Assembly (NCBI GenBank): GCA_017517745.1 | Contig: JAFWYJ010000017.1 | Span: 1-51,568 of the forward strand | Direction: 5' to 3' | Source: Clostridia bacterium | GTDB lineage: Bacteria > Bacillota > Clostridia > Oscillospirales > CAG-272 | Length of the DNA: 51,568 nt | Notes under the pieces: model-generated | The model's input: only the letters and a program-made list of their open reading frames with translations | The model's database searches: none | Told to the model about the DNA's origin: nothing | Shown: positions 1 to 51,568 of the stretch, piece after piece | Layout: every line of letters begins with the position of its first letter | Numbering within the stretch: the stretch's first letter is position 1 | Position numbers and translations under genes: made by a program

Positions 1-103
1 ACGAAAGGGTAAGATGCGGTTCGAACATAGTTTAGTGCGGTACGAACCTTTTCCTCTTGCGCGCACGAAAGTTAAAAATACAGCTTATTCCTATTTTGAG
101 AAG

Positions 104-187
104 TTCTTGAAAGGATGGGGGCGCGGGGGAAGGAAAACTTCTTTGCAAGAAGCTTTTCCTTCCCCCGCGCCCCCATCCTTTCAAGAA
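104..187. repeat. Long near-perfect inverted repeat, copy 1 of a dispersed palindrome
   Basis: The arms are 104-143 and 147-187, about 40 bp each, with a 3-nt loop and a single extra base in the right arm. The G/C-rich core GGGGGAAGGAAAA and its complement occur again at 42203-42275. It lies downstream of the 266-1498 gene, so the transcript could fold into a very stable hairpin. It may be a REP-like or MITE-like element; no coding content is seen. Confidence 0.85.
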
Positions 188-208
188 ACTTTTGGGAAAA
201 GGGAACAG

Positions 209-249
209 AAAAAAGCATTCCTCGCTGAAAAGCCGTGGAATGCTTTTTT
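209..249. terminator. Bidirectional intrinsic terminator
   Basis: The stem is 209-221 (AAAAAAGCATTCC) paired with 237-249 (GGAATGCTTTTTT). The A-run on one side and T-run on the other let it work on both strands. It sits 17 bases past the stop codon of the minus-strand gene at 266-1498. Related AAAGCATG hairpins end other genes in the window (22285-22323 and 42293-42329). Confidence 0.8.
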
Positions 250-265
250 GGTTTTTTATGATATT

Positions 266-1498
266 TCAGATCTTGTAATAAGCGAGACGGGAACCGATTC
301 CAACGATATCTCTGCCATACCAGAAACTGGATCGGAACATACCTGCACAGGTGAAAACGTAATCATAATAATTACCGCCACGGCAGGGAATAGACTCAGG
401 ACCGGAATCGGGTCCGGAGAGTACATCATTGCCGTAAGGAGAGCCTGTGAGCTGTCGTTCCGGACATAGTCCAAGTTCAATTAGTATCTGGGGAAATTCC
501 GTTAAGCCGTCCGCAAGCCCCATCCGGCGCATGATACCGTGATGCTTTTCGCCGCTGTTGTCGGTGACGGTACGGCACAGCTTCCAACATCCGTCCACAT
601 AGTCTAATTTTAGAGAGTCCGGGTCACCGGGGGTGGTCAGAGTACCGTCTGGCAGAATGGCGCGCCACAAGGACGATTCACAAGAGGTATCGCAGCCCGG
701 GAGCATCACATTGGCATTTTCGATTAGCTGCAGCTCGTGATTGTACCAACGAAATCCGGAGCACCACTCGTAAAAATTGCCGCATAGGTCCGCAATGCCG
801 TCGGTGCAGTGGTTATGAAACCAAGTGATAGGTCCGGATCCGGTGAGGGTAGCACCTGTGGACTCAGTACCGTTTTCATAGTTTTTCGCAATAAAAGCCG
901 GTATGCCCTTTCCGGAAGAATTGTCGTTGTACTGACCGTAGTTGCTATTTCCCTCCGGCATCGTTCCGTTTTTCTTAGTCCATAGTGCTAACGCGCCCCA
1001 TAAGGCGTAGGGAATCATGTTCCATCCCTTTCCCTTATCGGTACAGAAGGCGGCGGTTTTATCAAAATCTGCAACTGCGCCCTCTTTCGGATTCTTCATC
1101 GGCAGGCTGTAGGCGCGTCCGTCTTTCACAATACTGATATACTTACCAACCGCCACGGTATCGTGCTCCACACCATTGACTATGAAGGCGGGGTGGGTTC
1201 GGCTCTTCAGTCCGTTGGACAGATCGGCAGAGTTCATTTTAGGAATCAACACCATAACCGAGGGCAAGCCGCGGTCATCCAAAATAATCGTGTTTGTGCC
1301 GCCTGACAGTGCTTCAACTGCCATCTTCATGTCAATATAATCGTCACAAGAAGGAATGCCCTTGCAAAATTCCACGTTGCGTGCAGCAATGATTTCAGCA
1401 GCCTCTCGACTCTCACTGCCGTCGGGTGCCAAAAAATCATACCGTATTCCTTTTTCAGCGCGAAGACGTGCATCGTCTTTTATAAAAATGCTTGGCAT
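266..1498 (-). CDS. Formylglycine-enzyme/C-type-lectin-fold protein, candidate DGR target
   Basis: This 410-residue protein has no signal peptide. Its C-terminal half carries hallmarks of the FGE-sulfatase/C-type-lectin fold: a DLCGNFYEW motif (about residues 236-244) and a terminal RGGNYYDY...AGMF...IGSRLAYY segment. The last 35-39 residues match the layout of variable regions in diversity-generating retroelement targets (RGG, then variable, AGMF, variable, IGxRLA). The first 200 residues contain no domain I recognise. The start ATG is preceded by AAGGAG. No reverse transcriptase or template repeat is seen; they could lie beyond the left edge. It may bind ligands rather than act as an enzyme. 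I am fairly sure of the fold and moderately sure of the DGR link. Confidence 0.7.
   Translation of the reverse strand: MPSIFIKDDARLRAEKGIRYDFLAPDGSESREAAEIIAARNVEFCKGIPSCDDYIDMKMAVEALSGGTNTIILDDRGLPSVMVLIPKMNSADLSNGLKSRTHPAFIVNGVEHDTVAVGKYISIVKDGRAYSLPMKNPKEGAVADFDKTAAFCTDKGKGWNMIPYALWGALALWTKKNGTMPEGNSNYGQYNDNSSGKGIPAFIAKNYENGTESTGATLTGSGPITWFHNHCTDGIADLCGNFYEWCSGFRWYNHELQLIENANVMLPGCDTSCESSLWRAILPDGTLTTPGDPDSLKLDYVDGCWKLCRTVTDNSGEKHHGIMRRMGLADGLTEFPQILIELGLCPERQLTGSPYGNDVLSGPDSGPESIPCRGGNYYDYVFTCAGMFRSSFWYGRDIVGIGSRLAYYKI
269..385 (-). other. Candidate DGR variable region at the 3' end of the lectin-fold gene
   Basis: After the RGG codons, nine successive codons (for N-Y-Y-D-Y-V-F-T-C) all end in a pyrimidine. 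This is the NNY pattern expected when AAY codons of a template repeat are adenine-mutagenised. The framework residues AGMF and IGSRLA are kept, and the segment ends the protein, as in known DGR targets. The template repeat is not in the window, so this stays an inference. Confidence 0.5.
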
Positions 1499-1549
1499 AG
1501 TCGGCTTCTCCTTGTTTCTTTTTGAATTTTATCGATTGTATATTAGAAT

Positions 1550-2110
1550 TTAGTTTGCGGTCTCGTAAAGCTTTTGACGGATCGCCTTCATGTCCTCGAG
1601 CATTTCCTCTTTCTTGCGAGGATCGCGCAGAAGTGCGGCGGGGTGATAGACCGCCGTCATGGCAAATCCACCCTTCTCAAACCACGTGCCGTGTTCCTTG
1701 GTGATCTTGAAGTCGGGCTTGATCAGACGCATGGCGGCGATGCGCCCCAGACACACGATGACTTTCGGGCGGATCAGGCGTACCTGCTCGCGCAGATATC
1801 CGATGCAAGCGTCCTCTTCCTCGGGAAGGGGATCACGGTTTTTCGGGGGGCGGCATTTGAGAATGTTGGCGATGTAAACGTCCTTGCGGTCGATGTCCAC
1901 CGCGTACAGGAACTTGTCGAGAAGCTGTCCCGCGCGTCCCACGAAGGGGATGCCCGACAGATCCTCCTGCTCTCCCGGTGCCTCCCCGACAAACATGAGG
2001 TCGGCATGGGGATTTCCGGTTCCAAAGACGCTTTTGGTACGTGTGGCACCAAGGGCGCATTTTTGACATTCGGCGCACGCCTGCGCCAGTGTTTCCATCG
2101 TATATTCCAT
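1550..2110 (-). CDS. Family 4 (iron-sulfur) uracil-DNA glycosylase
   Basis: This protein removes uracil from DNA to start base-excision repair. It is 186 residues, which fits family 4. The N-terminus has a CQKC pair. The active-site motif GEAPGEQED follows, then [11 protein letters not shown], the [12 protein letters not shown] segment with a further cluster cysteine, and the late motif [10 protein letters not shown] chose the ATG at 2108-2110 because AAGGAG precedes it and residues upstream of it look non-coding. The cysteines are consistent with a 4Fe-4S cluster. It is followed closely by no other gene on its strand and may be transcribed with the upstream PHP genes (22 nt gap). Confidence 0.9.
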
Positions 2111-2132
2111 CGGATTTTTCTCCTTGGTTGGA

Positions 2133-2840
2133 TTATTCCTTGGCGGACATGGTCTGCATGCCGTCGCGTTCGGCGGCGGGACCCTCGCAGACCAGGCGGT
2201 AGTTGCCCGAGCGGAGCGTGTCTCGGATATCCTGCGGCGTTCGGATCGGCTTTTCGGTGAGGATCCCACCGCTGATCGGATCGTATATCGCGTGATAATC
2301 GCTACCCGACGTGCGGATCATGCCGTAATCCTTTGCCCACTCGTTGGCAAATTGATTGCGCGACTGATGACCGGACGCGCCGTTGAAGATCTCGATCCCG
2401 TCCAGAAGCGCGGGATTGGTGATCTGCATGCCGTCGCGGAAGGGGTGTGCTTGAATGAAGAGCGCGCCGCTCTCGCGCACGAGTCTTGAGATCACCCGCA
2501 GCGGAAAACGGAACAGATAACGGTTTTCCTTGAAGAATTCTTCGGTCGCACCGAGGATCAGATAGTCGTTGATCGACTCATAGTTACGCACCTCGGCACC
2601 GGGAAGAACCGTCAGACGGTCGCCCGCATAAGCCTGCATCTCGTGGATCGGATCGAGAAAACGCTTGATGGCGTCCTCCCACGGGCGGGTGACGTCAAAT
2701 CCGTAATCGCAATAGTGATTGGTCAGCACCACGGTGGTATAGCCTGCCGCGATATACTGATCGGCGGAGTCTCTGACGTTGATTTTTGCGCAACGGCTGA
2801 TCTCTGTACTGTGTGAATGTAATTCTGTTTTGTATTCCAT
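2133..2840 (-). CDS. PHP-domain metal-dependent phosphoesterase-like protein
   Basis: This 235-residue protein has PHP-superfamily features: HSHSTEIS near the N-terminus, VLTNHY (residues about 39-44), AEVRNYE, QAHPFRDGM (residues about 130-138) and GSDYHAI near the C-terminus. These supply the His/Asp/Glu metal ligands. The family includes histidinol-phosphate phosphatases and other phosphoesterases, and the substrate cannot be told from sequence. The downstream gene in coordinates (2862-3599) is a clear paralog with the same motif order, separated by 21 nt, so the two are probably co-transcribed. The start is supported by GGAGG upstream. Confidence 0.8.
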   Translation of the reverse strand: MEYKTELHSHSTEISRCAKINVRDSADQYIAAGYTTVVLTNHYCDYGFDVTRPWEDAIKRFLDPIHEMQAYAGDRLTVLPGAEVRNYESINDYLILGATEEFFKENRYLFRFPLRVISRLVRESGALFIQAHPFRDGMQITNPALLDGIEIFNGASGHQSRNQFANEWAKDYGMIRTSGSDYHAIYDPISGGILTEKPIRTPQDIRDTLRSGNYRLVCEGPAAERDGMQTMSAKE

Positions 2841-2861
2841 CGTAAGATATTCCTCCGTTGC

Positions 2862-3599
2862 TTATTTTTGCGTCGCGGGCATGTCGCTCATGCCGTCACG
2901 CTCGGCGGCAGGGCCGCCGCAGAGCAGGGTATAGTTACCGGAACGAAGGAGATCCGTCAGCTGAACGCTGTCGGTCACGGGCGCATCGGTCAGAATTCCG
3001 CCCGCCTCGGGAGAATAGGGATGATGAAAATCACTGCCCGACGTCATGATCTTTCCGTGCAGCCTTGCCCAAGCGAGCGCCTGATGATTGCGCGCATCCT
3101 GCTTGGGATGGGCATTGAACACCTCATAGCCGTCCACACGGTCGGGATTGACGATCTGCGTGCCGCTGCGGAAGGGATGCGCTTGAATGACCAAAACGCC
3201 CCACTCGTGCGCGAGGGGAAGAAGCTCCTTCAGTTTTCTCTGTTGCAGATCGGGATTCGCGCGCAGAAATTCCTCAACCGGGCCGTAGAGAAGATATTCG
3301 TTTCTGCCAAGGCGCAGATATTCTTCCGCGCTTTCGTCCAGGAAAAGCTCGCAGCCGAGAAGGACGTTCAGCCTTCCCTTGGCGTACTCCTTCATGTGAC
3401 GGTAGGGAGCCACGAAATAGTCGATCTTCCGCTCCCAATCCGCGCCCATGGGCTTGATGATCTTGCTTGTGAAATGGTTGGTCAGCACCAGGGTGGTGTA
3501 GCCCGCGGCGATATAACGCTCGGCGACCTCGGGGGCAGTGAAGTCAGCACATGTGCTGACTTCACTTGTATGCGCGTGCAATTCGGTTTTGTATTGCAT
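2862..3599 (-). CDS. PHP-domain phosphoesterase-like protein, paralog of the neighbour
   Basis: This 245-residue protein shares motifs with the gene at 2133-2840: HAHTSEVSTC, VLTNHF, CELFLDES, QAHPFRSG and GSDFHHP. Both end in a similar GGPAAERDGM tail, so the pair arose by tandem duplication. The product is probably a cytoplasmic metal-dependent phosphoesterase of unknown substrate. I placed the start at 3597-3599 because the paralog begins at the homologous MxYKTELH. A 28-bp perfect palindrome (3538-3565) lies within its first 25 codons. Confidence 0.8.
   Translation of the reverse strand: MQYKTELHAHTSEVSTCADFTAPEVAERYIAAGYTTLVLTNHFTSKIIKPMGADWERKIDYFVAPYRHMKEYAKGRLNVLLGCELFLDESAEEYLRLGRNEYLLYGPVEEFLRANPDLQQRKLKELLPLAHEWGVLVIQAHPFRSGTQIVNPDRVDGYEVFNAHPKQDARNHQALAWARLHGKIMTSGSDFHHPYSPEAGGILTDAPVTDSVQLTDLLRSGNYTLLCGGPAAERDGMSDMPATQK
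3538..3565. repeat. Perfect 28-bp palindrome inside a coding region
   Basis: The two 14-nt halves (GTGAAGTCAGCACA and its complement) meet with no loop. It lies in codons for S-E-V-S-T-C-A-D-F-T of the second PHP gene. The paralogous gene at the equivalent place is not palindromic. Confidence 0.9.
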
Positions 3600-3612
3600 G
3601 ACGAGCCTCTTT

Positions 3613-5274
3613 TTATTTGATCTCAATGATGGATTCGTCCCACATTTCGGGCGCCTTGTAGCCGAGCAGATTGACGGTGGTCGCGGCGACGTTGGAAAGA
3701 CCGTAGCTGCCGTCTGCCTTGACCGTGTAGCGCTCCTTTGCATCGGTGTTATCGTAGATGATGCAGGGAACGGGATTGAGGGTGTGGCTGGTCTTGGACT
3801 TGTAGTTGCCGTTTTTGTCTGCCTTGGGAGCACCGGTCTTCTTGTCCATTTCATACATCTCATCCGCGTTTCCGTGGTCTGCGGTGATCAGTGCCACGCC
3901 GCCCAAAGCGTCGACGATGGGCAGGATTCTGCCAAGTTGCAGGTCAAGTGCTTCCATCGAGCAACGGGTTGCGGCAAGAGAGCCGGTGTGACCGACCATG
4001 TCGCCGTTGGGGAAGTTGACGCGCAGATACTTATATTTGCCGCTCTGCAGTGCCTCGATGAGCTTGTCTGTGATCTCGGCGCACTTCATCCAGGGTCTCT
4101 GTTCGAAGGGGACGACGTCGGAGGGGATCTCGATATAGGTCTCAAGTTCTTCGTCAAACTTTCCGGACTTGTTGCCGTTCCAGAAATAGGTTACGTGACC
4201 GTATTTCTGCGTCTCGGAGATCGCCAGCACGGGAATTCCGGTGTTTGCCATGTATTCGCTCATGGTGTTGGTGATCTCGGGAGGAGAAACGAGATATTTG
4301 TTGGGGATATGCAGGTCGCCGTCGTACTCAAGCATGCCCGCATAGACCACCTTGGGAATGCGCACGCGATCGAACTTGTCAAACTCGCCCTCGGGGGCGT
4401 CAAAGGTCTTGGAGATCTCGATCGAGCGGTCGCCGCGGAAGTTGAAGAAGATCACGCTGTCGCCGTCCTCGACCGTACCCACGGGCTTGCCGTTCTCGGC
4501 AATGACGAATGCGGGGAGATCCTGGTCGATGACCTTCAGCTCTGCGCGGTAGGTCTCAACTGCTTCTGCAGCACTTGCGAACTGTCTTCCGTCGCCCAGC
4601 ACGTGGGTCTTCCAGCCTGCCTCGACCATCGCCCAGTTTGCTTCATAACGGTCCATGGTGATGGTCATACGTCCGCCGCCCGACGCGATCTTGACGTCAA
4701 AGCTGTCTGCGCGAAGCTCGCAGAGGAAGTCCTCGAAGGGATTGATATAGTCGAGCGCGGAGGTCTCACCGACGTCACGGCCGTCCAGAAGAATGTGAAC
4801 GCGCACACGGGAAATGCCCTCAGCCTTTGCCTGCTTGAGCATTGCCTTGAGGTGATCGATGTGGGAATGCACGTTTCCGTCGGAGAAGAGGCCGAGGAAG
4901 TGCAGGGTGGAGGCGTTTGCCTTGACATTTGCGATCAGCTCCTGCCAGGTGGCGGAGGCAAACATCTTGCCGCTCTCGATCGAGTTGGAAACCAGCTTCG
5001 CACCCTGAGCGAAGACCTGTCCCGCTCCAAGCGCGTTGTGACCGACCTCGCTGTTGCCCATGTCGTCGTCGGAGGGCAGTCCGACTGCGGTTCCGTGCGC
5101 CTTGAGAGACACGGTGGGATAGTTTGCCATCAGCGCGTCGAGGTTGGGGGTGTAGGCACCCGCGACCGCGTTGGATACCGTATCGGGGGCGAGTCCGACG
5201 CCGTCCATCACGATGGTCAGAACCGGACCCTTGACACCGTCAAAGCCGGCGATTTTTTCAAGCTTTTTGTTCAT
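3613..5274 (-). CDS. gpmI: 2,3-bisphosphoglycerate-independent phosphoglycerate mutase
   Basis: This enzyme interconverts 3- and 2-phosphoglycerate in glycolysis using two Mn ions and a serine phosphoenzyme. It is 553 residues, slightly longer than the usual ~510, with extra residues in several loops. Visible motifs are VMDGVGL at the N-terminus (metal ligand Asp), MGNSEVGHNALGAG with the catalytic serine, LGLFSDGNVHS, LLDGRDV, the FNFRGDR motif, ITADHGNADEM and HTLNPVPCI. The start ATG at 5272-5274 has GGAGG upstream. A plausible promoter lies at 5352-5379. It is followed by the PHP pair after 13 nt, so they may share a transcript. Confidence 0.93.
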   Translation of the reverse strand: MNKKLEKIAGFDGVKGPVLTIVMDGVGLAPDTVSNAVAGAYTPNLDALMANYPTVSLKAHGTAVGLPSDDDMGNSEVGHNALGAGQVFAQGAKLVSNSIESGKMFASATWQELIANVKANASTLHFLGLFSDGNVHSHIDHLKAMLKQAKAEGISRVRVHILLDGRDVGETSALDYINPFEDFLCELRADSFDVKIASGGGRMTITMDRYEANWAMVEAGWKTHVLGDGRQFASAAEAVETYRAELKVIDQDLPAFVIAENGKPVGTVEDGDSVIFFNFRGDRSIEISKTFDAPEGEFDKFDRVRIPKVVYAGMLEYDGDLHIPNKYLVSPPEITNTMSEYMANTGIPVLAISETQKYGHVTYFWNGNKSGKFDEELETYIEIPSDVVPFEQRPWMKCAEITDKLIEALQSGKYKYLRVNFPNGDMVGHTGSLAATRCSMEALDLQLGRILPIVDALGGVALITADHGNADEMYEMDKKTGAPKADKNGNYKSKTSHTLNPVPCIIYDNTDAKERYTVKADGSYGLSNVAATTVNLLGYKAPEMWDESIIEIK

Positions 5275-5351
5275 TTTTTTATCCTCCAAAATATGTTTGG
5301 CGCGGGAAGAAAAGCGAAGCTTTTGCCGCAAGCCATAATCTAACATTATAT

Positions 5352-5379
5352 ATTATACCCCAAAATCTCAAAAAAGCAA
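5352..5379 (-). promoter_or_regulatory. Candidate sigma-A promoter for gpmI
   Basis: Read on the minus strand: TTGCTT (5379-5374), a 16-nt spacer, and TATAAT (5357-5352). It lies 78 nt before the gpmI start codon. The rest of the 5275-5583 gap holds A/T-rich DNA and the divergent promoter at 5512-5540. Confidence 0.6.
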
Positions 5380-5511
5380 GTAAAAAATTGCTTCTTCTTG
5401 GGATTTTTTTGTTTTTTCTTCCAAATTTTTTAGCCAATAAGCAAAAAATGCCGATTTTTGGATGCGGTTTGGAAGAAGTCTTTATTTTTTTGAGAAAAAT
5501 CAGTATTTCTC

Positions 5512-5540
5512 TTGCATTTCGGCGGCAATGGGTGTATAAT
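5512..5540 (+). promoter_or_regulatory. Sigma-A promoter for the Mrp ATPase gene
   Basis: TTGCAT at 5512-5517, a 17-nt spacer and TATAAT at 5535-5540, about 44 nt upstream of the ATG at 5584. Confidence 0.75.
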
Positions 5541-5583
5541 ACTAAGGAACAAATGATTTGTTTTGAAAGAAAGGAAGTTCACA

Positions 5584-6423
5584 ATGTCGGAATGTACGCA
5601 TAATTGCTCGACCTGCTCGTCCAACTGCTCGTCGAGAAAAGAAGAAAGCCTGCTCGTCCCCGCCAATGCGCTGAGTGAGGTCAAGCATATCGTCGGTGTC
5701 GTCAGCGGTAAGGGCGGCGTCGGAAAATCGCTCGTCACCTCCATGCTCGCGGTCCTTCTCCAAAGAGAGGGCTTCAAGGTGGGCATTTTGGATGCGGATA
5801 TCACGGGTCCCTCGATCCCCAAGGCGTTCGGTATGAAAAACGTGGAGGTCTATGGAGACGATAACGGCATGATCCCTCCCTCGTCCACCACGGGAATCGA
5901 CATGATGTCGGTCAACCTGCTCCTCGGCGACGAGACCAAGCCCGTCGTTTGGCGCGGCGCGATCATCGCGGGCACGGTTCAGCAGTTCTGGAAGGACACC
6001 ATCTGGAATGCCGACGTACTTCTCGTCGACTGTCCTCCCGGTACGGGTGACGTTCCGCTCACCGTGTTCCAATCGTTGCCGCTCGACGGCATCGTCATCG
6101 TTTCCAGCCCGCAGGATCTCGTTTCCATGATCGTCAGCAAGGCGGCAAACATGGCGGACATGATGAAGATCCCGGTGCTCGGACTCGTGGAGAACATGAG
6201 CTACGTCAAATGCCCCGATTGCGGCAAGGAGATCAAGGTCTTCGGAGAGAGCCACATCGAGGAGGTCGCAAGCAAGTTCGGTTATGATCTGCTCGCGCGT
6301 ATCCCCATGGATTCCAAGCTCTCCGCGCTCGTAGATCGCGGCATGATCGAGCTGATGGAGAACGACTATATGGACAAGGCGGCAGAGACGCTGATCGAAA
6401 AGCTCAAGCTGGAAAGAAAATAA
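5584..6423 (+). CDS. Mrp/NBP35 family iron-sulfur carrier ATPase (ApbC-like)
   Basis: A soluble P-loop ATPase thought to carry and deliver Fe-S clusters. It is 279 residues. The N-terminus has four clustered cysteines (residues 4-15, C-x3-C-x2-C-x3-C), as in NBP35-type members. Next come the deviant Walker A motif SGKGGVGKS, the LDADITGPSIP segment, DCPPGTGD (Walker B region) and the cluster-bridging CPDC motif near residue 207. The start ATG at 5584 has AAAGGAAG upstream. It stands alone between a promoter and a terminator. Fe-S enzymes in the window (glycyl radical activase, PduS, UDG) could be clients, but that is inference. Confidence 0.9.
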   Translation: MSECTHNCSTCSSNCSSRKEESLLVPANALSEVKHIVGVVSGKGGVGKSLVTSMLAVLLQREGFKVGILDADITGPSIPKAFGMKNVEVYGDDNGMIPPSSTTGIDMMSVNLLLGDETKPVVWRGAIIAGTVQQFWKDTIWNADVLLVDCPPGTGDVPLTVFQSLPLDGIVIVSSPQDLVSMIVSKAANMADMMKIPVLGLVENMSYVKCPDCGKEIKVFGESHIEEVASKFGYDLLARIPMDSKLSALVDRGMIELMENDYMDKAAETLIEKLKLERK

Positions 6424-6432
6424 AAAAGAACG

Positions 6433-6459
6433 ACGGACGGTCTCGCGGAGACCGTCCGT
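6433..6459. terminator. Intrinsic terminator between convergent genes
   Basis: The perfect 12-bp stem is ACGGACGGTCTC (6433-6444) and its complement (6448-6459) with a GCG loop. On the minus strand it is followed by TTCTTTTTTA, so it best fits the gene at 6464-6763, but it can also end the Mrp transcript. Confidence 0.75.
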
Positions 6460-6463
6460 TGTG

Positions 6464-6763
6464 TTATCCTTCGTTCGTTTCCTGTGCTTCACCGCACTTT
6501 TTGATCTGCGCTTTGATGGCATCGACGGCAGCTTTTTCCTTTTCCACGGCAGCCATGGCTTCGGCAATTGTTTCTGCCGAGACCGTCTTCTCGGAGAAAT
6601 AGCGGTATGCGGCTCTGCCGAGGACGGCATAAGCCTCCTTCAGTCTGTGCTCCGCCATGCTCAGCTTGACCCGAAGCGTGGCAAGATCGGTGGTTTGATG
6701 AATCATTTCGAGCGCGACGTCTGCGCCTGTTTTGACCTTGCTGCAAAGCTCGTCCCACGTCAT
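6464..6763 (-). CDS. Small helical protein of unknown function
   Basis: This 99-residue acidic protein appears wholly alpha-helical, with heptad-like stretches around residues 28-55 and 63-88 that could form a coiled coil. It has no signal peptide or membrane segment and no family I recognise. It has its own consensus promoter (6808-6836) and a terminator, so it is very likely expressed as a single gene. It converges with the Mrp gene. Confidence 0.7.
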   Translation of the reverse strand: MTWDELCSKVKTGADVALEMIHQTTDLATLRVKLSMAEHRLKEAYAVLGRAAYRYFSEKTVSAETIAEAMAAVEKEKAAVDAIKAQIKKCGEAQETNEG

Positions 6764-6807
6764 GTCGGAAGTCCTCCTTTTGGGCTTGTGAATCCTACTT
6801 TACTTAA

Positions 6808-6836
6808 AGTATATACCAAAAAAGAAAGAATGTCAA
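6808..6836 (-). promoter_or_regulatory. Sigma-A promoter for the small helical protein
   Basis: On the minus strand: TTGACA (6836-6831), a 17-nt spacer and TATACT (6813-6808), 45 nt upstream of the start codon at 6763. Confidence 0.8.
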
Positions 6837-6953
6837 CAGAAAATGCGAAGGTTTTGGGAGAGAGTGAAGTTGGAAAAAGCGGAGTGCGCGCGCATAAGAC
6901 CGCAAAAGCGTGAGAAACTGTTGGTAGATGCTTGAACGAGGAGGAATCGAAGG

Positions 6954-7400
6954 ATGAATATGGAAAAAGAGACCTACAAAAGACTTGCCGACGCGCACGC
7001 GCCGCGCTCGCCGATCGGGAAGAACTGTCTGTTCGCGTTTTTGTTCGGCGGAGGGATCTGTACCTTGGCGCAGGGGATACGCGAGGTATGGATGAGCTTG
7101 GGAGGCATGGGGGAAGAGGACGCCGGCACGTTGACCTGCGTCACGCTGATCCTTGCGGCGGTTGTTCTGACCGGACTCGGATGGTTTGACCGCATCGCCA
7201 AGATCGCGGGGGCGGGGACGCTGGTACCGATCACGGGTTTTGCAAACGCGGTGGTTTCTCCCGCCATCGACAGCCATGCCGAGGGGCTGATCCTGGGTGT
7301 GGGCGCAAAGATTTTTACGGTCGCGGGTCCCGTGCTGCTTTACGGTACGTTGGCAGGCAGCATTTACGGTGTGATCTATTTCTTGTTTTCTTTGTTTTGA
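6954..7400 (+). CDS. spoVAC: SpoVAC-like stage V sporulation membrane protein
   Basis: In spore formers, SpoVA proteins form the inner-membrane channel moving dipicolinic acid into the developing spore and out at germination. This 148-residue protein matches SpoVAC in length and layout. It has a short polar N-terminus, hydrophobic segments near residues 23-45, 60-80, 85-108 and 120-147, and the conserved stretch IAGAGTLVPITGFANAVVSPAI. A GAGGAGG site precedes the ATG at 6954. The usual partners spoVAD and spoVAE are not adjacent. The gene suggests a sporulating ancestor or present-day sporulation. No sigma-G/F promoter could be assigned with confidence. Confidence 0.85.
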   Translation: MNMEKETYKRLADAHAPRSPIGKNCLFAFLFGGGICTLAQGIREVWMSLGGMGEEDAGTLTCVTLILAAVVLTGLGWFDRIAKIAGAGTLVPITGFANAVVSPAIDSHAEGLILGVGAKIFTVAGPVLLYGTLAGSIYGVIYFLFSLF

Positions 7401-7435
7401 CCTTCCAAACCCTTTGTTTTTTGTCAAAACAACAC

Positions 7436-7448
7436 AAAACCAACAAAA
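7436..7448 (+). promoter_or_regulatory. AAAACCAACAAAA motif, copy 1 (candidate operator)
   Basis: The 13-nt motif lies upstream of the promoter at 7495-7523. The same 13 nt recur exactly at 11754-11766 and 11828-11840 around the second BMC promoter. Shared placement suggests a common regulator, perhaps the DeoR protein encoded at 18121-18879. Confidence 0.45.
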
Positions 7449-7494
7449 AACAATCCAAAATCAAAGAAAATACAAAATAATTTTGTGGTTTCTC

Positions 7495-7523
7495 TTGACA
7501 AATTGATTGACTTGTTGTATAAT
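7495..7523 (+). promoter_or_regulatory. Consensus sigma-A promoter for BMC unit 1
   Basis: TTGACA at 7495-7500, a 17-nt spacer and TATAAT at 7518-7523 match the consensus exactly. It is about 50 nt upstream of the glycyl radical dehydratase start. Confidence 0.9.
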
Positions 7524-7574
7524 AATGATAGACTCCGCGTTTTTGCGGTATTATCGAAAAGGATGTGATTTTCT

Positions 7575-10088
7575 TTGGCAAAATACAACAGCGCAAAATG
7601 CGCCAAGAGCGAGAGAATCGAGCTGCTCAAGGCAGATCTGTTTGCGACAAGTCCTCAGATCGAGGCGGATCGCGCGGTGCTTCTGACCGAGAGCTATATG
7701 CAGACCGAGGGCGAGCCGATGGTCCTGCGTCGCGCAAAGGCGTTCCGCAACATCTTGGAAAAGATGCCCGTCACGATCCGTCCCAACGAGCTGGTGGTCG
7801 GCGCGGCAACCGTGTCGCCTCGCAGCTGTCAGATCTATCCCGAGTTCTCGTTCTCCTGGCTTGAGGATGAATTTGAAACGGTCGCAACGCGCTCGGCAGA
7901 CCCGTTCTATATTTCGGAGGAAAACAAGGAGAAGCTTCGCAAGGTCTTCCGCTATTGGAAGGGAAGGACCTCGAGTGAACTTGCCACCTCCATGATCGTG
8001 CCCGAGGCACGCCTTGCGATGGAGCACAACGTGTTCACGCCCGGAAACTATTTTTACAACGGTGTCGGACACGTGACGGTGCAGTATGATAAGGTGCTTC
8101 GCATCGGTTATCGCGGCATCATCGATCAGGTGAACCGGGAGCGTGGCAAGATGAACGTCGGCGACGCCGACTATTGCACCAAGAGCGCGCTTTTGGATGC
8201 GATCGAGATCTCTTGCGAGGCAGCAATTACATACGCCAACCGTTACGCCGCGCTTGCGAGAGAGCTGGCACAAAAGGAAAGCAACGCCAAGCGTCGTGAG
8301 GAGTTTTTGGCGATTGCGGAGAATTGCTCGCGCGTGCCCGCCAACGGCGCCAAGAGCTTTTGGGAGGCTTGCCAGAGTTTCTGGTTCGTGCAGATGCTCG
8401 TGCAGATCGAATCGAGCGGACATTCGATCTCTCCCGGTCGCTTTGACCAATATATGTATCCTTATTATAAAGCCGACGTTGACGCGGGCAAGATCACGCG
8501 CGACGAGGCGCAGGAGCTGATCGACTGCGTGTGGATCAAGCTCAACGATCTCTCCAAGTGCCGCGACTCGGCATCTGCCGAGGGCTTTGCGGGATATTCG
8601 ATGTTCCAGAACTTGATCGCGGGCGGTCAGGACGCCAACGGCGAGGACGCGACCAACGATCTTTCGTTCATGTGCATCGACGCGACCATGCACGTCATGC
8701 TCCCCGGACCTTCGTTCTCGGTCCGTGTCTGGAATCGCACGCCGCACGAGTTCTTGCTCCGTGCAGCAGAACTGACGCGCACGGGTATCGGACTCCCCGC
8801 ATACTATAACGACGAGGTCATCATTCCGTCGCTGATGTCGAGAGGTGTGTCTCTGGAGGATGCGCGTGACTATAACATCATCGGATGCGTCGAGCCTCAA
8901 AAGTCGGGCAAGACCTGGGGGTGGCATGACGCCGCCTTCTTCAACATGCTCAAGCCGATGGAGATGGTATTCTCGAACGGTAAGCTGGAGGGCGTTCAGG
9001 TCGGACTCAAGACGGGTGAGCTTGACAGCTTCCAAACCTTTGACGAGTTTTACGGCGCGTACCGCGCACAGACCGCATACATGATCTCCTTGATGGTCAA
9101 CGCCTGCAACGCGATCGACGTGGCACATGCCGAGCGTTGCCCGCTGCCTTACCTCTCTTCGATGATCGAGGATTGCATCGGACGCGGAAAGACCCCCGAG
9201 CAGGGAGGCGCGATCTACAACTTCACGGGCCCGCAGGGCTTTGGCATCGCCAACGTGGCGGATGCGCTCTACGCGATCGAGAAGCTGGTGTTCGAGCAGA
9301 AGAAATTCACACTCGCCGAGCTGCGCGACGCGCTCGACGCGAACTACGGAAAGGTCTCCGACAAGGAAGCCGAGACAATTACCGTCGGCGTGGTGACCGA
9401 GCTTTCCAAGAACGGAATCGTGGTGAATGAGGACAAGGTCGCCGAGATCTGGCGTGCGGTGAAGGATCGCTCGAAGAATCCGAGATACGCCGAGATCCGC
9501 GAGATGATCTTGGCACAGGACAAGTTCGGAAACGATATCGCGGAGGTGGACGCCTTGGCGCGTGACGCCGCGTATTCCTACACGAAGCCGCTGTTGCAGT
9601 ACCGCAACCCGCGCGGCGGACAGTTCCACGCGGGACTCTATCCCGTTTCGGCAAACGTTCCGCTCGGCGCGCAGACGGCTGCATCTCCCGACGGCAGATT
9701 TGCGGGAACCCCCGTGGCAGACGGCGTATCTCCCAGCGCGGGCATGGACGTTCACGGACCGACGAGTGCCGCAAACTCGGTGTCTTGCCTCGACCACGGA
9801 ATCGCTTCCAACGGTACGCTTTTCAACATGAAATTCCATCCCAGCGCGCTTGCGGGCGACTCGGGACTTGAGAATTTCGTGGCGCTGGTGCAGACCTACT
9901 TCGAAATGAAGGGAAGCCACATGCAGTTCAACGTGGTCAGCCGCGAGACGTTGCGAGACGCACAGAAGAACCCCGATCAGTACCGCAGTCTGGTGGTGCG
10001 CGTCGCGGGCTACAGCGCACTCTTTACCACCCTGTCCAAGTCGCTTCAGGATGACATCATCAACCGAACCGAGCAGGCATCGTTCTGA
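7575..10088 (+). CDS. Glycyl radical diol dehydratase (B12-independent 1,2-propanediol/glycerol type)
   Basis: This 837-residue enzyme is the signature catalyst of the BMC. It removes water from 1,2-propanediol (or glycerol) to give propionaldehyde (or 3-hydroxypropionaldehyde), using a radical on Gly812 in the motif RVAGYSA. Thiyl Cys438 and base Glu440 lie in IIGCVEP. His166 (GVGHVTV) and Ser284 (GHSISPG) correspond to the substrate-binding His164 and Ser282 of Clostridium butyricum glycerol dehydratase, which argues against a choline lyase. It starts with TTG, with AAAGGATGTG upstream; no ATG with a good site is near. The residues before the PFL-like core are few, so no clear N-terminal encapsulation peptide is seen. 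Propanediol is favoured over glycerol because an aldolase is in the locus. Confidence 0.93.
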   Translation: MAKYNSAKCAKSERIELLKADLFATSPQIEADRAVLLTESYMQTEGEPMVLRRAKAFRNILEKMPVTIRPNELVVGAATVSPRSCQIYPEFSFSWLEDEFETVATRSADPFYISEENKEKLRKVFRYWKGRTSSELATSMIVPEARLAMEHNVFTPGNYFYNGVGHVTVQYDKVLRIGYRGIIDQVNRERGKMNVGDADYCTKSALLDAIEISCEAAITYANRYAALARELAQKESNAKRREEFLAIAENCSRVPANGAKSFWEACQSFWFVQMLVQIESSGHSISPGRFDQYMYPYYKADVDAGKITRDEAQELIDCVWIKLNDLSKCRDSASAEGFAGYSMFQNLIAGGQDANGEDATNDLSFMCIDATMHVMLPGPSFSVRVWNRTPHEFLLRAAELTRTGIGLPAYYNDEVIIPSLMSRGVSLEDARDYNIIGCVEPQKSGKTWGWHDAAFFNMLKPMEMVFSNGKLEGVQVGLKTGELDSFQTFDEFYGAYRAQTAYMISLMVNACNAIDVAHAERCPLPYLSSMIEDCIGRGKTPEQGGAIYNFTGPQGFGIANVADALYAIEKLVFEQKKFTLAELRDALDANYGKVSDKEAETITVGVVTELSKNGIVVNEDKVAEIWRAVKDRSKNPRYAEIREMILAQDKFGNDIAEVDALARDAAYSYTKPLLQYRNPRGGQFHAGLYPVSANVPLGAQTAASPDGRFAGTPVADGVSPSAGMDVHGPTSAANSVSCLDHGIASNGTLFNMKFHPSALAGDSGLENFVALVQTYFEMKGSHMQFNVVSRETLRDAQKNPDQYRSLVVRVAGYSALFTTLSKSLQDDIINRTEQASF

Positions 10089-10105
10089 CGGAGGAATGGA
10101 CGGCT

Positions 10106-10891
10106 ATGGATAACAATTCTGTGGTGGGAAGGATCTTTGATATTCAGAAATTCTCAACACACGACGGAGAGGGAATACGGACCGTGGTCTTCCTCAAGGG
10201 CTGTATTCTCCGTTGCCGTTGGTGTTGCAATCCCGAATCGCAGAGCTTTCGCATACAGCGCATGAAAACGGCGAATGGAACCCGCGTGGTCGGCTACGAC
10301 ACCACGGTTGGCGACGTGATGCAGCAGGTGGTGCGCGACATGCCGTACTACCGCCGCAGCGGAGGAGGCTTGACGCTTTCGGGCGGCGAGGCGCTCTGCC
10401 AGCAGGAATTTGTGACGGCGTTGCTCACCGAGGCAAAGGCGAAAGGCATCAATACCGCGGTTGAGACCACGGCGTGCCTTCCGTTTGAGATGATCGAGCC
10501 ACAGCTGAAGCTGCTCGATACGGTGTTGATGGATATCAAGCATATCAATTCCGAAAAACACGAGAAATTTACAACCATGAAAAACGAGCTGATCCTTGCC
10601 AACGCGAGGAAAATTGCCGAGTCGGGAACACATCTGATCATTCGCGTTCCCACCATCCCCACCTTCAACGACACCGAGGAGGAGATCCGCGACATCGCAC
10701 GCTTTGCCGCATCTCTGCCGGGCGTCAACGAGATCCATCTGCTTCCGTATCACCGCTTGGGATATGACAAATACATGGGGCTTGAGCGTGATTACGGCAT
10801 GGGAGATCTTCCCACGCCGAATGCCGAGAAGATGGAGCGCCTGCGCCGCGTGGCGGAGCGCGAGGGGCTGAAGGCGATCATCGGCGGTTGA
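10106..10891 (+). CDS. Glycyl radical enzyme activating enzyme (radical SAM), compact form
   Basis: It uses SAM and a 4Fe-4S cluster to abstract hydrogen from the dehydratase glycine. The cluster motif is Cys33-x3-Cys37-x2-Cys40. The glycine-rich SAM contact GGGLTLSGGEAL follows, then VLMDIKH and RVPTIPTFND. The protein is 261 residues. Most activases for this enzyme group have an inserted ferredoxin-like domain with two extra clusters after the first motif; here only about 50 residues without cysteines separate the cluster motif from SGGE, so it resembles the pyruvate formate-lyase activase in architecture. It follows the dehydratase by 17 nt with GGAGGA upstream. Confidence 0.92.
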   Translation: MDNNSVVGRIFDIQKFSTHDGEGIRTVVFLKGCILRCRWCCNPESQSFRIQRMKTANGTRVVGYDTTVGDVMQQVVRDMPYYRRSGGGLTLSGGEALCQQEFVTALLTEAKAKGINTAVETTACLPFEMIEPQLKLLDTVLMDIKHINSEKHEKFTTMKNELILANARKIAESGTHLIIRVPTIPTFNDTEEEIRDIARFAASLPGVNEIHLLPYHRLGYDKYMGLERDYGMGDLPTPNAEKMERLRRVAEREGLKAIIGG

Positions 10892-10923
10892 TTCTCTACA
10901 TTATTTATAAAGGGGTGAACCCA

Positions 10924-11292
10924 TTGAACGAGGCTTACGAAACCAAAAACAGAATCATACAGGAATTGGTGCCCGGTAAACAGATCACGCTGGCACACAT
11001 CATTGCAAATCCCGATTCCACGCTTTACCGCAAGCTGGGGCTTGATCCCGCGGTGGACTATTCCAAAAAGTCCGCCATCGGAATCATGACCATGACACCG
11101 AGCGAATACGCCATCATCGCGTCGGACATTTCGCTCAAGTCATCGGGCGCGGAGGTCGGATTCGTGGACCGCTTTTCGGGTACGCTGATCGTTGTGGGAA
11201 GCGTTTCCGAGGTCGAGGCGGCAATTTTTGCCGCGGCGGATTACGCCAAGCAGAAGCTCGGATTCTCCGTTTGCGAGATCACCAAGACCTGA
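10924..11292 (+). CDS. EutS/PduU-like circularly permuted BMC-H shell protein
   Basis: A hexameric shell protein of 122 residues. The signature is RIIQELVPGKQITLAHIIANP near the N-terminus (the permuted strand that forms a beta-barrel over the pore), followed by IGIMTMTPSEYAIIASDI and VGFVDRFSGTLIV. I chose TTG at 10924, since AAAGGGGTG lies 6 nt before it and the homology starts there; an upstream ATG would add only non-conserved residues. It sits 32 nt after the activase gene and 5 nt before the GTPase gene, an order common in pdu and eut loci. Confidence 0.9.
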   Translation: MNEAYETKNRIIQELVPGKQITLAHIIANPDSTLYRKLGLDPAVDYSKKSAIGIMTMTPSEYAIIASDISLKSSGAEVGFVDRFSGTLIVVGSVSEVEAAIFAAADYAKQKLGFSVCEITKT

Positions 11293-11297
11293 GTTTT

Positions 11298-11723
11298 ATG
11301 AAAAAAATCATTTTTATGGGCAAAAGCGGCGGCGGAAAGACCACTTTGATCGAGGCTTTGCGCGGCGAAGAGATCGTCTATCGCAAGACGCAATACATCG
11401 ACTATTCCGACACGTTCATGGATACGCCGGGAGAGTACACCGAGGGCAATGACCTCGGAGGCGCTTTGGCGGTCTATTCCTACGAGTCGGACGTGGTGGC
11501 TCTGGTGGTTGCCGCGAACGATGAATTTTGCATTTTCCCCCCCGCCTGCGCACCTGTGGCAAACCGTCCCGTGATCGGCGTGGTGACCAAGTGCGACGCG
11601 GAGGATGCCCGCCCCGAGCGAGCCGCTATGTGGTTGGAAATTTGCGGCTGCGATCCGATTTTTTTCACCTCCGCAAAGAAGCGGGAAGGCGTTGACGCGA
11701 TTTTGGAGTATCTGAGAGATTGA
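11298..11723 (+). CDS. EutP/PduV-like small GTPase
   Basis: This 141-residue protein has a P-loop GKSGGGKT (residues 8-15), a switch region with DTPGEY, and VVTKCDAED as the guanine-specificity motif (TKCD). Such GTPases accompany BMC operons, and PduV has been linked to microcompartment movement or positioning. Unlike longer PduV forms, there is no N-terminal extension for shell attachment. It is the last gene of unit 1; a new promoter follows within 70 nt. Confidence 0.88.
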   Translation: MKKIIFMGKSGGGKTTLIEALRGEEIVYRKTQYIDYSDTFMDTPGEYTEGNDLGGALAVYSYESDVVALVVAANDEFCIFPPACAPVANRPVIGVVTKCDAEDARPERAAMWLEICGCDPIFFTSAKKREGVDAILEYLRD

Positions 11724-11753
11724 TTTGGACGAAAACCACATCTTTCAACGCCA

Positions 11754-11840
11754 AAAACCAACAAAAACCACAATTATTTTTGGAAAAGTCTTGACAAAAC
11801 CAAGAAAATATGGTATGATATAGTCGTAAAACCAACAAAA
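11754..11840 (+). promoter_or_regulatory. Promoter of BMC unit 2 flanked by two AAAACCAACAAAA motifs
   Basis: TTGACA (11791-11796), a 17-nt spacer and TATGAT (11814-11819) form a strong promoter. The 13-nt motif AAAACCAACAAAA lies upstream (11754-11766) and just downstream of the -10 box (11828-11840), where a bound protein could block transcription. The third copy is at the unit 1 promoter. Confidence 0.75.
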
Positions 11841-11871
11841 CCAAAATCTTTTTGAAGGAGAGATAAAGGAA

Positions 11872-12675
11872 ATGACAGAGTACGAAATCAAAAAACAAAT
11901 CTGCGAGATCGGAAAGAGAATTTACAACAAGGGAATGGTCGCCTCCAACGACGGTAACATTTCCGTAAAGCTCAACGACAACGAGTTCCTCTGCACCCCC
12001 ACGGGTGTTTCCAAGGGCTTCATGACGCCCGAGTACATCTGCAAGGTTGACGCAAAGGGAAACGTCATTCAGGCAAACAAGGGCTTCAAGCCTTCTTCCG
12101 AGATCAAGATGCACATGAGAGTCTACAAGGAAAGACCCGACGTGCAGAGCGTGGTTCACGCGCATCCGCTGTATGCAACCAGCTTTGCAATTGCAGGCAT
12201 TCCGCTCACCGAGCCGATCATGCCCGAGGCAGTCATCGCTCTCGGATGTGTTCCGATCGCTGAGTACGGCACCCCCTCCACCGAGGAGATCCCGGATGCA
12301 GTTTCCAAGTATCTGCAGTATTACGATGCGGTGCTGCTCGCAAACCACGGCGCACTTGCTTTCTCGGATTCTCTTTTGAGTGCATATCACAAGATGGAGT
12401 CTCTGGAATTCTACGCACAGCTCCTCTACCAGTCCAAGATGCTTGGCGGTCCCAAGCAGCTTTCCGAGGCACAGGTTCAGAGACTGTATGAGATCCGCCG
12501 TCAGTTCGGTCTGAAGGGTAAGCACCCCGCAGATCTTTGCCCCAATGCAAAGCAGGGCAAGCCCAGCTGCCACTCCTGCGGCGGCAACTGCAGCTGCGGT
12601 TCTTCCAAGGACGCTGTTGACAGCGACGTGATCGCAGAGATCACCAAGAAGGTGCTTTCCGCACTCGGCAAATAA
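11872..12675 (+). CDS. Class II sugar-phosphate aldolase (fuculose/rhamnulose-1-P type) with encapsulation tail
   Basis: It probably cleaves L-fuculose- or L-rhamnulose-1-phosphate to dihydroxyacetone phosphate and lactaldehyde, feeding the diol pathway. It is 267 residues. The first 215 are a class II aldolase/adducin domain, with SNDGNISVK near residue 25, the glutamate in KPSSE, and zinc-binding histidines in VVHAHPL and NHGAL. The C-terminus adds a cysteine-rich linker (about residues 222-243, six cysteines) and an amphipathic helix of about 18 residues with the look of a BMC encapsulation peptide. The free-living enzyme lacks both. AAGGAGAG precedes the ATG. The exact sugar phosphate cannot be decided from sequence. 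Confidence 0.88.
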   Translation: MTEYEIKKQICEIGKRIYNKGMVASNDGNISVKLNDNEFLCTPTGVSKGFMTPEYICKVDAKGNVIQANKGFKPSSEIKMHMRVYKERPDVQSVVHAHPLYATSFAIAGIPLTEPIMPEAVIALGCVPIAEYGTPSTEEIPDAVSKYLQYYDAVLLANHGALAFSDSLLSAYHKMESLEFYAQLLYQSKMLGGPKQLSEAQVQRLYEIRRQFGLKGKHPADLCPNAKQGKPSCHSCGGNCSCGSSKDAVDSDVIAEITKKVLSALGK

Positions 12676-12687
12676 GCCGAACGCGAG

Positions 12688-13194
12688 ATGAGTACCGACA
12701 TTGAAAGGCTTGTTCGAGAAGCGGTCAAAAACATCACCGAGGCACAAAAGGCTTCTCCCGCCCGCGAGAGAAAGCCGATTGAGCGCATCACGCTCGCCGA
12801 TGCCAAGTTCCTTGCCGAGAAGGTTGAGGAAAAGGCGCGCGAGATGGGTGTGAAAGCGGTTGTGGCGATTGCCGACGAGGGCGGAAACCTCAAGCTTTGC
12901 GAGTGTATGGACGATTCCTATCTCGCAAGCCGCGATATCGCCATTCAGAAATCCTACACTTCCGTGGCTCTGAAAATGTCCACCAAAAAGCTTTCGACGC
13001 TTGCGGCTCCGGGCGGTCCTCTTTACGGGATCCAGCATACAAACGGCGGCAGGATCGTGATCTTTGGCGGAGGAGATCCTCTCGAGGCACACGGAAAGAT
13101 CCTGGGCGCCCTCGGCGTCAGCGGAGGAAGCGAGGAGCAGGATACCGCGCTTTCCGCATACGGAAAAAAGCTTTTCGACGAGTATTTTATTTGA
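12688..13194 (+). CDS. PduO C-terminal/HbpS-like (DUF336) protein
   Basis: This 168-residue protein has an N-terminal helix of about 18 residues resembling an encapsulation peptide, a short linker, and a DUF336 domain. The domain shows LADAKFLAEKVEEKA, the central ADEGGNLKLCECMDD segment and a glycine-rich stretch (PLYGIQHTNGGRIVIFGGGDPL, quoted here only as its region, about residues 110-131). Homologs bind heme or corrinoid-related ligands and are common in BMC loci, but the role is not settled. The adenosyltransferase domain of full PduO is absent, fitting a B12-independent pathway. It begins 12 nt after the aldolase. Confidence 0.8.
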   Translation: MSTDIERLVREAVKNITEAQKASPARERKPIERITLADAKFLAEKVEEKAREMGVKAVVAIADEGGNLKLCECMDDSYLASRDIAIQKSYTSVALKMSTKKLSTLAAPGGPLYGIQHTNGGRIVIFGGGDPLEAHGKILGALGVSGGSEEQDTALSAYGKKLFDEYFI

Positions 13195-13225
13195 TGAGTA
13201 ATTTATTTGAAAGGAATATAACACT

Positions 13226-14416
13226 ATGACGGAACAGGAAAGAATTGAATCCATTGTCCGCCAGGTCATTGCAGGAATGCAGGGGGGAGCGAAGCCCGCG
13301 GCAAGCGGCGGCGCAATTCCCAAGACGTCGCGTGCAGCGGTCCTGACGGAAAAGGAAAAATTTGAGATCCGTGAATTTCCGATCCCCGAAATCGGTGACG
13401 ACGAAATTCTGGTCAAGGTTGAAGGCTGCGGCGTATGCGGAACCGATGCACACGAGTTCAAACGCGATCCCTTCGGTCTGATCCCCGTGGTTCTCGGTCA
13501 CGAGGGAACGGGTGAGATCGTCAAGATCGGTAAGAACGTCAAAAAGGACAGCGCCGGCAAGGATCTTGCTCTCGGAGACAAGATCGTCACCTGCCTGACT
13601 TTTGCGGACGATCCCGAGATCGCCATGCTCGATATGAACAAGATGAACGTCGGATCCGCAGATTGCTATGGCTTGATGCCCGACGATAACGTACATCTGA
13701 ACGGCTGGTTCGCAGATTACATGGTTGTTCGCAAGGGATCTACCGTATTCAACGTCAGCAATCTGGACCTCGATTCGAGAATCCTCATCGAGCCTGCGGC
13801 GGTTTTGATCCATGCAGTGGAAAGAGCAAAGACGACCGGTCTCCTTCGCTTCAACTCCCGCGTTGCAGTGCAGGGATGCGGACCGATCGGTCTGATCTGT
13901 ATCGCGGTTCTTCGTACCATGGGCGTTGAAAACATCACCGCTGTGGACGGCAACGATCAGAGATTGGCATTTGCAAAGCAGATGGGCGCGACGGCATCCG
14001 TGAACTTCAAGAATTACGCCGACGTCAATGCTTTGGCAAACGGTGTGAAGGAATCCTTCGGCGGTCATCTTGCCGATTTCGCTTTCCAGTGCACCGGTTC
14101 GGCTGTGGCACACTCCAACGTCTATAAGTTCATCCGCAACGGCGGCGGACTTTGCGAACTCGGATTCTTCATCAACGGTGGAGATTCGACCATCAACCCG
14201 CACTTTGACCTTTGCGCGAAGGAAATTTCGCTGGTTGGTTCTTGGTGCTACACCGCACGCGACTATGCAACCACTTTTGACTTCCTCAAGAGAGCAAAGG
14301 CAATCGGACTCCCGCTTGACAAGCTGATCACACACAGATTCGGCCTGGCTGATATGAACGAAGCACTTCAGACCAACCTGCGCCAGGATGGCTTGAAGAT
14401 CGCCATCATTCCGTAA
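13226..14416 (+). CDS. Zinc-type (MDR) alcohol dehydrogenase with N-terminal encapsulation helix
   Basis: This 396-residue medium-chain dehydrogenase probably recycles NADH inside the shell by reducing propionaldehyde to propanol, or reduces lactaldehyde to propanediol. Residues 1-18 form an amphipathic helix typical of encapsulation peptides, followed by an Ala/Gly-rich linker. Catalytic zinc ligands are seen in GCGVCGTDAHEF and GHEGTGE; the NAD-binding motif is GCGPIGL. The four-cysteine structural zinc loop common in this family is missing. Most pdu loci use an iron-dependent PduQ here, so the enzyme type is unusual for a PduQ role. Confidence 0.85.
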   Translation: MTEQERIESIVRQVIAGMQGGAKPAASGGAIPKTSRAAVLTEKEKFEIREFPIPEIGDDEILVKVEGCGVCGTDAHEFKRDPFGLIPVVLGHEGTGEIVKIGKNVKKDSAGKDLALGDKIVTCLTFADDPEIAMLDMNKMNVGSADCYGLMPDDNVHLNGWFADYMVVRKGSTVFNVSNLDLDSRILIEPAAVLIHAVERAKTTGLLRFNSRVAVQGCGPIGLICIAVLRTMGVENITAVDGNDQRLAFAKQMGATASVNFKNYADVNALANGVKESFGGHLADFAFQCTGSAVAHSNVYKFIRNGGGLCELGFFINGGDSTINPHFDLCAKEISLVGSWCYTARDYATTFDFLKRAKAIGLPLDKLITHRFGLADMNEALQTNLRQDGLKIAIIP

Positions 14417-14430
14417 GCGAGGAATAGCAC

Positions 14431-14745
14431 ATGGGAAAAGCGGTCGGAATGATCGAGGTTTACGGACTCGTTGCGGCGTTTGCGGCCTGTGACGCGGGCT
14501 GCAAGGCGGCGAACGTGACTGTAGAACCCTTTGACAAAAACAAGCCGGCAAACCCCGACGGACTTCCCGTACCGTTGCAGGTTCTGGTGAAATTCCGCGG
14601 AAGTGTGGAGGACGTTACCGCCGCCGTTGAGGCAGCGGCGATCGAGGTCAAAAAGATCTCGGAAGTGGTTACCAAGCACGTCATCGCAAGCATGGAGGAC
14701 GGATCCGAGAAGATGCTGTCGATCAACGCGTTTGACAAAAACTAA
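14431..14745 (+). CDS. BMC-H shell protein with an enlarged loop
   Basis: A 104-residue single-domain BMC protein. It starts with KAVGMIEVYGLVAAFAACDA, the conserved first strand and helix. Compared with its neighbours it carries about ten extra residues, including NKPANPDGLPVPL, in the loop between strands 2 and 3 where the central pore lies. The altered loop may give this hexamer a distinct pore. It starts 14 nt after the dehydrogenase gene with GAGGAA upstream. Confidence 0.88.
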   Translation: MGKAVGMIEVYGLVAAFAACDAGCKAANVTVEPFDKNKPANPDGLPVPLQVLVKFRGSVEDVTAAVEAAAIEVKKISEVVTKHVIASMEDGSEKMLSINAFDKN

Positions 14746-14802
14746 TTTCAAAAATAAAAAAATAAAAAATAAAACACATTCATTTTTTGGAGGTAAAGAA
14801 AA

Positions 14803-15081
14803 ATGGCACAAGAAGCATTGGGTATGATCGAGACGAGAGGTTTGACTGCAGCAATCGAGGCAGCAGACGCAATGGTCAAGGCAGCAGAGGTCGTTCTGAT
14901 CGGCACCGAGAAGATCGGTTCCGGACTGGTATCCGTCATGGTTCGCGGCGACGTCGGCGCAGTGAAGGCAGCAGTTGAGGCAGGTTCCGCAACCGCTTCC
15001 AGACTCGGCGAAGTGATCGCAACTCACGTGATCCCCAGACCCCACAACGACGTTGAAAAGATTCTTCCCAAGCTGATCTGA
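14803..15081 (+). CDS. BMC-H shell protein (major type, copy A)
   Basis: A 92-residue canonical hexameric shell protein: [20 protein letters not shown], the pore-region motif [19 protein letters not shown], and [15 protein letters not shown] at the end. It is nearly identical to the gene at 15413-15775 and is likely one of the main facet proteins. A strong GGAGG site stands upstream, after a 57-nt A-rich gap. Confidence 0.93.
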
Positions 15082-15106
15082 TCGGCGCTCGAAGAGGCAA
15101 ACAACG

Positions 15107-15397
15107 ATGAAGGCTTTGGGATTTATCGAGGTTTCGGGTGTCGTTGCGGCAGTCGATGCACTCGACGTGATGTGTAAGAGCTCCGACGTGGAATTTGTCA
15201 CGTGGGAGAGAAAGCTCGGCGGACGAATGGTCACGGTGATCGTCACCGGAACCGTTTCGGCCGTCACGGAGGCAATCGAGTGCGCGAAGCGTAATGCACA
15301 GGCACCGATTATGGCTTTCAACGTCATTCCCAACCCTCATGAGGAAACACAGCGCATGGTTCAGCTGAGCGCATCCCGCATGACGGGTAAGCGCTGA
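15107..15397 (+). CDS. BMC-H shell protein (divergent type)
   Basis: A 96-residue single-domain BMC protein that differs from the flanking pair. It has ALGFIEVSGVVAAVDALDVM, then WERKLGGRMVTVIVTG, where KLGGR replaces the GSGL pore motif, and a polar C-terminal tail. It may form a hexamer with different pore chemistry. Confidence 0.92.
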   Translation: MKALGFIEVSGVVAAVDALDVMCKSSDVEFVTWERKLGGRMVTVIVTGTVSAVTEAIECAKRNAQAPIMAFNVIPNPHEETQRMVQLSASRMTGKR

Positions 15398-15412
15398 TAG
15401 GAGGGCTGCGAA

Positions 15413-15775
15413 ATGGCAACAAAAAAACAACAACAGGTCAACCCCGTACAGGCAAAGGCAGGTACGGAAGAAATAATCAAAAAGGAGACTATCAAAATGG
15501 TACAGCAGGCATTAGGAATGGTTGAAACCCGCGGTCTTGTAGCCGCAATTGAGGCAGCAGACGCAATGCTGAAGGCAGCAAACGTTGAGCTGGTCGGCAC
15601 CGAGAAGATCGGTTCCGGATTGGTATCTGTTATGGTTCGCGGTGACGTCGGTGCCGTAAAGGCAGCGGTCGAGACCGGTTCCGCAGCAGCAGGCGCTCTG
15701 GGCGAAGTGATTGCAACTCACGTCATTCCCAGACCCCACAACGATGTTGAGAAGATTCTTCCCGCATTGAAGTAA
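15413..15775 (+). CDS. BMC-H shell protein (major type, copy B) with optional N-terminal extension
   Basis: The BMC domain is almost the same as that encoded at 14803-15081. Two good starts exist. ATG at 15413 follows AGGAGGG and gives 120 residues with a 28-residue polar, Gln/Lys-rich leader; ATG at 15497 follows AAAAAGGAG and gives a standard 92-residue protein. Both sites have good spacing, so two isoforms could be made from one gene. The gene probably arose by duplication of copy A. Confidence 0.9.
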
Positions 15776-15791
15776 GCCAGGGCCCGAGGAT

Positions 15792-15824
15792 TGGAAAGCG
15801 GCTGAGACACACAGCCGCTTTCCA
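15792..15824 (+). other. Strong intercistronic hairpin without a T-run
   Basis: The 13-bp perfect stem TGGAAAGCGGCTG (15792-15804) pairs with 15812-15824 around a 7-nt loop. No T-run follows, so it is probably not a terminator. It sits between shell genes and the eutN-like gene and may act in mRNA processing or differential stability. Confidence 0.7.
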
Positions 15825-15919
15825 CCATCCCGGATTGCATGTTTTGCGCGGGATCCCGAAGGACTTCGGAGTTCGGCGCAGATATGCAAAACGAATATTT
15901 ACGAAAGGATCTTGTGAAT

Positions 15920-16171
15920 ATGGTGATCGGAACCGTGGTGGGCAGCATCGTTGCCACCCGCAAAAACGAAAAGCTGGTCGGACAGAAGCTTTTGATCGTC
16001 CGTCCGTTGGAAAACATGGAAGTGAAGGACGAGTTTATCGCCATTGATAACGTGGGTGCCGGAATCGGCGAAACGGTGTTGGTGGCAAGAGGCTCGGCGG
16101 CAAGAATCGGATGTGGCTTGGAAAGCGCACCGGTTGACGCCGCAATCGTCGGAATCGTCGACGAAACTTGA
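15920..16171 (+). CDS. BMC-P pentameric vertex protein (EutN/PduN/CcmL family)
   Basis: An 83-residue vertex protein that closes the BMC polyhedron. It starts IGTVVGSIVATRKNEKLVG and contains KLLIVRPLEN and DNVGAGIGETVLVARGSAAR, all family hallmarks. The ATG at 15920 is where homology starts; a weak GAAAGGA lies 11 nt before it. It is the only BMC-P in the locus, which is enough for closing a shell. Confidence 0.92.
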   Translation: MVIGTVVGSIVATRKNEKLVGQKLLIVRPLENMEVKDEFIAIDNVGAGIGETVLVARGSAARIGCGLESAPVDAAIVGIVDET

Positions 16172-16198
16172 TTTTAACCCTGAGAAGAGGAGCGCAAA

Positions 16199-17554
16199 AT
16201 GGAATTTGACCGTTTGCAAGAAATCATGCGTCGGGCGGGCATCGTGGGTGCCGGCGGCGCAGGCTTTCCGTCTTATGCAAAATTGAATATGGCGGCGGAT
16301 ACCGTGATCCTCAATTGCGCTGAATGTGAGCCGTTGCTCCGATTGCACCGCCAGCTTTTGGCGCATAACGCCAAGGAGATCATGATGGCATTGCAGGAGA
16401 TCGTCGACACGTTGAACGCTGATCGCGCAATCATTGCCGTCAAGCGTGCATACCGTGAGACCGTTGATGCGATCTACGAGCATTTGGCAGAGTTTCCCAA
16501 GCTTGAGGTTTGCCTGCTTGAGGAGTTTTATCCCGCAGGCGATGAGGTCATTACGGTTTATGAGGCAACGGGACGCGTCATCGCTCCCGGTGCGCTTCCC
16601 ATTTCGGTGGGATGCGTGGTTTATAACGTAGAGACCGTTTATAATTTTTACCGCGCATGGAAGGAAGATGCGCCCGTCACGCACAAATACGTGACCGTAG
16701 CGGGAGAGGTGCAAAATCCTTGTACCCTGAAAGCGCCCCTCGGTATTACCTACGGTGAATTGATCACCATGGTTGGCGGTGCGACGATCCGGGATTACGC
16801 AGTGATCGCGGGCGGGCCCATGACGGGGCGCGTCTCTTCGCCTGCTGACGTCGTGACCAAAACGTCCAATGCGATTTTGGTGCTTCCCAAGAATTCGCGC
16901 GTCGTGCAGAAAAAGCTCACCCCCCTGAAGATCAGCGTCAATCGTGCCATGGCAGCGTGCTGTCAGTGTCATATATGTACCGACCTTTGCTCGCGAAACT
17001 TGTTGGGACATCCGATCGAGCCGCATAAGCTGATGCGCGCGGCTGCTTCGGGTGTGGCTTCGGACATTCAGGCTTTTCTCGGGGCATTTTCTTGCTCCTC
17101 CTGCGGTCTTTGCGAGATGTATTCCTGTGGACAGGAGCTCAATCCCGCGGGGATCATTGCCGCAACCAAAAACGAATTGCGTAAGAACGGAATCGCACCT
17201 CCAAAGCTCGAGGCTGCTTCCGTTGAGCCTACAAGAGAATACCGAAAGGTATCCTTGCCCCGTCTGATCGCCAGATTGGGACTCACCAAATACGATCTCC
17301 CCGCGCCGATGGTCGACGTGGAGATCAAGACGAGCCGCATCAAGCTGATGCTCTCGCAGGGAATCGGCGCGCCTGCGTCCGCGACGGTGCGCGTGGGACA
17401 AGAGATCGCGCAGGGCGAGGAGATCGCCGCGTTCGATCCAGCAAAACTCGGCACGTCGATTCATACGCCGTTTGGCGGTGTTGTCACCGAGGTGACCGAC
17501 CGCTTTGTAACGGTGGAGATCAAGCATGACAAGAAAACGAAGGGAAGGGTGTAA
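16199..17554 (+). CDS. pduS: PduS-like RnfC-type iron-sulfur flavoprotein
   Basis: A 451-residue electron-transfer protein of the RnfC/NuoF family. The N-terminus has the Gly-rich nucleotide-binding motif AGIVGAGGAGFPSY. An SLBB-like segment lies around residues 170-200. Two 4Fe-4S motifs follow: Cys254-x2-Cys257-x2-Cys260-x3-Cys264 and Cys299-x2-Cys302-x2-Cys305-x3-Cys309. In B12-dependent systems PduS reduces cobalamin; here no B12 enzyme is present, so it more likely moves electrons between NADH and an acceptor across the shell, perhaps through the neighbouring PduT-like protein. AGAGGAG precedes the ATG. Confidence 0.9.
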   Translation: MEFDRLQEIMRRAGIVGAGGAGFPSYAKLNMAADTVILNCAECEPLLRLHRQLLAHNAKEIMMALQEIVDTLNADRAIIAVKRAYRETVDAIYEHLAEFPKLEVCLLEEFYPAGDEVITVYEATGRVIAPGALPISVGCVVYNVETVYNFYRAWKEDAPVTHKYVTVAGEVQNPCTLKAPLGITYGELITMVGGATIRDYAVIAGGPMTGRVSSPADVVTKTSNAILVLPKNSRVVQKKLTPLKISVNRAMAACCQCHICTDLCSRNLLGHPIEPHKLMRAAASGVASDIQAFLGAFSCSSCGLCEMYSCGQELNPAGIIAATKNELRKNGIAPPKLEAASVEPTREYRKVSLPRLIARLGLTKYDLPAPMVDVEIKTSRIKLMLSQGIGAPASATVRVGQEIAQGEEIAAFDPAKLGTSIHTPFGGVVTEVTDRFVTVEIKHDKKTKGRV

Positions 17555-17557
17555 CAG

Positions 17558-18109
17558 ATGGCAAACAAAGCACTTGGCATGGTAGAATACCAAACGGTGT
17601 CCGCAGGCATCACCGCAGCCGATCTGATGATCAAGACCGCAAGCGTGGAAATCCTGCAATCGTCGGTTGTCTGCCCCGGTAAATACATCACCCTGATCTG
17701 CGGCGAGCTTTCCTCCGTGCGTGCTGCCGTTGATGCGGCAAAGGTGCAGCTGGGGGACCGCTTGACGGACTCCTTTGTCCTCGGAAATCCGCACGAGGAT
17801 ATTTTCCCCGCAATCTACGGAGGCGCAACCGTGGAGAAGGTGAAGGCGCTCGGCGTGCTTGAGACCTTCTCGGCTCCCGCAATCATCGTCGCGGCGGATG
17901 CGGCGGCAAAGACGAGTGACGTGGCGCTGATCGAGCTTCGCATCGCACGCGGAATGTGCGGAAAATCTTATATGCTTCTGACCGGTGACGTTGCTGCGGT
18001 TTCGGCAGCGATCGATTCGGCAAGAGTTGCGGTCGGCAAGGACGGGCTTCTGCTTGACAGCTCGGTCATTCCCAATCCCGATCCGAGCCTTTGGGCTTCG
18101 ATTCTGTAA
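17558..18109 (+). CDS. BMC-T shell protein, PduT-like with cluster cysteine
   Basis: A 183-residue protein with two fused BMC domains (residues about 3-88 and 93-180) that form a pseudohexameric trimer. The motif VVCPGKY places Cys39 where PduT has its pore cysteine that binds a 4Fe-4S cluster at the trimer centre. It begins 3 nt after pduS, and the pairing fits electron transfer through the shell. Confidence 0.9.
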   Translation: MANKALGMVEYQTVSAGITAADLMIKTASVEILQSSVVCPGKYITLICGELSSVRAAVDAAKVQLGDRLTDSFVLGNPHEDIFPAIYGGATVEKVKALGVLETFSAPAIIVAADAAAKTSDVALIELRIARGMCGKSYMLLTGDVAAVSAAIDSARVAVGKDGLLLDSSVIPNPDPSLWASIL

Positions 18110-18120
18110 GAGGGAATCGC

Positions 18121-18879
18121 ATGTTACCGATTGAAAGAAGAGGAGAAATCCTCCAAAAGCTGATGATGGACGGCAAGGTGGTCGTCAGTGAGCTCGCGGA
18201 GCAGTATGACGTCACCGAGGAGACCATCCGACGTGACCTCGAAAAGCTGGAGGCCGACGGTCAGGCGAAAAAGACCTACGGCGGCGCGGTTCGCAACGAC
18301 GGTATGACCAGCGATCTGCCCTATATTATCCGAAAGCAGACCAACGTCAGCGGGAAAAAATATATTGCCGAGCTGATCGGAGAGATGATCAATGACGGAG
18401 ACAGCATCTTGTTGGATGCCAGCACAACGGCGCTTTTTACCGTGAAAAGCATTTTTAACAAGCAAAATCTCACGATCGTCACCAATTCGGTCGCGGCGCT
18501 TCTCGAGATGCCGCAGGGGAATGATTGGAACATCATTTCCACCGGCGGACGTTACCGCCCCGACGCGATGTATTATTACGGCAGCTCAGCCGAGGATGCG
18601 GTGGCAAAATACAACGTTGATTACGCCGTTCTTTCCTGCAAGGGATTGGATATGATCAAGGGCGTAACCGACACACGCGAGATGATCGCGGATCTCAAAA
18701 AGACTTTTCTGACCTCGGCAAAAGAGATCATCCTCGCGGTCGACCACACCAAGTTCGATCAGGTGTCTTTTGTCAATCTTTGCGGTTTTGACCGCATCGA
18801 TACGGTGGTGACCGACGTAGAGCCGAGCGAGGCTTGGAAGAATTTCTTTGCAGAGAAGCAAATTCGTTTGATTTTTTGA
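18121..18879 (+). CDS. DeoR-family transcriptional regulator
   Basis: A 252-residue repressor-type protein. The N-terminal helix-turn-helix reads VVVSELAEQYDVTEETIRRDL (about residues 21-41), followed by the family motif KTYGGAV. The C-terminal sugar-phosphate-sensing domain has DASTTALF, TNSVAAL and DHTKF. DeoR proteins commonly sense phosphorylated sugars, which would fit the aldolase substrate. It lies 11 nt after the BMC-T gene inside unit 2, so it may be autoregulated; candidate operators are the AAAACCAACAAAA repeats at both BMC promoters. Confidence 0.9.
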   Translation: MLPIERRGEILQKLMMDGKVVVSELAEQYDVTEETIRRDLEKLEADGQAKKTYGGAVRNDGMTSDLPYIIRKQTNVSGKKYIAELIGEMINDGDSILLDASTTALFTVKSIFNKQNLTIVTNSVAALLEMPQGNDWNIISTGGRYRPDAMYYYGSSAEDAVAKYNVDYAVLSCKGLDMIKGVTDTREMIADLKKTFLTSAKEIILAVDHTKFDQVSFVNLCGFDRIDTVVTDVEPSEAWKNFFAEKQIRLIF

Positions 18880-18908
18880 TATTTAGATAAAGGATAGGGG
18901 ACGATGAT

Positions 18909-20108
18909 ATGAAAATATTGGTTTTGAATGCCGGAAGCTCTTCGCTGAAATATCAGCTGTTTGATATGAACACCCGCGACGTGTTGGCAAAGGGAACCTG
19001 TGAGAGAATCGGAGCCGGAGGCTCGATCACACACAAGCGTCCGAACGCCGAGCCCTATTTTGAGGAGCCGGATTTCCCCAATCACGGCGTTGCCCTTGAA
19101 AAGGTGCTCTCGCTCCTGACCTCCGCGGAATACGGTGTCATCGCATCGGTCAAGGAGATCGACGCGGTCGGACACCGCGTGGCACACGGCGGCGAGCAGC
19201 TCAAAAAGTCGACCAAGATCACCGAGAGCGTGATCAAATATCTCGAAAGCATCGTTCCGATCAATCCTTTGCACGGGCCTCCCGCCATTGCGGGCATCAA
19301 GGCGTGCCTTGCGCTCATGCCCGAGGTTGTGCAGGTCGCCGTGTTTGATACCTCCTTCTATTCCGAGATCGAGGATTACCGATACGTGTATGCCATTCCG
19401 TATGAATTTTATGAAAAGGATCGCATCCGTCGCTACGGCTTCCACGGAACCTCGCATCGCTACGTCAGCACGGAGTTGGCAAAGGCACTCGGCAAGCCGA
19501 TCGAAGAGTTGAAGATCATCACCTGCCACTTGGGCAACGGATCTTCGATCACCGCCGTTGACGGCGGAAAGGCGATCGACACCTCCATGGGATTTACCCC
19601 GCAGGAGGGCATTGCCATGGGTACCCGTTCGGGCAGCATTGATCCCACGGTCGTCACTTATCTGATGAAGACCAAGGGATATACCGCGCAGGAGGTTGAG
19701 GACATTCTCAACAAGAAGAGCGGACTTTTGGGAATTTCGGGCATTTCCAACGACTGCCGTAACGTCACGGCTGCCGCCAACGAGGGCAACGAGCGTGCCA
19801 TTCTGGCGTTCCGCATCCTCGTCAACGGCATCAAGAAGCACATCGGTGCTTACGCCGCCGAGATGAACGGCTTGGACGCGTTGGTATTCACCGCGGGAAT
19901 CGGTGAGAATCAGGCAAACGTCCGCGCGGCGGTTTGCGAAAATATGAGCTATCTCGGCATTGAGATCGACCGCGAGCGCAACGAAAACTTCACGCGCGGC
20001 ATCCCGTTTGACATCACCAAAGAAGGCGCCAAGGTTGCCACGTGGATCATTCCCACCGATGAGGAATATATGATCGCCATCGACACTCAGGCATTGGCAG
20101 AACAGTAA
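18909..20108 (+). CDS. ackA: Acetate/propionate kinase
   Basis: This 399-residue kinase transfers phosphate from acyl-phosphate to ADP, giving ATP and acetate or propionate. Visible motifs are NAGSSSLKYQLF at the N-terminus, GHRVAHGGE, FHGTSHRY, HLGNGSS, DTSMGFTPQEG and the C-terminal FTAGIGENQ. No encapsulation peptide is seen, so it probably works in the cytosol on acyl-phosphate made by PduL. It lies between the regulator and the aldehyde dehydrogenase. Confidence 0.93.
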   Translation: MKILVLNAGSSSLKYQLFDMNTRDVLAKGTCERIGAGGSITHKRPNAEPYFEEPDFPNHGVALEKVLSLLTSAEYGVIASVKEIDAVGHRVAHGGEQLKKSTKITESVIKYLESIVPINPLHGPPAIAGIKACLALMPEVVQVAVFDTSFYSEIEDYRYVYAIPYEFYEKDRIRRYGFHGTSHRYVSTELAKALGKPIEELKIITCHLGNGSSITAVDGGKAIDTSMGFTPQEGIAMGTRSGSIDPTVVTYLMKTKGYTAQEVEDILNKKSGLLGISGISNDCRNVTAAANEGNERAILAFRILVNGIKKHIGAYAAEMNGLDALVFTAGIGENQANVRAAVCENMSYLGIEIDRERNENFTRGIPFDITKEGAKVATWIIPTDEEYMIAIDTQALAEQ

Positions 20109-20120
20109 GGAGAGACACAA

Positions 20121-21569
20121 ATGGCTAACATCACTGAGGCTGAAATCAGAAAGATTGTGGAAAGCATCGTAAGAGGCACCGTCTCCGGAAATGAAAGTGC
20201 GGAGAAGTGGACTTCTACGACCTATTGCGGCAGAACGCTCGTGGGCGTTTATGCCGATATGAACGAAGCCATCGAGGCGGCTGACCGCGGCTATCGTGCC
20301 GTGCGTGCCATGTCGGTGGAGCAGAGAGAAAAAATTATCACCGAAATTCGCCGTCTCACGGTTGCGGAAGCCGCAATCATGGCGGAAATGGGTGTTGCCG
20401 AAACGGGAATGGGCAAGGTCGAGCACAAGAGACTCAAGCACATTCTGGTTGCCGAGAAAACGCCCGGAACCGAGGATATCGTTTCTGAGGCAAAGACCGG
20501 TGACAACGGTCTGACGCTGACCGAAATGGCTCCTTTCGGTGTTGTCGGCGCGATCACGCCCAGCACCAATCCGTCCGAGACGGTTATTTGCAACTCGATC
20601 GGAATGATCGCAGCAGGCAATGGTGTGGTCTTTAATCCGCATCCCAACGCGATCTGCGTTTCCAACTATGCGGTAGACCTCGTCAATCGCGCCTCCCGCG
20701 CGGCGGGCGGACCCGAAGTCCTAGTCTGCTCAATGGTCAAACCGACGCTGGAAACCGCAAACATTATGCAGACTCATCCCAAGATCCGTCTCTTGGTTTG
20801 CACCGGAGGCCCCGGTGTTGTCAAGGCTGTGCTTTCTTCGGGTAAGAAGGCGATCGGCGCGGGTGCGGGCAATCCTCCCGTCATCGTGGATGACACCGCA
20901 GACGTCGTCAAGGCGGGCAAGGATATCATCGACGGATGTACCTTTGACAATAACCTTCCTTGTATTGCAGAGAAGGAGGTTTTCGCCTTCCGCAACATCG
21001 CAGACAAGCTGATTGCCGAAATGCAAAAGAACGGCGCGTATCTCATCAACAAGGATCAAGCCGATCAGCTGGCAAAAATCGTGCTGGTGGAAAAGACCAA
21101 CAAGGCGGGCAAGACCGTCAAGACGGTCAGCCGTGATTGCGTTGGACGCGATGCCGACGTGCTGTTGGCAAAGATCGGTGTCAAGGTGAGCAAGGATATC
21201 CGTTGTGTCATTTGCGAGACTGATTTCATGCATGATTTTGTGCAGCATGAGCTGATGATGCCGATTCTTCCCATCGTTCGCGTCGACAACATCGACCAGG
21301 CGATCGAGCTTGCCGTCAAGGCCGAGCACGGCAACAGACACACCGCGCACATGCATTCCAAGAACGTCGACCACCTCTCGGCATTCGCCAAGGCGGTTGA
21401 GACTACGATTTTTGTCAAGAACGCGCCCTCCTATGCAGGCATTGGATTCGGCGGAGAGGGACATACCACCTTTACCATTGCAGGTCCTACGGGTGAGGGC
21501 ATCACTTCGGCGCGCTCCTTTACGAGAAAGCGCAGATGCGTGATGGCAGAGAGCTTCCGAATCATTTGA
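20121..21569 (+). CDS. CoA-acylating aldehyde dehydrogenase (PduP/EutE type)
   Basis: It oxidises propionaldehyde to propionyl-CoA with NAD inside the BMC. It is 482 residues. Residues 1-18 form the amphipathic helix ITEAEIRKIVESIV that targets it to the shell. The core has PSTNPSETVICNS, PNAICVSN, GGPGVVKAV and the catalytic Cys281 in FDNNLPCIAEK. The C-terminus has the usual FTIAGPTGEGITSARSF segment. AAGGAGAG precedes the ATG, 12 nt after ackA. Confidence 0.93.
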   Translation: MANITEAEIRKIVESIVRGTVSGNESAEKWTSTTYCGRTLVGVYADMNEAIEAADRGYRAVRAMSVEQREKIITEIRRLTVAEAAIMAEMGVAETGMGKVEHKRLKHILVAEKTPGTEDIVSEAKTGDNGLTLTEMAPFGVVGAITPSTNPSETVICNSIGMIAAGNGVVFNPHPNAICVSNYAVDLVNRASRAAGGPEVLVCSMVKPTLETANIMQTHPKIRLLVCTGGPGVVKAVLSSGKKAIGAGAGNPPVIVDDTADVVKAGKDIIDGCTFDNNLPCIAEKEVFAFRNIADKLIAEMQKNGAYLINKDQADQLAKIVLVEKTNKAGKTVKTVSRDCVGRDADVLLAKIGVKVSKDIRCVICETDFMHDFVQHELMMPILPIVRVDNIDQAIELAVKAEHGNRHTAHMHSKNVDHLSAFAKAVETTIFVKNAPSYAGIGFGGEGHTTFTIAGPTGEGITSARSFTRKRRCVMAESFRII

Positions 21570-21585
21570 TCAAACGAGGTGGATT

Positions 21586-22242
21586 ATGGCTTATACGGAG
21601 CAAGAATTACAGGCATTGATCGATTCCATCGTCGGTGCGGTTATGAATAGCGAGACAGGTTGCAATGATGAGATCCCCGTGGGAATCTCCAACCGTCACA
21701 TCCATCTGTCAAGAGAGCACGTGGATATCTTGTTTGGCAAGGGCTATGAGCTTACCAAGTGTAAGGATCTGTCCCAGCCGGGGCAGTATGCTTGCAAGGA
21801 GGTCCTGACGCTGGTCGGACCTTCGATGAGAGCCATCGAGGGCGTCCGCGTTCTCGGTCCCGAGAGAAAGCAATCGCAGGTCGAGATCTCTCGCACCGAC
21901 AGCTTCACCCTCAAGGTCAAGCCCCCCGTCCGTGAATCGGGCGACGTCAAGGGATCTGCTCCCGTCACCATCATCGGTCCGAAGGGAACGGTGACTCTGA
22001 ACGAGGGATGCATCATTGCCAACCGCCACATTCACATGAGCGAGGAAGAGGGCAAGCAGTTTGGCGTGAAGGACGGCGAATACGTCGACGTTGAAATGAA
22101 CGGCGAGAGAAGAAGCCTTTTCTACGACGTGCAGATCCGCGTCCACAAGAACTTCCGTCTGGAAATGCATATTGATACCGACGATGCCAACGCCGCAGGC
22201 GTGGGCAACGGCTTCAAGGCAAAGCTGATCAAGAGAAAATAA
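21586..22242 (+). CDS. pduL: Phosphate propanoyltransferase PduL
   Basis: It converts propionyl-CoA to propionyl-phosphate, freeing CoA inside the shell. It is 218 residues with an N-terminal encapsulation-type helix (EQELQALIDSIVGAVM). The two PduL barrels carry zinc-binding SNRHIHLS (about residue 30) and ANRHIHMS (about residue 147), plus LVGPSMRAIEGVRVLGP. It is the last gene of unit 2 and is followed by two hairpins. Confidence 0.93.
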   Translation: MAYTEQELQALIDSIVGAVMNSETGCNDEIPVGISNRHIHLSREHVDILFGKGYELTKCKDLSQPGQYACKEVLTLVGPSMRAIEGVRVLGPERKQSQVEISRTDSFTLKVKPPVRESGDVKGSAPVTIIGPKGTVTLNEGCIIANRHIHMSEEEGKQFGVKDGEYVDVEMNGERRSLFYDVQIRVHKNFRLEMHIDTDDANAAGVGNGFKAKLIKRK

Positions 22243-22243
22243 A

Positions 22244-22323
22244 GGAACACAGGGAAAATTTCTCTGTGTTCCACATAAAAACAAAGAAAGCATGATACGG
22301 CAACAAACCGAGTCATGCTTTCT
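22244..22323. terminator. Double hairpin ending BMC unit 2, bidirectional
   Basis: Hairpin 1 is 22244-22272 (GGAACACAG...CTGTGTTCC). Hairpin 2 is 22285-22323 (AGAAAGCATGA...TCATGCTTTCT, with an inner CGG/CCG pair) and is followed by TCTCTTTTTCTC. Hairpin 2 lies between convergent genes and probably serves both pduL and the araC-type gene. Confidence 0.8.
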
Positions 22324-22347
22324 CTTTTTCTCATCCTCCGCAATCCG

Positions 22348-23178
22348 TTACCCCCGTCCCACCTTTCGATAACGGAGCGGGGAGAGTCCTACTTCAGATT
22401 TGAAAACGCGGATGAAATAATTGGCGTCTGAGAAGCCGGTCTCGTCGGCAACCGTTGCAATGCTGACGTTACTTTTTTCCAAGAGCCGTTTGGCTTTTTC
22501 TATTTTTTGACGGCGAATAAAGGCGGTGGGGTGAACCCCCTCGTTCTTTTTTACGATCTTGTAAAGTGTGTTGGGGGAAATACCGATCTGTTTGCAAATG
22601 TCTTGAGGCAAAATCGGCTCAGAAATATGTTCGGAGATATATTTTTTCGCGCGATAAAAGAGGGTGTCGTCGGTCTTTTGAATGATGTGAGAGAGATTCA
22701 TGTAGTCGATCATAATCTTTAAAATATGGATGCAGTAGCGAATTTTGTCACTGGGATATTCCGCTGTGTTCAAAAGGGCGTTTTCCAGCTCGGCGCGGAA
22801 ATTGGGATCGGACGCCGCATGCTTGATGCGCTCCAAAATCGTTTCGCGGTTGCCTTCCTCAGGCATTTGTCCGAACATCAGATATCCGATGATCTCATCC
22901 TTTTGCAGAATGGGAATCAACACCTCGGTCAAGCCCATGTGGCAGGTGTAAACGTACGGCGCCTTGGTGCGGTTGACCTCCCGAAATCCGTGCGCGTCGC
23001 TACAAAGACATTTTTCGTGGAGTGCGGGATCGCGTCTTGCAATGTGACAAAAGGGCTTGTGCCCCTTGGGAAAAGAATAGATGTTATGTTGGTTTTCATC
23101 CCACAAGCTGAATTCCATGCCCGCAAGACGGAAAAAGTCCAGACAGATCTTTTGAAAGTTTTCCATTTCAATATTCAT
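22348..23178 (-). CDS. AraC-family regulator with PocR-type sensory domain
   Basis: A 276-residue protein. The N-terminal 160 residues resemble the PocR domain: FFRLAGMEFSLWDENQHN, the cysteines in PFCHIARRD, KCLCSDAHGF and YTCHMGL, then the LMFGQMP segment. The C-terminus is an AraC helix-turn-helix pair (PQDICKQIGISPNTLYKIV and VADETGFSDANYFIRVFK). PocR controls propanediol use in enteric bacteria, so this gene beside the BMC locus may sense propanediol or another small ligand. It is divergent from the GHL6-like gene and may control that cluster as well. The start at 23176-23178 has AAGGGGGA upstream. Confidence 0.88.
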   Translation of the reverse strand: MNIEMENFQKICLDFFRLAGMEFSLWDENQHNIYSFPKGHKPFCHIARRDPALHEKCLCSDAHGFREVNRTKAPYVYTCHMGLTEVLIPILQKDEIIGYLMFGQMPEEGNRETILERIKHAASDPNFRAELENALLNTAEYPSDKIRYCIHILKIMIDYMNLSHIIQKTDDTLFYRAKKYISEHISEPILPQDICKQIGISPNTLYKIVKKNEGVHPTAFIRRQKIEKAKRLLEKSNVSIATVADETGFSDANYFIRVFKSEVGLSPLRYRKVGRG

Positions 23179-23211
23179 ACCGCATCCCCCTTGAAAGCTC
23201 TTATCTTCTAT

Positions 23212-23320
23212 ATTATAACACAAAAAAATAAAAAGTGAACAAAAATAGCAAAATAATATGGAATTGTGCTATTTTTGTGTGGGATCGTGTCTTGAAAAAG
23301 TCACGCGCTTGTGTTACCAT
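23212..23320. promoter_or_regulatory. Divergent promoter region between the PocR-type regulator and the GHL6-like gene
   Basis: On the minus strand a TATAAT lies at 23217-23212, with a weak -35. On the plus strand TTGAAA (23292-23297), 17 nt and TACCAT (23315-23320) form a modest promoter. The -10 and -35 boxes of a regulated promoter pair, with the regulator divergent, fit AraC control. Confidence 0.5.
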
Positions 23321-23353
23321 GTGGATAGAAACAGATGTTTGGAAAGAGGTGCA

Positions 23354-25408
23354 ATGATGACACGTGAAAAATGGTATCAAAACGACTACCGACGTTATTT
23401 GTGTGATATACATATTGCCGATTGGGACGAAAGCTTTTTGTCTCAGTTTTCAGCAGAGGAATATTTTCAAAATTTGAAAAAGGCACACGTGTCCTCCACG
23501 GTGCTTTACTATCAATCTCACGCAGGACTTTGCTATTTTCCCACGAAGGTTGCCAAAATGCATCGCGCGTTCGAGGGCAAAGAGGATGAGATGAGGCGAT
23601 TGACCGACCTTTGTCGACAAAACGGCATTTCGGTGGTGGGATATTACAGTCTGATCTTCAACACATGGGCGCACGACCACTATCCGCAATGGCGTATGCT
23701 GATGAAGGACGGACATTCTAAACGCGACCGCGCCGCAGACGGCTCCACGGTCGATTTTGAGACTGCAGGAGGTAGCCGCTACGGTTTGTGTTGCCCAAAT
23801 AACCGCGAATATATTGATTTTGTTTGTGCGCAGATCGACGAAATGCTTGACTATTTCGAACCGGACGGGCTCTTTTTTGATATGCTTTATTGGTCGCATC
23901 CATGCTACTGCGACTCCTGCCGTGCGCGTTGGAAGCGAGAAACGGGAAGTGATGAGATCCCCGCGTCGCAGGACTTTTCCGATCCTGCGTGGCGCTTTTA
24001 TTGCGAGAAACGAAACGCATGGATGGGTGAATTTGCGCAGTCTGTTACCAACTATATCAAAGAGAGAGCGCCGCATTTGACGGTGGAGCATAACGTTTCC
24101 GCCGCTGCAAAGGAGCGCTATTTCGGTACGGGAAGCGGGGTCAATCTTGCCAGCGAGTTTTGCGGCGGTGACCTTGCGGGCGGACTTCTGGAGGAATCGG
24201 TTGCCTGCAAGCTTTTCCGCGAGATCACGGTTCATCAGCCATTTGAATATATGTTCCCAAAGTGCGAACCCGATCTCTACCGCCACACGCTGGTCAAGAC
24301 TGACGAGCATCTTGAGGCGGCGGTCTTTTTGGCTGCGGCGCACCACGGTGCAGCGACCGTCATTGATGCCATCGATCCGATTGGAACACACGATCCAAGA
24401 AGCTTTGACAGCATCGGTAGAGTTTTTTCTAAGCTTGCTGACTACGAGCCATATCTATGCGGCGAGCCGGTTGCCGATATCGGTGTGGTCTACGGCTTGG
24501 AGAGCAAGGGAAAGGGAAGAAATGGAAATCACTTTACCAATCACTCGGCAACTGTCTCGCTCATCAAAAATATGATTGAGGCAGGCATTGCGGTCGATGT
24601 GATTGCGAAGTGCCGAGACCTTTCCAATTATCGGATGATTTTTGCCGCGGGTCTTTGGGAGACCGAAAAGGATCTGTGCAACGCGCTTGAGGAATATGTT
24701 CAAAAAGGCGGTGTTTTGATGCTTTCGGGCGCCGAAAACACGGCGTTTGTCGAGAAAATAACGGGTTGCAAGATTTTGGAATATTCTCCGTATAAGATTG
24801 CATATCTCGCCCCGGAGGAGGCGTATGAGACTCTGTTTATGGACTTTAACAAAAAATATCCCCTCCAACTTTCGGCACGCGTGCCTCTGGTCGAGGCACG
24901 CGAAGACGTTCGAGTATTGGCTCGTCTTGCATTCCCTTATACCGTACCGTCCGAATCAAAATTTGCGTCTATTCATTCCGATCCCCCAGGGCCCGTAACC
25001 GCCTATCCCGCTGTGTTGGAGTGTGTGTATGGCAAGGGACGAGTGATCTACAGTGTCGCTCCACTTGAGAACGAGGACTATGTTGTTTACCAAAGCATCG
25101 TTCGAAATTTCATAGATCGTTACGTAGATTTGGATCACTTGAAGATTGCCACCGATGCGCCCTTGAATGTGGAGACTGTGACATGGCGCGACGGTGAGAC
25201 GCTTTATATTTGCAACGCGCTGCTCTTAAACCCAAAAGAGAAGGCGCATATTCCAGCGTTTGAAGTGCGCGTCAGATCGGAAAAAGCACCCAAGGAGGTC
25301 ACGCTTTTGCCTGAGGAAGATGCGGTTTCGTTCTCTTTTGACGGCGTATATCTTCGTTTTTCCACACGTGAGACGCGTATTTTTGATATGTACCGCGTCG
25401 ATTTTTAA
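23354..25408 (+). CDS. GHL6-like putative glycoside hydrolase, paralog 1
   Basis: A 684-residue cytoplasmic protein with no signal peptide. It resembles 'hypothetical glycosyl hydrolase 6' proteins: a TIM-barrel-like N-terminal half with YYQSHAGLCYFPTKVAKMH, ISVVGYYSLIFN, GLFFDMLYW and CYCDSCRARW motifs, then a glutamine-amidotransferase/beta-galactosidase trimerisation-like domain around residues 375-520. The acidic residues in FFDMLYW could be catalytic. Its paralog is at 40158-42194. Substrate and activity are unknown. It heads a run of carbohydrate genes. ATG at 23354 or 23357 follows AAAGAGGTG. Confidence 0.7.
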   Translation: MMTREKWYQNDYRRYLCDIHIADWDESFLSQFSAEEYFQNLKKAHVSSTVLYYQSHAGLCYFPTKVAKMHRAFEGKEDEMRRLTDLCRQNGISVVGYYSLIFNTWAHDHYPQWRMLMKDGHSKRDRAADGSTVDFETAGGSRYGLCCPNNREYIDFVCAQIDEMLDYFEPDGLFFDMLYWSHPCYCDSCRARWKRETGSDEIPASQDFSDPAWRFYCEKRNAWMGEFAQSVTNYIKERAPHLTVEHNVSAAAKERYFGTGSGVNLASEFCGGDLAGGLLEESVACKLFREITVHQPFEYMFPKCEPDLYRHTLVKTDEHLEAAVFLAAAHHGAATVIDAIDPIGTHDPRSFDSIGRVFSKLADYEPYLCGEPVADIGVVYGLESKGKGRNGNHFTNHSATVSLIKNMIEAGIAVDVIAKCRDLSNYRMIFAAGLWETEKDLCNALEEYVQKGGVLMLSGAENTAFVEKITGCKILEYSPYKIAYLAPEEAYETLFMDFNKKYPLQLSARVPLVEAREDVRVLARLAFPYTVPSESKFASIHSDPPGPVTAYPAVLECVYGKGRVIYSVAPLENEDYVVYQSIVRNFIDRYVDLDHLKIATDAPLNVETVTWRDGETLYICNALLLNPKEKAHIPAFEVRVRSEKAPKEVTLLPEEDAVSFSFDGVYLRFSTRETRIFDMYRVDF

Positions 25409-25443
25409 ATCATTTAGGATACAAACAGAAAGGAAAAAGAAAC

Positions 25444-26634
25444 ATGACACTTTCACAAAAACTTTTAAAAGAGGGAAACGGAATTCTTCGCCTCGCTCCT
25501 ACGTGGGTACCGCGCGCATTTTGCCGCCCCGGAAAACGAATAAAACTGCATCCCGATGACTATTACTGCAAGGGAACCGCGCGCGGCGGTATCGACGAGC
25601 GTTGGTTTGCCTCCACCACTTGGGCGGAAAACGGACCCGGCACCCCCGAGGATGAGGGGCTTTCCTACGTGGTCAGTGCCGACGGTAGTGAGAAAATATT
25701 GCTGCGCGATCTGATCGATGAGCTGAAGGGCGAGGTGATCGGTGATGATCTTTGGAACAAGTATCACAAATGGCCGATGTTTTCCAAGTTTTTTGATAAC
25801 GCGGGTCCGCTTCCTCACCATATTCACCACCGCGATGAGCACGCAGCACGGGTAGGGGCGTCAGGAAAGCCCGAAATGTATTTTTTTCCCTCGCAGCTTA
25901 ACTGTCATGGCGGAGAATTTCCCTTTACTTTTTTCGGACTTCAACCCGATACGACCAAGGAAGAGATTCGCGAATGTTTGGTGAATTTTGAAAAGGGAGA
26001 CAATCGGCTTCTCGACCATTCACAAGCATACAAGATTACGCTTGACACAGGCTGGGATGTTCCTCCCGGCGTTCTTCACGCGCCTGCGAGTCTCTGTACC
26101 TATGAGCCGCAATTTGCGTCCGACGTTTACGCGATGTATCAGTCGGTGCTTTATGGCGGACATACCGTGAGCAAGGAATTGCTTTGGAAGAACTGCCCTG
26201 AGGAAGAGCTTGGTAATTTTGATTATTTGATGGATGTGATCGATTGGGAGCTTAACGTTGATCCCAACTTCCATAAGAAGCGTTTTATGAAGCCCGTGGT
26301 ATGCAGAGAAGATGAGAGATACTGCGAGGAGTGGATCTGTTATCGCTGTCCCGTTGTTTCTGCAAAACGATTGACCGTCGCACCCGGCGCGAGCGTTGTC
26401 ATCAACGATGCTGCCGCATACGGTATGATCCTGATCGAGGGGCAGGGCAAAATGGGAGATTGGAAGATCTCCACGCCCACGTTGATTCGTTACGGCGAGC
26501 TGACACACGACGAATTTTTCGTTACGGAAGCTGCGGCAAAAAAGGGCGTTACCATCACCAATACCTCTTCCACAGAGCCGTTGGTCATGCTCAAGCATTT
26601 TTCGGAAAATCCCGATCTTCCGGCAGAACTGTGA
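25444..26634 (+). CDS. Cupin / type I phosphomannose isomerase-like protein
   Basis: A 396-residue protein with two probable cupin modules. Metal-type motifs are HHIHHRDEH (about residues 121-129) with PEMYFFPSQ, and VPPGVLHAP (about 204-212). The layout recalls class I mannose-6-phosphate isomerases, but the family identity is distant. It is probably a cytosolic sugar or sugar-phosphate isomerase or epimerase. It follows the GHL6-like gene by 35 nt and AAAGGAAA precedes the ATG. Confidence 0.6.
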   Translation: MTLSQKLLKEGNGILRLAPTWVPRAFCRPGKRIKLHPDDYYCKGTARGGIDERWFASTTWAENGPGTPEDEGLSYVVSADGSEKILLRDLIDELKGEVIGDDLWNKYHKWPMFSKFFDNAGPLPHHIHHRDEHAARVGASGKPEMYFFPSQLNCHGGEFPFTFFGLQPDTTKEEIRECLVNFEKGDNRLLDHSQAYKITLDTGWDVPPGVLHAPASLCTYEPQFASDVYAMYQSVLYGGHTVSKELLWKNCPEEELGNFDYLMDVIDWELNVDPNFHKKRFMKPVVCREDERYCEEWICYRCPVVSAKRLTVAPGASVVINDAAAYGMILIEGQGKMGDWKISTPTLIRYGELTHDEFFVTEAAAKKGVTITNTSSTEPLVMLKHFSENPDLPAEL

Positions 26635-26667
26635 AATAAAAATAATGAACAAATCTTTTCAAAATCC

Positions 26668-26696
26668 TTGCAATTTTTGCCCTTATGAGATATAAT
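26668..26696 (+). promoter_or_regulatory. Internal sigma-A promoter
   Basis: TTGCAA (26668-26673), a 17-nt spacer and TATAAT (26691-26696) lie just before the SGNH gene, so the last three genes of the cluster can be expressed separately from the first two. Confidence 0.75.
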
Positions 26697-26724
26697 ATTT
26701 ATATCAATGATAAGGAGTATTGTT

Positions 26725-27369
26725 ATGGAAAACAAAAGTGTATTGAACGGTAAGACCATTGTCGCCATCGGAGACAGTCTGATCCACGGAAACGTGCTTG
26801 GAAATGAAGCGACGTGGGTGAACAAGCTTGCCAAAAAGCATGATATGAAGTGCTACAACTACGGCATCAATGGCAATGCGATTGCCAAGCAGGACGTTGA
26901 AAAGCAGACACCGATGTGTGTGCGTTACAAGGAAATGCATGACGAAGCCGATTACGTCGTGGTGTTGGGCGGTGCAAACGATCGCCGATTGAATATCCCG
27001 ATCGGCGAGGACAATGACACCGATATTTACACCTTTAAGGGTGCTGTGAACACCCTGATTTGCGGCCTTGCCGAGAAATATCCCAAGGCAAAGCTCCTGT
27101 TTATGACAAACTATCGTCGTTGGGATGCCCCCAATCAGATCGGGCTTGGAGAATTGGACTACGTGAAGGCAATGGAGGAGGTCTGCCGCCGACACTCGAT
27201 CCCTTGCTTCAACAATTATTACAATGCAGGCATCAGCTTCTATATTCCCGCGCATCGGGCATGGATGGACGAAGGAATCTCTCTGGGAGGCGGCATGAAC
27301 GCGCATTTCTCGGATGAGGCATATACGTGGCTGATGGATCGCTATGAAAAGCTGCTGGAGCTTCTGTAA
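26725..27369 (+). CDS. SGNH/GDSL-type hydrolase
   Basis: A 214-residue cytosolic esterase-type protein with block I IGDSLIHGN (nucleophile Ser), block II YGINGNAIA and block III VVLGGANDRR. Block V normally reads D-x-x-H; here the histidine lies in GMNAHFSD and the preceding Asp position is Met, so the catalytic triad may be changed to a dyad or use another acid. It may deacetylate sugars, judging by its neighbours. ATG at 26725 follows AAGGAG. Confidence 0.8.
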   Translation: MENKSVLNGKTIVAIGDSLIHGNVLGNEATWVNKLAKKHDMKCYNYGINGNAIAKQDVEKQTPMCVRYKEMHDEADYVVVLGGANDRRLNIPIGEDNDTDIYTFKGAVNTLICGLAEKYPKAKLLFMTNYRRWDAPNQIGLGELDYVKAMEEVCRRHSIPCFNNYYNAGISFYIPAHRAWMDEGISLGGGMNAHFSDEAYTWLMDRYEKLLELL

Positions 27370-27396
27370 TTAAAACATATAGGAAAGGATTTTATC

Positions 27397-27933
27397 ATGA
27401 AAAAAGAGGTTTACGCAAAGCAGGTAAAGACTGCGCTGGAGTATTATGCAAAGGCGGGAATCGTGCTCAGCGATTCCGAAAAGGAGAACATTGAGGTTGC
27501 CGATTTCGGACTGGATATTGTGGGGGACGTTGGACTTCAGATTTTGACCTACATCAACACCGAGCGCGTTTGCGCCAAGGAAATGGTGCTCACGCCCTAC
27601 CAGACCTGCCCCGAGCACAAGCACGTGCCCACCGACGGACGTGAGGGCAAGGAGGAGACCTTCCGTTGCAGATACGGAAAGGTGTATCTCTACGTGACGG
27701 GCGAGGGAAGCCGCGAGAAGATTCAGGGCAAGCTGCCCAAGACCGACGTCAGCGTATTCCACGAGGTCATTCTCAATCCGGGCGAGCAATACACCATCAT
27801 GCCCGAGACATGGCATTGGTTCCAAGCAGGTGAGAATGGCGCGGTGATTTCCGAATTTTCCACGCGCAGTACCGACGAGACCGACGTTTTTACAGATAAA
27901 CGAATCGTTCGCGCGCCCCAGATAGAGGACTAA
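27397..27933 (+). CDS. D-lyxose ketol-isomerase-like cupin
   Basis: A 178-residue single-cupin protein matching the D-lyxose isomerase family, which interconverts D-lyxose and D-xylulose or D-mannose and D-fructose. The metal motif is CPEHKHVPTDG...EETF (about residues 69-86), with the second histidine in MPETWHWFQAG (about 130-140). It follows the SGNH gene by 27 nt and precedes a beta-mannosidase, so mannose isomerisation is the likely role here. Confidence 0.85.
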   Translation: MKKEVYAKQVKTALEYYAKAGIVLSDSEKENIEVADFGLDIVGDVGLQILTYINTERVCAKEMVLTPYQTCPEHKHVPTDGREGKEETFRCRYGKVYLYVTGEGSREKIQGKLPKTDVSVFHEVILNPGEQYTIMPETWHWFQAGENGAVISEFSTRSTDETDVFTDKRIVRAPQIED

Positions 27934-27965
27934 AAAATATTCATACTTGACGGGAAAACAACGCA

Positions 27966-30404
27966 ATGAAACGACTTCTTTTGAATCGCGGCTGGACGCT
28001 GACGGGCGAGGGGATAGGAGTAATTCCAGCAACCGTACCGGGATGCGTTCATACCGATCTGCAAAGCAACGGCGTGATCGGCGATTTTTTCTGGCGTGAT
28101 AACAACAAGAATTTTCAATGGATTGAGAGCCGTGACTGGACCTATCGCACCGAGTTTGATGCCCCTTGTGGGGAGGACGTCCGCTTGGTGTTTGAAGGAC
28201 TGGATACTTATGCAACTGTTACTCTCAACGGCACACTTTTAGGTGAGACCGACAATATGTTCGTTCCGCACAGCTTCGACGTCTCGACGCTTCTGAAGGA
28301 GCAGGAAAACGTGCTGGAGGTCTGCTTTGCCTCACCGACCAAAAAGGTGGAGCATCTGCCGCCTCTGAAGGGCGCGTTTACCACCGAGCGGCTTTACAGC
28401 CGCCGTCTGCAATGCACCTACGGCTGGGATTGGGTGGATCGCTTCGTTACGGCAGGCATCTACCGCCCCGTCTATCTTGCCTATGCAAACGGCATTGACG
28501 TGGAAGACGTCTATATTTACACCGAAAGCATCGACCGCTTCAGCGCGCAAATTTGTGCGGAATTTTCTTTTTCGCACTATGAAAAGGGCGAAATTGCCCG
28601 TGCTTCCGTCTTTGACCCCGACGGAAAAGAGGTCGCCTTTTGTGAGTTCTTTGCCGATCAGCCTACCTTCGTGCGGCGCTTTGACGTCGCCGATGCAAGG
28701 CTCTGGTATCCCAACGGCTACGGCGAGCAACCGCTGTATCGCCTGATCATCACCGTGGGCGAAAACCGCATGGAGCAGATCTTTGGCATCCGCACGCTCA
28801 AGGTGATGCAGCTGCCCGATGCCGAGGGCAGCGAATATTGGCTGCGTGCGACCGATACGCAGATGCACGGCGTTGCTACAAAATACAGTAAAAATACACA
28901 TTTTTCGGGCTTTTTGGTGGTCGTCAACGGCATCCGCATCCTTTGCATGGGCGCAAACTGGGTGCCTTGCGAGCCGTTCCCGTCTGCGGAAACGCCCGAG
29001 AAAATCGATCTTCTGGTCAAGCGCGCCCAGGATATGGGCATGAACTTTTTGCGCGTTTGGGGCGGTGGACTTTTTGAACAGCAGGCGTTTTATGATGCCT
29101 GTGACCGCCGAGGAATTCTTGTGGCGCAGGACTTTTTAATGGCTTGCGGAAACTATCCTGAAAAGGAAGCGTGGTTCATCGAACATCTCAAAAAGGAATC
29201 CATGTTCGCGGTCAAATATCTGCGCAATCACCCCTCTCTTGCATGGTGGCACGGAGACAACGAAAACGCCGTGAAGGGCAGCGATGTGCAGGAGGATTAC
29301 GTGGGGCGCGACAGCGCGCTCAAGGGATTGGCGGAGCAGATCTACCGCTTTGATCACACTCGTGTCTTTCTTCCGTCGAGTCCATACGGTGGAAACACCT
29401 ATGCCTCGGTTACCAGCGGCACGACGCACAACACCAACTATTTCATGCAGATCTTCGACCACGTCGGCAACGGAGATTGCTCCGATTACAAGGAATATCT
29501 CGCGCTTTTCACCGCGCGCTTCGTTTCCGAGGAGCCGACCTTCGGAGCGGTTTCGCGTCCGTCCATGCTCAAAATGATGACGGAGGACGATCTTCTCCGC
29601 GATCCGGACGAAGAAATCTTTTTGTATCATACCAAAACGAATCCCTGTCTCAAGCACCATCTTTTTGACGACGTCCGCAACTTTGCCCGCAAGCTGTTGG
29701 GCGAGTTTGCAGATGGCGAGGATCGATTCTTCAAGTACAAATATATCCAATACGAGTGGGTAAGGGTGCTCCTGGAGAACCTGCGCCGCAATATCGGATA
29801 TTGCAACGGACTTCTGTTCTGGATGCACAACGATTGCTGGCCCGCAGCGGGCGGATGGTCGTTCGTCGACTATTACGGCTTGCCAAAGCCCGCGTACTAC
29901 GCCTTCAAGCGTTGCACGGCGCCTTTGACGGCGTCCTTTGCGGACGGAAACCTCTTGGTTTCCAATCGCAGCGACGAGCCGATCGATTTTGAGGCAACCC
30001 TGCATTTCTTCTCCCTCTCCGATCACTCACCCGCCAAGGAAACGGTGAGATGGAAGGGAAGCGCACCCGCTTACGGCGTGGCAGTGCTTGATTGTCCTGT
30101 CTCGGAGACTCTTTTGGCGGTATGTGATCTTGTCTTCGAGGGCGAGGCTGTTCGCACCTTCTTCAAGCACGGCGCGCTTGAAATCAAGCCGCTCGACGGA
30201 GCCGTTCGCGTGCTCGCAAGGACCGACGAGAGCATCGTTCTGATTGCCGATTCCTACGTTCACGCCGTTGAGCTGGAGGGGCAATTCGTCTTTGATGACA
30301 ACTATTTTTCTATGCTTCCGGGCGAGCAAAAAACGGTATCCTTTACACCGTTTGAAAATCATTCGGGAAACGGCTTTACCGTAACAACTTATACGTTGGC
30401 ATAA
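27966..30404 (+). CDS. GH2-family beta-mannosidase
   Basis: An 812-residue cytosolic glycosidase releasing mannose from beta-mannosides. The N-terminal jelly-roll has VPGCVHTDLQ and NFQWIESRDWTYRTEF, typical of beta-mannosidases, followed by FVPHSFDVS and WYPNGYGEQPLY. In the TIM barrel the acid/base is Glu433 in HGDNENAV and the nucleophile is Glu522 in FVSEEPTF. It lacks a signal peptide, so imported oligosaccharides are the substrate. The site upstream of the ATG is weak, suggesting translational coupling with the isomerase gene 32 nt before. Confidence 0.9.
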   Translation: MKRLLLNRGWTLTGEGIGVIPATVPGCVHTDLQSNGVIGDFFWRDNNKNFQWIESRDWTYRTEFDAPCGEDVRLVFEGLDTYATVTLNGTLLGETDNMFVPHSFDVSTLLKEQENVLEVCFASPTKKVEHLPPLKGAFTTERLYSRRLQCTYGWDWVDRFVTAGIYRPVYLAYANGIDVEDVYIYTESIDRFSAQICAEFSFSHYEKGEIARASVFDPDGKEVAFCEFFADQPTFVRRFDVADARLWYPNGYGEQPLYRLIITVGENRMEQIFGIRTLKVMQLPDAEGSEYWLRATDTQMHGVATKYSKNTHFSGFLVVVNGIRILCMGANWVPCEPFPSAETPEKIDLLVKRAQDMGMNFLRVWGGGLFEQQAFYDACDRRGILVAQDFLMACGNYPEKEAWFIEHLKKESMFAVKYLRNHPSLAWWHGDNENAVKGSDVQEDYVGRDSALKGLAEQIYRFDHTRVFLPSSPYGGNTYASVTSGTTHNTNYFMQIFDHVGNGDCSDYKEYLALFTARFVSEEPTFGAVSRPSMLKMMTEDDLLRDPDEEIFLYHTKTNPCLKHHLFDDVRNFARKLLGEFADGEDRFFKYKYIQYEWVRVLLENLRRNIGYCNGLLFWMHNDCWPAAGGWSFVDYYGLPKPAYYAFKRCTAPLTASFADGNLLVSNRSDEPIDFEATLHFFSLSDHSPAKETVRWKGSAPAYGVAVLDCPVSETLLAVCDLVFEGEAVRTFFKHGALEIKPLDGAVRVLARTDESIVLIADSYVHAVELEGQFVFDDNYFSMLPGEQKTVSFTPFENHSGNGFTVTTYTLA

Positions 30405-30406
30405 CA

Positions 30407-30444
30407 AAAACCTCCTACGGCATTTTTCTGCCGTAGGAGGTTTT
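30407..30444. terminator. Bidirectional intrinsic terminator between convergent genes
   Basis: The perfect 16-bp stem AAAACCTCCTACGGCA (30407-30422) pairs with 30429-30444 and has a TTTTTC loop. It ends the mannosidase cluster and the minus-strand creatininase gene. Confidence 0.88.
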
Positions 30445-30459
30445 CTATATCGCTGTGTT

Positions 30460-31314
30460 TTACCAAGCTCGGTTCCAAGCCTCGTTCCACTCAAGGATCT
30501 GATCGTCCTTTTTGAGTGCGCGGCAGGCTTCGACCTGCGCGGCAATTCTCTTTTTGAGGATGACCTCACCGATGCGCTCGTTGGCGCCGTAGGGAGCTGT
30601 GCCGTGATAGGAGTTGGGTTGATTGATGCTCCAGAAACGGGTACATTCCTTAAAGCCGACGTTGTAGAGATAGTCTGCCTTGTGATTGCTTCTGCCTTCG
30701 ACGGCATCACAACGGTCAAGACGAACCGTGTCAGGGCTGATCTTCATCATAACCGAGGTCTCGTTGATGCAGGCGTGACCTCTTTCGCCGCCGCTTGCGA
30801 CAAAATCGCGCACGTAGGCAATGTCCTCGGGCGTCAGCTCGGGGAAGACCTCTCCGCGGTCAAGATCCTGAACGAGATGCTTGACCTCGTAGCAGAAATC
30901 GTTGCGCGTCATCACCACGTAATCCTTCTTGTCCTTCATCGTGCTGCGGACGAAGGTGTGGAGCATCGAAATGTTGCCACCGTGACCGTTGAGAAGCACA
31001 ATCTTCTTGAACCCGTTTCTTGCGATCTCGGCACACAGCTCGGTCAGCATTTCCAAAATGAGAGGGATAGAGAAATTGATGGTTCCTTTCCAGGTGGTGA
31101 GTCCCTGCACGTCTGCATACCAGATCGCGGGTGCCACCATCACGGGCTCGATTTCCGCCGCCTTCTCGGCAATATACTGACAGGTCATTGTGTCGGTTCC
31201 GACGGGCAGATGCTGTCCGTGCATCTCGATACAACCGATAGGAACGATGCAGACCTTTCCGCATTTTTCCACCGCGTCATAAAATTCTTCTTCTCGTAGA
31301 TTTTGCCAAAGCAT
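30460..31314 (-). CDS. Creatininase-family protein, paralog 1
   Basis: A 284-residue metal-dependent amide hydrolase-type protein. Metal-ligand motifs are IGCIEMHGQHLPVGTD near the N-terminus (Glu, His, Asp), LLNGHGGN in the middle and GHACINETS (Glu). The family includes creatininase, MftE and ArfB, so the actual substrate is open; the intact motifs suggest an active enzyme. It lies 64 nt downstream of the acyltransferase gene and is probably co-transcribed with it. AAGGAG precedes the ATG. Confidence 0.85.
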   Translation of the reverse strand: MLWQNLREEEFYDAVEKCGKVCIVPIGCIEMHGQHLPVGTDTMTCQYIAEKAAEIEPVMVAPAIWYADVQGLTTWKGTINFSIPLILEMLTELCAEIARNGFKKIVLLNGHGGNISMLHTFVRSTMKDKKDYVVMTRNDFCYEVKHLVQDLDRGEVFPELTPEDIAYVRDFVASGGERGHACINETSVMMKISPDTVRLDRCDAVEGRSNHKADYLYNVGFKECTRFWSINQPNSYHGTAPYGANERIGEVILKKRIAAQVEACRALKKDDQILEWNEAWNRAW

Positions 31315-31378
31315 GATTGTTTCTCCTTTGTGAGACGTTATTTTTTATTATCAGATATGTTGGGTCTTGCAAAAGTGA

Positions 31379-32611
31379 TCAGCGCTTTATGGCGTCAAAG
31401 GGGAAGAAGCCACAAGGCTCGTAGATGAAATTTCCTTGGAGGTAGTGCGCCTTGACTTTGCGCTGCAGCGAGGAGTTTTCGGGCAGATCCTCCCAATTTT
31501 TGACCGTGGGATCGTCAAAAAGAAAGGTGAGTACGGCAGTTCCGTCCGAAGGATTGGGGAAGCGCAGATACTTTTCCTGGAAGGCGAGAATGTTCGAGGT
31601 TGGACGCATCATCTCGCGCAGCTGTGGATCCATCAGCCACGAGTGGCAATAGAATGCCCGGGGCTTATATTCGGGGAAGGAGTTTTCTAATATGCGCAGA
31701 CAGTCGGCGTATGCCGCTTCCATGTTTTCGGGGGTGAAGTCTCGGCTGGGGGGGATATGTACGCTGATCACGGGATCGTTTTCACCAATGAACAGATCCC
31801 ACTCGCGCTTGGAATAACGCTTTTTGTCGGACGACGCCACGGCGTTTCGTGTGTCGATGGGATAGCCCTCGTAGTAGTCGTCGGTCTCGGTCAATGCGCC
31901 GAAGAAAGCCGTGTCGGAGGCTCCTGCCGATCCTGCAACGATTCCGTTTGCCGAGATTGGCTGATCGTGCACGAGAACGGCAAATTCACCGGCATTGTTG
32001 CGCAGAACGATCGCTGACTCAACGAATTTTTTACGCATCTCAAAATTGAGGATTCCAATGTGAAGAATCGTGCCGTCGATCAAGCGCTGATTCCAACGAA
32101 AAATGCGGTCAGCCTCAAATCCGTCGCGTCGGAAGAGCTTGCTGTAATTGTGAAGCGCGCCGTCAAAGGTGTCTCGGATCGTCACGAGCAAGACCTCCTC
32201 GGGAACGTTGTGCGCGCGGAAAAAATCTGCCATTTTGGGTGCAAAGGCGAGCTGGGCAAAGAATGCCGACATTTCATATGCGGCGCGATCCTCCTCTGTG
32301 GGAGGGACGGCAAGCGCAGGCGTGATGATTTCTCCCGGAGCACGATCGTTGAGCATGTGATAAAGGAGCAGGGAATGACGTGCGAGAAGCGCATGGCTTC
32401 GTACCCTTTCCAAGGAATCCTTTACAAACTCATATTTTTCGGAAAACATCGAAAAATCAATTTGGATCTGCTCCAAAAACGCATCGGTGAGAAACCATAC
32501 GCCGCATTGGTCGTATTCCTTCATCACGGTGTCAAAATTCTTGCCGTAAAGCGCGGGCATTTCTTGAATTCCCAGCCTGTTCAAAAAAGATTGACGGGAT
32601 TGCATCAGCAT
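31379..32611 (-). CDS. GNAT-like acyltransferase-domain protein
   Basis: A 410-residue soluble protein that fits the two-part NAT_N/GNAT_C acyltransferase family: an all-helical N-terminal half (residues 1-150) and a beta-rich C-terminal half with VHIPPSRDFTPENMEAAYADCLRIL and FYCHSWLMDPQL. The substrate is unknown. It has its own good promoter (32704-32732) and precedes a creatininase gene. The identification rests on remembered family architecture and is moderate. Confidence 0.6.
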   Translation of the reverse strand: MLMQSRQSFLNRLGIQEMPALYGKNFDTVMKEYDQCGVWFLTDAFLEQIQIDFSMFSEKYEFVKDSLERVRSHALLARHSLLLYHMLNDRAPGEIITPALAVPPTEEDRAAYEMSAFFAQLAFAPKMADFFRAHNVPEEVLLVTIRDTFDGALHNYSKLFRRDGFEADRIFRWNQRLIDGTILHIGILNFEMRKKFVESAIVLRNNAGEFAVLVHDQPISANGIVAGSAGASDTAFFGALTETDDYYEGYPIDTRNAVASSDKKRYSKREWDLFIGENDPVISVHIPPSRDFTPENMEAAYADCLRILENSFPEYKPRAFYCHSWLMDPQLREMMRPTSNILAFQEKYLRFPNPSDGTAVLTFLFDDPTVKNWEDLPENSSLQRKVKAHYLQGNFIYEPCGFFPFDAIKR

Positions 32612-32703
32612 AAAAACCTTTCATTTTTTAAATCGATAGGGGGCTTGAGGGTTGGCTTTATTACAGCACGAAATGGAATAAAAGTCAATTCTGTATTTGT
32701 TTT

Positions 32704-32732
32704 ATTATAGCAAAAAAAATCTGACATTTCAA
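32704..32732 (-). promoter_or_regulatory. Sigma-A promoter for the acyltransferase-creatininase unit
   Basis: On the minus strand: TTGAAA (32732-32727), 17 nt, TATAAT (32709-32704), 93 nt before the start codon. Confidence 0.75.
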
Positions 32733-33031
32733 GATGCAAGAGTGACGTTTTTTATAAAAAAAGTGGCTTTTTCGGATTTGTCGGCGATCGGGGGGACAAA
32801 TCGGAAGCGCCGGTTCAATCGGTGTCTCGCTCGACCTGATAAGAGGCTATTAGCGGCAGAACCTCCGCAAGCCACCTCTTCCAAAGAGAGGGGCTTTCCT
32901 AAATCCTTTTGAAAAATACGATAAGCATTTGTTCTCCTGATAAAAACGCAGAAAGCATTTCACGGCATCGCGCCGAGAAATGCTCTCTTCTCTTCTTTTC
33001 TTTTTCTGCCCTCGCGTTCCGTATCGAAAAA
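32733..33031. other. Intergenic region with mnmA terminator
   Basis: No gene is seen. A hairpin at 32954-32984 (AGCATTTC-a-CGGC paired with GCCG-a-GAAATGCT), with a T-rich tail on the minus strand, fits the end of mnmA. A smaller CCTCT...AGAGG hairpin lies near 32874-32890. The segment near 32862-32910 looks like a piece of a non-coding repeat, but I found no second copy here. Confidence 0.6.
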
Positions 33032-34090
33032 TCAATCGATCACACCGCCGCCGATGAGGATGTCGCCGTCGTAGAGTACGACCGACTGCCCGGGACAGAT
33101 GGCGCGCTGCGGTTCGTCGAAGCACAGACGGATGCGATCGGCGTCGGTCTGCTCGACGGTCGCCCAAGCGGGGTTGGCGGCATAGCGCACCTTGACTTGC
33201 ACGCGAATGGGAGCGTCGAAGCGCTCGATCGCGATCAGATTGACGGCGTGCGCTGTCAGATCGCGGCGGAAAAGCGCGTCGTTGTCGCCAAGAGTCACGG
33301 TGTTCGTGGAGGCGTCCTTGGCACAGACGTAGGTCGGTTTTCCAAAGGCGATACCAAGTCCCTTGCGCTGTCCGACGGTATAGCGCAGCATTCCTTGATG
33401 TTGACCGAGCAGGTTGCCGTCAAGGTCGACGAAATTGCCTGCGGGGAAGCTTTTTTGGGTGTATCTTTCAATGAAGCCGACGTAATCTCCATCGGGAATG
33501 AAGCAGATGTCCTGACTGTCCTTGCGGTGCGCGTTGCAAAATCCGTTTGCCGTCGCGATCTCACGAATCTCGTCCTTGGTGTAGTCCCCAAGGGGCAGAA
33601 GTGTGCGCGCGAGCTGCTCCTGTGAGAGCTGCCAGAGAACGTAGGTCTGATCCTTGGAGTCGTCCTTCGCACGCTTGATGAGGTAGCGTCCGTTGACGTC
33701 GCGCTCGATCTTCGCGTAATGCCCGGTCGCCAGCCGGTCACAGCCCAGCGAGCGCGCCACGTCCAAAAACGCGCCGAATTTGACGGTACGGTTGCACTCC
33801 ACGCAGGGGTTTGGCGTGCCGCCCGCAAGATAGGTGTCTACAAAATAATCCACCACGCATCGGCGGAATGGCTCGGAAAGCTCCGCCGCATGAAAGGGAA
33901 TTTCCAATTGCTCGGCAACGCGACGCGCGTCGGAGACGTCATCGTTTGAGAGCGCGCCGCATAGGGGAAGCGAGTCGAGAAGGCGCATGGTGGCACCGAT
34001 GCACGAGGCACCGCTCTGCTTGATGAGAAGTGCCGCGACACTGCTGTCCACGCCTCCGCTCATGGCGATCAATACCGATTCGTTTTGCAT
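33032..34090 (-). CDS. mnmA: tRNA-specific 2-thiouridylase
   Basis: It installs the 2-thio group on U34 of Lys, Glu and Gln tRNAs. It is 352 residues. Seen are the PP-loop AMSGGVDSSVAA, the GATMRLLDS segment, the catalytic cysteine in PNPCVECNRTVKFG, the second cysteine in DSQDICFIPDGD, and LDGNLLGQHQGMLRYTVGQRKGLGI, whose region is diagnostic. It lies 19 nt after trmL, both for tRNA position-34 modification, and shares its promoter. Confidence 0.95.
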   Translation of the reverse strand: MQNESVLIAMSGGVDSSVAALLIKQSGASCIGATMRLLDSLPLCGALSNDDVSDARRVAEQLEIPFHAAELSEPFRRCVVDYFVDTYLAGGTPNPCVECNRTVKFGAFLDVARSLGCDRLATGHYAKIERDVNGRYLIKRAKDDSKDQTYVLWQLSQEQLARTLLPLGDYTKDEIREIATANGFCNAHRKDSQDICFIPDGDYVGFIERYTQKSFPAGNFVDLDGNLLGQHQGMLRYTVGQRKGLGIAFGKPTYVCAKDASTNTVTLGDNDALFRRDLTAHAVNLIAIERFDAPIRVQVKVRYAANPAWATVEQTDADRIRLCFDEPQRAICPGQSVVLYDGDILIGGGVID

Positions 34091-34109
34091 AATCGTCCTT
34101 TCTTTTTTG

Positions 34110-34613
34110 TCAATCTTCCCAGGAGAGCCGTGCCAGCTCGCCTGTTTCCTTCAATCCTTCGAAATCGCGCTGGCGCAGGACTTCGTAGACCGCGACGGCG
34201 GCAGTGTTGGAGAGATTGAGCGAGCGCAAGCCGTCGCGCATGGGCAGGCGCACACAAGTATCCGGATGTTCGACGAGCAGCTCCTCGGGAAGCCCCTTCG
34301 TTTCTTTTCCGAACATCAGAAAGACGGGATCGGGATAGTCGATCTCGGTGTAGACGTGCTTGGCTTTGGTGGTGAAATAATAGACCTTCGCCGCGGGATT
34401 TTTTTCGTAAAAATCCTCGAGCCCGTCGTAGTAAGTAATGTCGAGATGATGCCAATAATCCAATCCTGCGCGCTTGAGCTTTTTGTCATCAATGGCAAAT
34501 CCGAGCGGTCGGATCAGATGCAGAGCCGCGCCGGTCGCGGCACAGGTGCGGGCAATGTTTCCCGTGTTTTGCGGGATTTCGGGTTCGTGAAGAACGATGT
34601 TGATGGATTTCAT
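34110..34613 (-). CDS. trmL: tRNA (cytidine(34)-2'-O)-methyltransferase
   Basis: A SPOUT-class methyltransferase of 167 residues that methylates the 2'-OH of wobble position 34 in Leu tRNAs. Family motifs are LHEPEIPQNTGNIARTC (N-terminal region), LIRPLGFAID, LMFGKETKGLPEELL and LRSLNLSNTAAVAVYE, which form the trefoil-knot SAM site. It is first in a two-gene tRNA modification operon with mnmA. Confidence 0.94.
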   Translation of the reverse strand: MKSINIVLHEPEIPQNTGNIARTCAATGAALHLIRPLGFAIDDKKLKRAGLDYWHHLDITYYDGLEDFYEKNPAAKVYYFTTKAKHVYTEIDYPDPVFLMFGKETKGLPEELLVEHPDTCVRLPMRDGLRSLNLSNTAAVAVYEVLRQRDFEGLKETGELARLSWED

Positions 34614-34647
34614 AGGATGCGAGTCTCTCTTTCCTGGTTCTGTCTAC

Positions 34648-34676
34648 ATCATAGCACAGTTTGACGCTTTCTGCAA
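34648..34676 (-). promoter_or_regulatory. Sigma-A promoter for trmL-mnmA
   Basis: On the minus strand: TTGCAG (34676-34671), 17 nt, TATGAT (34653-34648), 35 nt before the trmL ATG. The divergent secA gene has a TATAAT at 34740-34745 with only a weak -35. Confidence 0.7.
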
Positions 34677-34795
34677 GCGGAAAATGATAGAAAATAATAA
34701 AATTTACAAATTATAATACATTTTCATGCTTTTTTATGCTATAATGAAATCAAATTGCTCAAAATCGAGTCAAGACCGAAAGGAAATTGCACAAG

Positions 34796-37561
<2,766 letters not shown>

Positions 37562-37582
37562 GAACGGAGGATTCGTAGAAGC

Positions 37583-38308
37583 ATGGGATTTGGATATTTG
37601 TTTCTTGGCTATCTGCTTTCGTTTGTGCTGTATATGACCGTCAACAGCCTCGGCTTTGGCGGCTTGGCCCTCTTGGTCGGATATGCCACGATGCTTTGGG
37701 GCGTATGGCAACTCCATTACTATCACCGCGCTTTTGCATGGGCAAAGTGGTTGCTTTTGCCCATGCTCGCAACTGCGCTTTTGGAAACGCTTCAAAACTT
37801 GAACACCCTTCTTTTGTGGGGATTGCCGTTGGAAATTCCGATTTTCGAGACGGTGATGGATTGGACGTCGTTGGCACTGATCACGGTTTTCCATTTTGCG
37901 TTGCTCTTCGCCATTCGCGCATTGGCAACCGAGGTCGGATTGTTACACATCGCAACGGCGGCGGTCCGCAACGCCTTGTTCGTCGCCCTTTACGTTCTGC
38001 TTTCCGCCGTGGCGAAAATGCCGTTCGTATCGGAAGAGATCCGCGGATATTTGGCTTTGCCTCTGATTTTGGTGGATCTGGTTTGGATCTTTTGCAACCT
38101 GTTCCTCTTCATTTCTTGCATGAAAAACATTTGTCCTGCGGGGGATGAGGAGGTTGCCGAGCGCCGTTCTCGCTTTGAATGGATCAATCGCATTCAGGAT
38201 ACCTACGAGAAAAATCGGCAGAAATCGGTCGAGCATACCACCAAGCAGACCGAGGAGTTTTTGCGCCGTCGCAAGGAGCGTAAGGAGCGCAAGAATCGCA
38301 AAAAATAA
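37583..38308 (+). CDS. Multi-pass membrane protein of unknown function
   Basis: A 241-residue protein with about five to six hydrophobic segments (residues about 3-25, 28-48, 52-75, 90-112, 125-145, 150-180) and a highly basic cytosolic tail of about 45 residues, ending in a run of Lys/Arg/Glu. I recognise no family. It follows secA by 21 nt with ACGGAGGA upstream, so secA read-through is likely. Linkage to the next gene, also a membrane protein, suggests a shared role. Confidence 0.75.
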   Translation: MGFGYLFLGYLLSFVLYMTVNSLGFGGLALLVGYATMLWGVWQLHYYHRAFAWAKWLLLPMLATALLETLQNLNTLLLWGLPLEIPIFETVMDWTSLALITVFHFALLFAIRALATEVGLLHIATAAVRNALFVALYVLLSAVAKMPFVSEEIRGYLALPLILVDLVWIFCNLFLFISCMKNICPAGDEEVAERRSRFEWINRIQDTYEKNRQKSVEHTTKQTEEFLRRRKERKERKNRKK

Positions 38309-38340
38309 CATTCAAAAATTGATCGGAAAGGAGAACGCCG

Positions 38341-39732
38341 ATGAACGCCAAACAAAACAGAATAGGCTTTGGAATGCTCACTTTGTCGGGGCTTTTCCTT
38401 TTCAATCCCGTGGTCGGATACGTTGACGTGTTGCCCGATGCCGTCGGATTTTTCCTTTTGTGGGTCGGTCTTTACCGTCTCGCCGATCTCAACGACAAAA
38501 TCGCCGAGGCGAGCCGGAGATTCCGAATTTTGTTTTTCATTGGCTTGGGTGAATTGTTCGTGACCTACCTGCTTCACGTGAGCATGCCCGCGCGCGCCTC
38601 CCAAATGAACGTCTACGAGCGTCCTGCGAGCATCCTGCTCTTTTCCTTCGTTTTGCTTTTGTCCAGATGGATGCTGCTGATTCCGGCATTTCGCGATCTG
38701 TTTGGCGGACTTCAGCACTTGGCGGAAAAATATGACGGCGGGGAACTGCTGACCGAAAAAAGGGGAAAAACGCGCATCGAGCGGATGATCCGTCACAGCA
38801 CGGTATTCGTGATTCTGCAAACCTTGCTTGCCACGTTGCCGGAGGCCGCGATCTTGACCGCGGTTGAAAACAACGAAAAATGGTATGAGTTTATCATGCT
38901 GTTCCGCGTGACGGGCGCGATGATCGCCACGGTGGTCAGCATTGTCTGGCTGACGTATTTCCTGAGTTGCGCTTTTCGGCTCTTGCGGGCAGAGGCATGG
39001 CGCGAGCGGCTCGGCAAAGCTTATGCCGAAGAAATCCTGCCGCAGACCGAGATGCTGGCGTTGCGGCGTACCTCCGTCGTTTTCCTGCTCTTCAACGTCG
39101 CGGTGCTCTTCACACTCAATCTGCGCGTGGATTTTTACGCGGCATTGCCGGGTGCTGTGGCGGCGATTTTGACGCTGATTTCCCTCAAGCTCCTTGAAAA
39201 AGAACTGCCGTCGCTTGGGAAATGTCGCGCGGCGTGTGTCGGATTGGGCGCGGTCAGCCTTGCGCAGATCATTGTCAATTCTTGGTTCTTGAGCCGTTTT
39301 TTGCCGGAGGCATCGCTTTATCAAACCGATGCATATTATGCTTTTTTGGCGGTTCAGGTGCTCGAAGCGGCAGAAGCGATCGTCGCATTGATCTTTTTTT
39401 ACACGCTGCTCAAAGTCGTGTTTGAATGGATGCGCGACGAGATCTCGGTCGAATACACGGGTGACACGCGCGCGGCCGATCTTTCTCAAAAAGCCACGGC
39501 GCGACTTCACCGCGAATTTGCAAGACGCTTTGACGTGACGTTCATTTTGTTTTTTGCCGCAACCGTTGCCAATGTGGTGGACGCGTTCCTTCAGCTTGAT
39601 TATGGTTGGATTTGGTTGATCTCCCTTGCTTTTTCGTTTGCTGCCGTTTGGATTTTTTGGTCGCTGGTACATGATTTGATGAGCGAAATCAAAGATCGAT
39701 ATTTTTCAAGCATCGCGAATAAACGAGGCTGA
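38341..39732 (+). CDS. Large multi-pass membrane protein of unknown function
   Basis: A 463-residue protein with ten or so hydrophobic segments spread over the length, separated by charged loops (for example residues about 134-160). The first 45 residues contain two membrane spans with FLFNPVVGYVDVLPDAVGF, a pattern I cannot assign to a named family. The central region holds two more span pairs around residues 155-215 and 235-285. It begins 32 nt after the previous membrane-protein gene, with AAAGGAGA upstream, and is probably co-transcribed with it. Confidence 0.75.
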   Translation: MNAKQNRIGFGMLTLSGLFLFNPVVGYVDVLPDAVGFFLLWVGLYRLADLNDKIAEASRRFRILFFIGLGELFVTYLLHVSMPARASQMNVYERPASILLFSFVLLLSRWMLLIPAFRDLFGGLQHLAEKYDGGELLTEKRGKTRIERMIRHSTVFVILQTLLATLPEAAILTAVENNEKWYEFIMLFRVTGAMIATVVSIVWLTYFLSCAFRLLRAEAWRERLGKAYAEEILPQTEMLALRRTSVVFLLFNVAVLFTLNLRVDFYAALPGAVAAILTLISLKLLEKELPSLGKCRAACVGLGAVSLAQIIVNSWFLSRFLPEASLYQTDAYYAFLAVQVLEAAEAIVALIFFYTLLKVVFEWMRDEISVEYTGDTRAADLSQKATARLHREFARRFDVTFILFFAATVANVVDAFLQLDYGWIWLISLAFSFAAVWIFWSLVHDLMSEIKDRYFSSIANKRG

Positions 39733-39781
39733 GTCAACACATACTGTCCTTGTAATTTCAATTACAAAGGAGTATGAGATC

Positions 39782-39922
39782 ATGCAAAACAACAACCAGA
39801 ACAAGTATCAGAACAATCAAAACAATCAAAACAATCAAAACAACCAGAACAATCAGAACAATCAGAACAATCAGAACAACCAGAACAACCAGAACAACAA
39901 TCAAAACCAAAACCGCAGATGA
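39782..39922 (+). CDS. Tiny Gln/Asn-repeat peptide
   Basis: This 46-residue open reading frame starts with ATG 9 nt after AAAGGAG (39766-39772) and encodes about ten near-perfect N-N-Q repeats, ending N-R-R. Codons alternate between AAT/AAC and CAA/CAG, so it is not a simple trinucleotide run, which suggests selection for the protein. Gln/Asn-rich tracts of this kind can form amyloid-like or prion-like assemblies. A strong terminator follows. It lies 49 nt after the large membrane-protein gene. Function unknown; its small size leaves some doubt. Confidence 0.7.
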   Translation: MQNNNQNKYQNNQNNQNNQNNQNNQNNQNNQNNQNNQNNNQNQNRR

Positions 39923-39931
39923 GCGGTTTTG

Positions 39932-39994
39932 CCTCCCTCACAGGGAGGTACATAGAACGCGCAAGGAATGCGATGACACCCTTGCGCGTTTTTT
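39932..39994 (+). terminator. Hairpin plus strong intrinsic terminator
   Basis: A small hairpin CCTCCCT-CAC-AGGGAGG (39932-39948) is followed by an 11-bp stem AACGCGCAAGG (39956-39966) paired with 39980-39990 and a T-run to 39994. It ends the secA-membrane-protein region. Confidence 0.88.
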
Positions 39995-40157
39995 GTGTTT
40001 TTGATGTTTTTTGAAATGTGAATGTCCGAAAAAGTCAATATCGGAAAAGAATGAGGTCAAAATTGAAGATGTTTTTTTGGGAAAATCATGTATAATGAAG
40101 AGGACGGATGCGGCGACGCCGCGTTTGAACCGAAGTACGGAATCAGGAGGGAACACC

Positions 40158-42194
40158 GTGGAAAATCAATGGTATCAAAAAACCTACCGTCGGTCTTTGA
40201 TCGATATGCACATCGAGGATTGGAACGACGAATTTCTTTCCGAATTTACACCCGAGGGACACCTTGCCTATCTGAAGGCGGCAAAGGTCGATGCGACGAT
40301 GCTCAAGATCCACACGCACGTCGGATTGGATTATTATCCCACCAAGGTCGGCGTGATGCACAAGGCGTTCCGGGGCAGGGAAGACACCATCAACCGCCTC
40401 GTGGATCTTTGCCATGAGAACGGAATTTCCGTCGTGGGCTATTACAGCCTGGTTTACAGCAACCGCAACGAAGAAATGCACCCCGATTGGGGCATGTTGG
40501 ACGACGGCAAGACCATGACCTCGGCATTTGCACGCGGCGAGAGCCGCTACGGCTACTGCTGTCCCAACAATCCCGACTACCGCGCCTTCATCAAGGCGCA
40601 GATCGCCGAGATCGCCGAGACCTTCCCGACGCTCGACGGACTTTTCTTCGATCAGACCAACTGGCCCTACGTCTGTCAGTGCAAGCACTGCCGTGAGAGG
40701 TTTGAGAAGGAGACCGGGCTCACCGCGCTCCCCGATGCCTTTGATATGGAGAGCGAGGATGCGGCACTCTTCCGCAAGAAGAGATACGAATGGCTGGGAG
40801 ATTTTGCCGCTTTTGTCTCTGCTTCGGCAAGAGAGCTGATGCCGGGCGTCACCATCAGCCACAACAACGCGCAGTCAATCTGCCGCAGCTGGAAATGCGG
40901 TGTGGACGAGCGCGTGGTCGAGACCTGCACCTATGCGGCGGGCGACCAATACATCGACATCATGGCGCACTCCTTCAGTCAGAAATATTACTATTCGGTC
41001 ACACCCAACCAGCCGTTTGAATACATGGTCACGCGCTTTGCCAAGGACCTGACGCAGCATACGCTGACCAAAACGCCGCGCGAGCTGGCGCAGATCACGC
41101 TCCTGACCACGGCGCACCACGGCGCGAACTTCCTGGTGGATACCATCGACCCCGTGGGAACGGTGGATCTCCGCATTGCGGATACGATCGCGTCGGCGTA
41201 TGAAAAGCAGATGCCTTATGAGAAGTATCTCAAAACGGGAACCATGGTCGGAGACGTCGGCATTTGGTATTCGATTACGGGTAGATACAACTCCCAAGGG
41301 CAGAATTACACCAGCCTTTGGGCGTCCTTCAAGGCGGGCGAGATCTTCAGTACCAATCACCTGCTTTATCGCGTCGTTTCCAACAACCGCATTTCCAATC
41401 TCAAGAAATATCCCTTTGTGCTTGCGCCCGCGCTCGGAGGCTTGGAAAAGGAGCAGGTGGATGCGGCTGTGGATTACGTCAAGGAGGGCGGCGTGCTCTG
41501 CTTCAGCGGCACCGAGGCGCCCGAGCTGCTCAAGATCTTCTTTGATGCCGAGCTTGCGGGCTACACCGACATCACCGCGACCTACGTCGCGCCCACCGAG
41601 GCAGGAGACGAGTTGTTCTATCCTTTCACCGAGAAATATCCGCTCTCGCTTTCTCACAAGCACCCGCTCATCAAGGGTGTGGCGGCGGATACCGTCGTTT
41701 TGGCAAAGCTCAAAATGCCCTATCTCCATCCGACGAATCCCATGGGATATGCTTCGATCCATTCCAATCCTCCCGGCGTGCTGACCGACTATCCCGCCGT
41801 GATGGAGCGCACGATCGGCAAGGGTAAGGTCGTTTGGATGGGTGTTCCTCTCGAATTTTACAGTGACCGTCAGCATCAGGATCTGGTCATGAGACTCGTG
41901 CGCCACTATTACAGCGCCGACGCGCAGACCGTGACCACGGATGCGCCCAAGCTCGTCGAGCTGATCGCGTTCCGTGACGATGCCGAGTGGCTGGTCAGTG
42001 CCGTCAATATCGGAGACGCCGAGGACGGACGTATGATCCCCGCCTACACCGTGACGGTCAAGACCGATTTCGAGCCGAAGGGTGTCTGCCGTCTGCCCGA
42101 CGAAGCACCCGTGCCGTACACCTATCGGGACGGTAAGGTCACCTTCACCGCGCGCGAGATGGATCTGTTCGACATGTATCGGATCGTCAGATGA
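40158..42194 (+). CDS. GHL6-like putative glycoside hydrolase, paralog 2
   Basis: A 678-residue paralog of the protein at 23354-25408, alike from end to end: both begin with a WYQ...YRRxLxDxHI segment and share LDYYPTKVGVMHKAF, ISVVGYYSLVY, GLFFDQTNWPY, CQCKHCRERF and FVLAPALGG (second-domain region). The start GTG at 40158 follows AGGAGG and is where homology starts; the ATG further upstream lies in unrelated sequence. A TATAAT at 40091-40096 is a probable -10 box. Activity and substrate are unknown. A convergent AraC gene lies just beyond. Confidence 0.7.
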   Translation: MENQWYQKTYRRSLIDMHIEDWNDEFLSEFTPEGHLAYLKAAKVDATMLKIHTHVGLDYYPTKVGVMHKAFRGREDTINRLVDLCHENGISVVGYYSLVYSNRNEEMHPDWGMLDDGKTMTSAFARGESRYGYCCPNNPDYRAFIKAQIAEIAETFPTLDGLFFDQTNWPYVCQCKHCRERFEKETGLTALPDAFDMESEDAALFRKKRYEWLGDFAAFVSASARELMPGVTISHNNAQSICRSWKCGVDERVVETCTYAAGDQYIDIMAHSFSQKYYYSVTPNQPFEYMVTRFAKDLTQHTLTKTPRELAQITLLTTAHHGANFLVDTIDPVGTVDLRIADTIASAYEKQMPYEKYLKTGTMVGDVGIWYSITGRYNSQGQNYTSLWASFKAGEIFSTNHLLYRVVSNNRISNLKKYPFVLAPALGGLEKEQVDAAVDYVKEGGVLCFSGTEAPELLKIFFDAELAGYTDITATYVAPTEAGDELFYPFTEKYPLSLSHKHPLIKGVAADTVVLAKLKMPYLHPTNPMGYASIHSNPPGVLTDYPAVMERTIGKGKVVWMGVPLEFYSDRQHQDLVMRLVRHYYSADAQTVTTDAPKLVELIAFRDDAEWLVSAVNIGDAEDGRMIPAYTVTVKTDFEPKGVCRLPDEAPVPYTYRDGKVTFTAREMDLFDMYRIVR

Positions 42195-42202
42195 TTTGAA
42201 CG

Positions 42203-42278
42203 CGGGGGAAGGAAAACTTCTTTTGGGAAGGAGCTTTTCCTTCCCCCGTACCCCCATCCTTTCAAGAATCTTCTTGAA
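42203..42278. repeat. Dispersed palindrome, copy 2
   Basis: CGCGGGGGAAGGAAAA and the later TTTTCCTTCCCCCG form a stem, followed by CCCCCATCCTTTCAAGAA shared with copy 1 (104-187). A second stem TTCAAGAA/TTCTTGAA lies at 42261-42278. Copy 2 sits right after a stop codon, like copy 1. Confidence 0.8.
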
Positions 42279-42292
42279 AAGGGAAAAAAGAG

Positions 42293-42329
42293 AAAGCATG
42301 ACTCGGTTCATCGCCGTGTCATGCTTTTT
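42293..42329. terminator. Bidirectional terminator between GHL6 paralog 2 and AraC gene
   Basis: Stem AAAGCATGAC (42293-42302) paired with GTCATGCTTT (42318-42327), with A-run and T-run flanks. It closely resembles the hairpin at 22285-22323. Confidence 0.8.
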
Positions 42330-42378
42330 GTGTTTTTCGTGCAAGGGAAAGGATTCGGTTGACCTCCAAAACGCGTCC

Positions 42379-43236
42379 TTATTCATCCGCACCGTTCCGA
42401 AACTGTGTGGGCGTGAGCCCCGAGAGTTTTTTGAAGAAGCGGGTGAAATAGTGGATCGAATCGAATTTGAGATCTTCGGCGATCTTGGTGAAGGAATCGT
42501 TTGTGGTGCGGATGCATTGCTTGGCTATTTCCAGCTTTTTTTGATTGATGTATTCGACGACGGTTTTTCCGGTTGCTCGCTTGAACTCCCGACAGAGTGT
42601 GGCACGGTTGGTCTTGAAGAGGAAGGCAAGCTCGTCGAGCGTGATCTTTTCGCTGTAGTTGACGTCGACGTAATCAATGATCTCCTGAATGTGCGAGGGG
42701 GTCTCGTTGGCTTCCTCGTCATTCTCGGATTCGCCGTATTCCCGCACGAGAAGAATGAGAAAATACTCCATGAGGATGCGCAGGGTCTGCTCCGAGCCGT
42801 AGCGCATCTTCTTTTTCTTTTTCATATTGTAGGTCGGTGTGTCATAGGGAGGCGCGAAGACGTTACGTCCCTCCTTGACAATCTCGGCGAGCTTTTGGAT
42901 CGCGCCGTCGCCGAGCGTGATGGGGGAGAGGGAGAATCGGTCGATGATGCGCGCGTCGCACTCAAAGCCGATGATGATGACGTTCGGGTTGATGTCGCCG
43001 CCGCACTTGATCGAATGGAGCGAATTTTGACGGTGGATGATGGCTTGGTTTTTTGACAAAACACCATTGTAATCCTCCGAAAAAATGTCCAGCTTTCCCG
43101 AGTTGACAAAGACCAATTCATAAAAGGGGTGCCTTTCGTTCACCGTAGTAAAGTCGTTGTCAAATTCAAAAAAATGCAGGGTGACGATGCCTGTGACCGA
43201 TAATTCGTTTTTCAAATGCTTGCTGACGTATTCCAT
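42379..43236 (-). CDS. AraC-family transcriptional regulator
   Basis: A 285-residue regulator. The N-terminal 160 residues form a cupin-like sensor (HPFYELVFVNSGKLDIF, IIHRQNSLHSI); a Lys-rich KKKKKM stretch lies near residue 140. The C-terminal pair of helix-turn-helix motifs includes LDELAFLFKTNRATLCREFK and IAEDLKFDSIHYFTRFFKK. It is divergent from the six-gene M24-to-AAC(3) operon, so it probably controls it. Its consensus promoter (43271-43243) places the transcription start at or within 2 nt of the ATG; no ribosome binding site is seen. Confidence 0.88.
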   Translation of the reverse strand: MEYVSKHLKNELSVTGIVTLHFFEFDNDFTTVNERHPFYELVFVNSGKLDIFSEDYNGVLSKNQAIIHRQNSLHSIKCGGDINPNVIIIGFECDARIIDRFSLSPITLGDGAIQKLAEIVKEGRNVFAPPYDTPTYNMKKKKKMRYGSEQTLRILMEYFLILLVREYGESENDEEANETPSHIQEIIDYVDVNYSEKITLDELAFLFKTNRATLCREFKRATGKTVVEYINQKKLEIAKQCIRTTNDSFTKIAEDLKFDSIHYFTRFFKKLSGLTPTQFRNGADE

Positions 43237-43242
43237 GGCTTT

Positions 43243-43271
43243 ATTATATCACGTTTTTGTTTGTATGTCAA
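43243..43271 (-). promoter_or_regulatory. Perfect-consensus promoter abutting the araC-type start codon
   Basis: On the minus strand TTGACA (43271-43266), 17 nt, TATAAT (43248-43243). The ATG begins at 43236, 7 nt after the -10 box. Confidence 0.88.
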
Positions 43272-43300
43272 TAAATGAATTTACGAAAATGCAAAAAATA

Positions 43301-43359
43301 TTGACGATTATGTAAATACAAGCGTGATAAAAAGATTGTATAATATAATTGTATATAAT
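43301..43359 (+). promoter_or_regulatory. Candidate promoter region for the M24-to-AAC(3) operon
   Basis: TTGACG (43301-43306) with TGATAA (43325-43330) at an 18-nt spacing, and TATAAT hexamers at 43339-43344, 43344-43349 and 43354-43359 without a good -35. A weak -35 is typical for an activator-dependent promoter. GGAGA at 43371 serves as the ribosome binding site. Confidence 0.45.
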
Positions 43360-43384
43360 TTTTTTATAAAGGAGACTAAAAACC

Positions 43385-44557
43385 ATGAACAGAATTTGCA
43401 TTCCCGATTGGGAGTACCAAGAAAGAATCCAGAAGGCAGCAAAGATGCTCAGAGACAGAGGTCTTGACGTGATGATCGTCGCTTCCACCGAGAGCGACTA
43501 TGCAAACGCAAGATATTTTTCCGGCTTCTGGCCGCTGTTTGAGAGAGCCGGCGTTGCCATCAGCGCAAGCGGCGATGCTGCACTGCTGGTCGGTCCCGAG
43601 TCCGCCGTGTTCGGCAAGGATTTCGGAAAGCTGGAGAAGGTGTTCGTTCTTCGTGAGTTCCGTGAGTCGGCTGACCCCGCATATCCCGAGCTGCAGGCAA
43701 GCACCTTCAACGACGTCTTCAAGGCGATCGGCGTGACGGGCGAGCACATCAAGATCGGTCTGGGCAGCTACGTTGAATGCACCCTTCCCATTTACGAGGG
43801 ACTGAAGGACGCATATCCGAAGGCAGAGCTTGTCAGATGCAACGACATCATGGTCGCTCTCCGTCAGATCAAGAGTGAGAACGAGCTGGCTTGCATTCGC
43901 GAGGGCTTCCGCATCGTTGAGATCGCGACCGATGAGGTCATCAAGGCACTCAAGCCCGGTGTGACCGAGCTGCAGATGGTCGGTATCGCGCAGAGAGTGA
44001 TCTACGAGCAGGGTGCTGAGTACGAGGGACTTCCCATGTACGTCTTCAGCGAGGCCTCCACCCGCCACGCGATCTCTCGTTCCAGCTATAAGGTCATCGG
44101 CAAGAACGACATCGTTCAGCTCAACCTTTCCGCAAAGATCGACGGCTATTCTCCCGCAATCGGTCTGCCCGTCTGCATGGGCAAGCTTGAGGGTGAGAGA
44201 CGTGACATCATCGAGTTCTGCAAATATATGCACGATTGGACCGAGTCTCAGCTCAAGGCAGGCATTCCCGCAAGCCAGGTTCCGAAGCAGTTCTTGCAGA
44301 TGTATAAGGACGCAGGCTACGAGAAGAACTACGTCTACGGTCCTTGCCACGGTACGGGTATGATCGAGGTTGAGGCACCCTGGATGGAGACCTCCTCGGA
44401 TTACATCCTCCGTGAGAACATGACCTTCCAGATCGACACCTTCATTTCGGGCGACACCTTCGGATGCCGTTGGGAGAAGGGTATCGCGATCAAGGAAAAC
44501 GGTGTTGAGAGCTACACCGACTATCTCAAGAAAGGCATCATTGAGCTGGGCTTCTGA
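43385..44557 (+). CDS. M24-family (creatinase/prolidase-fold) protein with altered metal site
   Basis: A 390-residue protein with the M24 two-domain layout: a creatinase N-terminal domain (1-150) and a pita-bread domain. Of the five metal ligands in aminopeptidase P and prolidase, three are changed: the first Asp is Asn247 (QLNLSAKI), the second is Ala258 (GYSPAIG), and the first Glu is Asp in FQIDTF. His in CHGTGMIE and the last Glu in RWEKG remain. Creatinase, a non-metal M24 member, shows similar losses. It may hydrolyse an amidine or other C-N bond rather than a peptide. It is first in a six-gene operon. Confidence 0.85.
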   Translation: MNRICIPDWEYQERIQKAAKMLRDRGLDVMIVASTESDYANARYFSGFWPLFERAGVAISASGDAALLVGPESAVFGKDFGKLEKVFVLREFRESADPAYPELQASTFNDVFKAIGVTGEHIKIGLGSYVECTLPIYEGLKDAYPKAELVRCNDIMVALRQIKSENELACIREGFRIVEIATDEVIKALKPGVTELQMVGIAQRVIYEQGAEYEGLPMYVFSEASTRHAISRSSYKVIGKNDIVQLNLSAKIDGYSPAIGLPVCMGKLEGERRDIIEFCKYMHDWTESQLKAGIPASQVPKQFLQMYKDAGYEKNYVYGPCHGTGMIEVEAPWMETSSDYILRENMTFQIDTFISGDTFGCRWEKGIAIKENGVESYTDYLKKGIIELGF

Positions 44558-44559
44558 TT

Positions 44560-44928
44560 ATGGAAAACAATATTGTTGGAAAAAAGAATTGGATCGTTCC
44601 CGACTGTGAGCTTCCGCCCGAGGGCGAGGGTGTTCTGAAGGGACACGAAAGCGTGATCGTGGTCAATGACACCGACGAGGTCGCACATATCAAGGTGAAA
44701 CTGTTTTTCACGGACAGAGATCCTTACACGGACATCGAGTGGACGGTCGAGCCGCAGCGCGTCAGATGCTTCCGCATGAACCAGCCCGCGGATATGTCGG
44801 GTTACGTGGTGGAGAAGGAGCTCCAGTACGCGATGAAGCTGGAAAGCTCCGTTCCCGTTGTGGTACAGTACGGAAGACTGGATAACCGTCAGACCAACCT
44901 CGCGTATTATACGACGATGGCATTCTGA
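44560..44928 (+). CDS. ASRT-family small-molecule-binding protein
   Basis: A 122-residue beta-rich protein of the Anabaena sensory rhodopsin transducer family: GKKNWIVPDCELPP at the N-terminus, HESVIVVNDTDEVAHIKVKLFF, RVRCFRMNQP and VVVQYGRLDNRQTNLAYYTTMAF regions. No rhodopsin is near. The superfamily has been proposed to bind small ligands, often beside carbohydrate or catabolic genes. It begins 2 nt after the M24 gene, so tight co-expression is certain in practice. A scaffold, sensor or accessory role is possible. Confidence 0.8.
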   Translation: MENNIVGKKNWIVPDCELPPEGEGVLKGHESVIVVNDTDEVAHIKVKLFFTDRDPYTDIEWTVEPQRVRCFRMNQPADMSGYVVEKELQYAMKLESSVPVVVQYGRLDNRQTNLAYYTTMAF

Positions 44929-44950
44929 ACTTCTCAAGAGAGGTGATATT

Positions 44951-45685
44951 ATGATTTTGGATCATTCTTTTCCCCGTGAAATGGAGCGCGTGCAGAAGGA
45001 AAACATTCCGCTGGTCATTCCGGCGGGAACCGTGGAATATCACGGACCTCATTGCTCCTACGGATGTGATACGTTGGTTGCCGAGGGCTTGATCAAGCGC
45101 CTGATGGAGAAAAAGGAGCTGATGCTGGCTCCCACCATCAGCTACAGTCCCTCGAGCTATGCTGTTGGAGACTCCAAGAGCGGAACGGTGCACGTTGAGG
45201 AGACCGCGTTTGAAAATTACGTTTACTACGTGTTCATGAGCCTGCTATCCGCCGGCTACCGCAACATTTACGTCGTCATTCACCATCAGTTCGAGCAGGA
45301 GAGCGAGATGCCCATGACGCTCTGCTACCGCATGGCGGCAAAACGCGCGACCATGGCATATCTCGAAAAAACGCTCGGACAGGGCTGGTGGGGAAGCGAA
45401 AATTACGCGAATTATTACGAGCAGCTGGAGGGCGATAACAACCCCTTCAACTGGATCAAGGTCATTCCCACCATGAATACCGCGGTGCAGAATGCGACGG
45501 GTTACGACCACGCGGGCGAGTTCGAATGCTCGATCCTGATGGCGCTCTATCCCGATTGCGTCGATCTTGCGCGCATTCCCGAGCGTCCGCACTGGTTCAC
45601 CAAGAGCGCGGAACGTGCCAATCTGGAGATGGGCAAGAAGATGGTGGAGAAATCGCTGGAATATCTGGACGGAGCGATTCGCTGA
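44951..45685 (+). CDS. Creatininase-family protein, paralog 2
   Basis: A 244-residue protein with the creatininase metal motif IPAGTVEYHGPHCSYGCDT and the later DHAGEFECS (Glu). The central NGHGGN motif of most members is replaced by HHQFEQE, so the second metal or substrate site is altered relative to paralog 1 (30460-31314). Being next to a creatinase-fold protein recalls the creatinine-to-creatine-to-sarcosine route, but neither substrate can be proved. ATG at 44951 follows AGAGGTGA. Confidence 0.8.
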   Translation: MILDHSFPREMERVQKENIPLVIPAGTVEYHGPHCSYGCDTLVAEGLIKRLMEKKELMLAPTISYSPSSYAVGDSKSGTVHVEETAFENYVYYVFMSLLSAGYRNIYVVIHHQFEQESEMPMTLCYRMAAKRATMAYLEKTLGQGWWGSENYANYYEQLEGDNNPFNWIKVIPTMNTAVQNATGYDHAGEFECSILMALYPDCVDLARIPERPHWFTKSAERANLEMGKKMVEKSLEYLDGAIR

Positions 45686-45711
45686 TCTCTCCGAGAAAGG
45701 ATTCTTTTGAC

Positions 45712-47856
45712 ATGGAATATTCAAAATTACCTGTTGTAAAAGAAGATCAATTTTTGCGCTTGGAGCATTTTCCGAGCCGATTCCATGCGGCGGTCTTCCG
45801 ACTTTGGGAGACCGTCCCCGCCGAACAGATTGCGGTTGCTCTCAGGCAACCGCTTTCGGTCGTTTTGGACACGGCAGAGTCGATGGGGCTTCCGTCGCAA
45901 CAGCACACCGAGCGTTGGGGCTCGCGCGGCTACATCACCACCATTCGCAACGCGTGGCAGATTTTGCCTTATGATCAGCTCTTGGCGGTGCTTGGCTGGA
46001 GCGAGGATCAGCTGGCGACGGTGCTCAAAGAGGACGACTTCCTGTACGTGAAGCTTGGCAGATTTAAGCCCTACTGTCCGCCTGTGTCTCCCGAGCCCTT
46101 GAACGAGGCACAAAAGGCACGCCTGGCGGCGATCAAGGACTGCATGACGAAGCACTTCGACTCCCTTTTTGAGGGCGCGATCCCGTTCGATTTCTTTTCT
46201 GCCTCCGATCCGGAGGAAGAGGAAACCGAGCGCTTGCCTGCGGCAAGCGGGGAAGGGATTCGCATGATCTATTCCTATTGCGGACTTTACGCCACCGCAC
46301 TTGATACCGACGTTTCGTTCTCTTTTCCCGAAAAGATGCTTCGGATGTATCAAAAGGCAGGCGTAAATGCCGTTTGGCTGCACGCCGCGCTCTATCAGCT
46401 GGTGCCGTTCCCGTTCGACCTCTCCTATTCCGAGGGCTGGGAAATGCGTCAGACGCGCCTGCGCGAGCTGATCGAGAGAGCCGGTGCGTACGGCATCAAG
46501 ATCTTTCTCTATCTCAACGAGCCGCGCTGTATGCCGCTTTCGTTTTTTGAGAAGTATCCCGATCTTCTCGGGCATCAGCTCGACGTCTACGGTGCGCTCT
46601 GCTCAAGCGACAAACGTACCGAGGAATATCTCCGCTACGCGGTTCGCAAGCTTTGCACCGACGTCCCCGGCTTGGGCGGCTTCTTCTGCATCACCTGCTC
46701 GGAGAATCTGACCAACTGCAAGTCGAGCAACGCGGGTATCGTATGTGAGCGTTGCCGCGACGCGTCGACGCCCAAGATCGTTGCCGACGTCTTGACCGCC
46801 ATTTCCGAGGAGTCTCGTGCCGTGGATCCCGCGATCCGCACGGTCGCGTGGACCTGGGCTTGGGAGGATTACATGACGGCAGAGGAGATCAGGGAGTGCA
46901 TCGACCGTCTCCCCAAGGAGATCATTTTGCAATGCAACAGCGAGGCGAAGAAGGAATTCGTCATCGGCGGTGTTCGCGGTGCGATCCGAGATTACAGCAT
47001 GTCGATCCCCGGCCCCGCACCCTTTGCCAAGGATCTTTGGAGCTATGCGCGCTCGCGCGGTCACGAGGTTTCTGCCAAGGTGCAGGTCAACGTCACGTGG
47101 GAGTGCAGTACGCTTCCGTTTTTGCCGGTGTTTGACCTGATACGTGAGCATATGAGCGGACTTTCTCGCGAGAGCGTGGAGCATCTCATGCTCAGTTGGA
47201 CGCTCGGTGGCTATCCGTCGGTCAACCTCAAGGTGGCTTGCGGCTGTCTGGAGGATTCCTCCGAGGAAGCTTACGACGCGCTTCTTGCGCGGGAATACGG
47301 CGACGACGCCGACACCGTCAAGCGTGCGGCGGCTCTGTTTTCGGATGCCTTCCGTGAATTTCCATTTGACATTCGGTGCGCTTACTACGGCCCGCAAAAC
47401 GGGGGACCCTCCAATCTGCTCTATCCCGAGCCGAGCGGCTTCCTTGCCACCATGACATGCTATCCTTACGACGAGATCGACAAATGGCGCAACATCTATC
47501 CGCGCGAGGTTTACGTCGATCAGTTCCGCAAGCTCAGCGAGAAATGGAAGAGGGGATTGGAAGTCATCGAAGATCTGCCGGACTCCGACTTCAAGCAAGC
47601 GGCGCAGGGTGGCTACGCGCTCTTCCGTTCCTCCTATCTGCAAGCTGATTTCATCGTCCAACGTGATGCCGGGAACACCGCGAGAATGTTGGAGATCGCC
47701 GAGGAAGAGAAGAAACTTGCGCTTCTGACCTTTGACTTGATGAAAAAGAACAATCTGTTGGGCTATGAGGCGGCAAATCACTATTATTTTAATAAGGGGA
47801 TGCTTGCCGAAAAGGTACTCAACTGTGAATACGTGGCCGAATTTCTCAAAAAATAA
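45712..47856 (+). CDS. Large uncharacterised protein, possibly glycosidase-like
   Basis: A 714-residue soluble protein. The first ~120 residues are helical and contain repeats resembling wHTH folds (QIAVALRQPLSVVLDTAESM and QLLAVLGWSEDQLATVL). After a Glu/Pro-rich linker, residues about 180-560 look like a TIM barrel (YQKAGVNAVWLHAALY, GIKIFLYLNEPR, GLGGFFCITCSEN, AWTWAWEDY), reminiscent of GH20-like hydrolases; acidic residues in CSEN and NEPR could be catalytic. It is the largest gene of the operon and, with low confidence, a glycosidase-like hydrolase. I chose ATG at 45712 because the upstream frame overlaps the creatininase gene; GAGAAAGGA precedes it. Confidence 0.7.
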   Translation: MEYSKLPVVKEDQFLRLEHFPSRFHAAVFRLWETVPAEQIAVALRQPLSVVLDTAESMGLPSQQHTERWGSRGYITTIRNAWQILPYDQLLAVLGWSEDQLATVLKEDDFLYVKLGRFKPYCPPVSPEPLNEAQKARLAAIKDCMTKHFDSLFEGAIPFDFFSASDPEEEETERLPAASGEGIRMIYSYCGLYATALDTDVSFSFPEKMLRMYQKAGVNAVWLHAALYQLVPFPFDLSYSEGWEMRQTRLRELIERAGAYGIKIFLYLNEPRCMPLSFFEKYPDLLGHQLDVYGALCSSDKRTEEYLRYAVRKLCTDVPGLGGFFCITCSENLTNCKSSNAGIVCERCRDASTPKIVADVLTAISEESRAVDPAIRTVAWTWAWEDYMTAEEIRECIDRLPKEIILQCNSEAKKEFVIGGVRGAIRDYSMSIPGPAPFAKDLWSYARSRGHEVSAKVQVNVTWECSTLPFLPVFDLIREHMSGLSRESVEHLMLSWTLGGYPSVNLKVACGCLEDSSEEAYDALLAREYGDDADTVKRAAALFSDAFREFPFDIRCAYYGPQNGGPSNLLYPEPSGFLATMTCYPYDEIDKWRNIYPREVYVDQFRKLSEKWKRGLEVIEDLPDSDFKQAAQGGYALFRSSYLQADFIVQRDAGNTARMLEIAEEEKKLALLTFDLMKKNNLLGYEAANHYYFNKGMLAEKVLNCEYVAEFLKK

Positions 47857-47876
47857 TCCATTCGGAGGAAGAAAAA

Positions 47877-48797
47877 ATGCTGATTGATATTCATGCGCAC
47901 GCTTTTCGACTGCGCAATCCGAAGCACAGTATGTGCAATCTTGCCGAGCTTCTGGCGGCACAGGACAGACTGGGAATCGACGTCAGTGTCGTGCTTCCCA
48001 TCGTCAGCCCGGAGATCTATTTTCCGCAGAATACGCAGGATATTATCGAGATGGCAAACGCCTATCCCACGCGCATCATTCCTTTCTGCAACGTCGATCC
48101 ACGCGCGATGTCGAACTGCCCGAACGCGGATCTGGTGATGCCTTTGCAGTTTTACAAGGACCTCGGCTGCCGCGGTGTCGGTGAGATCATGCCGCAGCTG
48201 GAGATGAAGGATCCCAAGGTGCAGAATCTCTTTCGTGCCGCGCAAACGGTCGGACTTCCCGTCACCTGTGACGGCTCGGATCAGCTGACCGGCGGATTTG
48301 GACTTTATGACGAGCCCGGTCTTCCGCAGCTGGAATTGACGCTGCAGAGATTTCCCGATCTGATCATGCTCGGTCACGGTCCCATTTTCTGGGCGGAGAT
48401 CGCGCGCCTGGAGACTCCCGGCGAGCGTTGCGTCGCATGGAGCTTCGAGGGCAAGCAGCTTTGGAGACAGGGACTTCATAACAAGGGACCGATCAAGGAG
48501 GAGGGTGTCATGCCCAAACTCCTGCGCCGTTATCCCAATTTGCACTGTGACCTCTCCGACGGCACGGCTTACAACGCGCTGACACGTGACGAGGACTATA
48601 TCGTCGAGTTTATCCGCGAGTTCGAGGACCGTATGTATTTCGGAACCGACATTGTCAGCCCCGATTTTGAGGTGCCGCTCATCGGTACGCTCAAGCGTTG
48701 GCTGGATCGCGGCATGATCACCAAGACGGCTTATGATAAGATCACACACGAAAACGCGATGAGATTGTTGGGGTTGAAAGATGCTGACCTTAAATGA
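47877..48797 (+). CDS. Amidohydrolase-2 family metal-dependent hydrolase
   Basis: A 306-residue TIM-barrel protein: DIHAHAF at the N-terminus (H-x-H metal pair), the strand CRGVGEIMPQ, GLPVTCDGSD, LIMLGHGP and the terminal FGTDIVSPD. The subfamily holds decarboxylases, lactonases and hydrolases. The start follows CGGAGGAAG. The 3' end overlaps the next gene by 17 nt. Confidence 0.88.
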   Translation: MLIDIHAHAFRLRNPKHSMCNLAELLAAQDRLGIDVSVVLPIVSPEIYFPQNTQDIIEMANAYPTRIIPFCNVDPRAMSNCPNADLVMPLQFYKDLGCRGVGEIMPQLEMKDPKVQNLFRAAQTVGLPVTCDGSDQLTGGFGLYDEPGLPQLELTLQRFPDLIMLGHGPIFWAEIARLETPGERCVAWSFEGKQLWRQGLHNKGPIKEEGVMPKLLRRYPNLHCDLSDGTAYNALTRDEDYIVEFIREFEDRMYFGTDIVSPDFEVPLIGTLKRWLDRGMITKTAYDKITHENAMRLLGLKDADLK

Positions 48798-49608
48798 AAT
48801 GAAAGCATGTTTGCGCACGCTCGATATTGAGCCGAATTCGATCTTGTTGGTACATTCGTCGCTCAAGGCGCTCGGACAGATCGAGGGCGGTGCGGAGGCA
48901 GTGATTGAGGCGCTGGAATCGGTGGTTCCCGAGGGAACGCTGGTGATGCCGACCTTCAGCCAGAAGAATTGGGACACCGTATTTGAGGATTGGCACATGG
49001 ACCGCCCCTCCGACACGGGACTGATCACCGAGACCTTTCGCCGACAGAAGGGAAGTCTGAGAAGCGACAATCCCACCCACTCGGTCGCGGCACGCGGTGC
49101 GCATGCCGCGGATCTTGTGAGCGGTGACCCGAAGGGTGGCGCACGCTACGGTCTTTTTGGTGAGTATTGCTTCTCGTACGAATCCCCGTGGCAGAGAATG
49201 TACGACAGCCGCACGCGCTACGGCGTCAAGGCGTACGTTCTGTTCTGGGGTGTGCCGATGAAGTACCATACCTTCAAGCATTTCAGCGAATATCGCTTGG
49301 TCGAAGATGCGCTCGCGGCGATCTCCGACGAGGCAAAACGCGAGGAGATCAAGGCAGAGCTTGCGCACTATCCTTACAAGGGCGGTCCCGACATGATCTG
49401 GCCCTTCTACGACTCTAATCGCTTCTGCGCGGAGCTTGAGAGAATGGGAATTGCCAAGCGCCGTACACTGGGGCAAGGCGACATCATTTGCGTTGACACC
49501 TTTGATTGCGTCAACGCGACCGACGAGGCGATTCGCTCCGATCCCGAGGCGTGGATGCTTCCGCCCGGTTGGAAGTGGTACCGCAAGGCACAGGCCGCAA
49601 GCAAATAA
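48781..49608 (+). CDS. AAC(3)-fold N-acetyltransferase
   Basis: A 275-residue protein of the aminoglycoside 3-N-acetyltransferase/YokD family: ILLVHSSLKALGQIEGG, GTLVMPTFSQ, RRQKGSLRSDNPTHSVAARG and HTFKHFSEYR regions. It is the last gene of a catabolic operon, so the acceptor is more likely an amino-sugar or other amine than a drug. Its start overlaps the amidohydrolase gene by 17 nt, implying translational coupling. A perfect terminator follows. Confidence 0.88.
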   Translation: MLTLNEMKACLRTLDIEPNSILLVHSSLKALGQIEGGAEAVIEALESVVPEGTLVMPTFSQKNWDTVFEDWHMDRPSDTGLITETFRRQKGSLRSDNPTHSVAARGAHAADLVSGDPKGGARYGLFGEYCFSYESPWQRMYDSRTRYGVKAYVLFWGVPMKYHTFKHFSEYRLVEDALAAISDEAKREEIKAELAHYPYKGGPDMIWPFYDSNRFCAELERMGIAKRRTLGQGDIICVDTFDCVNATDEAIRSDPEAWMLPPGWKWYRKAQAASK

Positions 49609-49619
49609 CCGATGTTTTT

Positions 49620-49662
49620 GTGGGGGTGACTTCTTGAAAAAAGTCACCCCCACGTCCTTTTT
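49620..49662 (+). terminator. Strong intrinsic terminator of the M24-to-AAC(3) operon
   Basis: Perfect 13-bp stem GTGGGGGTGACTT (49620-49632) and its complement (49641-49653), with an 8-nt loop and T-run at 49657-49662. A second A/T-rich hairpin AGAAACTTTTT/AAAAAGTTTCT lies at 49679-49702. Confidence 0.85.
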
Positions 49663-49822
49663 TACCTTCGGTGACCAAAGAAACTTTTTGAAAAAAGTTT
49701 CTCTGGACTCTTCAAAAACTTTTATCGCCATGGGGGGAACGGGATTGTTTCCACCTGCGATCGACGATTCAATAGCTACTGCGATCAGTTGAGGATCATC
49801 GCCCAACCGTTTTTTCTTGTAT

Positions 49823-50017
49823 ATCAAAAAAGCCTGCCTTCAGGCAGGGAGAGAGGAATTTCGCCAAAGGCGAAGATCTTTCGGCTTGTCACCGCCTCGC
49901 GAGCGGGCGGATGCTCTGCGCCGAAGATGCGAACCTGATTCTGCGCAAGCGCAGAGCAGGCTCTGCCGTGCAGATGCCATCATCAAAAAAACCTGCCTTC
50001 AGGCAGGCTTTTTTGAT
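49823..50017. mobile_element. MITE-like element with terminal inverted repeats
   Basis: The ends ATCAAAAAAGCCTGCC... (49823-49848) and its near-complement (49992-50017) form 25-26-bp terminal inverted repeats, each itself a small palindrome (CCTGCCTTCAGGCAGG). Between them lie further hairpins: TTCGCC/GGCGAA near 49860-49872, CCGCC/GGCGG near 49892-49910 and CTGCGC/GCGCAG at 49931-49944. No open reading frame is present. No target duplication is obvious. The right end overlaps a 25-bp inverted repeat (49973-50026) reaching into the tRNA remnant. It may instead be a structured RNA. Confidence 0.65.
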
Positions 50018-50019
50018 GA

Positions 50020-50063
50020 TGGCATCCACAACAGGAATCGAACCTGTAACTAACTCTTAGGAG
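50020..50063 (-). pseudogene. 3' fragment of a tRNA-Arg(CCU)-like gene, candidate att site
   Basis: On the minus strand the 44 nt read as the 3' part of a tRNA: anticodon loop CTCCTAA, stem GAGTT, 4-nt variable loop, T-arm ACAGG-TTCGATT-CCTGT, acceptor strand TGTGGAT, discriminator G and CCA. The sequence beyond the anticodon loop (50064 onward) does not supply the 5' half, so the gene is broken exactly where tyrosine integrases commonly cross over. Confidence 0.7.
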
Positions 50064-50221
50064 TTTTCATAAGTGTTCGTTTCTATCTGCGTTTTAGGGA
50101 TTTTCTTTCAAAATGAGCGTATAATCCACGAAAAACTCAAATTTTATGCTTGGTAGGTTGTGTGTTTGTTGGTGGTTTTTATCGTGCTTTGTAATGTGCG
50201 GGTGTATAAGGGGTGGACAAA
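50064..50221. other. Gap between the tRNA remnant and the EamA gene
   Basis: About 160 bases without a clear gene. It is A/T-rich with stops in all frames over short distances and probably belongs to the incoming element. No integrase remnant could be recognised. Confidence 0.5.
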
Positions 50222-51073
50222 TCACTTATGCCGTATTTCCCCAAGTATCGCGCCGCCGATGATAAGCACCGCGCCGATGATTTGTATCGGTAGCATTGTT
50301 TCTTTCAAGAAGATCACCGAGAACAATACCGCCGACAGCGGCTCGAGATATCCGCATATCGCAACCGTCTGCACAGGTAGCTTCCCGATAGACGAGAAAT
50401 AAAAATAACATCCGATGCCTGTATTCAGAAGTCCTAACACAAGAATAGGAATAATACTCTGTGTGTCGATCTCCATACGGTAGCCTTGCTTGATGCCAAC
50501 GAAGATAGCAACTGTAATAAATGCCATAAAAAGCTGAAGCATCGAGTTTTCAAGCCCCGTGATGTCCTTCGCCTTCTTGTTAAACATGACCATCAACGAA
50601 TAGCATATCGCCGAGAGCAGACCGCAGGCAAGTCCCCATACGCTCACACCGTTCTCGAATGCCGTTCCGTTGACGAGGAAAATGCCGACAAGCACCACAA
50701 GAAAGCTACACACCTTGAGCTTTGTAAGCTTTTCTCTGAACAATAACGGAGAGAGTATCATCACAATGACAGGACCGCAGTAATAAGCGAGTGAGGCAAG
50801 GCTGACACCGATCTCGTCGTATGCCTCATATAAGAATATCCAACTTGTTCCCATTGCAATTCCCGACACAGCAAGGAAGATGCTTTGCGTTTTGTACTTG
50901 TAAAATGTCAGCTTCTCCCTTGCGATAAAGAAGATAGCGATCAGTAAAAGGCTACCGATCAATGTGCGTAAAAGCACGATCTCATAGCTGCTCAGATGTA
51001 TCAAACTTGCCACAATGCCGTTTGAGCCAAACAGCAATAGCGCAAAGATATATTTCAAATACGATGCTTTCAT
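50222..51073 (-). CDS. EamA/DMT-family transporter
   Basis: A 283-residue inner-membrane protein with ten predicted spans in two EamA repeats of about 140 residues; the first begins YIFALLLFGSNGIVASLI and the second VWGLACGLLSAICYSLMVMFNKKA. Family members export metabolites or amino acids; the cargo is unknown. I chose ATG at 51071-51073 after AAGAGGTTCT. It is divergent from a LysR gene, a common pairing in which the regulator controls the exporter. Confidence 0.88.
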   Translation of the reverse strand: MKASYLKYIFALLLFGSNGIVASLIHLSSYEIVLLRTLIGSLLLIAIFFIAREKLTFYKYKTQSIFLAVSGIAMGTSWIFLYEAYDEIGVSLASLAYYCGPVIVMILSPLLFREKLTKLKVCSFLVVLVGIFLVNGTAFENGVSVWGLACGLLSAICYSLMVMFNKKAKDITGLENSMLQLFMAFITVAIFVGIKQGYRMEIDTQSIIPILVLGLLNTGIGCYFYFSSIGKLPVQTVAICGYLEPLSAVLFSVIFLKETMLPIQIIGAVLIIGGAILGEIRHK

Positions 51074-51103
51074 TTCAGAACCTCTTGACAATTCGGTGAT
51101 AAT

Positions 51104-51132
51104 AGTATATCATATTATCATAAATTACACAA
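51104..51132 (-). promoter_or_regulatory. Promoter of the EamA transporter gene
   Basis: On the minus strand TTGTGT (51132-51127), 17 nt, TATACT (51109-51104). The A/T-rich divergent intergenic DNA could hold the LysR binding site. Confidence 0.65.
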
Positions 51133-51186
51133 GCGAATATATCTCATATTCGGTATTACAAAAACTCATAGATAGAGGGATGAAAA

Positions 51187-51568
51187 ATGGATACCAACGT
51201 ACAGAAATATATGGCGTTTATCAAGACCGTGGAGTACGGCAGCTTTACAAAGGCGGCTGAGATACTCAACTATTCACAATCGGCTGTGAGCCGTATGATA
51301 AACGACTTGGAAAAGGAATGGAACGTGACGCTCTTGGAGCGCAACCGCACAGGCGTGAAGCTGACCTCTGACGGAATGAAGATATTGCCCATCGCGCAAA
51401 GCGTATGTCGGGAATTTGAACGCTTACAGGAGCAGATCGACGAAATAAACGGACTTCAATCTGGACTTATCCGTATCGGTACGTTTTCAAGCGTGGCAAC
51501 GCATTGGCTGCCGAATATCATCAAGGAATTTCAAAAGGACTATCCCAATATCGACTATGAGCTATTGC
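51187..51568 (+). CDS. LysR-family regulator (5' part, cut by window end)
   Basis: The first 127 residues of a LysR protein: MAFIKTVEYGSFTKAAEILNYSQSAVSRMINDLEKEW is the winged helix-turn-helix region (about 9-45), then LLERNRTGVKLTSDG. The effector domain begins with LIRIGTFSS and runs off the right edge. AGAGGGATG precedes the ATG. It probably regulates the divergent EamA transporter. Confidence 0.92.
   Translation, partial: MDTNVQKYMAFIKTVEYGSFTKAAEILNYSQSAVSRMINDLEKEWNVTLLERNRTGVKLTSDGMKILPIAQSVCREFERLQEQIDEINGLQSGLIRIGTFSSVATHWLPNIIKEFQKDYPNIDYELL

Follow-up and report, generated by a model that had tools for sequence, protein, structure and literature searches.

The cluster of six genes at positions 43,385 to 49,608 of a contig from a Clostridia bacterium (assembly GCA_017517745.1, contig JAFWYJ010000017.1; the whole stretch analysed, 51,568 nucleotides long, is called the window) raises the question of which compound can be degraded by proteins of such different folds. 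The sequence-only reading had taken it for an apparently undescribed catabolic pathway; no published description of this operon or of a corresponding regulon was found in the literature, and none of the six genes could be assigned to a known pathway. The preferred answer, with a probability of about 0.65, is an AraC-controlled regulon for intracellular glycoside catabolism in gut Clostridia, with the operon as its hub and perhaps amino sugars as its substrates. The evidence comprises gene order and its recurrence, an operator sequence with the genes behind it, residue changes and a predicted fold.

Organization of the operon and its promoter

The tight operon behind a divergent AraC gene was confirmed in coordinates, frames and gaps: the six open reading frames all start with ATG, are in frame and have no internal stops, and they encode, in reading order and separated by 2, 22, 26, 20 and -17 nt, an M24-fold protein, an ASRT protein, a creatininase-like protein (CRN), a 714-aa protein, an amidohydrolase and an AAC(3)-fold protein. 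The family labels proposed earlier are each backed by a Pfam match, with the exception of the 714-aa protein, which has no family. The features are the following:

40161-42194: GHL6 proteins just upstream of araC, with weak fucosidase-profile matches
42379..43236, minus strand: AraC-family regulator, divergent from the operon (PF12833 9e-18, AraC HTH)
43243..43271, minus strand: sigma-70-like araC promoter (TTGACA-17-TATAAT with TG; 12/12 matches)
43280..43316, plus strand: putative AraC operator, two direct half-sites TTKAMGAWWRTGYAAA with a 21-bp period
43339..43344, plus strand: TATAAT, likely -10 of the operon, read from the sequence, 22 nt past the operator
43385..44557, plus strand: M24-fold protein, 390 aa (PF00557 1e-22, PF01321 9e-11)
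44560..44928, plus strand: ASRT protein, 122 aa (PF07100 1.4e-33), predicted to be a sugar-binding beta-sandwich, in the M24-linked group of the tree
44951..45685, plus strand: creatininase-like metal hydrolase, 244 aa (PF02633 2.5e-29)
45712..47856, plus strand: 714-aa glycoside-hydrolase-like protein (AlphaFold2 model and Foldseek)
46264..47211, plus strand: TIM barrel within the 714-aa protein, spanning its residues 185-500 (secondary structure of the model)
47877..48797, plus strand: amidohydrolase (Amidohydro_2), 306 aa (PF04909 1.3e-9)
48781..49608, plus strand: AAC(3)-fold N-acyltransferase-like protein, 275 aa (PF02522 6.9e-37)
49619..49654, plus strand: intrinsic-terminator-like site just after the operon (14-pair stem, T-run)

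Over the region, the totals of promoter-like and terminator-like sites are at the level of shuffled sequence (5 versus 4.2 and 8 versus 7.9, respectively). The operator lies in the gap between the AraC and M24 genes with 0 mismatches, and none of 100 shuffles gave such a pair; among nine core promoters scored, the best half-site pair exceeded 100/100 shuffles in eight and 99/100 in the ninth. The promoter scan did not list a plus-strand site at the -10 region of the operon, which would fit control by an activator, and the AraC protein would occupy both half-sites, close ahead of the -10. Neither a transporter nor a kinase, isomerase or aldolase was seen in the operon of the window, and both absences count against the glycoside reading.

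A recurring core with exchangeable accessory genes

The core gene order was found again in other genera and families, and the run of CRN, 714-type protein, amidohydrolase and AAC(3) is consecutive in three genomes of the same genus (G004, G014 and G023, the last with a fragmentary amidohydrolase), so the arrangement is not due to chance; synteny in relatives, on which the sequence-only reading had staked its proposal, is thus present. The idea of six genes forming one fixed pathway has to be abandoned, since what is conserved is the M24-ASRT-creatininase-like set, in most cases behind an AraC gene (a related gene points away from the core in L116, L137, L138, L141, L142, L144, L145 and L150), and the 714-aa, amidohydrolase and AAC(3)-fold genes are swappable accessories. 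Elsewhere these three are replaced by other glycosidases or by nothing. GH20 lies downstream of the M24-ASRT-CRN set in L120 and, together with an SNF symporter, in L116; the run M24-ASRT-CRN-GH20-Ceramidase_alk-like-714-like-GH3 occurs in L241; and a GHL6 protein with a weak fucosidase-profile match follows CRN in L150. In L141-L145 nothing related comes after the core, so glycosidases are not always linked to it. In another part of the phylum, sugar-type ABC genes, a deacetylase, ASRT, M24 and CRN share one stretch (L177). In L182 a PTE-family gene lies within an M24-ASRT cluster.

A census of 72 places was obtained from 79 ASRT matches after exclusion of six weak matches whose frames are 502-542 aa long and of one frame of 65 aa; L155 was dropped as a repeat of L057, and many loci span 1.5 kb on each side, where more distant partners would be missed. 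The profiles were partly built from the sequences scored, and plain phmmer searches with proteins of the window recovered the same core loci. M24-ASRT gene fusions were sought among weak PF07100 matches with frames of about 500-540 aa; the six that were read (L201-L206) resemble, by eye, metallo-beta-lactamases and not M24 proteins.

A co-occurrence survey of the kind that had been suggested links the 714-aa protein to the M24 gene: a near or distant homologue is encoded in 12/13 M24-bearing genomes versus 9/134 without M24 (147 genomes; Fisher 3e-11) and, outside the genus, in 7/8 versus 8/104 others (Fisher 1e-6), both values being too small as the genomes are related. The count is based on hand-compiled genome lists in which the genus corresponds to G000-G034 and G023, whose CRN contig ends at CRN, is counted without M24. 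Annotated plasmids gave no match to the 714-aa protein, and no record was shared among the matches listed (ASRT 40 of 79, creatininase 40 of 44, M24 30 of 184).

The three core proteins

M24 metallopeptidases bind their metals through Asp, Asp, His, Glu and Glu. In the alignment of the window protein to the prolidase 1PV9 the first Asp is replaced by Asn and the second by Ala/Ser, His (H322) and the last Glu (E364) are kept, and the first Glu is Asp (D351); an ordinary M24 peptidase was rejected on the loss of both metal-binding Asp residues. At the positions His232, Glu262 and Glu358 of creatinase the protein has I230, G260 and W363, with E364 one column on, while H322 aligns with the creatinase His of GHSFG; the reference in this comparison is the Azoarcus M24 protein whose gene adjoins one annotated as creatininase (L197), itself a putative creatinase. 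Judged by its residues, the protein would be filed neither as a peptidase nor as a creatinase, because both metal-binding Asp residues as well as the creatinase His and Glu are missing.

CRN belongs to the creatininase fold family (PF02633, 102.8 bits versus a cut-off of 31.3). Creatininases bind metal through Glu, His, Asp, His and Glu, and all five positions are kept in CRN, one residue being inserted between the fourth and the fifth; nevertheless, it scores 65.1 bits versus an equivalog cut-off of 235 for true creatininase (TIGR04448). Creatinine breakdown by creatininase and creatinase had to be tested because M24 and creatininase genes also lie side by side in the creatininase-annotated Azoarcus plasmid locus (L197), but in the window an ASRT gene stands between the two, and the putative regulon is one of glycosidase genes. 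It was ruled out on the aligned creatinase positions and the equivalog cut-off, and is considered very unlikely; the earlier labels "creatinase" and "creatininase" apply to the fold only.

Another creatininase-family enzyme, the 3-dehydro-scyllo-inosose hydrolase IolN of inositol catabolism, acts in a sugar-like pathway; CRN reaches 53.2 bits versus an equivalog cut-off of 245 (NF041098), and no inositol genes were noticed. As speculation on the chemistry, an IolN-like C-C hydrolysis of a keto-sugar or the opening of muramic lactam by a lactam hydrolase can be imagined.

Metal-free M24 enzymes, such as creatinase and the ectoine hydrolase DoeA, and creatininases open C-N bonds, and a heterocycle or cyclic-amide pathway similar to ectoine or hydantoin breakdown, with incidental glycosidases, could be envisaged. 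In agreement with this, DoeA and creatinase structures are among the matches of the M24 profile, ranked below prolidases, and in DoeA/EutD the M24 fold serves C-N chemistry on a substrate other than a peptide; however, the window protein is far below the DoeA models (46.9 and 44 bits versus cut-offs of 575 for NF038259 and 613 for TIGR02993), no ectoine genes were noticed, and the regulon, the ABC genes and the ASRT context point to carbohydrates, making such a pathway improbable.

The ASRT protein matches its profile with 115.8 bits (PF07100, cut-off 25) and belongs to a family predicted to bind sugars (De Souza, Iyer and Aravind 2009, PMC2739507). Stand-alone intracellular ASRTs of the ASRT/ASRAH superfamily are described there in predicted sugar-catabolism operons, some with monosaccharide ABC transporters, and the partners named in the text include isomerase, aldolase, kinase, ABC, amylase and dehydratase genes among others; the main text has no word beginning with "creatin", "M24", "peptidase", "prolidase" or "amidohydrolase", the complete neighbourhood list being in Additional file 1. 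The Cys of the published signature SHEshChhN is Ile in the window protein (GHESVIVVN, by eye). The role of ASRT outside rhodopsin systems was posed as a question in the same paper, and the operon of the window together with the C55 genes provides concrete material for it.

Since ASRT has also been proposed as a sensor (PMC2739507), the core might be a device in which ASRT and M24 make or destroy the AraC ligand rather than carry the main flux. Such a role would suit a core that adjoins araC, can stand alone and is highly conserved while its periphery varies, but two enzyme-type genes exceed the needs of a sensor and M24-ASRT also occurs without this AraC, beside deacetylase and sugar-type ABC genes; its probability is regarded as quite low. 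In the glycoside-catabolism reading, ASRT would hold the sugar, on which two proteins would act, M24 without a metal and the creatininase-like protein with one. It is possible, and proposed as a tentative extension, that M24 and ASRT form a new two-part sugar-processing enzyme, with M24 as the catalytic and an ASRT tetramer as the sugar-holding subunit, followed by the creatininase-like hydrolase and fed by many glycosidases, including the 714-aa proteins as a new glycoside hydrolase family. With the operon, three poorly understood families (ASRT, metal-free M24 and creatininase-like) gain one testable common context.

The proposed regulon, its glycosidase-type genes and the possible substrate

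A second perfect copy of the operator is present elsewhere in the same genome, and the operator precedes three GH20-like genes and an MFS transporter unlinked to the operon; these three have no Pfam match and a GH20 structure match at E 0.015, which counts against the glycoside reading. The pattern search gave 14 sites in 6/8 genomes and 0 sites with the reversed pattern; four of the nine core promoters used to build the pattern are re-found among them, and the remaining 10/14 are independent of its derivation, one being again a core promoter (G004). Eleven of the 14 lie 44-94 nt ahead of the listed start of a same-strand gene; the distance is 64 nt in G433 and 6 nt in G311:C148, and in G023:C63 the site and the listed start of a GH95 frame overlap. 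Behind the nine sites away from core promoters are the GH20-like genes with the MFS transporter and, in relatives, Ceramidase_alk genes (three sites, one with DUF4838), GH95 with DUF4838, a Gal_mutarotas_2 (GH31-type) protein gene and a GDSL gene, as well as a homologue of the 714-aa protein in a genome of another family (726 bits) and an unrecognised 736-aa protein. An operator shared by araC-linked and unlinked genes is the mark by which an AraC-controlled regulon would be recognized in sequence, and such a shared operator is present here; AraC would switch on the operon together with the unlinked transporter and glycosidase genes, and the named operator lets more members be listed.

Within the genus the operator, at up to two mismatches, occurs in 4/35 genomes, all carrying core genes. 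Several results count against the regulon: two of the eight genomes searched have the core and 0 pattern sites (G146 and G217), and no operator was found in G011, which has AraC and the core, or in G032, where the core is accompanied by GH genes and the adjoining AraC is absent. Relaxed scoring found none in L241 and L242. A second operator variant, fitted to G285/G224 and searched over nine more-distant genomes, re-found those two core promoters and gave one extra site, located in G247 where a contig ends next to an AraC gene and probably representing the core promoter of that genome; it added no regulon genes, again counting against.

The 714-aa protein has no Pfam or NCBIfam match at E 0.1 and its AlphaFold2 model (pLDDT 79) is predicted to be a TIM barrel of glycoside hydrolase type; Foldseek matches are GH138, GH20C, GH67, GH84 and GH89, with hexosaminidase folds among the nearest, at about 10-14% identity, TM of about 0.3-0.5 and no sequence-family match. 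The earlier description as unrecognised therefore stands for sequence families and falls for the predicted fold. E331 and E464, invariant in 9 sequences, are candidate catalytic residues, no signal peptide was seen by eye, and the 714-aa proteins may represent a new family of glycoside hydrolases.

In the amidohydrolase H6, H8, H167 and D258 are invariant in 13 sequences; its model (pLDDT 67) has decarboxylases, dihydroorotases, ACMSD and LigJ among its nearest structures, a result too weak for choosing a reaction. The AAC(3)-fold protein keeps T164, K166, H167 and E170 (TxKHxxE motif) in 5 sequences and, with its PF02522 match, could suggest aminoglycoside detoxification assisted by the accessory genes; all five aminoglycoside AAC(3) models among the NCBIfam matches listed are far below their cut-offs (75.5 of 420 for AAC_3_IV, 70.6 of 270 for AAC_3, three others lower), the best-scoring solved structure is FrbF, and in genomes of other genera the gene was observed solely as a neighbour of the amidohydrolase gene, without the core (L118, L119). 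Resistance was rejected on the NCBIfam cut-offs, and detoxification is extremely unlikely.

In the preferred reading, glycosides would be imported by the regulon transporters and cut in the cytosol by the 714-aa protein or, elsewhere, by GH20, GH3, GH95, GH31-type, DUF4838 and GHL6 proteins; the core would process the released product, presumably an (amino-)sugar, and further steps specific to this genus would be carried out by the amidohydrolase and the AAC(3)-fold protein. A route for a neutral or deoxy-sugar from a rhamnose- or fucose-type glycoside, with CRN and the amidohydrolase as lactonase-like or ring-opening enzymes, is unlikely: GH95 in the regulon, the GHL6 proteins upstream of araC and after CRN in L150, the PTE-family gene of L182 and other ASRTs of the order, with neighbours that by eye look like rhamnose isomerase and rhamnulokinase genes, speak for it, but the presence of GH20, GH3 and Ceramidase_alk-like genes and of a polysaccharide deacetylase suggests N-acylated sugars. 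These genes, with the hexosaminidase folds near the 714-aa protein, leave the earlier guess of an amino-sugar-like compound a reasonable one. Moreover, the M24-linked ASRTs lie apart from the rhamnose-gene-linked ones, on one side of a branch with 54 others across it, in a tree from which the truncated L184, L207 and L208 were left out and in which L178 was assigned to the M24-linked group by hand.

The core and its variable periphery

The six-gene operon that the sequence-only reading had placed behind a divergent araC gene was borne out by the window sequence, both in the coordinates of all its ORFs and in its tight packing (intergenic gaps of 2, 22, 26, 20 and -17 nt), and the family labels were upheld by Pfam and NCBIfam profile searches; a terminator-like hairpin lies directly 3' of the operon.

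Features of the window
7575-21569: genes for a glycyl-radical enzyme, a radical-SAM activase-like protein, a class II aldolase, acetate-kinase family, aldehyde dehydrogenase and RnfC-like proteins; from these enzyme genes it looks like a putative glycyl-radical diol-dehydratase microcompartment locus
23258-25408: GHL6/GH42-type protein
30460-31314 (-): another member of the creatininase family, scoring 160 bits with PF02633, far from the operon
31379-32611: GNAT_C protein, adjoining the former
40161-42194 (+): another GHL6/GH42-type protein, immediately upstream of araC
42379-43236 (-): araC
43280-43316: putative operator
43385-49608 (+): operon for an M24 protein, ASRT (PF07100), a creatininase-like protein (CRN), a 714-aa protein, an amidohydrolase and an AAC(3)-fold protein

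The 714-aa protein, glycoside-hydrolase-like by predicted fold, matched no Pfam or NCBIfam family, and a PDB sequence search returned ten matches at E<=10, the best no better than E 0.3.

The neighbourhoods of related genomes (genomes G, with G000 that of the window and G000-G034 its genus; loci L; contigs C) were searched with the window proteins as queries. AraC followed by M24-ASRT-CRN is also found in L116, L137, L141, L142, L144, L145, L150 and L234; the three genes are present too in L140, L143 and L149, in L241 with no adjoining AraC gene, and in L242 in the swapped order AraC, ASRT-M24-CRN. M24-ASRT-CRN is the core, and the genes after CRN are a periphery that differs between loci. In L116 (G014), which has the full order, amidohydrolase and AAC(3) genes follow the core and the 714-like protein is a distant relative in sequence; both genes are present in L120 (G023), where CRN is cut by the contig end and the amidohydrolase is fragmentary. 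G004 carries CRN-714-amidohydrolase-AAC(3) on one contig and AraC with M24-ASRT-CRN on a second, CRN being cut on both, and the amidohydrolase-AAC(3) pair occurs without the core in L118 and L119.

Genes after CRN in other loci
L149: 714-like protein
L150: GHL6 protein
L140: DUF4432
L241: GH20, Ceramidase_alk-like, 714-like, GH3
L141-L145: none related

A putative operator shared with unlinked genes

The gap between araC and M24 contains two direct half-sites, TTTACGAAAATGCAAA and TTGACGATTATGTAAA, 21 bp apart (43280-43316), with TATAAT 22 nt downstream of this putative operator. Across core promoters the half-site pair scores 25-32 of 32 with a gap of 4 or 5, and the best pair exceeds all 100 shuffles in 8 of 9 promoters and 99 of 100 in L150. 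A search of eight genomes at <=3 mismatches gave 14 sites in six genomes, none being in G146 or G217, and the reversed pattern gave 0 sites in the same search; four of the sites (G000:C15, G433:C5, G014:C83, G311:C148) had been used to derive the pattern and the other 10 had not, one of these being the core promoter of G004. Among the 35 genomes of the genus, scanned at <=2 mismatches, the operator occurs in G000, G004, G014 and G023, each of them core-bearing, and was not found in G032 and G011, where an M24 gene is present. Where the spacing was measured, at 11 sites, the listed start follows the operator by 44-94 nt.

Unlinked genes behind the operator
G000:C55: GH20-like proteins of 320-323 aa, three in tandem, plus an MFS transporter
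G014:C90 (two sites): Ceramidase_alk-type
G023:C6: two ceramidase-like genes (named by likeness to those of G014) flanking a DUF4838 gene (by Pfam)
G023:C63: GH95, then DUF4838; the site overlaps the listed start
G023:C75: protein with a GH31-type Gal_mutarotas_2 domain
G023:C48: 736-aa protein of unknown kind
G311:C284: GDSL acylhydrolase
G311:C277: 714-aa homologue (726 bits to the family profile); operator with 3 mismatches

The last case is the weightiest, in that a 714-aa gene lying outside the operon, in another family, still has the operator in front. The core is a new variant of already known AraC-controlled sugar regulons, and its surprising part is the putative chemistry of M24-ASRT-CRN. 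In the open-access journal literature covered, no paper was found to mention sensory rhodopsin transducers along with creatinase, or ASRT along with creatininase, and wider searches showed nothing relevant among the papers listed; creatin-, M24, peptidase, prolidase and amidohydrolase are absent as word starts from the main text of PMC2739507, and its Figure 1 and full neighbourhood list might contain such a case.

Distribution and co-occurrence

ASRT occurs in 60 of the 394 order genomes and in 20 of the 398 that sample the phylum. In the order census, comprising 72 ASRT places after 7 of 79 were set aside, this M24 type is encoded in the same orientation no more than 1.5 kb from ASRT at 24 places, 21 of them within 100 nt; the core CRN lies within 100 nt at 11 and together with M24 at 10; the phylum sample has a full-score M24 at 1 of 19 places (L177) and the start of one beside ASRT at a contig end (L178). 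In the 88-row ASRT tree every one of the 26 M24-linked rows falls, with 8 further rows, on one side of a branch with SH-aLRT support of 95 (34 rows), and the 54 rows on the other side include no M24-linked one; finer forks are weak in this quick search of 123 columns.

A core-type M24 (E<=1e-60) is present in 13 of 147 genomes (own and relatives). Of these, 12 also carry a homologue of the 714-aa protein, close or distant (E<=1e-3), versus 9 of the 134 genomes lacking this M24 (Fisher 3e-11); a strong homologue is present in 8 versus 6 (7e-7), and, outside the genus, a homologue, close or distant, in 7 of 8 versus 8 of 104 (1e-6), all P values being too small because the genomes are related; a close amidohydrolase (>=54% identity, full length) occurs in 5 of 13 versus 1 of 134. 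The co-occurrence outside the genus is not due to plain linkage, since in the seven genomes with both genes these lie on separate contigs or about 340 kb apart (G104). In L049 (7448-12412) a 714-aa homologue stands between GH2 and GFO/IDH-type oxidoreductase genes, both read by eye, which may hint at the substrate of this family.

Identity to the window's proteins is 75-78% for the core M24 but only 55-62% for SecA in G224, G127, G217, G177, G146 and G285; the values are 88% and 72% in G433, of another genus, and 79% and 78% in G014, of the same genus (a separate SecA piece of 185 aa gives 86%). Such identities fit either horizontal spread or a constraint of unusual strength. Six of the eight loci with close 714-aa relatives have titles that name gut samples, of deer, buffalo, goat, cattle or sheep; the other two titles name no host.

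Other ASRT and M24 arrangements

A distant M24-ASRT type accompanies M81 (MlrC) proteins in L187, checked by Pfam, and in L185, L188, L190 and L035, read by eye. These clusters are a second family of the M24-ASRT system, without CRN, and some adjoin glycosidase-like genes; in L188 a 713-aa neighbour, read by eye, looks similar to the 736-aa protein behind the operator in G023. The window's own genome has a second, distant ASRT-M24 pair (G000:C59; L131, 9921-11522) near another AraC gene, its M24 being 27% identical to that of the window.

Proteins of ~490-530 aa, metallo-beta-lactamase-like by eye, in L201-L206 (G450, G272, G455, G253, G190:C127, G286) carry at the C-terminus an ASRT-like domain that scores weakly (E 4e-7 to 4e-4 against the profile in L201, L202 and L205) and are apparently a further ASRT fusion type, beyond the amidase and lipoprotein types described in PMC2739507. 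Another M24-creatininase pair is found on Paenarthrobacter aurescens TC1 pTC2 (L196, 4748-6762), where an annotated Xaa-Pro dipeptidase and a creatinine amidohydrolase, with 5 nt between them, stand behind a GntR gene.
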